Of a stretch of DNA of 64,000 nt, positions 1 through 64,000 are shown one piece after another (the first letter of the stretch is position 1; every line of letters begins with the position of its first letter). This DNA comes from Bugulina stolonifera (lineage: Eukaryota; Bryozoa; Gymnolaemata; Cheilostomatida; Bugulidae). Below the pieces are notes generated by a model. That model was not told the DNA's origin. It saw nothing but the letters and a program-made list of their open reading frames with translations, and searched no databases. The position numbers and the translations under genes were made by a program. The stretch is taken from contig OW285187.1 in assembly GCA_935421135.1 (NCBI GenBank), positions 5,208,001 through 5,272,000 on the forward strand, in the 5' to 3' direction.

Positions 1-1045
1 TGATAAAACGGCAATTGCTGCTACAAGTAAAAAAGTATACTAATGTGTTACAATTCCTAGATGGACTTGTGCATTTACTAGTCATTTAGGGCAATTTTTT
101 GCTACTTGAATGTGCATGGATAGGTTTTGGTAAAACATCCTTTTAAAAATTTCTGGAAAAATGACACTTTCTAAATTATTCTTTGGAGATAGATAGTGTA
201 AGAGAGGAGTCATGTTCTCCATAGTAGGGGTATGCAATGTACAAGGACACATTGTACAGTGCAAAAATTTACAAAAGAATGTTATGTGTGCACAGACCAA
301 AATGAAATCTTCCACATTTTTTGTTTGTTTTTGCTTATTTAATCATTATGCATAGAAGTCTGTGACCAGTTGACTTGCTTTTGATGTATAATAGACTATT
401 CAGATTTACAGTTCGGGTCCAAAATCCTCCAGAGATTCCTGCTGTAGAGGATCACATTGCTTTCATATAAACAGCCTAGTTTTTACTCAACTCACCAAGA
501 GGCATGTTAGCTTTGAGTTTACACAACTCTGTCTGTTCTCCATCTGTGCACGAAAAACCATTGGTTTGTTTCATCATTAAATAGAAGCAACAGAGTTAAC
601 GTTTATTGTACAGCATTAATAGAGTAAAATAATATTTACAGCCTAAAGAGTCATTATGTTGTTATGTAGTAATAATAATATTACTATTTGAACTGAAAAA
701 GAAGGAATTCTAAAACTCCAACAGTGATAAGAAATATCACTGCCATCTTTATACAAAAGGCATTGTTTTGTGAAACAATAACATATTTTCTATCACACTC
801 CCATACGCTACCAACATCTTCAGCATGTAATTATTGCTTCTACTAGATTTTTGTATTCTGCAGTAACAGGTTACTAGCTTAGTGTGATGTATGCATCTTG
901 CCTTCTCCCCATGTTCCTTGCAATTATGCAACATGCCGCAGAAACACAAAGGCAAAGTCAAGTCTCACATAGACTCGGACTAACTCAAGTTTCACATAGA
1001 TTCAACAGCCAAACAAGTGGAATAGAAAAGTTTTTACCAGTTATA
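1..1045. other. Non-coding 3' flank of IK/RED
   Basis: AT-rich sequence downstream of the IK gene on the minus strand. No exon, RNA gene or repeat with clear ends was recognised; short open frames here show no familiar motif. It probably holds the end of the IK 3' UTR and intergenic DNA. Confidence 0.5.
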
Positions 1046-1051
1046 TTTATT
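1046..1051 (-). promoter_or_regulatory. Putative polyadenylation signal of IK/RED
   Basis: The plus strand reads TTTATT, i.e. AATAAA on the minus strand, about 120 bases past the IK stop codon. Position and orientation fit the cleavage signal of that gene, but AATAAA is common in AT-rich DNA. Confidence 0.5.
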
Positions 1052-1170
1052 GCATAAAATCATTCACCAGTGTATGTACATGTACATCTACAACTGCCTA
1101 TAATAGCCTATATACAGTTTCTGAAAAAACAACAGGTTCTGAGAAATCTAAGCAGACAATTGAGTTAGAG

Positions 1171-4100
1171 TCAATATTTAGCACGTTTAGATGAAGAGCC
1201 ACCAGAACGTTTGGACATGAGGTTTTGTATCTGCTGCCATTCCCTGTCAAGTGCTGCCTTCTCATCTTTAGGCCCAGCTCTTCTGGTCTTTCTACCATCT
1301 GACATCTTCACTCCATACTGGAACGCTGCCCTGTGGTGACGCAAGGTAATGGAGTCAGCATACAAGTACATGAGATCAGGTGCAACAATTGATAGCACAC
1401 GTCTTACCCTATTGATAATAATATGGGAATACAAAATTGTTTTCAAACTTGCAACCAACAAAATAATGTATGATTTGGTGGAAGTTGTCTGTCCATGCTA
1501 GATAAAACACGAGATAGCACAACTCCATAAATTGGTTAAATTTTTCAATGGGTACCCTGTAAACACCATGGTCATTTATATTACATGTAATATATAGGCC
1601 TACAATTGCTTACTTTGGTAATGCTTCCTTCTTAGACATATATTCTTGATATTGTTCATCATTTTCAAAATCCCATCTGTTGACTGGACCTTTTTTATTA
1701 CCCATGTCCATCTTAGTGTAGTCAGCCTCATCATCCGAGTCGTCTATAGCATCAGCTGCCTCATCCATACTACATGTATAAATATGCTGGTTAGAGGTGC
1801 ACAATCTACACTGTACGCATGCAAGGCACATGGGTAGATAAGTTACACTACAGAATGAGTAGACAGAATTCACAATGGTTAATTATACTACAGTCTCAGC
1901 ACGCTACCATACTAACCCAGGATAACACTCTGCATAGCTGTCCACTGCTTGCTTTCTCTTACTAGCTTTGGATGTTTTAGCTGGTTTCCCCTCCTCCTTT
2001 GCCTTCTTTGCATCCATCTCATTCCACTTCTGCAGTTAACAAAATGACACTCTGTGACTATTTACATGTACATTGTCTTACTCCCATTGTGCCAGCAACT
2101 CTAAGTATAAGTTAATATCTTGTATCAACCATATCCTTCAACAGATGGTTAGCCAATCCAAAGATTGAATTTATCCTACCATGTTACTAGTCTAGTTGCA
2201 CTATGGAACAACTAATTTAGCCCATATATTGGCCCCATATACAGCAAACACCCAAGTCATGCATCAGATACACAGTGCATCCCCTACTGTTACTGTATAT
2301 CTTCCTTACCTCAGCATACTGTCTGCTAAGTCCTTTTATAAACTGACTAGTGCTCTCCTTCCTGTCCTTATCTGTAACTCTCTCTAATTCTGATCTCTCT
2401 TCTGGTTTCTCAAAGTATGAAGTGCGCTTCTTCTCATGCCTCTCCTCGCGCCCACCTCTACACAACATTGTATTAAGTACATGACTTCTATACTTTATAC
2501 ATACATAGTATTAAATACATGACAAATACTCTATACAACACTGTACAATGTATTTATACGTACAGTATATATATATATCACACACATACCTATCACGGCC
2601 CCTATCATGTCGATCTCTATCTCTATCCCTGTGGTCACTCCTATGTCTGTCTGAAGAATGTTTGTATTTATCTCCCCTGTCCCTATCTGACCTGTCCCGA
2701 TTTCTGTCACTCGATGAGTGTGAACTGTATTTCTCTCCAAATATGCTACAAACATACAGAGACTGTTGAAATATCCAACATGAGATCTCGCAGAGCCGAA
2801 TGAATGTCAACGATCAAGATTTTAAAAATAATTTACAAGCATCTCCTGAATGGTATATCAAGACAAAGAAACAAATGAACACCGAAAGCAATTCCACCTG
2901 CTACTACTCCAGAATATTGGGATATTGCGACACTTGCACATTAACGTCTGCTAACCTCGATATAAATCTGATAAAAGGATATTTATTTGACAAGACATTA
3001 TGTGATAATACAGGGTAATACAGGGTATTACACTCATTACTCTATATATATGAGAGATGAGTTATAGGAAGGCCAATTTTAAAACACAGGCTACATTTAT
3101 CCCTACAGACTCGCCTGGTTCAAGAAGTCTAGCACTAGATACTTACTCTACGTCATCTCTGGGTTTAACAAGCTCCTTTGGTGCTACTTCATTTGCTTTC
3201 TCTGCAAACATATTATACACGTAGTATAACAACATGACACCAGTGTAAAGTTCAGCTGGTATGACCGATATTATTTTCATCTACCACAATGCCATCTATA
3301 GTCAATATGAAACATACACATGACTGTATCTACATGTAGCTACTAGCATCTAACGATAATCCCAGATCACACTGAGTTCATTATAGAACAAGGGATGTCG
3401 TGATCTATTGATTATCTTGAGAATGATCTCTCGAGGCAAACTGAATATACAAACCCACCTTTTTCTTTCCTCTTTTTCTTGTCTCTCCGACCTTGACGTA
3501 GGTAGGAGAGAATCTGTGTTAGTTTATTGATGACGATATCATTAGTGGTGAGCGTGGTGGTCTCCGGTAGAGAGGGACAGTCTGCCTGTTAGGTAAATAC
3601 AATATACATAGTCACACATGTGTACTGTGTAGGCCTACATGTATACAAGTATGTCTATTTATTAACAGTAGAAATGTAATTCTATAGATCTACCATGAAT
3701 GTTACATGACGGCAGTGAGCAAAGCTTATGATTCAGCGAATTAGCCTGTGTCCCTTGCTACTCGAGGTGGGAGTATAGAATATTTGAGCCTATTGACCTT
3801 TGACCTGATAGCTGTTGTAGGTATATCACTTTCTGGATAGTCATCCTCTAAGTCTACCACATAAGCCATTCTCCCAGGTGCAAACATATCATTCTTCTGG
3901 GGCAACTTGTTCTTAAACAGTACTCTGTATACGTTCTTTGCTACAATGAAGAGATACGATCAAAATGTTTGCTGAAGGTTCAACTAAAGCACCATTATCT
4001 TAACGTATTTCAATTCTGCCGACATATTATTATTATATCACTATTAGCATCGGTTCCATAACAACAGTGAAAGATAGTTCCCAAAACGCTGGAAATAATT

Positions 4101-6032
4101 TAAAGTTATCTTCTTCTTGTTTGATGTTATTATTATACATGCATTACCTCAAAGTAAAACTTTTCTAGTATTTCCAAATATCCATCTCCTTATACGATGG
4201 TCGACTATCACAGAAATAATTCGCTAACTTGCAGCCGTCCTCTCTTTTGTTTGGTGTAAATTATTGTTTCCAACTATTATTACATGATTATTCAAAAGGT
4301 ATAGGAAATAAGCTTAAATATTGATATTTTAAGGAGTCCCTTACCTAATCTACCTTTGATTTCGGCTTCCTCTCCCTCATCTTCATCTCTGTAAAACAAT
4401 ATAATCATGCTATTACTAACAACTACCTAAACAGTACCTAAGCATTTGAATACAACTGTATGTTTTGGAAGATTTCCGGTAAATAACAAGTTATACTGCA
4501 TATGCACATATACAATGTAGGCCTATGCGTATATGATTACAATTCTAATATAACGACTTAAAGCACCCTATTAAACAGATATACAAGTAAACATACAGTT
4601 CCACATCCTCTGGGTTCTCAATAGCAGCCTCCAGATCCTCATCATGTGTCTCCTTGCTGGTTATCTCAGCCCTGACCTTGTCGAGGAGGGCGTAGTCGAG
4701 CCCTTTCACCAAGTGAGTGTGCTCCATGTCACCTCCCAAGAACTTAGACTCCTCTATTATTTTTTTCCTTTTCTCTGCCTGACTTGATCCTCTAAAACAA
4801 AACACATTTACTAGGAAAGAGTCTACAAGTTAATGACTGTGATACTAACACCTATAATTTAGGTTCTGGACACGCACCCCTGTGGCACAGCAACAGCAAA
4901 TCAATGCTACAGAAGTCACAATAATAGTGCTATTTACTGCACTCAAATATGGGCAAGATGGTTTACATTCCCTGAACCCAGTTAGTTTGGAAGGTGCAGA
5001 GAAGTTACGGAATATTACGGAATATGTCCCGGTGTCAATGGAAATTTCTGAGCATGGCAAAATTACTGAGCTTGCAGTGAAAATGGTGACACTCCCAACC
5101 CAATTGCCCCAACCACTAATCAAGGAGCTGAAGCTATTTTGAATTTAATATTGAAAGCGCAGAAATTTCGCTTGACACCGGGTCACCAGACAGCCAGCTA
5201 TAGGTCTGTAGTTAACATAGACTATATTCTTACACTTTAAGTTCAGGAGCGACAGCTCTGTAGTCAGCGGTAGTACTGCTTGCCTCGTTAGGATCCTCAT
5301 TGGCTTTACCATCTCTCCTCTCCTTAGCTCTGTCTCTGTACTTACTGTCCAACTCTTTTCTCTTCTCATCCTCCATCTTCTTTAACTTTGCATAATACCT
5401 ATAAGCATAGCGCCATTGCTTATCTAACATACGTACATGTAATCCTGATGAAATTCATCACTCATTGAAACAGTAGTAAGCCTAAGTGTAATGATGTAAA
5501 AAGTGGAGGGCTTATATCATACTTGTTAGTAGCATAATACTATTAAGCAACCATTAGTTGACGTAATACAATGAGGCTATTTATACGTTTAATACATACA
5601 ATTTTTTCTTCTTTCTCTCATCAGCAGTTGATTTCTGGTTTTCATCTTCAGTTACTGACCTAGAAATGCAATGGTATACCAGGTTGCAGAATTATCCCTT
5701 TAGCATCAAGATAAGTTGACAATGTTTCACTCGAACACAGGTAATAGATTGAAATCAACAACAATTGATATGTGCATACAAATAAACTCAATGCATAAAA
5801 ATATGCGCTTTAAAAATGCCTTTAAAATAAGCCTAGCAGGCACATAATGAATAAGCAGCGAGATAAATCATGCTCACGTTTGCTTTTGATAAACTTTAGA
5901 TGATTGAGTGGAACCTCCAACCCGAGGGGTCATCATCAGCTTCCTAAAGTCATCATTGGTCAATGGCTGACCATCGTCCTGTGAAGTCTGATGAGTATAG
6001 TTGGAAGGTGGCACAGGATTAGAGAACTCCAT
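1171..6032 (-). CDS. IK: Protein RED / IK factor (spliceosomal protein), 13 coding exons
   Basis: Coding exons on the minus strand, from the start: 5878-6032, 5600-5659, 5234-5398, 4597-4791, 4345-4388, 3798-3940, 3459-3585, 3147-3201, 2590-2745, 2310-2457, 1917-2029, 1614-1769, 1171-1330. All junctions are GT/AG, phases agree, and the sum is 1677 nt (558 residues plus stop), close to the roughly 557 residues of human RED. Visible landmarks: LTNDDFRKLMMTPR near the N-terminus, KYRDRAKERRDG, then ESKFLGGDMEHTHLVKGL (about residues 141-160), GRMAYVVDL, IRSKADCP, an Arg-Asp-rich repeat stretch (about 315-367), HEKKRTSYFEKP, AECYP, KMDMGNKKGPVNRWDF, and a C-terminus ending KRAKY. RED is a component of the activated spliceosome and binds SMU1; that role is known from the family. 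No frameshift or lost block is seen. Head-to-head with MORN1. Confidence 0.95.
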
Positions 6033-6682
6033 TTCTACTAATTATCATATGAAAGAGTAATCATTATTTCATTGAGCTACAAAGTGTGAAATATAACAAA
6101 ATGGAAAATTAGACTTGTAACTCCTGCCAGACTTGAGCTACCCAAAGCCAGATGACATGTCAATTTAATGTGTTACTTCTACTTAACTTCTACGTAATTA
6201 TTTTATGTCATAATATTTGTTTTCAACCTTAAAACTGATTTTAAGCTGGGTCACACTGAACTCCGATTAACAAACCCAAGCTACACGTATGTGAATACAA
6301 CAACTCAGCTGTACTCAGTCAGTTTCTGCAGCAAAGCAATCTAACTGAACTTGAAGGTAAAAGTAATTACTATTCAGTTCTATTTATCTATTTATCCCTG
6401 GTTATTTCTGCAGTTTCTATTTTGTGCTTTGCTACTTACAATGTATATATACCCAACCATGAATTACTGCATTGATTAACTAAACGTAAATATTTAACCA
6501 TACAATTACCATAACAGATAACGTTGCTATTACTCTACTGTTACTCAATCCATTATGTTATTCCATCGTGATCGTTACAAAATAAAAACTATAATCAATC
6601 ATTTAACAGCTTCAGAACGCAGGAGCTAAAATGAAAACAATATTACCGATAATAATAATAACTATGGCGAAGAACAATAAAC
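6033..6682. promoter_or_regulatory. Upstream region of IK, half of a divergent promoter interval
   Basis: Non-coding interval between the IK start codon and the hAT-type insertion. With 8240-8604 it makes about 1 kb that would separate the IK and MORN1 start codons if the insertion were removed. No TATA box or named operator is convincing; the promoter role is inferred from gene layout only. Confidence 0.4.
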
Positions 6683-8239
6683 CAGAGTTGGGTCCAAGTC
6701 GACTTGCAAGTCAACAAGTCATGTCATTTCTAAAATTTTGGAGGCAAGTCAAGTCCAAGTAAAGTCAGTGCTGCTTCAAGTCAAGTCAAGTCAGCCGTCA
6801 TGCAAGTCACAATTCAAGTCAAGTCGACTTGTCTACTTGCAAGTTGAAATGCAAGTCAAGTGGGAGACAACTTCAAAAATTTTACATTGTCCAAAACATC
6901 ACATTTTCTTTTAAGAGACATTCCAATACATGCAAAACCATGTCAAGGTGTAGCTTGGCATGCATGTTGTTATACAATTATAGCAACTAGCCTATTATGT
7001 GTGGTCATATTGGCACTACGGCTGAGTCTGTACAAAATTCTTATCCTCCATATGAATGATATTGTGGTGAAACAGCCTGCCTGGACACAAACTGAGTTCT
7101 TACTCTTTTTGTATATTGACATTAACATTGACATTATTATCCATGTTATCCATATTATTCATGTTATCCATATTCATTCATGCATGATGTCTTACCTTAT
7201 GCAATTATACTCATGCGTGTTATACCACTTATATCCAATCAACGTATATTGTGTGCCTTACTATTATAACCTGTCAATCAGACTATTGGAATTACAACTG
7301 TATTACAACTTGGTTCTTCCGATATACTGTTAGCAATTACCTTCTCTTGTCTGATTATATTAAATAGAGTCTTTTGCCATATATTATAAGTATCACTTGT
7401 GGCCGATGCTATGGATTAGGCTCATAATTATATATCTTATGCTTCACACTATTGTAAGCATTTTTTGTGCCAAGTCCGACCCTTTTTATGGCCGACGTCG
7501 GACGGAACCATCCATGTTGTTGCATCAGTTCCGGACCCGATACCTTATCGGCCTCTTTTGGCCGGAAATAGATATAGTATAAAAGGCAGTAGGCCTACAT
7601 TATCTGTATCAAATCAGTTGTTGATTGCGCTCTAATAAAACAACATCACCTAACTCTAACTCAAACCTATAGAGGCTTTCTCTTGTGGGCGGGTAACTCT
7701 ACCGGCGGATCCATAGATCCATACGGCTCGAGTTCATCCCCATCCTCGTTTAAGCATATCTCTACACCACTTCTACGACTTAGGTCGATCCCGGATTCTA
7801 TATGAATCTAGCGTTGGGCTTAAGATCCTAGAATACCAGATCTTTCATTGCACTCCTCTGAAGTATAAAGTCTACAAGACCTACGTCGGTCCTGAGCTCT
7901 CTAATGAGACTGAGTCTCGGCATCGGCCTACGTCTGATACATATCAACAAGAGCACATATAATAACTGTTCACTCTTTATGTAATGAGCAGAAGGTTACT
8001 TGGTCGGCCTCTACCACCTTCCAAGCCCTTCCCATACTAACGGTCTATCGGCCCTCGTATGTAAACACACTCAAAAACATTACAATATTTATATTAATAT
8101 TGACTTGGTAGAAACCAAGTCAAAGTCACAAATCATTCATGTGTCCAAGTCAAGTCAACATGTTGGCAATTCCAAGTCAAGTTGACTTGTGACTTGACTT
8201 GGCAAGTCAATTCAATCTATGACTTGGGACCCAGCTCTG
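6683..8239. mobile_element. hAT-type non-autonomous element with CAAGTC-rich ends
   Basis: The left end reads CAGAGTTGGGTCCAAGTC and the right end is its inverted counterpart (CAGAGCTGGGTCCCAAGTC on the opposite strand). It is flanked by CAATAAAC (6675-6682) and CAATAAAT (8240-8247), a 7/8 match consistent with the 8-bp target duplication of hAT transposons. The outer 200 bases or so at each end are packed with CAAGTC/GACTTG hexamers, a likely transposase-binding array. No transposase was found inside; open frames there lack ATG starts or known motifs. The centre holds LTR-like sequence. The 1557-bp length suits a MITE enlarged by a later insertion. Confidence 0.8.
7400..8000 (+). mobile_element. 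LTR-like segment inside the hAT element (ends unresolved)
   Basis: A GC-richer stretch with the control layout of a retroviral-type LTR: TATA box TATAAAA at 7578-7584 and AATAAA at 7634-7639, about 55 bases apart. Upstream of the TATA box is CCATGTTGTTGC followed by TTCCGG among GGCCGA words, also found in the LTRs at 59349 and 62199 read on their own sense strand. This suggests a diverged solo LTR of a related family. Exact TG...CA ends and a target duplication were not found, so the limits are approximate. Confidence 0.5.
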
Positions 8240-8604
8240 CAATAAATAAACTTGATTGATAGCAGTGTAGCCTACAGTGATTACGGACGCCTTTGAAAAA
8301 ATTATTCTATTCTAACCGGAAATATTATGATTCCTGAGAGCAAAGATGGCTAGCGAAATTATGTCTTGCTTTAGTAAACTAGTAATTCACAATCATGTGC
8401 TGAAGAATATTTTAAAACATAAATTCAATAACAAACTGTAATTTTGTAGCTGCTAAAAACTGGATTCAATATTTATACTGTTCGTACGGCTATACGACTG
8501 TGATAGGAAAGGTGGTTTTTCACATTAAATCAAGAGTTATCTCCTCTATGCGTGAATCTTTGTAGAATATTGAATAATCACACTCATGGTAACCTATAAA
8601 CAAC
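8240..8604 (+). promoter_or_regulatory. Upstream region and 5' UTR of MORN1
   Basis: Short non-coding stretch between the hAT element and the MORN1 start. An earlier ATG at 8586 opens a frame that stops after 14 codons, so 8605 is preferred. No core promoter motif was identified. Confidence 0.35.
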
Positions 8605-14928
<6,324 letters not shown>

Positions 14929-17900
14929 TTGAACCAAAGTTGCCAAGAACAGAATTCCACTTCCTGTGTCGTAGCATGACAATATCGTCGAGATTTTATA
15001 ATATTCTGAAGATAAATTTAAAAGACTTTTTATCAATATTAATCAAAATTTGTTTTAAATAGAAAGAAAACTTTAAATAAAATGGTAAAGAATATGAAAG
15101 CTTATTGGCTGATGGGCTATTGAGACATCAAAACAGTATCTATCAAGCTACCTTCATGCTCAATGATTTTAAAAAATAGCCAGGCGAGATAGAGTATAGA
15201 GCTAAGTTAAAATGGTCTTGAGATCTCATGGGAGCACCGAGATGGGTGCATAAACGAGGCTTTAGTAGTGAGAGTATTGCAATAGGCCATGGCATAGCAC
15301 AGCCCATCTTGTTAGTGATGTAGTTGTATTCTAATCCCACACAAATGGACACATACTGAATGCATAGACTGCTAGCCAACTCCTTCTTTGCAATACAAAT
15401 GTACATGTACATGTGTTTAGCGCCAGCTATGAGTTCAGGATATGCAAAGTTGAGTTCCATTAGACTTTTTAGCTTGTATCTCTCTTGGCACTTTGCTGTT
15501 CTGTACAGATATTGATAGTAAAATGGTGACAGTAACCATCTTGTGCTGTCCATGTTCTACATGCATGCCAGCACAATTCTTAACATTAATACATTATATC
15601 ATTGTGTTGCACACTATCTAGGCTAGTTAGTGTGTCTAAAAAGAAGGAATGGTAAGGATCTAACACTAGCATTAGCCTTAGCACTAGAAAACAATCCTGT
15701 AAAGTTTGGTGCTCAATAATTCAGATATAGATTGGAGTTGTCTTATATTTCTATCACTTACCTTACCAGCCTAGCTATCCATATTGTCTTGGACTGCCCT
15801 GGCTCTCCTACAGTCTGAGTTCCCTGAATTTCACATATAAATGGATTCAATCTTGAGCTATATTCCGCCAAGAAATGCACAGGCACAAAAGGGTATTCAT
15901 TTTACAAATCTAGTCCTACTCAAGGTCTGCTGCCACAGCTGCTCTGTATTACAGTATTGCAGGTTCAAACCCCACCTTACTTCTTCTGTAAGAGCTGGGG
16001 TCTTTCATTCAACTAGCCCACTCTATGTGCAGCACACTACTGCCCTAAGTACACAAAGTGTGGCATCTAAAAGACAAATTAAGTCCACTCTGGACCTATT
16101 TCTTCTCTTCCTATCTCTTCTTCCTACTTCTCTATTGTAAGCTGCCACAATCTGTGCTACACTTGTCTTATTGGCAATGATAGTAAGATGCATGTAGTAA
16201 GCTTTTGTCACACAGTCTTTGTTGTCATAGTTACAAGTATATACAAACATCAATATTATTATCTTACTTATAATATTTTTAGTGATCAACTGGACAAGGT
16301 ATGCAATGTTCAAGTATATTTTTATGCCAAAAACATTATCAGTATTTGATGTTGATTTCGGTTTCAAGAAATTTTCATAAGTTATCATGAGGCTTGCGAA
16401 ATTCAACTCCCAATTGTTATTCGTTTTGTAAATCTCAAAATATTAGTTTGATATTTAAAATTATATTAATATAATATATTTCTTGTTATCACTATTAGTT
16501 GGTTTCAGACGGTCTGCAGCCATTTATCATTGGCAAAGTACATTTGTAGATGTATTCAAATATTATTAGTTAGACTCGGACATGTAAATAGTTGTGTCCC
16601 TTATAGGGCATACTCATAGTGCTTTTTGTGCTATTTTTGTTCTAAATGCCCAGCATGACTATGTTACCTCAATGTAATTTAGCAGTATGTCAGTTCATAA
16701 CAGACCTAAACATCAGTCTTATCCTGTCTTCAGTGAGGTAAGCACTCATAAGCTACTGTTTTAAATAAGAGTTGTCCTCTCACACCGTGCTTCACTTTCT
16801 ATAAAAGTTAAACAAATTGAGATAGGACAACATCTTGTTATGATAAGTAGCTTGCAGGTGCTCATTTGGAATGTAAACCCTTTAACTAATTTAGTTTTTA
16901 TCTGTTAAATCAAAATATTTTATGCAAATTTGTAATACTTACATGTATATGTTGAGATTTTTAATACTTTCTTAGAGATTTTGTACATGTACATGTAAGT
17001 GTTGCAAACTTAATTGTAAATTTTAGGAATACTATTTTAATTGCAACTGTCTATTTCATGATTTGATAACTTTTGCTGCCATGAATAAATGTAATACTTG
17101 TATGTGCCTATTGTAGATGGGACACTAGTAAGCATATTGCTGCCACCATAGCAATGCACAGAGAAGACACATTCAACAGAGAAACCAGCCAGTTCTCAGA
17201 GACATAATGTACTGCAGAGAATATGCACACATATTCTCGTTGAACTATAGTAAATCCAGTGAATTTCCGTAACTCTGTTTTAGTCGATTTGTGTAAGTCT
17301 ACTACACCACTTGTTACTATCAAGATCCAAGGACTACCTATTTCTGATTTTTATTAGAACTACATACACTGTATTATATTTATTAGTTGATTGTATGAAA
17401 TGGTGAAGAATTTTTTGTCCTACAAAAATAAAATGTCAATTTGTTCATAAATAAAATGTGTTATGTCGGATTGAATACTTTAGGTCTGCACTGTTTGAAG
17501 ACAACCAGATTGATTTGGGATGTACATTGCAGTTAATAGAAATTTCGGAGGAAATTTAGATAGGTACACTGTGCATTTCACATAGAGCAGTTGTCTTCTC
17601 CAATATGCATGAATAAACCCAACCACCAACAAAGATCTATGTTTACACTGTAAATGAATTTATATAATAATGTAGGCCTACCTATTTGCTCCTTTATCAA
17701 ACATGTTAGCATTCTAGTTTGGGGCCCAGGCTAGTTATGTGAGTTATTGGGTTCAAAATCATCTTTTTGTATGTAGCATTGTTAAGGGGCATAATTAAGC
17801 GGCAAGCCTACTACTATTATATAATGAGTAGTAACATATTAACATACTGCCTATCTACCTTTGTAATGCCAGTGGGTCGTTGGTCAGCATTGATTTTGTT

Positions 17901-18624
17901 TTACAATTATTGTGAAACTGATATAGCTAGTCTTTTAAGCAAACACAGTGAGCCTATAATATCACTTGTTACTACACAACAATAGTGTTATAGGCAGATG
18001 CCGAGTCACATAATATTCAGTGGAGCAATATAATACCATGTGCTCCATACGAGCGGATGAGAATTAAGTGCGCCACATTAAAGTGCATAGCAACAGCTAT
18101 TAACTTTATACCAGTTGAATGTGACAGCTCAAGTATGGCAGTTGGTAAGTCTATACCATTCCATAACAAGTTCATAGCCATAATATTGTATGCAGTTACC
18201 TTAGTGCCATCAAAATGATAGTTTAGAATGATTTGAGTATCATCAAGTTAATAGTTTCATATGAGAGTAAAAATACTGCTAACTTCACTTGTTTTATCGG
18301 AACCTTTGAAGGAATTAAGAGGTTTACATGGCTGTTTACTTTAAAAACAGTTTGGGTGGTAGTGAATACATAGAATAACTTTAGTATACTAACTAACCTC
18401 TCCACTACATAACTATGTGTTATGTAATAATATTATCTTAGTGTAATGCTGACAATGGTTTACTTTTCGTAGTTGATTTAAAAATATTTCTGTGTGCTTA
18501 AATTGACTTGGTTTGATTTTTGTGATACAATGAGACGAAGGCATTTATTATAGCATTTAAGACTAAATGAAGCACTGCTTACGTCGCTTGATAGTATACA
18601 CAGTTGTCGTTGTAGTGTGTTAAC
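14929..18624. other. Intergenic stretch between MORN1 and THEG-like gene
   Basis: AT-rich DNA with no recognised gene. The longest open frame (15143-15553, minus, 136 codons) has no known motif and no supporting splice context. A short tRNA-T-arm-like word near 15960 lacks the rest of a tRNA. It may contain the MORN1 3' UTR or an extra terminal exon near 15620. Confidence 0.5.
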
Positions 18625-21600
18625 ATGTCAGAAACGCGTTTCCTACCTCCTATTTCAGGTGTGCAGCAAGAGAGGAGGATAGATATCTTAGCCAGACACA
18701 AACCTATACCAGTGGGACATGTTGATGACAGGTAAGTACTAGGCAGTAGGACATCCTCCTAATAATGACATACAACATTATAGGATGCTAAATAAACAGT
18801 AGATGATGCTTATCTTACTAATAGGCCCTGTAACGCAGGTAAAACTATGCTGTGTTTGCCTGCAAAGTCTTATCAACTGACATTTTGCAAATCTGGTGTT
18901 GTTGAATACCCATAAGGTAATTAGTTTATAGGCCTATATATATGCTGTTGAATTAGGCCCTATCTTTTTTTCCCAAACTAACCTTCAACTTCAAAACTTA
19001 AAAATTCAAGTCTACATATAGGAACATAAGCCTGTATGTTTTGTAATACTTAGATGACCTATGACTAGATGACTATGTTATAATATATAGCATCTCCAAT
19101 TTACAAAATGTAGATTATGCTTCTACAAGCAGTCTTTCATGATTGAGAGTACATTATAAATATCATGTTTGACGATTGATCAGGTACTAAATTCATAGGT
19201 CATCACACTTAATTGTGCTAATTCTCTGTTCCTTTATAACATACAATATTGTTTGCATGTCTGATATAATAATATTTCAACTTTAACCAAGTGCAGTTGT
19301 TGAATACAGTAATAAAATAGTGTGCTGGTATAAATAGGACAGCGGCCTTTTAATCCCACATCAACCATGAGAGCTCTATACATCTCATTGCACTAGGAGA
19401 ATACAAGTTATCGATTTGACTTTGAGGTTTTCAGTTCATTAAATTCTTAAATGAAAGGTTTGAACCACTTCAATGTTGTGACTGTTTTTGTTTGAACAAC
19501 TGCATAACATATTATGAAATCTATCAGCTAGACAGGGAATAGTTTCATTGACTGCGACCTTCATGTAACTTAAATATAATCCATAATTGCAGACGGTCAG
19601 TGTACTGGGTGGACAGGCAACCACTTGGACCGCCCACAATTATGGGTAAGCATAGCCTTAGCATACCATTAACTATTTTTATTCCCTTTTGGTGTTAGCA
19701 GAGAAAAATATTGCTGGTACTGTTGCTGAGATAAAATGTAGGCTACATGCTGTGGTAATTTATAAGTGATTTTACTGTTGAAAGACATTTGGACTACTGC
19801 TGTATTATCGCGTGTCAAGGTGACACCTATCTACAGGTAGAGATAGATATAGGTGATATTACTAAATACACATGTGTATTATAAATATCCATGTTTATTT
19901 AGCAATGACTCCAAGGCTAGAGATTCTCTCCAAGAACAGACAGCTGGTCGGAGAGTATAAATTTAATCGGTAAGTTCCAGTAAAGTGATAAGGCTTTGAA
20001 TACATATTCGCTGTGCTATTGTTAGGGTCAATGGCTAGAAAAGTTGGAAAAAAGTTTCAAGTAACTTGGTATCACTAAACCCTTTACAGTGGCGACGTAT
20101 GTAGAGAGGTGTGTGATGTTAAAATAGTGTACAATTTCACCTGTCTCAAAAAGAAGTAGTTAACCTTATGACCTACTAGCCTAGTACTGTGTGTACGATG
20201 TATGTAGCACACTTTACTGTACAGCGTTTGTGTATATCTATTTTATAATAATATAATGTAACATGGTACTATCTACTTGTGATTTGTGAGTAGTGAAATA
20301 ACCAATGAGCTGGCTAGTTACTATCTTGCCTTGCTTTGTAGTGATAGAACGTTTGATATGCCACATGAACCATTCTATAAAGAAATTAAACCAACAAGTG
20401 GAAATGTTCCAGAGGCTAGTCCAAGAGTAGTTGCACTTTCTGCACACAAAAATGCAAGCAAGGATCACCAATATGATAGAGATTTACCTACATTAGTTGC
20501 AAAGCCAAATGATGCATCAGAAAGAGTACAGGAGCTAGCAAGGTGAGACGACTTTGAAGTAGCAGTGCATGTATCTAACAGTTCAGATTTGCACTCAGCA
20601 GGTTGCAACACTTTTATGTACATCTACATGTATAAAGATGCCTACTGAGTAGTAACCAATGCTCTGCAAGATTGGTGCAACCAAGTTAAATAATTCAACT
20701 TTGCCGGTGGTGGTGCCCAAAGAATGGATGGACACTGTTCCCCTTTAACAGACCAGATGATTACAGACCGGGTGGAAACATCTCCTTCCAGGCAGCTGAT
20801 AGATCAAACCCTGTGATGTAGGATCCCATCAACTCCATATTCTATCTAATATATTTACTATGTAGATCATAGGCATGATCACAAGTCAATAGTATGCTCA
20901 GCGAATATCATGTTCCTTTCATTCACAGATCCAAAACTGAGCTGTGGGAGAGGAAAGGTGGGTGGCCAAACACAAGAATGTTCTATGAAACGCTTCCACA
21001 GCCTGTTAGTCAGTCAGCTCGGACAGCAACTGCCACACCACGAGTAGAAGCCTTAGCTGAGCATAAGAAGGTGCAGCCAGGATTTAAACCCGAGCGACCA
21101 GTTAGGTAAGAGTGTGTTCTAGCCAGGTAACTACGGGGTCAACTCATATGATACATGTAGGTAGTACAGGACTAGGACAGGAAGTGTTGAACAAGGGAAA
21201 ACAACTCCAAAATTAAAAACATTCAAATATTTTACATTGGGTATCAGCAGACAACCCACAATTTGAAACTGGCAAAGATTTTTACGTGTGCTCAGGAAAC
21301 TAGAGATCATACACTGTACATTATACTAACTATTTCATTATTTGTGAAATAGAGGGGAGTTCTTGGAATGTTTACAGCATAGGCCTGCAACGTGTTGTAG
21401 TGCTTGAAATATGATGAATTATTGATACTATGATGTATCTATTACAGGTGGGATATTGATGAGCAAGCCCTGAAAATAAATGCCTCACTGAGGGTGTGTC
21501 AGCTAGCGAGACCGAGGAGTAGAACACTAATAAGAGATGATGGCTGGGATCCTTATGTTGTATCAAAAGCAGCGAGATATGCTCAGATAACGCCTCGCAT

Positions 21601-21658
21601 CGAAGAACTTTCCGCGCCTCTTCCAAGGAAACAGAGAAGCAAGAAGGTGGTTGCCTAA
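18625..21658 (+). CDS. THEG: THEG/SPMAP2-like sperm microtubule protein, 7 exons
   Basis: Exons: 18625-18731, 19593-19645, 19903-19969, 20342-20542, 20752-20817, 20929-21105, 21448-21658; 882 nt, 293 residues plus stop, all GT/AG and in phase. The product is built from spaced copies of the THEG repeat (Arg, then Leu, Ala/Ser and Lys/His): RRIDILARHK, PRLEILSKNR, PRVVALSAHK, ERVQELARPD, PRVEALAEHK, LRVCQLARPR, PRIEELSAPL. Aromatic linkers (YWVDRQP, RWDID) separate them and the C-terminus is basic. THEG proteins are sperm-flagellum proteins in mammals, thought to bind tubulin or the chaperonin CCT; the same role here is inference. Which paralogue this matches (THEG or THEGL) cannot be settled by eye. 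It follows MORN1 on the same strand. Confidence 0.85.
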
Positions 21659-22362
21659 TAGTGTGCTAACCAACAAAACTTCATGAGACCTTGCCAATTA
21701 GCTTTCGACTCTACCATGTTGTTATGACGAAGAAATCAGTCAAGTTATGATCATAGTTTTGCTCAATGTGACAAATCTTGCTCAATGTTCTGTTGTAAAG
21801 TGTATAATGTTTTATGAATAGTATTTTTCTATATATTTTATATGCATGTACTTTTATACTAATGGCTTTTTAAGCAGTTATGTCTATGGTGTTTATTCCA
21901 TGTTGTTAGTGTATTTGGCCATCAATGATATTTTGCTCAAATAACTTCTATATTGTAATCCTGCGAATAGAAATAATACACTTTTCGAGAAAATAGTCAA
22001 ATATGAACATTACAATAAGTTGAAAATGCAGACTAGCTACAGCGAGAAAAGAGGTTACAATAATTATGTATATATAAACTTGTGTGAAAACTATGTTACC
22101 AACCATAAAGGAATGAATATACATGTAGCTAGTAAAGTGTTCTAGTCAGATTGTTACATGTATATAGGTAGCCACTGATGCGGTTATGATCAACATGAGA
22201 AATACCTGAGCTCATCTGAGTGCATTGTTCATGTATGAGCCCAATGTGATCGGCAAGAGAAGGAGGTTCTACCGCTACTCATCAGGTAGTAACTTCCAAC
22301 TGATACATCTGATTGGTAGATTAAAAATGCTCTACATAGTTAGGTACCTGGATGATATAATG
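21659..22362. other. Convergent 3' interval between THEG-like gene and myotrophin
   Basis: About 700 bases shared by two tail-to-tail genes. It must hold both 3' UTRs. A minus-strand AATAAA (TTTATT at 21892-21897) could serve myotrophin; no clear plus-strand AATAAA was seen. The UTRs may overlap. Confidence 0.4.
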
Positions 22363-25300
22363 TTACTTCAAAAGGAGTTTCACGGCGTCAGTTTCAGCAC
22401 ATTCGTAGTAACTTTTCCCATTGTGTGTTTTATTTTTATCAGCGCCCTGAAAACAACACCAATAACTGGTAATAATATGAGTTGGTTATCAATTGTAGTA
22501 TACTATTGAGCTTGGCAATAACATGTCGACTCTACTGCACAAGCCAGAGTTGTCCTCTCTTGAAAACATGAAAGGACAACTTCTATAGTATTTGCAGTTC
22601 AGTGGTAAGTACAATGCAGAACTAATAATATTCAAAGCAATACAAATGAAAGCGATACTTCAATAGCATTGTTAGAGTAAAAACTTCAAACGCTGTCCAG
22701 CAACAGGACAAACAATCATTTGGCAGATTTAAGCAAATGTGAGTAGAGAACACTTACAACGCTAGGTCAAAACAAATCAAGAAGTATGATAATGTAGAAA
22801 ATAGTACCAGATTGTAGGTTATGGCTTAAAGACAGTTGCACTGTTGATACTAGAGACACCCTTATAATATACTGTAGTGACCGAGCATTTTCAATGAAAG
22901 TATACATTGAATGTGTGAAGCTTACCTGGTCTAGAAGAGCGGCCACACACTTTTCATGGCCCTCATATATAGCACTTAGCAGTGGTGTAATACCATATTT
23001 GTCCTCAGCCTGAAATCATATAATTTATATAACAAAATACAATATGGCAACACCTCACAAAACAACGGGAGAACACAAGATACAAAACGCAATATATATA
23101 TTTACAACCACATATTAGATACCATTCACTTACATTAACATTAGCACCTTGAGATATTAAATAGTTTAGGACATCTAGTTGACCATAATCGGCAGCAAAG
23201 TGTAATGGGTAACGGCCATCTTGCATTTCATTCACATCCGCACCCTGTAAGCAATTTATAACAGACTCTAAGTAACATGTCAACATAGTATTAGTCAGTT
23301 GAGTTGATCATGTCATAAAGAGGCTAAACACTTTTAGACACCTACATCAGCATCAGTAGCACGCTACTGTGTATTTGAAATAATTATCTAGAATATGTAA
23401 ATAATACGACGATGCTTGACTGAGTAGCAAAGCCAAACACGACACATTCTAGGAGTGTAGACTAGCGAGTGGCTCTAGTGTTTTAAGTTGTGCAGATCAC
23501 CTGTAGCCCCCACACCCAAGTATTTATTATGTTAACATCATTAATAATATCATGGTGGTCAAATGGCATACAAGACCAAGGTCAGACCTAGGGCTGAGGT
23601 CCGACCCAAATTAGGGCTAGGATCTCGAAAGCCATAGCGACTTGCAATTCCTTACATTGTTATTGCGGGCATTGACTGTAACTTGCTTGTTTATCGCCAT
23701 ACAAAAAGTTATTTATAGAATGGCATTTAGTGTTGACTCACAATAAGACTACTAGGCTCACACACTTGAAACATTTTCCAGTGTAGACTGAGCGCATGCA
23801 TAGCCAGAAGAATTTGGCGGATCCTCTAGTTTGATGATGCCCTGATAAGAAGGATAGCACATGGCCTTTTGGCCATGGCCATTGTCACTAACGGATTAGC
23901 TGTCAAACGAAAGTGGCGTTGAGAAATGAGTGGTAATAAAATTTAACTGCTCCACAATAGTAATAAGAACTACTGATTTAAACAGAAAATTTACAGTTTT
24001 CTGTAAAAAAAGAGTTAAACTAGGTAGTTTTCTAAATATAAGATCAGTTTAGAAATGAAAATTCCCTAGGCGAGGTAAAGCTTTTTCCAAACTACAGCCA
24101 GATAACCATGAAACTATTTTGAATTTTGAGTTAGCTTGATGTTTGTGTGACCTAGAAGAATTTTTACTGATATTCATTCAGTACTAGTTGAGAAATAGAG
24201 AATACAAAACCATCACTATGAGCATCACTCGGCCATCTTGTTTTATTTTAGACTGCCTAACTAACTGGATTATTTCAGATAGCTAGTTAGCAGATTGGTT
24301 ACATTGTGCAGAAAGTTAGCCATTATGCCTAATGGAAAATCTATGTGTAAATTGTATGAACTTCAATAAATTAACAAAAATTGAATATCTGCCCACTAAA
24401 ATATTAGCATCACAGTTTGGATAACTTTGACCAGTACATGGTGGTAGGACATTCTAGCATAGAAAGCAAGACAAGTTGCTAGGCTGCCTAGTATTAGTAT
24501 AGCAAACTTCACGCAGGCACTGCGTTGCTCATTATGTGTTATTGAGACCAAGCTTACCAAGTCTCCCCGATTCCGTGGGAGACTCCCTGGTTTTCAACTT
24601 AAAATTTGGTACCCACCCCATCCCAAATGGACACCCCACCAAAATGCTGAATTCCCCTGATTGTTATCAGTGGAACTTGGGAAGACTGATTGGACACTTT
24701 CATTGACCCCTGGTCACTCTTTGTTGGTTAATGTATATGACATTGCAATGTTTTCAAACTGAAGTACTAAATTATACTGATTTTAGATGGTTAACAATTC
24801 TCCATACTAAGGTATTTATTTACTTAGCAACTTTTCTCAAACACTTTTTGCTGGATGAGGAAAATAAAACCGCTCACAGACAATGGACCACTGGCGCAAT
24901 TTCTTACTTTTTATATGTGTTCAATAGATAATTTGTCATGTAACATGAAGCAGAAATCTTGGTATAAATGGCGAAGTTTATAAAAAACAGTATCCCTAAC
25001 CTTACATTTAAAATTTTTAACTGTACCGTTCATTTGTAATTTTAGAATTTGCTTCTCAGTTGTGGGATCCCTACCAAACGGCCTTAAAACGAACTTAAAA
25101 AGGTGCAAAATAATATAAAGCGCTCTGTCTTATTTGTAAAATCCAAAGGGTAATAAAGTTTATTAAATGAAAGGAGCACAGAGAGAAGGCCCAGGAACTT
25201 GCTTTCTGGCTTTGCAGATTGTATCGGCTATATGGTTGGTGAACTTCAAGTCTGACTGCAGTATCACTCCCAGGTTTCTGCAGTAATCTGTGTGTTCCAG

Positions 25301-25934
25301 CACTAGATTATCCATAGTATACTCAGGGACTGCTCTTTGGGGCTGGAAGGCGATGATCTTACACTTTTTGGCATTGAAGCACATTCCCCATGTTTTAGCC
25401 CAGGTGTTCAGTGACTCAAGATTGGTTTGAAATCTTCTCTCATCGGTTGTGTTGTTTACATCTTGGTACATATGGGTATCATCAGCAAAGAGGCCAACAG
25501 AGCAATCAACATGGCTGGGGAGGTCATTAATATACACCAGAAACAACACAGGGCCCAGCACCGAGCCCTGCGGAACTCCTGATGTCACTGGCAGTGAGTC
25601 AGATCTCACACCATTCAGCACCACAGTTTGTGATCTGTTGCATAAGAAATCATGTATCCAGTCCAGCAGGTAACTTTCCATACCTGCTGGACTGGATATC
25701 ACATACATTTAAATTGAATAAAAAATATTTTTTATGCCATTTATTTGATTTAAACTAGACTGTGTTCACGGATATTAAACGCACACATGTCCAGTCGTTG
25801 TGGGAAAATTTAGAAAAGCTACTGCTGCTGCTATGGGCACTACTGGGCAGACACTCCCAAGCACTCACGTTTTCCACCAGGTTCTTCACAGCATTTAGTT
25901 CGCCATTTTTGACACTCCAAGCTAGTCCTGACAT
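22363..25934 (-). CDS. MTPN: Myotrophin (V-1), ankyrin-repeat capping-protein inhibitor
   Basis: Four minus-strand exons: 25869-25934, 23134-23244, 22926-23009, 22363-22446; 345 nt, 114 residues plus stop, all introns in phase 0 with GT/AG ends. Human myotrophin is 118 residues. The order matches: N-terminal helix (LAWSVKNGELNAVKNLVEN), ankyrin repeat with YPLHFAADYGQLDVLNYL, GANVN, ankyrin repeat with YGITPLLSAIYEGHEKCVAALL, and a short third repeat GADKNKTHNGKSYYECAETD ending LLLK. Myotrophin binds the CapZ barbed-end actin capper; the same role is expected. Intron 1 is long (about 2.6 kb) and has collected a MITE and a LINE fragment, while the other introns are short (113-479 bp). Confidence 0.9.
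24549..24688. mobile_element. Short hAT-like MITE in myotrophin intron 1
   Basis: Ends read CAAGCTTACCAAGT and, on the opposite strand, CAGTCTTCCCAAGT (11 of 14 matching). Flanks are ATTGAGAC (24541-24548) and ATTGGACA (24689-24696), compatible with an 8-bp duplication that has lost one base. Inside is a small hairpin around CTCCCCGATTCCGTGGGAGA. The ends resemble those of the elements at 26887 and 27233. Confidence 0.55.
25163..25708 (-). pseudogene. LINE reverse-transcriptase fragment in myotrophin intron 1
   Basis: A 181-codon open frame holding the palm core of a non-LTR retrotransposon reverse transcriptase: GVPQGSVLGP (about residues 44-53), YINDLP, and FADDT with the catalytic Asp pair (about 74-78), followed by the thumb region (LNTWAKTWGMCFNAKKCKI, LGVILQSDLKFTNHI). 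This is only a slice of a LINE pol; the endonuclease and fingers are missing, and the frame ends in a shift after CKARKQ. The type fits the Jockey/CR1-like group but clade is not certain. It is antisense to nothing, since the host gene is also on the minus strand. A perfect hairpin marks its 5' end. Confidence 0.85.
25655..25698. repeat. Perfect 18-bp inverted repeat at the 5' end of the LINE fragment
   Basis: Left arm 25655-25672 (TATCCAGTCCAGCAGGTA) and right arm 25681-25698 are exact reverse complements, separated by the 8-base loop ACTTTCCA. The left arm is part of the reverse-transcriptase coding sequence; the right arm is its copy turned back. This looks like a fold-back formed when the LINE cDNA was truncated. 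Confidence 0.85.
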
Positions 25935-26878
25935 TCTATGATATGATATAATTAACTAAAATGCTAGAAAAAGGGATTTATCGTGGGTAACTTTTTTAAA
26001 AACTAAGGTGCGGTTAAGTTACTATCAATGATACAACCATGGACAAGGGCAAATTCTATCATTCATGGAATTAAATCAGCAACTTCTAACCGGATATAAA
26101 GTTTACTTCCTTCTGGTATAGCCTTTGCGTCGATATAACGAGAGAACATCTTCCTTGGCTGTTGTTACTACTGTAGCGACGCACAATTGGATCAAATCGA
26201 GTTGTATGGACCCCGTGCTGTGTATTTGTTAGTTGTCAGTGCAGCCCTATATAAAGCCCATACTTATAGGACTATTTGCGAAGACCCTGGCGGGAGCATG
26301 CGTGGCTTAACCGCGCAGACAACGCGGGAAAGGGATACTGGAAACGTTGGAAAACCAATTAGGTTTTCGTTTATTCCTTTTATGCAAATACTTCAAGGGA
26401 TAAGGTAGTGAAGATGGGTAGTCTTTTGAAACAGTAATTAAAAAACTAAATTTTAATTTAAAGTTAGTTTAACACTTGGTGCGACTATCGCCCAATTCCT
26501 AAGATGTTGCAGATTAAAAAAGAAAATAAATACGCTCCGCGCCTCGTATGTGACAATACATGTGCTGATCAATGCATATTGGTATTACTTATACTATTAT
26601 GCATTGAAATACCTTGCGAATGCATCATGGTGCTTTCGATTTGTTTATAATTGGAATCTTTTATGGCTGTGTCGTACTTTACATGAATCCTTACTCCTTA
26701 CCTGCATTCCTGTTCTGATGTCATATATATATATAGTGATATACAATAATTACAATACAGTAGGAGTAGCAGTTATATCTATATTCTATTGTTTATTATT
26801 ATTACTAACTACAACTATTCTATAATAAGAGTAAAACTTCGGCAATGCAAACCAATTTTCCAAAATATTTATAATGCA
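25935..26878. other. Upstream region of myotrophin and flanking AT-rich DNA
   Basis: Holds the presumed myotrophin promoter and 5' UTR next to 25935. A moderately GC-rich patch at about 26160-26350 has an open frame without an ATG start, so no gene is called. The remainder is AT-rich with no recognised feature. Confidence 0.4.
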
Positions 26879-26886
26879 GTACAGTC

Positions 26887-27217
26887 CATACTTGCCAAGG
26901 AGCAGGAGCAAAAAATCTGGACTTTTCAGCTCAAAATCCCTGGATAAGCACCAGAATCCCTGGACATAGTTTGGGTGTACATTATTTGAAGGAAACTTAT
27001 CACTGAAAAGCATCAAATTATCAATTTTAGTGTTATTTAGTGGCTTGTAAGATATTTTCTTCAATGTAAATGACTTATTTTAGGTTGTATCTTGTGTTTT
27101 ATGAGGTTTGGGAACATTTTCACCATACATAAAAAATCAGGACAGCTGGAAAATTAGTAGGGACAGGCACCAAAACCAGGGGGTGTCCTGACAAAATCTG
27201 GACACTTGGCAAGTATG
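26887..27217. mobile_element. hAT-like MITE, 331 bp
   Basis: Begins CATACTTGCCAAGG and ends with the inverse TTGGCAAGTATG. It is flanked on both sides by the identical octamer GTACAGTC (26879-26886 and 27218-27225), the 8-bp duplication typical of hAT elements. No coding capacity. CTGGACTTTT/GGACA motifs recur inside near both ends. Confidence 0.88.
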
Positions 27218-27232
27218 GTACAGTCACAGTGG

Positions 27233-29950
27233 CAGACCTGCCAACTCTCACGCATTGAGCGTGAGATTCAAGCAATTGCCCCATAGCTCAAGCTCTCACT
27301 CCCTTCTCACTCATTTGCCCCATCAGAGCAATAAAAAATTATTTTTTTGCCCCATTACAAAGTAATAAAAATGTTGTTTTTGCCTCGTTTTGCTCTACTT
27401 GCATGCTTTCCTCAAGCCACAAAACTCATACAAACAAAGGGTACACAGTACAGTTTATTGACATTGCCACAATAGCCCTCATTTCATTCATATGGTGCAT
27501 CAATTTATATGTTGGGATACAGAGATGCCCCTTACTAACTAGGATCCTACCACAACACTTAGGCACCTACCATAATGATAATCTGAATTCAACTATAGTA
27601 TCGAATGATAATCATAAGAAACTAAAGTATAGCCTACTCATTTAGACATTATTTTATAATATCAGTTGTATGGGTGACCTAAGCCTAACTAGTACCTGCA
27701 TTACTAGATTTGTACAGTGATAGTGAGATAGAATGGAATGGTGAGAAATATTAGTAATGTATATCAAATTCAATAAAAACGACTTATATTGTTCTAACAA
27801 TCAAATCACCAGCGTCTCTGGGTAAATTGGTCCTGGTGCAGACTATTTTGTATCTGATAGTATGGCTAAATGGCATGTACACGTAGTTAATCTTATTGTT
27901 ACACATTGAAATCTTTTTGTATAGACATGGAAAGATCCTGAATTATACAGATGAGTAAACGAATGCATTAGAAAATGCTACCACCATACTTTATTTGACA
28001 ATTTTAAAAACAAGTCGTGTAACTCAATAATCAGGTTTTGGGTAAGGATGGGCAAACTTCAAAAAAGTTTAAGCTAATAAGCTCTCTGGCTCTCACATTG
28101 GCCCTTATACCCCATTCAAATGTAATCAGACATAGTTCAACACCATGCCAAACTGCCTCCCTAAAGACGATGCTCAAGAATATAATTATCATCCAATGTG
28201 CTCATCGCTCAAATGATTTTCACCTATCAGGAGATAGTCTTAAGAGAACAGCAATGTCTGGCACTGGGTACAGCTTGTTTCTTCAAGTGCGGTAATGTTC
28301 TGATATTCAACTGTGGCTAGCACACTGCCCTACACACCACATGTGCTGAAGTCACCTAATCAAACCCTAGGGCCGACCTAAAGCTGCTAGATACTGATAG
28401 ATACCTCTGGATTGCAACCTTATACAACTGACCAACAAGTCTAACATGCTCCTATCATGTACGTTATTGTGCATGCAAACTTATATAACTTGTTATGAAC
28501 TAACACTGGTTACCCTGGGTACTCAATTCCATAGGCTGGAAGACTCCTAGGTAGCACTTTAGGTTTCTACCAAGAATGCAGAGCATGTCTGAAGATAGAG
28601 ATAAACTGTATTGTAATTCAAGTAGCAACTGAACAAAACAGAAAAACGTAGAACTTTTTATATATAACTGGCTCCATCTAGAGTCTGTGGGACTGGTGGG
28701 CCATCGATACCCAATTAATTATTCCACAAAACCCTCAGTGCCAATGCACCATCGGGAGGGACGACTAGGACATAAAAAACACCCGAGTGATTCGACATAA
28801 AATGTCGGCTCTTACAAGTCAGGTAGAGTATTGCGATCTACTGTATGTAAATAATTACTCTTAATCGATTAATAAATATATGCTTCCGGCTCATAATAGA
28901 TAACAGTCAATTTCAGTCAGCAACGAACTCGACAAAATAAGGTTCAACAAGAAATACACATAAAAATAAATATACAAATAAATATGGTTGAGCGATAGAT
29001 GTAGGGCCCTACAGTATAGAGGCAGGTACAACTTGATACTTTTTGGCCAGACCCAGGGTTTGTCAGCGAAATTTCAGATGGAGAAGTTGGCTTATCCGTT
29101 ACATATGGTGTATGGTGTCACCCCAACCACAAACAAAGATCTAAGGCTGCATGAAACTATGCACTAATACACCTGACAGACAGTATAATACATGCAATTG
29201 CAGTTGGTTAAATTATTCGATGTAGAGATTGCATTTACAGTTAATCACAATATGTAGGCCTACAACTTGTTTTATCCACTTTCTACCAATGTGCATCTAA
29301 TCACTAGCAACAAACTTTGTGGTAATATATAAATAAAACTGTATACTATGTTTAAAAGATATTTGGATCTTTGTACCACCTGTAAGCTCGTCATAAGCAG
29401 ACAAATGATCTACTAACACATTGAAGGACCGAAGCTTTTACTACAACTAAACACACTGAAACTGAATTTTATGTAATTGTATTAGGCTACATTGATGACA
29501 CAATTCTATCAGATGTTATTACAGTAATAGAAGGGGCTAAATATATAGGCCTACTGGTCTCTTGTAAGGCTACATTTGAGTAACTTGCTAAGTTACCAAT
29601 TCAAAAGAAGCTTTACCAAACAACTATATTTGTACTCATTACCATTATTACTAACTACTACTAAATTTAATTTCATGTGACAACAAGTCACTATCACTAT
29701 TAATTGGCCTACAAGTACTATAACTATCACATCTTCATTTTTGTTTACTGCCAAATTTACAAGCATGCTGATGCTAGCAGCTAGCAACTAATTAAATTTT
29801 TATACTAATAGTAAGAATAATATCTTTCATAATCATAAGATAATGATTATGATAATCAGTTCAGAGGCTTTGTGAGTGCCCCAATCAAAACAGTTTTTGC
29901 CCCTTTTATGCAACTCACTCTATTGCCCCACCCCTAGGTTGGCAGGTCTG
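27233..29950. mobile_element. Non-autonomous hAT-like element, 2.7 kb
   Basis: Terminal inverted repeat CAGACCTGCCAA with its inverse TTGGCAGGTCTG, flanked by identical CACAGTGG octamers (27225-27232 and 29951-29958). The left end has a hairpin CTCACGC/GCGTGAG, and TTGCCCC/GGGGCAA words recur within the first and last 150 bases. The 2.4-kb interior is AT-rich, with no transposase domain and no long ATG-initiated frame, so it depends on a source element elsewhere. Confidence 0.88.
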
Positions 29951-30109
29951 CACAGTGGTTGAATAGACTGGAGTTCAAATGTGTAATCGTTGTTCATGTA
30001 GCACAACGACAATGATTAGAAATCACTAAATTGGAATATCAATAATATTAAATATTAATAAAAATTTTAATCAAGTGATTTTAGTAGGTATTAAAATGGA
30101 ATTTTATAA

Positions 30110-30560
30110 ATGGCCAAAAACCAGCTGAAGCAGTGCACAGATTGGTTCCTCGGACGGTTTGATAACCCATAACTCATAACAGTTGATCAGACTGCTGGTT
30201 CAGCAGTAATTGCTCTGCTGTTTTAAGAGCACTGGTTCTTAAAATGCCGCCGCATACAGTCACAAGTGGTTGGTTAACAATAAACAGGCCAACTATCCTA
30301 AATTGCATAATTTGGAAAACAAAACATCAAATTAGGTATTATAATTTACAATTGGATTACGCTATAAATTTTATAACCAAAACGAGCATAAACACTTCCT
30401 AGGTATTCAAACACTTTTAAAAAATAGCTAATTGGTAAAAATAAGTTGCACAAGTGCATAGACTGGTTACTCAGGAGTAATTTGATACTTCATAACAGTT
30501 GTTCAGACCACTGGTTCAGGAGTAATAGCAGTTTTAAGACCACTGGTTTGGTAAGGCCAG
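30110..30560 (+). repeat. Two diverged copies of a 140-base unit
   Basis: About 30112-30250 and 30425-30560 share GCAC..TGCATAGACTGGTT-like words, TCATAACAGTTG(A/T)TCAGAC, CTGGTTCAG(C/G)AGTAAT and GTTTTAAGA(G/C)CACTGGTT in the same order and orientation. They look like a direct duplication of about 310 bases offset. Function and family are unknown. Confidence 0.55.
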
Positions 30561-31456
30561 AGGCGGGAAAAAGTCCGTTCAAGAGCAATATGCTTAACAA
30601 TCCAGGGCGTGTGCACACACAACATCACCATGTGGCATGCCTTGACACTACGTAGCGCTATAGGTAACGCTATAGTTTAAGACGCTATAGTTTAAGACGT
30701 CAGACATAACGTCATTGCTGAGCAACTGTTACTGTACAACTGCTGCAGACATACAGCACACACTGGCAATACTAATACTGTAGTCTAGCTTATTAGAGTG
30801 TAGTTGGATATTCTCAGTGAATAATTTACACATGTACATGTTGTAGATGTAGGTGCCAATTACTACTGTAGGCCGAGTGTTTAGCAAACCAAGTTTCAGA
30901 TATCTGTTAATTCTACAGCATTACACAGACATCCATTGCAGGATCAATCTAATTCTCCACTTGCATAAGTATCCCTTGATATACAGTTGTTTAATTCAAT
31001 TTATTTTATTGAAATAGAAACCGTTATTAATAATAAATACTATAGAATGATAATTGTCTATGAAATAACTAGTGGGCCCCCAATAACCATGTAAAACACA
31101 TGTGCATAACAACAACATCCAGTACAAGTGCATCTTTTAATATAATAGTAGAGAATAATGAATTTGAAAATAACAATAATTAGCACTGAAGAGGGCCGTC
31201 TGACTGGTGAGGGTCGAAGCTGATAATGTCAGTGCATCAAATGTCCGCCCCATCACAATATTTACAAGTAGTGAGAAATAGTTGGACGTTTAATGGTATC
31301 ATTATAGAGTAAAAGTTCCACTTGCGTTAAAGAAAGTTAGTACGTGTATCATAAAGTTGAAAAATAAAATACATACTAGTGTGGGTGTACAAAAGTTATA
31401 TAAAGATATTATTATTGAAATTATAATATTAATGATGGTGTGCAGATCAAAGCTGC
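30561..31456. other. Unassigned AT-rich stretch
   Basis: Contains a short tandem CGCTATAG-TTTAAGACG repeat near 30655-30705 and otherwise nothing recognised. It may belong to the transposon cluster to its right. Confidence 0.4.
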
Positions 31457-31827
31457 TCAGCCTGCCTCCTTGGATTGACAGCTCGCTGAGCCTGAATAAT
31501 TGCGCTCTGAGAGAGAGAGAGAGGAAAGACCGCTTTTCCCAAATTCATAAAGGTGAACATCGTCACGGCCAAAGTGACCAATGCGACGGTGCCCCCAATA
31601 CTGAATTTGAGAAGCGATTGCCCTCTTAAACCGCTCAGCAAACTGTCTATACTGGGAAGGAGACCGACCACGCGGCTTAGCCCTGCATACCACCCCACAA
31701 AACACTACTATTCGCCCATAAGGCAGATATTTTTCAATATAAGTATCTGCTAGCTGCTCTGGTGTTAGGAGAGGGGGATGAAGTGGAAAATCATTACCAC
31801 CACAGTGCACCACTAGTAATTTGGAAT
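31457..31827 (-). CDS. SGNH/GDSL esterase-like module exon (transposon-associated)
   Basis: An uninterrupted minus-strand frame that starts at a good acceptor (TTTAATTTCAG before 31827) and ends at a stop at 31457. It reads SKLLVVHCGGNDFPLHP, then a helix with LTPEQLADTYIEKYL, a beta strand RIVVFCGVVC, a basic helix (QYRQFAERFKRAI), and DDVHLYEFGK. GGND and DxxH correspond to blocks III and V of SGNH hydrolases, where Asn helps form the oxyanion hole and Asp-His belong to the triad; the Ser block would lie in an upstream exon I could not fix. Such modules occur in retroelement and tyrosine-recombinase element proteins as well as in host enzymes. The same module recurs, decayed, at 41.0-41.7 kb, so it is probably mobile DNA. 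Confidence 0.55.
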
Positions 31828-32449
31828 CTGAAATTAAATAAGCGAAGTAGGAGTAAGAGTGTCACTACCAGACTAACTCTGTACTTTCAAATCATGCAAG
31901 CACCGACTGCTTGACAGTGCTACTAGTAAATAGTAGAGTTCAAAAACAACTATTGTATTCCATTATAATGTATTAACTTACAGGTGAGTTATTAATTTTG
32001 GCCTCTGGTCGCCCTAGCAGTGTTGGCGGATTCGCCAGCCTCCACTCTAAGGAGTTTTTCCGCAATAAACCAATTTTTTTACATTACTATAAAAGCAGGA
32101 TGAATGTGCCACTCTAGGTTTCTGTTACAAGAGACGAGAAGATTTATTTCTGTCAACTAATTGCTTTATATAACTCCCCTTTCTTTTTTTCTTCTGCCTC
32201 GTTATGTAGGAATGGCCTATGATGGCGACTTTCATGACTTGTCCTAAAATTAGAAAGTTTCAGAATGCAGTATTCAGGTATAAAACATCCATTTCAACAT
32301 TTGTAACATAAAAATTACCCAGCTGGCATTTAAACATCAACTTTAGAAATTCAGTAAATAATTTGTTTTTATTATCTGTACCAGCCCCGGGTCTACAGTT
32401 GTCGGACAGTAGACCCAACCTCTGACCCGGCAGCATAAAAATGTCTACC
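31828..32449. other. Spacer between SGNH module and copy A
   Basis: No confirmed gene. A moderately GC-rich patch at 31990-32070 could hold an upstream exon of the SGNH gene on the minus strand (a CCTGTAAGT donor is present near 31980), but no motif supports it. Confidence 0.35.
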
Positions 32450-33291
32450 TCTCCATATTGTATAACAAATTAAATGATCATAAATATATTATTCAGAACT
32501 TTCATGAAAGAAAATGGAGAATTTTGATTGTAAAATTTCTAATATTTATTTTCAAAGTCAATGGTATAACTAATAATAAATATGTAGTTGAATTAAAACA
32601 CTGGGCACCACATGGAGTAAAACAGGAGAGAGGGAGTAGAACGGGAGAATATCAAGATAGGTGGGAGGTGATCAGCAGTGCTCGCACATACAGCAGACCC
32701 GCTTATAGTGCATTAGTGAACACTGCTTGCTCATCGGAGCCGCCATAATTTATCAAATGATAATAGCTGTCTGCGCCGGAAACAAACTAACAATATTTCA
32801 CACATATATGGTTAGTTTTTTGATATAAAGCCTGTGTTTTGTATTTATTCAGTGTAAAATCTATATTACATGTAGTTGTTTAAACTGTAGATCAACTCTT
32901 CTAATCAGAAGGATAGATAGCTAAACATAAATAAAGTGAAACCCGCCTAATTCGAATACTTGGTTATTTCAAACGATTATCATTGATACCTGCTGAGTAA
33001 TATAGAAATAGCTTCAACCAATACGAATTTACTACACAAACCACAGATCTCTACAAAGCAAATCGGCAATACAGTCCTCAAGTTCGAAATCTACAGTCTC
33101 CGCATCTGCAAAATCTTCTATCCAAAAAAGTGCTCTAAAACGAAGCTTCGAATCCCTCTTTTTTCATCACAATAGTTTACAAAACATAAACACCTTCCTC
33201 ATTCCAAAGCCAAACAATATCTTTGCCAACTAGAGAAGAAGGGTTATTCACAATAACCGAAGCAGCATCAACAAGATCATGGGGGATGGAG

Positions 33292-34313
33292 TCATCTATC
33301 GAGCGTATTCATCTTCCTAGTCGGACCCTTTCTATCCAGGTTGGCACGCTTTTGGCCTCGAGCTGTTAACCGAGCTGCAATTTCCTGCTCGGTGGTACTT
33401 GCGCGAACTTTAGAGACTACTTTTTGTTCTTGGGTCTGACAAATTACTCTCATCAACTCAGTAACAGATATGCGCTCTATCCAATCTGTTGTTCTGTTGA
33501 ATGCATAAGAAGTCATGCTTGACACATGCGAATAACTTGCTGTACGGCATATGCTCATGATGTCAGTAACGCCTAAAATCGTTTCTGCTGTAATGTTATC
33601 GACCGGTGCATTCTCTCCCGCAACCACAAGAGTTGAAGGAAGGTCGAAAAGCTCCCCACCAGGCAGATATTGAGCTGCCTGTCGCTCCACAACTTCAAGA
33701 AATGATTCGGCTGTGAGCTTAGCCAGCTTTAGTGATTGCTAGTCAGTATTAGACTCCGATAGAACCTGCACTATAGCAGACTGAGCTGATTGGTCGAAAG
33801 GAAGATTAAAGCAACAGAAACCGAAGTCCCACATTAAATGAGGATTAATAATCAACTGTTTCAACTGTTGGACCATGTAAGCAAGAATTGGACAACTTTC
33901 TAAATTTTTCAAGTCAGAACGCCTGTACAAACACTTCATCCAAGGACCAGTAAGACACTTACCAAAGAGACCACATGCAACCAATTGACGCTGCGTTGAT
34001 GGCAAATTTAAATCATGCCTCATTTGCTCTCTATATGAAGGACTCTGATTGCAGAAACTCACAAAATACTCAGTACATTTTTCAAGTAATATAAATTTGC
34101 AGCTAACTCGAACAAAACATGGAACCTATTAGCTATATATCTGGGAAGCAACTTGGAATTTACACCTTTCATTTGCAAGAATTTACTGAAGCCAATTGGG
34201 TCACCTTTCTGTTTGTATCGCATCTTATGCACACTTATAATTTTTACACAAGCAGGGTTGGTACCATATAACAATGTCTCTGTATCTATTTCACTTTCTA
34301 ACTGTTTACACAC
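33292..34313 (-). pseudogene. Decayed middle part of the copy A protein
   Basis: Three consecutive minus-strand frames (34059-34313, 33739-34062, 33292-33690) that read as one protein broken by frameshifts or unseen introns. Landmarks: KQKGDPIGFSKFLQMKGVNS followed by LLPRYIANRFHVLFELA; CGLFGKCLTGPWMKCLY; GGELFDLPSTLVVAGENAPV; and SYAFNRTTDWIERISVTEL with a basic segment RLTARGQKRANLDRKGPTRKM. The last segment is repeated in copies B (37.3 and 37.65 kb) and E (59.1 kb). Function unknown; no DDE or reverse-transcriptase motif is apparent. Confidence 0.5.
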
Positions 34314-34917
34314 TTTAAATCAACGAAGTAGCAAGACTGTCAAGCGGATGTACATTACAATTCAAATCAAGGAGTTCATGGCCAACATATTTTTCTAACT
34401 CGGCAGAAACACTGATTCACAGCAGCCCTATCACTCATAGTAGAAGAAATCTTTTGCTTGAACTCACCAAGGACAGCCTCAAAGACAAGACTTATGCTTT
34501 GCATACACTTTAGCAACAGGTTCTATTGAACTAGTAATATGATCCAAATAATCCTTAGTGGTTCCTCCAGGCAATGACCCTCGCTAACATGAGCTGAATT
34601 GATAGAGGTTGCATCCCAAGCCAGGTTCACATTGTTGGTTGCCATGATGGCTTCCGCTGCTTGCAATTTTGATAGCAACCCCATATCATCAACCATGTTG
34701 CAGACAGACAGACAGAATCGAGCATATTCAAACAAACACCTTTCAATACAGCAGGAATATTGTACACACATGTAGACACTCTTTCTAACAGCCAAAGTAT
34801 ATTTCCCATTTTCTTTTGTCGCAAAATTTTCTTCAGATCTGCATATTAAATCCTCGTAGTGCTTCAGCTTCAGTTCTTGAACCCTTTCACCATCAGCATT
34901 CTTTAAAGCAGCGAGTC

Positions 34918-35556
34918 TTAACTATTTTTTACTTCTTTTTCCAGCTCATGCATTTTACGCTTTAGTTTAGTAGTTGTTTTTAAGGAATACTTCCATTTTT
35001 TTCTATAGGATTCACCTCTTTTCTTCCAAAATGTAAGAAAGGTGCTCAAGTCATCTAGCCTGTTCGGCATATCTACATTTTTCTGTTGCAAGACCTCGAT
35101 TTCTTTTCGGTAAGCCAGATGGTGTGCAGGTAAGACTGTCAATATCTGTTTAGTTGCTATGTGGGTGGATGCAATGGAGGAAGTAGTGGCCAAAGAGTGA
35201 GGTAATTGGGATGAAGAAGTGGACAGCGAATCTGCTCCATGTGGAGCTGAGCTTGGAACTACATGAAATAGAATGGAGATGTAGTCGAAAGTTTTTTTAA
35301 TTCTGCTTTGCTTCCCAGTACTTTTGAGCATTTTCATAAATCTTAGATAAACATGTGCTACAGTTGTACGAGAAACAGTTATATTAAATTTTGACTTCAT
35401 GTAGTCCACAGCAGTAGTGAATTTGATAATGTTTTTGACACATCGACCTTGCTTTGAGATAAATTGTATTATGTGACCATTTTTTATTCTACTACCTCCT
35501 ACCAATGTTTCAAATTCATATTTGCCACGCTCAGCTACAATTTCAGGTTTCATCAT
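34918..35556 (-). CDS. N-terminal and coiled-coil protein of copy A, 212 residues
   Basis: Starts with a true ATG at 35556. Residues 1-80 (KYEFETLVGGSRIKNGHII, CVKNIIKFTTAVDYMKSKFNI, VSRTTVAHVYLRFMKML) form a compact, basic, helix-rich region that could bind DNA; no named fold is identifiable. A Ser-rich linker follows (about 100-140), then a strongly basic coiled coil (VLQQKNVDMPNRLDDL, FWKKRGESYRKKWKYSLK, KLKRKMHELEKEV). The frame ends at a stop at 34918, although homologous coding continues in other frames further left, so the full protein is broken. The equivalent coiled coil is visible in copies B and C. Confidence 0.5.
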   Translation of the reverse strand: MMKPEIVAERGKYEFETLVGGSRIKNGHIIQFISKQGRCVKNIIKFTTAVDYMKSKFNITVSRTTVAHVYLRFMKMLKSTGKQSRIKKTFDYISILFHVVPSSAPHGADSLSTSSSQLPHSLATTSSIASTHIATKQILTVLPAHHLAYRKEIEVLQQKNVDMPNRLDDLSTFLTFWKKRGESYRKKWKYSLKTTTKLKRKMHELEKEVKNS

Positions 35557-35650
35557 GAAATAAACAAAGTTTTAAATTAAGACAGGAAAATTCAACTAAG
35601 TCTGAACACAATTGAACAATAATATACTACACAGTCCTTGAAAAAAAGCC

Positions 35651-36419
35651 CAGAAACAAAAAGAATTGCACATGCCTATCATATTCTTGCATGGTGCACA
35701 TGGCCTGCATGAAAGAATGGTTTTCGATTAACACAGTGTGCGAAGTGTGATTATATGGTGTGTACCCACTTCAATTTTAGTGGTCGCATGGCCTGTGTGC
35801 CCTCATTTTAATAACTAGTTTCCCCATACAGCTACCATGGACCTGAAAGTGTAGTGGTAGAGTGCCTTACATTCATTCATAGGGACATGTTATAGTAATA
35901 TTTGTAGCAATATTTTGCACATCTTTTCCGGTAGAATAGTTATAAATGGAGAGTTCTGGGCCACTTTTGCACTCACCGACTCCCTACGCTTGTGCACATA
36001 CAGTTCAAAGCATCAATACACATCCAAAAAAATTTACAAGTATATTTTATTTATCATTACAATATTTTTTTGCAACTTCACTCTGCTTAGATAAGTTCAA
36101 TGTCGGTGACTTTGTATTGATTTATTGAGATTTAATGGTTGACATTCCTAGTAATGTTTACTTAGCTTTTGAAGCAATCAATTGTGACGGCAGTCTTGTA
36201 ATGCTGTAACTTGTTTATCCTAGCAACATCTCATTCTATATATCGTTTAAGAGAAAAATTAGAAGACATTTTCTCATTTAACCCTGATTGAACAGGAAAA
36301 TATCTCTCGAACTATTTCCTTATAGCAACGACGTAAACAGTGCAACTCCTCACTCGTGACAGATGTCTCTGCATTCACTGCAGCAATTATATGTACAGTA
36401 ATGCCACACCTATTTGATG
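35651..36419. other. Spacer between copies A and B
   Basis: AT-rich, no recognised gene. It may contain the 5' non-coding end of copy A and unrelated sequence. Confidence 0.35.
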
Positions 36420-39060
36420 CTTATAGTGAGAAAATTTTGTGTATAGTGTTATTACGGCTGTAAATAAAAATTGTCACAGTGCCCACATTGCTAATAAATA
36501 CACGTAGCTTGCATAAACGGGTAGAAATAAAATCTGTAATTTGAAGGATAGTTTGATTTATGAGTAATATTTCAAATTTGTATAGAGTTACCAAATGATA
36601 ATAGCCGTCACTTTTGGAAATAAAACTAACCATATTCAGTTTAAAACTTGTGTATTGTATTGTACACATATCTATTAGGTGTGAAATCTTACTGTTTAAA
36701 TTGGTTATTGAACTCAACTTTACTAATGAGATGGATAGATAGCTAAAAACACACAAATTCATGCTTAATGCCAAATTTTCAACTGTACCACGAACAAACT
36801 ACAAATTATAACGTCACAAAGACTGGTGATAGCCAAGTCCATTAGATGAAGAAAGGAAAAATCTTATCTGACTCCTCACTACAAAATTGAAATGCTCAAC
36901 TAACACAAATCCCCGCAATAACCGATCATACATGTAAAAAAGTTACACAAACCAGAGATCTCTGCAATGACAATCAGCAATAAAGTCTTTAAGCTCAAAA
37001 TCTGCTCTTTGCATCTGAGAAGTCTTCTACCCAAAAGTTATAACGAAGCTTCGAATCAGTTTTTCTCAACACAGCAATTATACAAAACATCCACGCCATC
37101 CTAAATGCAAGGCCAAATGAAATCTTTGCTAACCAAAGAAAAAGAAATATCCACAATAACCGAAGTCATGTCAACAAGATCATGGGAGATGGAGTCATCA
37201 ACTGAACAAACACCATGAGCAAAACTAGAAAGGACTCCCAGCAGTGCATTCATCATTCTGGTTAGACTCTCTCTATTAAGGTTGGCACGCTGTTGGCCCC
37301 GAATTTTCAACCGTGCGACAATATCCTGCTTAGTGGTATTTGCACAGACTTTTTTCTTCAGCCTGGCCAATTACTTCCATCAACTCGATAACAGAGATGT
37401 GTTCTATCCAATTTGTTGTTCTGTTGAATGCATAGGAAGTCTTGTTTGAAACATGCGAATCACTTGCAAGACGGCAACGTCTCGTGATGTTATCAGTTGT
37501 CGAGGAATGTCAAAAAAATCTCCACCGGCAGATATCGTGCTGCTTGTCGCTCTGAACGAACACCATGAGCAAAACTAGAAAAGACTCCCAGCAGTGCATT
37601 AATCATTCTGGTTAGACTCTCTCTATTAAGGTTGGCACGCTGTTGGCCCCGAGCTTTCAACCGTGCGGCAATATCCTGCTTGGTGGTGTTTGTACAGACT
37701 TTTTCTTGGGCCTGACCAATTACTTTCATCAACTCGATAACAGATATGTGTTCTATCCAATTTGTTGTTCTGTTGAATGCATAGGAAGTCTTGCTTGAAA
37801 CATGCGAATCACTTGCAGTACGGCATCGTCTCGTGATGTTATCAGTGAGGCCTAAAATTGTTCTGTAATGTTCTCAACCAGTGCATTCTCACCTGCAACC
37901 ACCAGGTTTCGATGAAGGTCGAAAAAATCCCCACCTGGCAGATATCGTGCTGCTTGTCACTCCACGACTTCTAGAAAAGATTCGGCTATGAGTTTAGTTA
38001 CCTTTACTGATCGCAGGTCAGCATTAAACACCGATAGAAGTTATACGACTTAGCAGCCTAAGCTGATTTGTCAAGTGGAAGATTAAAGCAACGGATTACT
38101 AATTAGCTCTCTTAACTTCTGAATCATGTAAGCAAGAATTGGGCAGCTTTGAAGATTTTTCAAGTCATAACGCCTGTATAAACACTCCATTCACGGACTA
38201 ATAAGGCATTTACCAAAGAGACCACATACAACCAATTAAAGCTGTGTTGTTGCCATATTCAAATCATGTCTCAATTGCTTTCTTTACAAAGGACAGAAAC
38301 TCACAAAATACTTAGTCAGGACAAGTAGTATAGAGTAGCACCTAACTCAAATAAAGCATGAAACCTAATATATCTCAGAAGCAACTTCAGAATTACACCT
38401 TTCATGTGCAAGAATTAGCTGAAGCCAATTCGATCTCTTTTCTGTATATAACACATTTTATGTACACTCAGTGCAATCTTTACCCATGCAGGGTTGGTAC
38501 CACATAATATCTTTGCACCTTTTTCACTTTCAACTGTTACACACTTTAATAAAAGAAGCAGTGGGGCTATCACGTGGATGTACGTTGCAGTCATTGCCAA
38601 GATATTTCTCTAACTCAGCATAAACAGTGGTTCACAGCTGCTCTATCATTCATAGTTGAACAATTTTTTTGCCTGAACTCACTAAAGACAATTTCAAAGA
38701 CCGGCTTCTATGCTTTTTCTAACGCCCAAAGTATATTTTGGCATGATGACGTTTTTCTTCTTAAAAGTCTACTGATGAAATCCTCATGCTTCAGCTTTTT
38801 TTCAAGCTCTTGAACTCTATTATCAGTATTTCCGTTGAACCTTCATCTCATCATCAAAACAGCATTTTCTTTCTGACTATTTTTACTGCTTTTTCTAACT
38901 TGTGCACCTTCCAACTTAGTTTAGTGGTAGTTTTAAAGGGATGTATTCATCTCTCCATCCATTTCTCAGCCTTCACTTTTCTTCCAGATCGTAATTTGAG
39001 TGTTAAAATTGTATAACCTTGCCTGCATGCCCACATGTTGTTGCAACGCCTCAATTTCTT
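36420..39060 (-). mobile_element. Copy B of the unclassified element, N-terminally truncated
   Basis: Repeats the 3' region of copy A (36420-36960), the C-terminal block (36960-37200), the RGQQRANLNRESLTRM basic segment, the NRTT..IE middle segment (as coding traces), and a much-mutated copy of the middle region up to the coiled coil (38750-39060). The N-terminal 80-residue domain is missing. Stops and frameshifts are frequent. It contains an internal tandem duplication. Confidence 0.55.
37201..37985 (+). repeat. 350-bp tandem duplication inside copy B
   Basis: The sequence from 37201 (ACTGAACAAACACCATGAGC) is repeated from 37551 with few changes over roughly 290 bases. The first unit lacks about 65 bases present in the second, between the ATGTTATCAGT and AGGTCGAAAAA-type words. 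Both encode the RANLNRESLTRM segment on the minus strand. The similarity indicates a duplication later than most decay of the copy. Confidence 0.75.
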
Positions 39061-40720
39061 TTCTGCCTCTCCATGTTGTATAAGATAAATAATCATAAAT
39101 ATATTCATGAGAGAAATTAGATTGTAAAATTTCTGAAGTTTTTTTTCAAAAGTGGCTTTAAAATACAATGTATACTCAATTATAATATTATAGGGAAAAT
39201 ACAATCATAATTAAAGATTGAAAATCAATTGGGATATTTACATGTACATGTACAAAGTGAAATAGAAATACTAAGCACCACATGGAGCAGAACAGAAGAG
39301 AGGGAGTAGGCCAGGAGAATATCAAGATAGGGGAGAGAAGGCGATCAGCAGTGCTCACACATAGCAGACCCGCATATAGTGCATAAGTGAACACTGCTTG
39401 TGTACACTGTACATGTATAATATGTATATGTCTATATGTATATAATGGGAGTTAAATTTTGCTGTCTAAATTGATTCATCAGATCAACTACATAAAAGCA
39501 TGATTAAAATTTACAGCTGTACCGTGAACAAACTACAAGCTATAATACAATACAATCAAATCAAGAAAGTAGAAATCTCATCTGATATCTCACTACAAAA
39601 TTGAAATGCTAGACTAACACAGAACCCATACAGTGACCTACTAAACTTATGTAAGAAAAACCTACACAAACTAGAGATCTCTGCAAAGCAAATCAGCAAC
39701 AAAGTCTTTAAGCTCAAAGTTGACAGTCTCAGCCTCTTAGAAGTGTTCTACCCAAAAAGCGCCTTATAACGGAGCTTCGAATCCCGCTTTTTCTAAACTC
39801 GATAATTATGCAAAACATCCACCCCATCCTCATTCCAAAGCCAAACAAAATATTTTCCAACTAAAGGATTATTCACAACAACCAAATCAGCATAAACATG
39901 ATCATGAAAAATGGAATCATCAATAGAACTAGCAGCTGTCCATTGAACCTTTGTTTCACCTAAAAGGAAATCCTCACACCTAGCATTTTTCAAAGCAGCA
40001 TTTTCTCTTTGTATTTGGTGGGTTTTAATGAGTTGATGGCTACTTTTTATTGTTTTTTCTAGCTCGTGCACCTTCCTTCTTAGTTTAGTGGTAGTTTTAA
40101 AAGAACGCATCCATCTCTGTCTATAGGCTTCATTTCTTTTCTTCCAGAACGCAACTTGCGTATTGAAATTGTATATCTTTGCTTGCATATCCACATTTTG
40201 TTGTTGTTACGCTTCAATTTCTTTTCTGTCCATGAGATGATGTGCAGTCAAGACGGTCTATGTTTTTTTGCCACGTGGGCAGATGCAATGTAGAAAGTAG
40301 AATCAATGAGACCAAGTTGACAAGGGATCTGCTCCATGTGGAGATGAGCATACAGCATATGTAGCCTGAAGTATTTTTGATTTCATTGACTGTTCCTCTA
40401 TCTTCGAGTATTCGCAAAAACTTTGCATGAACTCGTTCTACACTTGCAAGAGACCGCAGTATTAAATTTTAATTTAAAGTAATTAACACTGTTAACTTTT
40501 TTGACGCCTCGACCTTGTGTTGACAGCTTGTATTATATGGCCATTTTTTATTTCACTACCTTCCTTCAAAGTTTCCATGTCATTTTTTGCCAAGCTCAGC
40601 TCAAATTTGTGGTTTTATAACGAAATTAATTCAGACAACAAAGCCTTGACATCAATAAGAGAAAATTCAACGGAAAAATAAACACAATTGAACAATGATG
40701 CATTACACAGCCTTTGACAA
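39061..40720 (-). mobile_element. Copy C of the unclassified element, internally deleted
   Basis: Begins (left) with the same 3' region as copy A (CATGGAG-AAACAG-GAGAGAGGGAGTAG, then ATATCAAGATAGG and GTGATCAGCAGTGCTC words at 39270-39400), continues with the C-terminal block, then jumps to the coiled coil and N-terminal domain. The middle region of copies A and B (about 1.5 kb) is absent. Right of 40700 similarity to copy A fades after ACACAATTGAACAAT. Confidence 0.55.
39793..40194 (-). CDS. Copy C fusion frame: coiled coil joined to C-terminal block
   Basis: A 133-codon ATG-started frame in which the basic coiled coil (FWKKRNEAYRQRWMRSFK, KLRRKVHELEKTIKSS) leads directly into the C-terminal block (SIDDSIFHDHVYADLVVVNN, LVGKYFVWLWNEDGVDVLHNY). 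In copy A these lie about 1.5 kb apart, so this frame results from an internal deletion that kept the frame open. Whether it is expressed cannot be judged. Confidence 0.45.
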   Translation of the reverse strand: MDMQAKIYNFNTQVAFWKKRNEAYRQRWMRSFKTTTKLRRKVHELEKTIKSSHQLIKTHQIQRENAALKNARCEDFLLGETKVQWTAASSIDDSIFHDHVYADLVVVNNPLVGKYFVWLWNEDGVDVLHNYRV

Positions 40721-42478
40721 TCTCTAAATGCCTAGATCTTGCTTGACATAAATTTACCCTCTTCTATTTCACTACCTTCTAACGAGTACTACCTCAGGCT
40801 TTGCAGTTTTAAGATCAGGTTCAAGATGATCTTCCTCGAATGGAAGAGTTTACCTTGCCCAACAGTATTAGAGTGCCCAGGATCGAATGCAAATTTGTGA
40901 TGCAGACAATCCTATGCCCAATAAGGATGATTGGTCAAGGAATTCAACTGTCCCTACAAGCATGAATTAAACTGCAAAGTGAGACTCACAAACTCTTAGA
41001 CGCTGCTGAATCTGGGAGATCCTCTTTTCATCGCTGAACGAAAAACCAGCATTCCTCTTTTCACCACCAAACAAAACAGCGCTTTGTTGGCACCATTTTT
41101 ATGTTACAATATATTAGGCTGTTTGCAGTATTCTGAAGAGTCTCTTCACTGAATAAAAACTTCCTGGACATAATTTCTACATTCAAGTATTAGACTGTCT
41201 GCCAGGGATTCCGGTGTTGTGTCGCCTTCCCAGATTGTTGCCCCGACAATGGACAATGAGCAGATCCACTGCTTGTTGAGGTGTCTCAAAGTATAGAATT
41301 TTCTTACTTTAACTCCCAGTCAAATTTGGAGACAATCGCATACCCAATAAGGATGATTGGGCAAGGGATTCTATTGTCCCTACAAAGCCAGAGTCACAAA
41401 CTCCGAGATGCTGCAGTATATTGAATAGCCTCTTTTCACCACCAAACACTAACTTCTTCTCGGGCATAATTTCTATATTTATTTGACTGTCTGCCAGGGA
41501 TTCAGGTGTTATGTGCTGCCTTCCCAGATCGTTGCCCCCAGGTGTCAGACAGTGAAGCCACTCGTATGTCATATTGATGGTAAAATGGCACTTATGCTCT
41601 CTGTTGTGAGGTTTTCAGCAGGAGCATTTGTGCCCAAATTCATCATTGAGGATTCAAGATTAGCAAGCTTAGCCAGATCTGTAGCATGTCTGTCATTGGT
41701 TTCTTGCAAAGAGGTTTACTGACAGTAACATTTGAAGTATTGAAACAGCAGAATCATTGGCCCCAAAGGTGTTGAGGTTTGGATTTAAGAGCCTCTACCT
41801 TTACTAGCATATAACTGAGGTGTGCTCCGCTAGCTAAATTGGACCCACCAGACACCAGAGCTCTGTCCGGGGCTTCCAAGCTTTCAAATCATGTACCGTT
41901 TACTGCCTATAGACAGCACCTTTTCCACAAGCAGTATTTACATGTAGATGATCAAGCAATGATTCTCGTGAATAATTGATATTACCACATAGCTCGAATT
42001 GCACATGAAACATTTAGGTATTAGTTTGCTACTGATGTTCTGGAGTTTGAAGTAGGCCTTGATAGATGCAGGTCCCCTTTTCCATCTTGATACTGCATTT
42101 TTGAAATGTTGATAATCACCTTTTGCAGAGCGGAATCTGCTCCCAGCAGGGGGCTATCAGCTCTTTACTCCACCTTGCATAACTTCCTGAAGGCTATCGA
42201 GGGATTATCAAGAAGACGCATATTACAATTTAAATCTAGAATATCATGACCTAAGAACTCTTACTGCTCTCTAGAAACGCAATGATCGACAGCAGCTGTC
42301 GCTAACGGTGTAGACGTAATCTTACTTTTTTTGGTCAGAAAGTATCCGAGTAGTAAAGGCCATGGTGGGAACTACATAGCTTGGCAGAGGCCCGCCGAGT
42401 GATAGTGATGTTTCGCACTTAATTGGCATCACTAGACTTCAACATGACCTCCACATCTCGCTATTGGGATCGTGTCCT
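40721..42478 (-). mobile_element. Left part of copy D with SGNH module fused
   Basis: Minus-strand reading from 42478: middle region words matching copies A and B (AATTTAAATCTAGAATATCATG near 42230, corresponding to the copy A stretch near 34360), then a RHATDLAKLANLESSMMNLG-type segment with NAPAENLTTESISAIL (equivalent to copy A's QAAQYLPGGELF...NAPVDNITAETILG), and then, instead of the usual C-terminus, SGNH-like sequence. The remaining N-terminal part of copy D lies at 56147-56950, beyond the 13.65-kb insertion. A short N-terminal-like scrap lies at 40730-40800. Confidence 0.5.
40880..41722 (-). pseudogene. Two decayed SGNH-like modules in tandem
   Basis: At 41309-41572 a frame reads TPGGNDLGRQHITPESLADS, matching HCGGNDFPLHPPLLTPEQLADT of the module at 31.6 kb. 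A second copy about 300-400 bases to the left (about 40880-41235) repeats the CCCAATAAGGATGATTGG, CTCTTTTCACCACCAAACA and GACTGTCTGCCAGGGATTC words. Neither retains the DxxH end or an intact frame. Confidence 0.5.
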
Positions 42479-42619
42479 CTAATAAGTAGTGCTGGGCGGT
42501 TTTGATTTGCATGTGCATTCAGTTTTTTTGCAGGATTTTTCAAAAAACTGATTGAAACCGAAGTTGTCTTCTCACCCTCGGTTTCATTCGGTTTTTTTTA
42601 TTTATGAAAAAAAACCGAA

Positions 42620-43323
42620 CCGTAATTATGGCGGGAAAATTTAAACTTTTTTGGAGTTATCATCCCTTGATCCTATACGGAAAAGAGCAGACAACTCCAG
42701 TACGAATTATATCACGCATTTTGGAGTTATCACACTCCTCATTCCAATCGCTATAGAAAAGACAACTCTTTCACTTGCAGGATTAGCTGGCCACAGCGGA
42801 AGTCTAAAAGCTAGAATTTGCAGAAGTTCAACTGTGGTAGGACTTGCAGGAAGCCCACAGATGCTAGTCAGGTTTAGTAATAAAGAAGCATATGATATAG
42901 TGATATACTGTATAATCAGGGTTGTTTTTAACCACATCTCAACATTCAATATCCTATGTAATTCATGCAAAATAGGCAGGCAGATCTACAGTATAACAAT
43001 TTATTATTTGCCCATGTCAAGGCAAGGCTCCTATTGCAAAGTAATTTGCATAGCCTCATTGCCTGGCAAATAAAATAATTATTATTCACTATTCATATTA
43101 TTCATAGCTGGTGGTCATTTGTACAGGAACTAATCGTATAAAATAGCCTTATGATGATACTAACAGTTACGACTGGGGAAATACTAATAGCCTGACGAAT
43201 GCCTTGAATTATTACACACACATAATTTTATATATTGTATAAATATATTATTATACATGCCACCACAACACATTAATCATTAATGTTCTACAAGATTCTA
43301 CAGTTTGCAATAATAATACTTAC
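42620..43323. other. Left interior of the hAT composite
   Basis: Between the left terminal repeat and the BED-like exon. A 140-codon plus-strand frame (42651-43073) and an 87-codon minus-strand frame (42707-42970) overlap here; neither has recognised motifs or an agreed direction, so no gene is called. Confidence 0.3.
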
Positions 43324-43494
43324 TAAAGTCTTGTTCGTTAGGTCATTTATTGAGAAAAACGACCACACTGCAGATCGATGGTGTCTAATGTAGCCAATCT
43401 GCTTAGAAGTTGTCGGGTTCTGCTCCTCATCAGCACTTTTGTTCAGTGGACCATGTGGTTCCACAACCATTATCTCCGGCTCAGCCGCCGCCAT
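43324..43494 (-). CDS. Possible first exon with the start of a BED-type zinc finger
   Basis: Begins with ATG at 43494 (MAAAEPEIMVVEPHG) and ends at a strong donor (TTTA then GTAAGT) at 43324, giving 57 codons. The end, HRSAVWSFFSINDLTNKTLV, resembles the opening of a BED finger (S-x-V-W-x-x-F), with the Cys and His ligands expected in the next exon. BED fingers are common at the N-terminus of hAT transposases. The following exon was not found, so the gene is incomplete or decayed. Confidence 0.4.
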
Positions 43495-44189
43495 ATTACT
43501 AGTTACTGAGATTCACTGCAAGGACAAAACAACAATAGAAACAAACTTCAGTTATGATTTACTAAAACAAGTTCAGGTGTTGCCTGCTATCAGTAAAGTG
43601 CCCCTAACATTGAATGGTCAAAATGGATTTATTAGTATTACAGTATGAAAATGCACAGATCAGTCAAATTAAAGGGCATAATATGCTACGCAAGACAAGC
43701 CAGCATAGTTACTGGATGCGCACAAAACTGTTGTCAGTTATTGAAAGTATGTTTTGGTTAAGGAGAGGTGGAAACAATGTAGTAGAACTCAACTATGCAA
43801 GTTAACTTGGGTTTAGCAACTGAGTTACAAACCATGCTGGAAGCAAAATTTTTGTAGTAATACAATTCATGTCGGTACATTTATTTACTAAATGTGTAAA
43901 AATGTAGATGTCATCAGGAATTGAAAGGGAGCCAGAATAGCTGACTAACCAGTTTAGGTCTGAGTGAACCCAGTTTAAGTCAACTATGCAGGATTTGTAA
44001 CTAGGTGGTCATTTTGCTATTTTTCAAAAATACTAAACTTAATGATACTCAACATTAAATTTGGAACTAGGAGAAGTTTGCCACTGATACCTATGTGTAT
44101 TTGCCAACTCTAACTATAGGCCTACAACAATGCATTATCCAACAGAAGTTAGCAACAATAAAACCACTAGTAAAAAAGCTGCTAGGAGG

Positions 44190-44650
44190 CATGCAATACA
44201 CTATCACAGTACGTCAAAACCGGTTGCATGGCTGCAAACTCGAGGAAGAAAAAGAGATGAATAAGAGTCCTAGTAGCTATGACCACAAGGTAGGAGGTAA
44301 CATAGCTGCAGTTCGGTGGTTTGATAAAAAAGCAGTTTCTTTGCTGTCTTCTGTCGTAGCCGTTGAGCCAATAAGCACGACGACGCGATGGGACAAGAAG
44401 AAAAAGTCACAGGCGACTGTCCCAAAACTCCAAATGCCAGCTGTGGTCAAAGATGGGTGGAATTGATCTGAAGGATGGTTTTCTAGCAAGGTTTCGTTTT
44501 CAAATGAAAATTCGGAGATGGTAGTTCCATCTATTTTGGCACTCACCTATGGTATGCCTGGTAAACGCTTGGAATGCCTATCATAGAGAATGTAAACTGT
44601 TACAACTTCCTGCAAACGATATCATAAGATTTGAAGCACCTTGTTAGGCA
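44190..44650 (+). pseudogene. piggyBac transposase C-terminal remnant
   Basis: Plus-strand frame with TVRQNRLHGCKLEEEKEMNK, SYDHKVGGNIAAVRWFDKKA, SVVAVEPISTTTRWDKKKKS, and VPKLQMPAVVKDGW. These correspond to the piggyBac stretch that reads G-T-(V/I)-R-x-N-R, then (V/I)-x-W-(F/Y)-D-x-(K/R), then V-E-P-x-S-x-x-x-R-W-D-(R/K)-K, then P-x-(I/V)-(I/V)-K. After a stop, another frame continues VNAWNAYHRECKLLQLPAND, like the end of the piggyBac DDE domain. The catalytic aspartates further upstream and the Cys-rich tail are absent. TTAA-flanked ends were not identified. Confidence 0.75.
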
Positions 44651-45365
44651 AGTCACCTACAGCAAAATTAATTACCGTTTGTTGCTGCTTTTGGGACTTT
44701 TTTATTATTATTGTTTTGTTACTTTTATGCCTACCACTACATGCACATGTATGGATTTACCAAAAACTGTTAATTTTAGAGAACAGTAATACCAGTAACT
44801 CTACCGTGAGATCTAAACATAACAATGTTATACACAGGACACTTATAATATAAATTCTAAGTGAATAGTAATTCTTGACGTTTTAATTTTGATGTTTTGT
44901 AGTTGTTCAACAATTAGTCATTCTACGTTATGATCCTTCTACAGCATTTAATAATACTGTAAATTGTTTGCATGCATAGTAATTGTTGATAACTAGATAT
45001 ACTTTTCAGGTCACCATTTGGGTCAATGAATAAAAGAGTTACAAATTACCACTGCCTTGAGAGACCTGTCGTTACCAGTAAAATGAGGACAGGAAGTAGG
45101 TTACTAGCGACCAGCTAAATAACATATCAAAACAGTACAAGAAGCAGGTCATTAGCAACTAGCTAAAGAACGTCGAAAACGAATCTACAGGTAATAAATG
45201 ATAAGAAGCAGGTTACCAACTAAACAACACTTCAAAACCCGAATAATGGAGGAATATTGTTTGGGGTGGTGACGTTTGAGGTGCTGGAAGAGACGGCTGA
45301 ACCACCTTCACCACCTTCTGACACGGGTCACAAGTAAACTGAAACTGTGACAAAATCTTTAATTG
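44651..45365. other. Non-coding interior of the hAT composite
   Basis: No recognised coding motif. A GTTACTAGCGACCAGCTAAATAAC-type word is repeated at about 45100, 45145 and 45210, suggesting a short degenerate tandem repeat. Confidence 0.35.
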
Positions 45366-45430
45366 TAGTGCTGAGCGGTTTTGATTTGCAATTCAATAAA
45401 TATTTATTTATTGACAGATTTGACCATTAT
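45366..45430 (+). repeat. Second left terminal repeat of the hAT family
   Basis: TAGTGCTGAGCGGTTTTGATTTGCA here matches the start of the outer element at 42487 (one difference in the first 25 bases). It faces the same way. Its own right end and octamer (left flank TTTAATTG) were not found, so it marks an inner, partly lost element, or a duplication of the end. Confidence 0.7.
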
Positions 45431-45610
45431 TTTTAGGGCGCTGCGAAGAGGGACAAATTAAAACAGTGTACTTAACAACCAACTTAGTGTTGACTTTAAT
45501 GGTGGTACTTTACTATACAGGGCAACTTTTGACTGAAGGGAGGATTATTACAAGATTCTACTTATTGTACGCTGTTTAGCAAATTATTTCAGGATACTAG
45601 TAGTTACTAT

Positions 45611-46640
45611 TCATTCGACTGGTGTTTCAACTGACCCCGCGGCATTATCAACTTGTAGAGGCATGCAAATGTATTGATAAATCAAAAATCTTTTAGATAG
45701 AGGCAACCCCATTCTACTCTCATTCGTTGGGTTATTTATAATGGAGGGAGTACTACACGATGAGGCTGAGAATGCGGACAGCAAAGGAAAGAAGAAAGTC
45801 CAAAGTTCATAATCAACATCTCCATCTAGAGAATCGCTCTGCACAACTTAAAAAAGCAAGAGTAACATTTTTGTATGTCTCAATAATTGACAGAGTCGGC
45901 AGCATTATGTTGTATAGTGTGCGGTGAAACCAGTTTATACACAAATATTACTTAGCGAACTTTAGCGAATATTACTTAGCGATTCTACACAGATATTATT
46001 TTAATAACAACTTTGTTACAACTTGCATATTATTTGTTGGCAGGCATAGCAGCATACTGGAGAAAGAACATATTGCTGTCAGCACGACAAATTTAATAGT
46101 CAATAGTATTTCTTACTGTTGAATAGACTGGTATTTAAATAATACCAGATGATTGCACACTGCGGTTTAGGTTCTAGACCCAAATAGGACAACACTGCAT
46201 ACAATTAGCTGCTTTTAGAAAAATATTTTAATGCAGTACCCGCAACAAGCAGGAATAGAATCAAGAGAAACCAGAAACGTACCAAGCTGTGAATTGTAAG
46301 CGTTTATATTTGCATTTCCCCAACATGCAAAAACATCCTGGGTCAGGCCTTTGGCATCAATGTCCATCCTCTTTTTAACCTTAGCGAGCTTCCTTCTACT
46401 TTCATGAGAGTAAGAAAATATTGATACTATTTTTCGGACAGATTTAATTAACGTGGTGACTTCCTCGGAATTGTTCAAGGCTGTTGAAAGGGCACGTGCA
46501 GGATGTGCTGAAAGCAGAAGACACCATCTGAATCTACTGTAGCGTCTTACATGGTGCAACATTATTGGCTGCAGAGTCTGTAGAAATGGGGGTCATATTT
46601 CGTTCATGTAAGCCATATTCTCCTTGAGTTTCTTTCACAA
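45611..46640 (-). pseudogene. Decayed hAT transposase, central and C-terminal pieces
   Basis: Minus-strand reading: TTDSAANNVAP near 46600, then HPARALSTALNNSEEVTTLI and KSVRKIVSIFSYSHESRRKL (46370-46510). This is the arrangement of hAT catalytic cores, where T-T-D-x-A-x-N is followed by the HxLNLAV helix and a V-R-x-I-V-x-x-F segment. At 45611-45700 YICMPLQVDNAAGSVE resembles the C-terminal dimerisation motif with Y-L-x-(M/I)-P and S-V-E-R. Frames are broken by stops. The C-terminal piece lies next to the terminal repeat at 45366, the order expected for a minus-strand transposase. Confidence 0.55.
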
Positions 46641-48400
46641 AATCACACATGGCAGCACTTGTATGCGACTGTAGAGTGTGCATTGTAGAGAGACCTCACT
46701 ACAAGCTTCCACTGAGGGATAATATCTAAGTCAAAGAAAAGGGCCAATAGCAATGCTACTCCATCTATCTATGGTACAACTAATGAACTAGTTGACTAAA
46801 GTTATGTACCAGCCCAACCTTTATTGGTTGTACGTTTTGGGAACAATACTGTTGATTAGCATTCCCATATTTTAATGGAAAAAGTATCTCACTAGAACTA
46901 GAACACTAATGATTCCCAGACGCTGCGTTGTTTGTGGAGTGTAGTGCAAAAAGGGGACAAATGTTCACATGCTCGTTCAGTTCTGGAAAATCTCGCAACA
47001 AATTTGCTTTATGACATCAACGACTACCTTTGATTTAACTGGTGGTTAAAATCACACCGAGCCATCACTTTATTGCAGAAGCTTGCATGAACACCAACAC
47101 CAAGGACTTGCAGGTGTTAGTGTTCTCTTCCAAAGTGGGCTGCAAAAAGTGGGAAATCTGTGACTGGCAAAATTTAAAGGACTAATGTAACAAATGAGAG
47201 GACTACTGGACGACTGCGGGTGGAAATGAGAAACTAAGCAGAAAGACTCCCAAAATACAATTTATAAATATCTTCTTATTTCTCATTGATTTGGCAACAT
47301 CATTTTGTAGTGTCGCAAAGAGGGGCGGATTAATACATATCTAGTTTACTTAGAAAACATGTAAGCAGCTAACACGGATGCTCTAATCATGTGAGCCTTG
47401 ACTTCCACTTCCATCGATATCTAGAGTTCTGTAAGCACATGTAAGATGACTTAGAACAGTCAAATGAAAAGTGACAATAATGGGAAAAAGTAGTAAAAGA
47501 ACAGAGCAGCCAAGAAAAGTTTCACAGTTGCCTAAAACCATGGTACTCCATTGTAGGATTTGACCACGTAGAAATATTTAAATATACCATTTATTATGTT
47601 AGGTCACCAAGGAATAGCACATGCAACTGCATTGTTACAATTACTAGTTACTTTAGTTTAATTGTTGGCCATTAAAAGTTTGAATTTGTGTGTATATATT
47701 AGTATATGAATTTTCAGGTTGACTAGTAAACATTGCTGCTATTCTTATACAGCCCCGATATAATTGCTATTGTTACATGCCTGTGAAACCGGACAGAAGA
47801 ACGGAATGCCGTAACTGTGACAGAGATCAATGGTATAAATTAACTGAAAAACAATGAAAAATTGTGTGAAACATTGCTAGTTCTACATTGTTCTGTTGGG
47901 TTTTGGCCAAATATTCCACTCATTAATGAAGTCCCGATCCAGATTGTACACTTGTTCCTTTTATAATGCTGCTTTAAAACAACAAAAAAGGGTTTTCATT
48001 CTTAGCTAAGAGTAGCAATTTTATATAATGTGCTTACTCACTCGACCATCCAACACCGGGCAGCAAACAATAATTCAAGAATTCATTGTGTCACTCTTAC
48101 CGTTTACTCCTCACCAGGTTTCCCATGAAAGAACAGTCTCGCATGACATACCGTCCACATGATAGTGTACAAGCCTAGGCGAAAACGTGTGCAGAAAAAT
48201 GATCATCCTCAATGCTATGGTGATGTAGCTGATGTCATTTAAAGAAGATAGACTAGCGTTTTCTGAATTTCTTTGGTGAGAAAGAAAGTATGGAAACGAG
48301 ATATTGATCAGCCACTGGCTGAGGTTCAGAAATGTCCTGTATGACAATTATCACTATTATTGCGTGTCAATTACTTATAACACACAAGAAGGCAAAGTAA
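46641..48400. other. Interior of hAT composite without clear coding
   Basis: AT-rich DNA with stop-filled fragments; some words (GGGACAAATTA, CTGATTTCTCATTGATT-like) also occur near 49.8 and 51.4 kb, so parts are older duplicates of that unit. No intact domain is visible. Confidence 0.35.
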
Positions 48401-48409
48401 AAGCACGCA

Positions 48410-48800
48410 CAGTTTACATGCTTGATATTGGATATTGCAGTTTTAGAAATTTGGACTTGCAGTACATTCCCATTTCAAGGTTTTTTATAGATGAGATAAT
48501 TTCTGTTTCCTCATCAGAATCAAATCTATTACACATTGAAAGAAAACGTGTGGTATGCAACATTTTTCAAACAGACTGGCTAGAGGGAACCAACAAACGA
48601 ATTATCATGGGGACTAGTGAAGATATGGTGACCGCATCATCCCGAGACAGTAGATGGGTCAGGCAAGAAAATGGCTTGAGGTAGCCAACAAGAGTCTCTA
48701 TAAGGTCGTTTGTTCAACTGACAACATTATTTCCATGTATTTAAATTGGTTAGTAAGCACCTCAATAGCTGCTAGCTGTGAACCCAGGAGTTCTGAAAGC
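48410..48800 (+). repeat. Diverged copy of the 49.1/50.7-kb unit
   Basis: Shares with 50474-50850 the words GATATTGGATATTGCAGTTT, CAGTACATTCCCATTTCAAG, GGAACCAACAAACGAATTATCATGG and GTCGTTTGTTCAACTGACAAC in order. With the two units below it makes at least three copies. Confidence 0.65.
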
Positions 48801-49089
48801 AGATGCAAGATGATATTAATTCAAAACCAAGTAAAATAAAGGAGTGACAATAACGGATAAACAATAGAAGTCACAAGCAGTAGTAAGAGAACAGCAGGCA
48901 AGCAAAAGTTTTACACTTGCCTGTAAGAATATCGCTGATCCAGAATGGTTACCATTGAGTAGTTGAGATTGGATACCATTGCTGTTAACTTAGCACATAT
49001 GTATGCCCAAACAGAGTCTTTAATTTCCGCCCCGATGAAGCGAGCTCCTGCTTCAGGTACTGGTGTAGGCTTAAATATGTCTTGTATCA

Positions 49090-50054
49090 GAATTATCATG
49101 GGGGACTAGTGAAGATATGGTGACCGTATCATCCCGAGACATCCAGATCGGTCAGGCAAGAGAATGGCTTGAGGCAGCCAACAAGAGTCTCTAAAAGGTC
49201 GTTTGTTCAACTGACAACTTCATTTCCATGTATTTAAGTTGGTTAGTAAGCACCTCAATAGCTGCTAGCTGTGAATCCAAGCGATAGTACATTTTGTATT
49301 TGCTTCCCCAGTAGGAAAGAAGTGAGACGATACTTTGCACAAACTTGATCAAGTTAGCGACTTCCTTCAAATTGCTCAAACCTGTTGAGATCGCTTCAGA
49401 ATTAATAGTAACCTTGCTAGAACATCGACATTAATGTTGACAGAGACAGGACCACATCTAAGTTACTAGTTCCAGTTTATTTTATGAAACTAAGTTGGTT
49501 AATATTTATTAATCGACTGGTATTTAAACTGTGCACCTGGGTATTATTCCATTCAAGAGCTTTATTAGTTTCAAAAAGCGACCAACTCTTGTATATTGTT
49601 GGCCGCCGGCTCCGCGGCAATCGAGATGATATTTTGCTGATGTAAACCATACTCCTTCGAGTACCTTATACAAAACAACAAGGCAGGACGAAGGACACAT
49701 CCCAATACATTTGAATACTTGAGAAAAGATCTGTGACTGAAAGGAAATGCCACTTGGTGCATCAATCTGCACAACGCTAAATGTAATTTATAAAGATGTT
49801 CTAATTTCTCATTAATAACTGACAGGGACAGCATTATTTTGTGTTGTGAAAAGGGACAAATTATGATGGGCTACACCATGTGCGTGGTTACTACTTTTTT
49901 TACAGAACTAATGCAAGATAAAGAAGAGGCTTCGAACCAGAAATTAAAATTATTTTCTCTCTTATTAATGTGTCATAATGAACTTGAAATATGTTATTTA
50001 TAACTAATGCAAGTCTAAAAGTCACTAAATACAGATATAAAATACTGGTCAAAA
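49090..50054 (+). repeat. 965-bp unit, copy 1 of a near-identical direct duplication
   Basis: Matches 50657-51620 almost base for base at an offset of 1567 bases. Differences noted include AT-versus-GC at the GACATCCAGATC site, one T fewer in a T-run, and a few substitutions. On the minus strand it carries a piece resembling the hAT core (EVANLIKFVQSIVSLLSYWG then SKYKMYYRLDSQLAAIEVL, 49191-49379), broken from the rest. Confidence 0.85.
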
Positions 50055-50656
50055 CCCACTCAAGTATGCGGCCGGTGAGTGTCCGACTAGGCCTATATCT
50101 ATCACAACTACGACCTGAAGACGGTATGCTTCTCCTCTTGTCAAAAGAAATGACATAATGGATGCTTCGAAGGAAGCCACTACTACGACAAACTGATGGC
50201 GTCTAATTACCGAAAGAAAGGTGCACTACCCATGTTTGTATTAACAAAACCCACCCAAGCCTTGTACACAGAGGGGAAGGAGTACGCAGTTAAACTCCGA
50301 ATGGCCTATTTTTATTTATTAATTCAGGTGAGTGAGTGGTTACTACTCTTTTAAAAAACAAATGCATGATAAAGAACAAGAGGCTTCGAACTGAAGAAGC
50401 GAGATGCCATAACGCTAGGCTCCACATTGAACTTGAAATTAAAATTATTTTCATTTAATAATGTGTCACAATGAACGCACGTTTTACATGATCGATATTG
50501 GATGTTGCAGTGTTAGAAATTTGGACTTTCAGTACATTCCCATTTCAAGGTTTTTTATAGATGAGGTAATTTCTGTTCTCTCATCAGAATCAATCTATTA
50601 TACATTTGAAGAAAACGTGTGGTATGCAACAGACTGGCTAGAGGGAACCAACAAAC
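50055..50656. other. Spacer between the two near-identical units
   Basis: Includes 50210-50425, which has a diverged second copy at about 52280-52490 (words ACCGAAAGAAAGGTG, ATGTTTGTAT, AGGCTTCGAACTGAAGAAGC). The last 180 bases match 48410-48600. Confidence 0.5.
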
Positions 50657-51620
50657 GAATTATCATGGGGGACTAGTGAAGATATGGTGACCGTATCATC
50701 CCGAGACAGCCAGATCGGTCAGGCAAGAGAATGGCTTGAGGCAGCCAACAAGAGTCTCTAAAAGGTCGTTTGTTCAACTGACAACTTCATTTCCATGTAT
50801 TTAAGTTGGTTAGTAAGCACCTCAATAGCTGCTAGCTGTGAATCCAAGCGATAGTACATTTTGTATTTGCTTCCCCAGTAGGAAAGGAGTGAGACGATAC
50901 TTTGCACAAACTTGATCAAGTTAGCGACTTCCTTCAAATTGCTCAAACCTGTTGAGATCGCTTCAGAATTAATAGTAACCTTGCTAGAACATCGACATTA
51001 ATGTTGACAGAGACAGGACCACATCTAAGTTACTAGTTCCAGTTTGTTTTATGATACTAAGTTGGTTAATATTTATTAATCGACTGGTATTTAAACTGTG
51101 CACCTGGGTATTATTCCATTCAAGAGCTTTATTAGTTTCAAAAAGCGACCAACTCTTGTATATTGTTGGCCGCCGGCTCCGCGGCAATCGAGATGATATT
51201 TTGCTGATGTAAACCATACTCCTTCGAGTACCTTTTACAAAACAACAAGGCAGGACGAAGGACACATCCCAATACATTTGAATACTTGAGAAAAGATCTG
51301 TGACTGAAAGGAAATGCCACTTGGTGCATCAATCTGCACAACGCTAAATGTAATTTATAAAGATGTTCTAATTTCTCATTAATAACTGACAGGGACAGCA
51401 TTATTTTGTGTTGTGAAAAGGGACAAATTATGATGGGCTACACCATGTGCGTGGTCACTACTTTTTTACAAAACTAATGCAAGATAAAGAAGAGACTTCG
51501 AACCAGAAATTAAAATTATTTTCTCTCTTATTAATGTGTCATAATGAACTTGAAATATGTTATTTATAACTAATGCAAGTCTAAAAGTCACTAAATACAG
51601 ATATAAAATACTGGTCAAAA
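50657..51620 (+). repeat. 964-bp unit, copy 2 of a near-identical direct duplication
   Basis: See the copy at 49090. The minus-strand frame at 50758-50946 encodes exactly the same 62-residue hAT-like fragment as 49191-49379, showing that the duplication is young compared with the decay of the transposase around it. Confidence 0.85.
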
Positions 51621-54600
51621 GTTTAAATCCTTTAGCAAAGAAAAAAGCCCACTTAAGCCTTGCTCACAGTGGGGAAGGAACGTGCAACTAGACTTGGAAT
51701 GGCAGATTTTACTGCTAACAAGCCCAAACTGCCTCTTTAGTTCTGTCTACCCAGCTGCCAGCAAAGACCTGAGGCACTGTTAACACGACAAAACAGTGAC
51801 GGCTATGTATTGCTCTCAACTGATTTGTCCGTATTGTTGTTTCAGTGAGCTTGGCCGTTTCCTCCGAATACGAAGGGCTTGGATTTCTCCTTCATTGAAT
51901 AACGATCCTAGTTTTACTTCCTCCTGATACAGGCGTTTGCAAATCCAGATTGGCATTGGGTAGTTTAGGTTGAATTCTATTGCTGCTTACTTTGCACATA
52001 TGTAATAAGCCCAAACTGCGTCTTTGATTCCAGCCGCGACAGGTGAAGCGAGCTCCTGCTTCAGTCACTATTATAGGTATACAAATGCAAAAAAAAAACC
52101 AAAAGGAGAGGTCACCAGGGCATGCTTCTTTTGCCAAAAGGAATGACATAATGGATCCTTGGATGGAAAGCCACTACTACTGCGTCTTCACCCTGAGTTG
52201 AGTTAGAACCACTGAAGAATACTGCTCGGGGCGATGCCTCGGGACGGTGGGAAAAATGAAAGTCAACGACAAATTGATGGCGTTTAGTTACCGAAAGAAA
52301 GGTGAACTACCATGTTTGTATCAACAAAACCCACTCAAGCCTTGCTCACAGTGGGGAAGGAGTATGCAGTTAAGACTCCAAATCTCTATTTCTATTTATT
52401 GATTCAGGTGTGAGTGAGCGGGTACTACTCTTTTTGAAAACAAATGTAAGGTAATGAGAAAAAGGCATCGAACTGAAAAAGCAAGATGCCACCAAATTAG
52501 GTTCCATCTTGAACTTGAAACTAAAAATAAGTCATCTGTTATCTGTGTAGCAGGACTAATTACGTCTGAATAATTCAAGTCCACCAAGCATATTCAACCG
52601 TGTTTCGAAAGAAATCACATCAAGACACTTGGTTGGAAACCATTCAATTATCTTGCTAGCACCAACAACACAAATTGAAGTTTAGTTGCTGAATGTCTTC
52701 AAAGCAAGAGACATTGACATACTTGGATTTATTAGTTCCAGTGAATGTCATTTTGAAATAGAAAAAACCGACCAAACTCTTATTGGTCGGGCTACAAATT
52801 GTAAGAGGACCCCACTGTAAAATGTAAACTACTAGCTACTGGATGTGTGCAGAAATGAAAAGGTTAAAATTAATGACAAGTGTGAAATAATAACAAAGTA
52901 CATGTACCTATATGCACTACTGCCCAAGCGTATTTTTCTTAGGAGAATCAAAATGGTTGAAGTCTACTACATGATGTGGTACGGGTGGAGTGGTGAACCA
53001 CTTTTTTAAAAACAAGTTAAATACATCTCAACATGTTGGAAAAGATTGAAGCCGATGACTGCACCATGATGACCATCTTTGCAAAAGTTACTAAATATAG
53101 CGATCAAAAGTAAAAAGTCAACAAAAATCTCAGAACTTCACTATTAATAATCAACAGATGTTAAAAAAATATTACATCATTACCTTGCATAGGATACCGA
53201 CTCAAAAAGTTGGCAAATATTACAAGTCAATGATTAACTGTAGATGATCAATAAAACAAGGCCAGTTTTGGCATATTTTTATTTAGTAGTTGGGGACCAA
53301 GCGGACTATTTCACCAAAACTAGTTATTTCAAGCCGATCACGCCAGGTAATGGAACAATAGAGCTAAATATCACATTAAAACTAAATTATCTGTTAGCAG
53401 TGATAGTACAAATTGCCATGTTCAGTTACTAAATGAGTACAATAAAGAGATGGTCAGCAGTTGTTCAAAGCAAGAAAAGTCAGCAAATTTATATTCATAC
53501 GTTCAGGACGACCCACTATGTTTTAGAAACAAGCTGGTTAAGTAGTACAAAACTGGTCAGATTTACTGAATGTGGGCAAAAAAGGTAAAGCCAATGCCAT
53601 CAATTATCCTTACAAGAAATGGTAGTATATCTGCGAGCGCAGAGCTGAGCAACAATCCCTTTGAGAAACACACAATATGATTATGGTAAGACAGTACAAG
53701 CTTGCTTAGTTAAGTTAGATATACCTTAATACCTAGAGCTGTTCTAGCTTCCAGAGCCACTCTTCATGAGAAACTTGTTCAATGTCTCCAGTCTGTAATA
53801 ATAAGAGACGATTAACCAGTTTAGTGGTCTAGAAACATGAATGGATAAGTAACGAACGACAAACAGATAGAGCATTCCAGTTCATTGCTGTACAAATGAA
53901 GAAACATCTATGGTAATGGAGCGGGTTCAAAGTTAGTACCAAGTAGGCCTATAGCATATTCATTTTGGAAATTGTATTGCAACATGAAATCGAAGTATTT
54001 GTACTCTGTAGTAATATAAAAGTTGATCAATTTACTTACTAGATGTGGGCAACAAAAGTCATGGTCACTTATCATTGAAGGCAAGAAAGATTAGCCTATT
54101 TGATATATCAGTCGAGTCGACTGGACTGTTTCAAGAAACAAACTAGTTGAAGTCAACAATATCATCCATGCAATTTAAACTTGGGAACCGAGTGAAATGC
54201 CATCGTGATAGTTAAATTAAAATATAACATCTTCCATAATATACACACTGACCAACTAGGACGCATAACAAGTTGACAGATATATTTTAAAAAAAACAAT
54301 TGCTAGCTGGATGCATGACGCACATGACACATTTTGTGGAAGTTGGACTCGTTTATTTGCTACAGTAACACTGAGCTGTGCTTTGAATCCAGGCAATAAA
54401 TAGCCCATTTAGCTTAACTTGAGCCTTTAAGCATTGTTTAAATTTCTAGGAGGTTGTCATGTTTTATGTCCCAAAAGATGGCTCAACTTCATTCACAATC
54501 ACAATGCAATAGAATACCATCATATCATGCATGTAGATAGAAAGTCAAGATCCATTTCATCAAACTGATGAAACTAGGTAGTTCACCTAAAGCTAATGAT

Positions 54601-55980
54601 TAACACAAGTCGAACTCTATGCTGATGTTTGATTTCCTGAGATGCCAGACTCAGTTAATTTAAGCAACATTTTTGGTTTATGAGGGCTCGTAATTTGAAT
54701 ACATAGCCATCAAAAATTTGTGACTTGAATTGTAATTTAATCATGGCTATGATCAAAGACTTTCAACTCACACATCATTATGTTGAAATATTTAATAATT
54801 CGAGTTTTTATTGGGAGCTTTAAATTACTATGAATGGAAATAACCACAGTTATAACACATTTTACAGTGATATTTTGCTTTGAAACTTGAATTTTTATTT
54901 CTTAACAATATTTCACCAATAACTCTTGAACAAGAAAAGAATTGAAACTTGCTTGTAGTTAACTTGGACAACTTGATATAAACTTCAATTTATGGGGACA
55001 TGTAAATATTTAACTTGTAACTTGCAAGCTTTGATCTTTTACTCAACGAAGTTTTCAAAATGAAAATAAAACTTGCACACATTTCTGGTTATAACCGCAA
55101 TTGTGATCACAATTATTATTATAATTCGTTTTACACCAAAACAGTGACATTCTGCTTGATATTTGACACCAAACCCTGAACAATAACCCAATGAATAATT
55201 ATAATGATTATCGTCAATAGAAGATAATGTAAAAAAGATCCACGCTAGTCAAAAAAACAAGAATTGAAGAAAAGAATTGAATTATAACATCACATGGTTG
55301 TAGTACAAATTGAAATTGAAATTCACCATAAACAAATATTGAAATAATATTAATATACAAGTACTGTTTTCTCAATCCAAAGCTGTAAAGCAAGCAAAGA
55401 ACTTAAGAAGAAAACTTTGACTCTTACTCTAAGTCCATGTATTAACTAACCAAAAAATATAATAAGTTTAGTCCAATCCGACAACTAATAAAAAATTCAA
55501 GTAATTATTATCAATTATATTTCATAACTTCTTATGACTTACCGACTTATGAAATGATTATTCTCTATGATTTTTTATGCAAAGATCAATAAATAACTCG
55601 AAAATATATTATATCATTAAAATAAAAACCACGCAATTTTCTATGCTTAATATCAAATCCAAAGAAAAGTTTCTGGTTTTTACGTTCAGAGTACGGTATT
55701 TTATTAATCTGTTAATGTGAAGAAATTAAATTCACTAATGAAGTTAATATCTAATATTATTTTATATATATTTGCCATGACAACAGATTACAACTAAAAC
55801 AAAACATTGCCCATTGATTGTAGAAAAATACGAACGAATGTCAAGAACGACTATAGCAAGACTAGATTCCCGAATCCTAAGCCAACTGCACTAAGGATGG
55901 CGCAATACTATTGTGATTAGAGTGGCGCCACTAACCTGCACGCACATGCGACACGAGGCATGCCCGGAAAAGGACGCGTC
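51621..55980. other. Right interior of the hAT composite
   Basis: Mostly AT-rich sequence without convincing coding. A possible tiny minus-strand exon at about 53729-53793 (acceptor TTATTACAG, then TGDIEQVSHEEWLWKLEQL and stop) is too short to call. From 55000 on the sequence is very AT-rich, passing into the right terminal repeat region at about 55980-56138. Confidence 0.35.
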
Positions 55981-56146
55981 AACGGAATTGTGGGACTGAA
56001 CACGGTGCGACTTTTAAAACTGAATAAAACCGCACCGCCGCATTCGGTGTCGGTTTTTATTTTAAATTTTGGCGGTTCTTGAACCGAAGGAAAAAAAAAC
56101 TGAAAAACTGAATGAAACCGAAACACCATGCAGCACTACTAATAAG

Positions 56147-56960
56147 TACCTACGGCTGGAAGTGGATCTTGTTTAGTCGTGAATTTATTGTTACCCTGTA
56201 ACTGCACTAATACTATGAATTGGCACTTGTCTACGAGCACCAAGGTAGAGATTGCCTAACACTAGAAATGTATTTGCCATGTTCTTTAGTAGGTTCTTCA
56301 TACTGACAAAATTTGACCCAATCACCGTTTTAATTCACATTGTTAGGTCATAATCTGCCAACTATGTCAAAACATTGCAATTTTTGACCTTGCTGCCTCA
56401 GCTGTCCTATTTACCAGATTCTTAGTTATATGTCAAAGATACTTAGATAACATTATTTTCAGTTTTCAGCTTTTTGATTTCTCTTTCCAGCACTTTTCCT
56501 CTATCTTGGGCTTCTTGGCGTTTTCTAAGTACTGCTTGGTTCACTTTTTCAAGAAGAGCAACCACTGGCTCACGTTACAACTGAAGTAGAATGTAGGAAC
56601 TATGTGCTCAGATAGCTGACAAATTTCCAGAAATGGCTTTAGTAGGTTCTGCTACAGCTGCATATCCAGCAATTATTTCACTTTTAACTTGTGACCTACT
56701 GTTGTGATCAGGCAAGCTTCGAAGCCTGGTTAACCATTCAACTATGTTGACAATTTTGAGGGAGGAGAGAGCTTGTAATGAGAAAGATGGACTTCTGCAG
56801 CTGAAGCCATCCTATATGCAAAGCTATGTTCTATGCTAATTGTACTAGACTAAACCTCAATATCTTATTTGATAATATTAAATGCATGAATACTGTAAAC
56901 AACACTACATATGTTATGAGGATACTTCTGCACTTTTACAATTTAGTCGTATATTCAATA
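56147..56960 (-). pseudogene. Right part of copy D (coiled-coil and N-terminal side)
   Basis: Directly right of the duplicated CTAATAAG. On the minus strand a heptad-like Lys/Glu-rich stretch near 56455-56560 (LEKVNQAVLRKRQEAQD-type, then VLEREIKKLKTEN) corresponds in position and character to the coiled coil of copies A and C. The remainder is decayed. Confidence 0.45.
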
Positions 56961-56989
56961 CTACAACAATAACCAGAACAGATTGAGCA

Positions 56990-58950
56990 ACGGAATGGGC
57001 AGCATCAGGCTTGCTGCCCAGAAAAGTCCGCAATCACTGAAGAAAGCAGGTCTCTGCTAGTCGATTCAGTAGAGAAAACAAGCTCCTTCCTGATGGACGA
57101 TGTGTCTGAGGTAGTGCACTTGGTCTGGAACAGCTCGCATTTTTCAGGCTTGAGTTTTGAGGCCGGCCATTCGGAGGCATTAAGAGACCTAGAGTCAGCC
57201 TTGGTGGGAATCAAAATTGGGGGCCATTACAATGATGTCGTCAAAGTACAGGAGCAAGGTTTTCCTATGTAGTCCGTGTAGCACTCGCTCCATCAGTCCG
57301 AAGGAGAGTACCTTCTATTTCCAGAACCCAGAGCGGATGGCAAATGCTGCCTTTTCTTGAGCATTAGCGTCTAATGGGCTCTGCCAGGATCCGCTGACCA
57401 GCTGAAGAAGCGGTAATCTATCCAAAACCTCCATGTCTCGTCCATTTTGCGTACCAAAACAATGGGAGAACTCCAGGCTCCCTCGGCTGGTTCGATAAGT
57501 CCCCGTTTGATCAACTCTTCCACTTGTTGGTCTGCTTCGGCTTTCTTCTCTGGCCCCAAGCGATGGGGGCTTGCCGTATGGACTTAGTTCCTCGTGGAAC
57601 AGGGATGGAGTGTTCGAGTATATTAGTCTGTCCCTAGTCGACTTCACCCACGTTGAAGACTGAAGTATTGGTGAAGGGGTTGAGCAAGCTTCTGCTGTTC
57701 AGCGCGTGTGCTGCACTGAGAGAGGGCTGTCTGGTATAGGTCCTGTAAATGGGACGACCCAGTGTTCCAAGTCTTTGTCGGGCGGTTCCGACAAAGTTTG
57801 TACTGTCTGTCAGGTGTATAAGCGGGGCGACTCCTCGGGAGGGGTCTTGGTTGTCTCTATGTCCGCCTCCTCCACCTCACAGAAGATCCCGACAGTGGTG
57901 CCGAACTTGAGCTGAAGTGCGTGTCTGGAGGGTCGTACACCTGATTGGGAGCTGCCCTTCTTGGTCGGGTCGTCCCAGACTACTGGCCATCAGGGAGCCA
58001 TCTTGAGTAGGTTCCACCATCCCCAGCTTTGGACCATGGGGGAGGTTGTGATACGCTTTTGTAGTATTACCTTGGTCTGTACCAATTGTACGCGATTTAG
58101 GAGAGGGCGTCTGTGTCGGTCCCGACAGCTGAATTGCTTGCAATGCATGAGAACCTGTGGCTCCTGGAAGGTCAGAGTCCACTTATTTTTGTGCAAGTAG
58201 GGGAGGCCCATAATGGCGTCTTCATTGATTTTGCCGATCAGGAAGTCTTCCGTAGAGGCCAGGAAACTTGACTGGGATTGTTGTTTCGTCTAGGAAAGGG
58301 AGGGGGAGCTGTCGGCCATCAGCCTGTGTGATTTAGTCTGACGAAGTTGCTTCTTAGGCAGGAGCTGGTCATGGACTCCCTCTTATTGAGTAGGTCCGTG
58401 CTGCTGCCTGTATCGACAAGGAACCGAGTTGGTCGTCCTGCAACCGTCCCATCCAAATAGTGTCCCGTGGGTATCTGCTCGTCAACCTCTAGGGTCTAGA
58501 ACCGATTTGTGAGTGGTACTGACAACGGCTCTTTATAGGTGCTACTTCGAATGCCGTGCAATACCGGGACCCAGTCAGCAACAGAGGGTGTACCTTTCCA
58601 TTGATGTGAGGGTCGACTGCAAGGATTTTTTTTTGGGTCGGATCAGTGGAGCCGACCTAGAGGGTTCAGTTTGTCGCCCTGGAGGTGGGTGACTGGGTTG
58701 CTCAATGATGTTGGGAACCACCGGTTTGGTACTTACAGGTTGATCGTCATGGATGTGGCGCAGGAATGCATATCTGTTCTGCACGGCTTCGTTCAAGGTA
58801 GTAGGGTTAAAGCCAACAGGTGTCTTTGGATTGCGCTCTCTTGCAAGGCATTGCAGTACTTTTCCACAGTCCATTCTTCTTGAAGCCCAGTCAGTACGTC
58901 GGCTGTCACGACCCGACGATATCAGCATAATCACGTTGGCATATGCGTCC
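56990..58950 (-). pseudogene. Ty3/gypsy retrotransposon gag-pol remnant
   Basis: Minus-strand order fits a gypsy element. A gag-like tail lies at 58575-58934 (ARERNPKT, then HIHDDQPVSTKP). A decayed protease region follows (57650-58400). Next comes reverse transcriptase: QVEELIKRGLIEPAEGAWSS with PIVLVRK and WRFWIDYR (57371-57559), a shifted piece SPLDANAQEKAAFAIRSGFW (57315-57370), then MERVLHGLHRKTLLLYFDDI with catalytic YFDD (about 57230-57290) and LKPEKCELFQTK (57005-57214). The segment between IDYR and the next motif is shortened, frames change several times, and RNase H and integrase are missing. It cannot be active. Confidence 0.8.
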
Positions 58951-59058
58951 TCTTTGGGTGAGGTTGTTCATCCTCCAGCAGGCTTTCCGTTCTGTCATTC
59001 CATATTGGTTTCTTGACGCCAGGAGATTCCCTCCATTGTATTGGGCCGGCCAAAGTCC

Positions 59059-59290
59059 CTTTGTATTCATGTTTGCATTATGTTGAGCCCGAGCTTCTAG
59101 CTTTGCCTCAAGATTTCCGGTTTTGTGGTATTTGCCTAGACTCGAAGATACATATTTTTGTTCTTCCATCACCTTGACAACGAATATGTATTCTATCCCA
59201 ATCTGATGTTTTGCTTGAATGCACAAGAAGCCTTGCTTGTCACATGTGAATCACTTGCAGTACGGCATGTTTATCACACATTCTGCTCAA
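59059..59290 (-). mobile_element. Fragment E of the unclassified copy A-D element
   Basis: The minus strand encodes LEAKLEARAQHNANMNTKGL, matching the RLKARGQQRANLNRESL segment of copies A and B, followed leftward by the junction with the gypsy remnant. The plus strand has the same CTTGCTTGTCACATGTGAATCACTTGCAGTACGGCAT words as copy B near 37790-37825. Confidence 0.65.
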
Positions 59291-59348
59291 TCTCATGTTT
59301 TTTTAATGCTTGTATAACGACTTAATACGAATTTAACATACATAATAG

Positions 59349-60040
59349 TGTAATGGTTTCTGGGTTTTGGTGTGGTCGTCCTGAGACGACTCTCGAATCC
59401 AAAATGAAGTGCCTATGAGTAGTGCTAGGCCTTCTCATTACATGAAAGATTAACAGGTACTAGTAGTCAAAGAACTACCAAAGACGACCCATGTGATCCC
59501 GAGTCAATGCTTGTTTGCTATACTGAGAAAGAGAGTGATCCGACCTAGTAGGCAGTTCGTGTTGCAAGGTCGAGAACCTTAACAACTAGAATGACCTATC
59601 TACGAAGTGAAAGTCTCTGTATATAAGTATAGAAGTGTCTTTATTGAGATCCAAGCATGAACTGAGACAACAAACATGAAAACAATGCCCTTTATATAGT
59701 AAGAGAACTTCCGGAGAATGTTCCGGTAACAAGGCTGGCGTAGTGTCGTAAAAAGACGACGTAGGCTCATCCAGAAATCGGGCAGTAACATGGCGGCCGG
59801 AAGCCCAATGGCCGACCCAAAATAGATCGGGTTTGACAAAAGATGCTTAAAACCATCTAGATCATATGCAAAATTAATATCAAGTATTTCTGAGGTCGGG
59901 CCTCTTTACATGGGTATAAAAGCAGTATAATGACTCAGTAACGCTATATACAGGTATATAATTGATATGTAATTATCAGTGTATGGTTAGACATGCATAA
60001 CAATGTAGGTATGAGTATCAAAACAGCTAAATGCAAGAGA
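59349..60040 (-). mobile_element. LTR copy 1 (right end truncated or diverged)
   Basis: Starts TGTAATGGTTTCTG and matches the complete LTR at 62199-62863 over most of its length. On the minus strand it has a TATA box (CTATATAAAGGGC near 59690) and AATAAA (near 59634). The counterpart of the far end (CCATTACA on the plus strand) is absent, and no primer-binding site, polypurine tract or target duplication was seen. The right limit is approximate. Confidence 0.65.
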
Positions 60041-60411
60041 ACAAGTGTTAGATAAGTAGTGCTGTGGCAACTACTAGGCACTTGGGGTGCTATGAGGTCC
60101 ATCAGGGCGACTGGAGTCGTATGCACAAATGTCCTGAACCAGTACACAGACCCCCGATCGTTGGCATTATCTCTTCTGAGTCTAAGGATCTGCTCCATGA
60201 GCCGTTAATGGAGGGAGATTTCGTTCTGGACGGCTTCAGTCTGTTGGACTATGGCAAGCCGGTCTTGGGTACGAGTATGTAGGAGCCTTTGTTGAAGTAT
60301 GTGCAGCTGGTGACGAAGACGAAGACAACCGTTCTCGCTCCTTTGAGAACTCTGCTGTGGGTATAGAATAGCCAAGAGTCTTCTTGGTAGGTTTACCAAC
60401 TGGAGGACTGG

Positions 60412-61049
60412 TCAACGATGGAAAGGCCCTTTCTGAGTTTGCTTTAGCCAGAGGCAGCCGGGGCCGACGTTTAGGTATGTCATAAGTATCCGTCCAGGCC
60501 CTCTATGGTCCAAGGCCGAAGAGTTCCTGGGATACTCTGGCCTCTTTGGACTCCCTAGTCGCTCCCGTGGCAACTTCCATTTGGCTGCCTTTTTTGGGGC
60601 AGTAGGTGGTGTCAACCTTACTACTGCTGCTCTGGATTCAGCTTCTGGAGGAGCTGGTATGGCAAAAGGCTTGGGCCCAACGTCTGCCGGGATGCAGGAG
60701 TGGTAGGCGACCCGCTTATCGAGCTTCATGGCTCTGAGGAAAGGCTGGAACATGTGGGGATCCACTTCGTATTGGATAGCTCTGTGTTCTGTCTCGCTCT
60801 GGTGCCGGTAGACAGTATCTGCATCACGGGCGCCAACTCCACAGGAACAGAAGAACCGGGTAAAGTGTTGGCGTACATGAGCCTTGATGACGTTCTCTGT
60901 CCCTTCAAACTTGCATAATCGGCAATAGGAGTTCCTTCCTTTACATCGGGCTGTCCGACGTATATCACTACTAGTCTGTAGAAAGATCCAGCTAAGTTGA
61001 GACTGGTACTATAGCTTCTGAAGGTGCAGTTTCTATAAGAGAAAGTGTA
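60412..61049 (-). pseudogene. C-terminal part of an interrupted zinc-finger protein
   Basis: A minus-strand frame reads RCKGRNSYCRLCKFEGTENV, KAHVRQHFTRFFCSCGVGAR, DTVYRHQSETEH, then MFQPFLRAMKLDKRVAY and a Pro/Ala-rich basic tail to a stop at 60412. Two C2H2-like fingers are visible: CxxC with HxxxH, and CxC with HxxxxxxH (about 60780-60925). Upstream it joins, with one shift of frame, to the sequence that continues right of the Tc1 element at 63113. It is therefore the broken C-terminal half of the frame at 63113-64000. Downstream frames (Ser-rich, KPTKKTLGYSIPTAEFSKER) may be part of it. Family unknown. Confidence 0.5.
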
Positions 61050-61439
61050 CAGTGATGTTCTTTGAAATGAGACCGCCCCATAATTCTAAGGTTTTCACAC
61101 CTTAGGTACATACGACTGCTTTAGTTGCTTAGAAATAATCAGAAACCCTATGAAACTATATATCAAATGATAGAGAAAACTCAGAGGAATAAGATCATTA
61201 TATGCCACTCTCTTTAAAACTATTTTCAAGCATAGCTATTAGATGTTAGTAGGAGGTTGTCATATGCCAATTTTTACCGATATGAAGCTACTTGAAACAA
61301 TGGTTATAAAATAATAATTAATTGTGCTGACTTTGTGTAATCCCACTATTTCATGTTTCAAAATATGGTGTATGATTTGATGCCCTTTTTTTTGCTGGTT
61401 GAGCCTGGGTTTGGTTAAACTTTAACCACTATTCCAAAT

Positions 61440-62130
61440 CACTTAACTGATCATGGCAGCGCCAGCATTACCTACCCATACAAGGAAAGGGAGGCTCTAC
61501 AAAAGACTTCAGAGGCAACCAAGTGTACTCATACTTGTGTTTCAACTAAAGTGAGAGTCTGAAAAATCATTGGAGATGTAAAGAAAAGAGAAGAAATAAA
61601 TAAACACTGACTAGTGAACCAAGGAGTGCACTGTGCCATAGTTCATCTCTCACTCACTGATCGCAAGCTGACCCGTCCACAGGTCTGTCAAGAGTTGAGA
61701 GAGAGCAATGGAGTCCACTTGGATCCTCAACAATTAGGAAGCATTTGCTTGTTAATGGCCCAAAAGATGCATAGCCAAAAAGAAGCTACACTGCTAAAAA
61801 TGCCCAAGACTAGTGTCAGAGAAGCGGCGTAACTGTCCTCAAATGGCCAGTGCAGTCTCCGATGCTAGCCCAATTGAAGATTTATGGGAACATATTGCCC
61901 TAAGATTTCCCAAAGAGGAACCAATTAGAACCAAAATATTAAATGAGACCATTGTGCAGTCTTGGCTTTGCACTGCAGAGAATAACTCTTCCCTTTTTAC
62001 TAAATTGGTACCGAGCATGCCTCGTCGATGTCAGTCTGTGATGGACCGCAATGGTGGACCAACCAAGTATCAGATATTCACACAACACCAACCTCAATTG
62101 TCTTTTTTAGGGCAACCACTTGCACAACGA
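61440..62130 (+). pseudogene. Tc1-type transposase pseudogene with internal deletion
   Basis: 61614-61830 encodes the paired-like helix-turn-helix (TDRKLTRPQVCQELRESNGV). 61813-62175 then gives SPIEDLWEHIALRF, matching the S-P-D-x-N-P-I-E-x-L-W motif that carries the last catalytic acid region, and PSMPRRCQSVMDRNGGPTKY, the usual Tc1 C-terminus. Most of the DDE core between them is deleted, and frames shift near 61800 and 61850. Inactive. Confidence 0.82.
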
Positions 62131-62198
62131 AGAGTGTGCTGTTCAGTTTCCATCAAAATAAATGTTTTATCATAAAATAGAACATGGTAGGACCATAT

Positions 62199-62863
62199 TG
62201 TAATGGTTTCTGTGATTTGGTGCGGTCGTCCTTGGACCCAGAAATGAAGTGCCTATGAGTGGTGCTAGGACTTCGCATTACCTGAAAGATCGAGCGGTCT
62301 CAGTAGCCCAATAACTACCAGAGACGACCCATCTGGTCCCAAGTCTGACCTTCAGACTATACGTTGAAAGAGAGTGATCCGACCTAGTAGGCGGTTCGCT
62401 AAGCGAATGACCTGACAAAAGGAAGTGAAAGTCTCTGTATCAAGTATAGATGTGTCTTTATTGAAAGCCAAGTGAAGACTGAGACAATGAACAGTGAAAC
62501 AATGCCCTTTATATAGTATAAGGACTTCCGCCAGACGTAGTGTCGGGAAAAGACGACGTAAGGTCGGCCGGAAGTTGCGCAACAACATGGCCGCCGGAAG
62601 CCCGACGGCCGACCCAAAATAGGTCGGGTTCTACAAAAGTTGCTTATAATGGTCCAATTCATGTACAAAATGAATATCACTGGATTCTGAGAGGTCGGGC
62701 CTCTGTACATGGGTATTAAAGGCATTAAAAGACTTAGTAATAATTATACAAGTATATAAGATAATATAGGAGTTACATAGAGCAAAGTACAAGCAGATAT
62801 ATACATGTATGTGCACACAATAATGAGTGTCAGGTGTAGGAGACGACTGTGCGTACCATTACA
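62199..62863 (-). mobile_element. Solo LTR inserted in the Tc1 element
   Basis: A 665-bp LTR with perfect short inverted ends TGTAATGG/CCATTACA, flanked by ATAT on both sides (62195-62198 and 62864-62867), a 4-bp target duplication. On the minus strand: TATATAAA (plus 62508-62515) and AATAAA (plus 62457-62462), spaced as in an LTR promoter/R region. No internal retroelement sequence is attached, so it is a solo LTR left by recombination. It is related to copy 1 at 59349. Confidence 0.88.
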
Positions 62864-63112
62864 ATATTATAAACTCACCCATTACTGACACAAAATTTTG
62901 CAAATCATGGTAGGTGGATTGCAATGGCTAGAAAACACTGCTATGCTGTAACATTCAATTTTTGATGAGCTTACAACACTCCTGACATTTTAAGGATTCT
63001 TATAATATATGGTTTGTCAGGGTTAAAATGGCTTCCAGAAATGATATACTCAAATAAACAAGAAAGTATAGCTCTTTTTGGGGGCGGTCTCACTTCAAAG
63101 AACACCACTGTA

Positions 63113-64000
63113 GATACAAGAGGATTGTCACTAGATAAATTTAAAAAAATTGCGTAGGCCAGGGCCGACCCATCTAGGTCTCCCGACTCAACCGAGGGTG
63201 TAGTATGAATAATGTCAGTGAGGCTGACACCCGTGCCCGCCGAGGTAGCCCCAGAGGAGAGGCGGTGTGTGTCTAGGTCAGCCAGGACGGCGTCATCTCG
63301 AGGTGCCGATGGCACCTCCTCAAGATCCGACATGACAGGTACGACCTCATTCCTCGAAGAGTTCCCCAGACCCGAGTATAGGTCCTCATCGTCCAGAAAT
63401 AAAAGTGCAGCATCCAAGTCGAAGGGCTCACCTGTCGGGTTCATGTGTGGGCCGACTGTAGAGGAGGTTCCCTCTACAGATGAGGCTGACAAAGAGTGAC
63501 TGACTGGTTGTCTGGATGCTGAGTGGAAGATGGCGACTGGAAGACTGGTGAATCTGGTTGGATTCTGGCTTCTTATTTGTGTGGGTGGTGCCCTGGTTCT
63601 CCCTGCAACTGGTGACATAACGTTTGCACTAGTCAATTGTTCGTCATGTTGTTGACCTTCATGGCGGCGAAAGTGCACTGATTTGACCCCTGACCCCATT
63701 TTCATCTCAAGGTTGTCTGGGTCACCGGAATAGTCTGCTAGTGCTGAGAGTAAACACGGGCGGTGTCGTGTCGGCCTGCTATGGGCCGTCGTCCCTTGGG
63801 TGACTACGGAGTTAAGTTCATCTGTGACGGTCTCTGGAGGTCGGCCTCGCTTCCACCGGGCTCTCCTGTATGTTGAGGGTCTTTTACCCCTGGGATCGGC
63901 CGTGAGCATCCTGACGAAGACGGCTCCTCCTTTCGAACCTCTGCCCCAGTCGGGCTGTGGGAAATTAGGGGGTTGGAAAAAGTCGACAACACCTTTCTCA
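63113..64000 (-). CDS. N-terminal part of an unknown AT-hook/acidic protein, cut by Tc1 and by the window edge
   Basis: An open frame of nearly 300 codons with no stop from the right edge to the Tc1 insertion at TA 63111. An ATG lies at 63909, but the frame is open further right (FPQPDWGRGSKGGAVFVRML), so the start may be outside the window. Features: KRGRPPETV, an AT-hook-like core (RGRP); a long Ser/Thr/Pro-rich region; and an acidic segment PFDLDAALLFLDDEDLYSGL. Reading into the Tc1 end gives a false C-terminus ending at 62971. The real continuation is at 61049 and leftward, with C2H2-like fingers. Base composition is richer in GC than the rest of the window. It could be a host regulatory gene or a transposon-borne ORF; I do not recognise the family. 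Confidence 0.5.

Follow-up and report, generated by a model that had tools for sequence, protein, structure and literature searches.

The window analysed here is the whole stretch of 64,000 nucleotides at C1:5208001-5272000 in the Bugulina stolonifera genome (235 Mb, 27 contigs). It carries a cluster of related blocks, for which an earlier note, made from the letters alone, had proposed a possibly undescribed mobile family that contains an SGNH module and whose mode of movement was unexplained. What are these blocks, and how could they have moved? We concluded that they are very probably decayed copies of a class II transposon with a DDE transposase gene on the 5' side and an SGNH/GDSL-type hydrolase gene on the 3' side. 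This reading is drawn from the predicted protein fold, an invariant DDE triad and CxxH motif, 13-bp inverted ends, 7-bp target duplications and a gene-less copy. The proposal of an undescribed mobile family holds as far as tested: copies are dispersed, inverted ends are flanked by 7-bp duplications, and no Pfam transposase family was matched.

Organization of the repeated blocks in the window

Self-BLASTN of the window bore out a repeated set of minus-strand blocks, in identical order and orientation, for copies A, B and C and for fragment E. Copy A aligns with copy B at 75% over 1203 columns and with copy C at 77% over 273 columns (66% over 736 columns at the N-terminus), and fragment E matches copy B at 80-83%. 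Copy D, counted earlier among the same blocks, does belong to the family, to which it was joined through other genomic copies and protein comparison, but it gave no alignment to copy A in the window and is of a second lineage. The features are as follows.

30416 to 35717 (termini approximate), minus strand: copy A, degenerate transposon, transposase then SGNH gene (BLASTN to L046 and L047)
33035 to 35571, minus strand: copy A transposase pseudogene (tblastn with L042 and P0001 proteins)
31460 to 31861, minus strand: SGNH hydrolase remnant of copy A that matches exon 3, with GGND at 31790-31813 and DDVH at 31550-31564
36510 to 39063, minus strand: copy B, transposase remnant without N-terminus (self-BLASTN, BLASTN, tblastn)
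39059 to 40720, minus strand: copy C, N-terminal domain and C-terminus, RNase H core deleted (self-BLASTN, BLASTN, tblastn)
40771 to 42478, minus strand: copy D 3' part, L042-like transposase core remnant of lineage 2, with SGNH remnants at 41557-40771
42487 to 56138, strand unassigned: hAT-type insertion inside copy D, ends TAGTGCTG, 8-bp duplication CTAATAAG
56147 to 56815 (also given as 56815-56145), minus strand: 5' part of copy D with the N-terminal domain and the coiled coil (BLASTN, tblastn)
59163 to 59268, minus strand: fragment E

Copy A had been placed at 32.4-35.7 kb; the copy is real, but it extends from about 35717 down to about 30416, with the SGNH module inside it. Its BLASTN pieces correspond to 3989-9345 of L046 and 7364-2451 of L047; positions 34921-35571 form the N-terminal and coiled-coil frame, and the frames are broken beyond. 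Within copy B, one segment occurs twice in direct orientation (37202-37497 and 37552-37846, 94%). In copy C, positions 4059-4836 of L046 correspond to 40720-39931, followed by 6532-7396 at 39937-39064. The C/B junction (about 39.06 kb) falls within the element, so it looks like the scar of a deletion or duplication and not like an insertion at element ends. The nested insertion suggested earlier applies to copy D. The CTAATAAG duplication at 42479-42486 and 56139-56146 brackets the insertion, and pieces of the latter at 46472-46305 and 48707-48594 match frames of the hAT locus L086 (E 2e-6 and 1e-5). Pfam gave no match for a 125-aa frame at 46218-46592, which is assigned to hAT from the match to L086. 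The two halves of copy D are one copy of the second lineage interrupted by a hAT-type element, which explains its two-part form. The window also carries RED-like and MORN-repeat genes, and Rfam and tRNA scans of it gave no matches.

Copies elsewhere in the genome

When the window copies were used as queries, matching blocks were detected on C1, C2, C4 and C8, so the blocks are not limited to the window cluster; such a limit, together with host-gene orthologues in other animals, is what the earlier note would have counted against mobility. The open L042 protein gave at least 41 matches at eight or more places, including one that is open over its full length. By BLASTN the copies fall into lineage 1 (A, B, C, L045, L046, L047) and lineage 2 (D, L042, L043, L044, L048/L049), whose proteins are about 40% identical. 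Another head-to-tail cluster of broken copies is located at C1:26.99-27.00 Mb. Scans of viral contigs and genome contigs detected no relative. Family proteins recur in sequence collections, two of them from the sea slug Elysia marginata and named only "hypothetical protein".

The head-to-tail arrangement of four copies in the window might suggest a host gene family in tandem. This is hardly credible: the window frames are broken, the family is dispersed with few copies intact, and its ends carry target duplications (see below).

The transposase

The transposase has a helical domain at its N-terminus followed by a long coiled coil; next comes an RNase H-type DDE core, seen in the predicted model of the relative P0001, and a beta domain forms the C-terminus. 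As in hAT transposases, an insertion made up entirely of helices interrupts the core between the second D and the E. The earlier statement that no DDE motif is present has to be withdrawn, since copy A retains the D, D, CxxH and E motifs and such a core is predicted. Movement is likewise no longer without a candidate enzyme. The copy A motifs are listed here.

34607 to 34627, minus strand: NLAWDAT, first catalytic Asp (D377 in P0001, D308 in L042)
34415 to 34444, minus strand: STMSDRAAVN, second catalytic Asp (D453 in P0001, D384 in L042)
34339 to 34362, minus strand: NCNVHPLD, CxxH motif
33583 to 33612, minus strand: NAPVDNITAE, third catalytic residue Glu (E742 in P0001, E670 in L042)
33189 to 33233, minus strand: LVGKDIVWLWNEEGV, where the C-terminal beta domain begins (strands of the P0001 model at 877-942)

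The DDE and CxxH residues are invariant, and in L042 the transposase is one open frame. dN/dS was 0.12 over 233 transposase codons for L042 vs L043 and 0.19 over 165 codons for L042 vs L044, each value from a single pair. A match to a named transposase family, which would have told against novelty, was not obtained by Pfam for the main protein (L042 at E <=10; 18 relatives at E <=0.1). The PDB sequence search with this protein returned two chance-level coiled-coil matches only (E 2.6 and 8), and no reverse transcriptase match was found in the L042 main protein, the SGNH frame or the 4030-4410 frame.

In the fold searches Hermes came first, far ahead of the other structures listed. This favors a rival reading, to which we give slightly under an even chance: the family would be a highly diverged member of the hAT superfamily that makes 7-bp duplications and has captured a hydrolase gene. 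The context of the third residue, APxxNMxxE, also resembles the C-terminal hAT motif of L083 (SVPSERLFS). On the other side, the hATC domain (PF05699) is absent among the families listed for the 18 relatives (E <=0.1) and for the L042 protein (E <=10), and a genome-wide hATC search gave no match at the L042 place among the 150 of 286 candidates scored. Comparison by hhalign with four hAT C-terminal frames of the genome gave Prob 0.1, although those alignments are shallow, and no zinc-finger-like Cys/His cluster was seen in columns with C or H in at least 60% of at least eight rows.

Element ends and target duplications

Ends were located where homology stops between L042 and L043 or L044. The two ends of L042 read TAGGCACTACAAA and TAGGCGCTACAAA, and CTGGATG flanks the element on both sides. 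The 13-bp terminal inverted repeat TAGGCRCTACAAA is found at both ends of L042 and in 15 further pairs: a genome scan with this end motif listed 46 exact matches, 32 of which make 16 inverted pairs including L042. With one more pair that has a single mismatch in the second end, 17 pairs were examined. Identical 7-bp flanks were present in 16 of the 17, the exception being L053/L054; flanks agreeing at 5, 6 or 8 bp occurred in none and at 4 bp in two. In the control, 0 of 272 mismatched pairings agreed at 7 bp. The sharp ends with target duplications that the earlier note would have taken as support for a transposon are present in L042 and the elements that share its ends. The 16 duplications are rich in A and T and represent 15 different sequences read on either strand, because two are reverse complements of each other.

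Twelve of the 17 pairs span 1.57-1.61 kb. These short elements were examined by their ends alone, apart from L052, which was examined whole; it aligns with the L042 ends over 431 bp and 253 bp at 80-81% and has no genes between them, the pattern of a non-autonomous deletion derivative.

In the window itself, the end motif has 40 matches at up to three mismatches vs 36 by chance, with no excess, and defined termini were found for no window copy. The genome-wide search by which the earlier note expected to collect copies and define termini did yield the copies, but the ends of lineage 1 (A, L046, L047) were not fixed by end inspection. A TAGACACTGCAAA site in L047 was considered as an end and set aside as probable chance.

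The SGNH hydrolase gene

By eye, the SGNH gene of L042 comprises three exons with GT-AG borders and encodes a predicted protein of 194 aa with the motifs VGDSYIS, SLNGKSGA, GGND and DRVH, which supply the Ser, Gly, Asn, and Asp and His expected of an SGNH/GDSL hydrolase (motif assignment also by eye). The Pfam GDSL model PF13472 matches it at E 6.6e-5 and 23.9 bits, which is under the gathering score of 32.9. The L043 gene has a stop in exon 2, and dN/dS for L042 vs L043 was 0.24 over 145 SGNH codons (single pair). A protein search with the L042 SGNH exon (four candidates) and a PDB sequence search with the SGNH protein gave no match; single-sequence structure prediction for the copy A exon was uninformative (pLDDT 36).

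Is this gene part of the element, or a passenger or separate element that merely adjoins the transposase? In both lineages, with proteins about 40% identical, it lies 3' of the transposase and in the same orientation (A, L045, L046 and L047; D, L042, L043 and L048), and in L042 it is located between the ends that share the 7-bp duplication. All 10 matches listed for the copy A SGNH query sit at transposase places. One transposase copy, L044 (C1:29.22), has no SGNH match. The L042 SGNH exon gave 32 listed matches, 11 at transposase places and 21 elsewhere. Of these 21, 18 are frames of 146-147 aa that score almost alike, one is a 65% match at C1:13401537, and the remaining two have 34-35% identity. 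The 18 frames away from transposase matches favor a passenger, as does the one examined among them, L099, which has a GDS-bearing stretch upstream like L042. It sits within a repeat that is at least 5.5 kb long and common to one other copy (five 180-base samples, 98-100%), and the roughly 8.4 kb upstream gave no transposase match at E <=0.01. A fish SGNH gene mobilised by a Helitron is described in a passage of PMC4021074. Against the shared arrangement in two lineages and the location between duplicated ends, a passenger origin seems rather unlikely, and we regard the SGNH gene as an inherited component of the transposon.

The gene would have an accessory role, perhaps as an esterase that acts on membranes or lipids. 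This guess is made by analogy with the CR1 and Terminon esterases, for which membrane interaction has been proposed in passages of PMC6431247 and PMC4021074; the function of the Ngaro esterase is called unproven in a passage of PMC9210276.

Placement against known systems

By anatomy the family is a cut-and-paste DDE transposon, and by fold it is hAT-like. hAT elements typically make target duplications of 8 bp. The family shares with hAT (Hermes) the RNase H DDE core, the all-helical insertion between the second D and the E, and short inverted ends; it differs in its 7-bp duplications, long coiled coil, C-terminal beta domain and SGNH gene. The C/DxxH motif is also listed for hAT in a passage of PMC8869645. 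A 7-bp duplication does not exclude hAT, since an example command in the Repbase paper picks hAT entries annotated '7-bp TSD'.

Membership in the P or Dada superfamily appears quite improbable. Passages on Galileo, of the P superfamily, describe 7-bp duplications (PMC2775673), the C/DxxH motif is listed for P (PMC8869645), and the P-type frame L095 of the genome has, by eye, a long helical basic stretch before the core. Dada, in a passage of PMC3706591, combines a DDE transposase with C/DxxH (DxxH) motif and 6-7-bp duplications. The 7-bp length is therefore non-diagnostic, being found in Galileo, Dada and apparently some Repbase hAT entries. However, the P-type RNase H domain PF21787 matches neither L042 nor the 18 relatives, with 22 other matches in the genome, and hhalign against five P frames of the genome aligned the coiled-coil stretch only (Prob 0.2). 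P-element transposase and other superfamilies are not among the 50 fold-search matches listed, which has no bearing either way. Unlike Dada, the window family lacks visible CCCC / CCHC zinc-finger-like clusters and shows 15 different target sequences among its 16 duplications; most Dada genes have introns according to the same passage of PMC3706591, whereas the L042 transposase is a single frame. With the tests applied, sequence comparison provides no link to hAT, P or Dada.

Other mobile elements carry hydrolase genes of this type. Ngaro, CR1 and Terminon retroelements have SGNH/GDSL genes, and the Helitron-borne texim of fish links a mobile element to an SGNH-type hydrolase (passages of PMC9210276, PMC6431247 and PMC4021074). 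The retroelements move by reverse transcriptase with or without a tyrosine recombinase and the Helitron by rolling circle, whereas the window family has a DDE transposase. KolobokP is described as an animal DNA transposon that also joins a DDD/E transposase to a second enzyme gene, which in its case encodes a His-Me finger endonuclease.

Proposed movement and implications

From these features we infer a cut-and-paste route. The transposase would bind the element ends, dimerise through its coiled coil and excise the element, which would then be joined to target strands 7 bp apart in a staggered insertion. The head-to-tail cluster in the window probably arose when a number of old copies inserted or were duplicated and parts of them were later deleted.

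We tentatively consider, at somewhat under an even chance, that the family is a separate superfamily with a hAT-like core, a 7-bp duplication, no sequence link to named superfamilies and an SGNH gene as standard second gene. If so, it would provide the first demonstrated case of a transposase combined with such a hydrolase in a cut-and-paste transposon; no description of this pairing in a cut-and-paste element was found among the results examined from the open-access literature. Pfam transposase models cover none of the family proteins scanned, and the transposase assignment by DDE triad, ends and duplications would permit such genes and repeats to be annotated. SGNH hydrolases occur in several unrelated kinds of mobile elements, and a DNA transposon in which such a gene is apparently still constrained would allow its role to be tested apart from reverse transcription.

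Insertions and other repeats in the window

Copy D of the transposon is split into two halves by an insertion of the hAT type:

window 42487-56138, hAT-type insertion of 13.65 kb, with the 8-bp duplication CTAATAAG

Within this insertion a 965-bp direct repeat (window 49090-51620) was found, whose two units at 49090-50054 and 50657-51620 share 99% identity and which is probably a recent duplication. A shorter relative of the ends of the insertion lies at about 7904-9250 of L047, a locus with a lineage 1 copy of the transposon. Another repeat, with window copies at 59345-59961 and 62195-62759 (73% to each other), also adjoins a further hAT locus of this genome, L087. The reverse transcriptase fragment at window 25166-25708 (RVT_1, E 1.4e-16) is probably a LINE remnant. 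At about 56 kb the GC content climbs from 0.31-0.40 to 0.45-0.47, and it remains elevated over the rest of the window (56001-64000).

Transposon copies elsewhere in the genome

The window's head-to-tail cluster has a counterpart at C1:26989001-27005000 (L048/L049; C1 is the same contig), where broken lineage 2 copies are arranged head-to-tail with a P-type transposase fragment (C1:26997589-26997960) in their middle. L042, an otherwise open lineage 2 copy, carries internal repeats in its 5' region (L042:8108-9522), and the corresponding stretch is missing from L044 of the same lineage. Upstream of the lineage 1 copy in L046, positions 1544-2020 hold a fragment of a Mutator-like transposase (PF20700, E 6.2e-6, slightly under the gathering score).

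SGNH sequences away from the transposon

The genome search with the SGNH exon of L042 revealed, among the matches listed, a second SGNH gene family of 18 frames of 146-147 aa with almost equal scores, represented by:

L099:5191-6191, SGNH gene of the second family, whose other frames lie at 17 further places in the genome

The search also gave an SGNH match at C1:13401537-13401722 (65% to the exon), where none of the matches listed in the genome search for transposase fell. In L099 a GDS-bearing stretch precedes the frame, and no transposase was detectable in about 8.4 kb upstream. The frame belongs to a repeat no shorter than 5.5 kb, for which five samples showed 98-100% identity with one further copy; this SGNH-carrying repeat may be a Helitron or a different element that went unrecognised.
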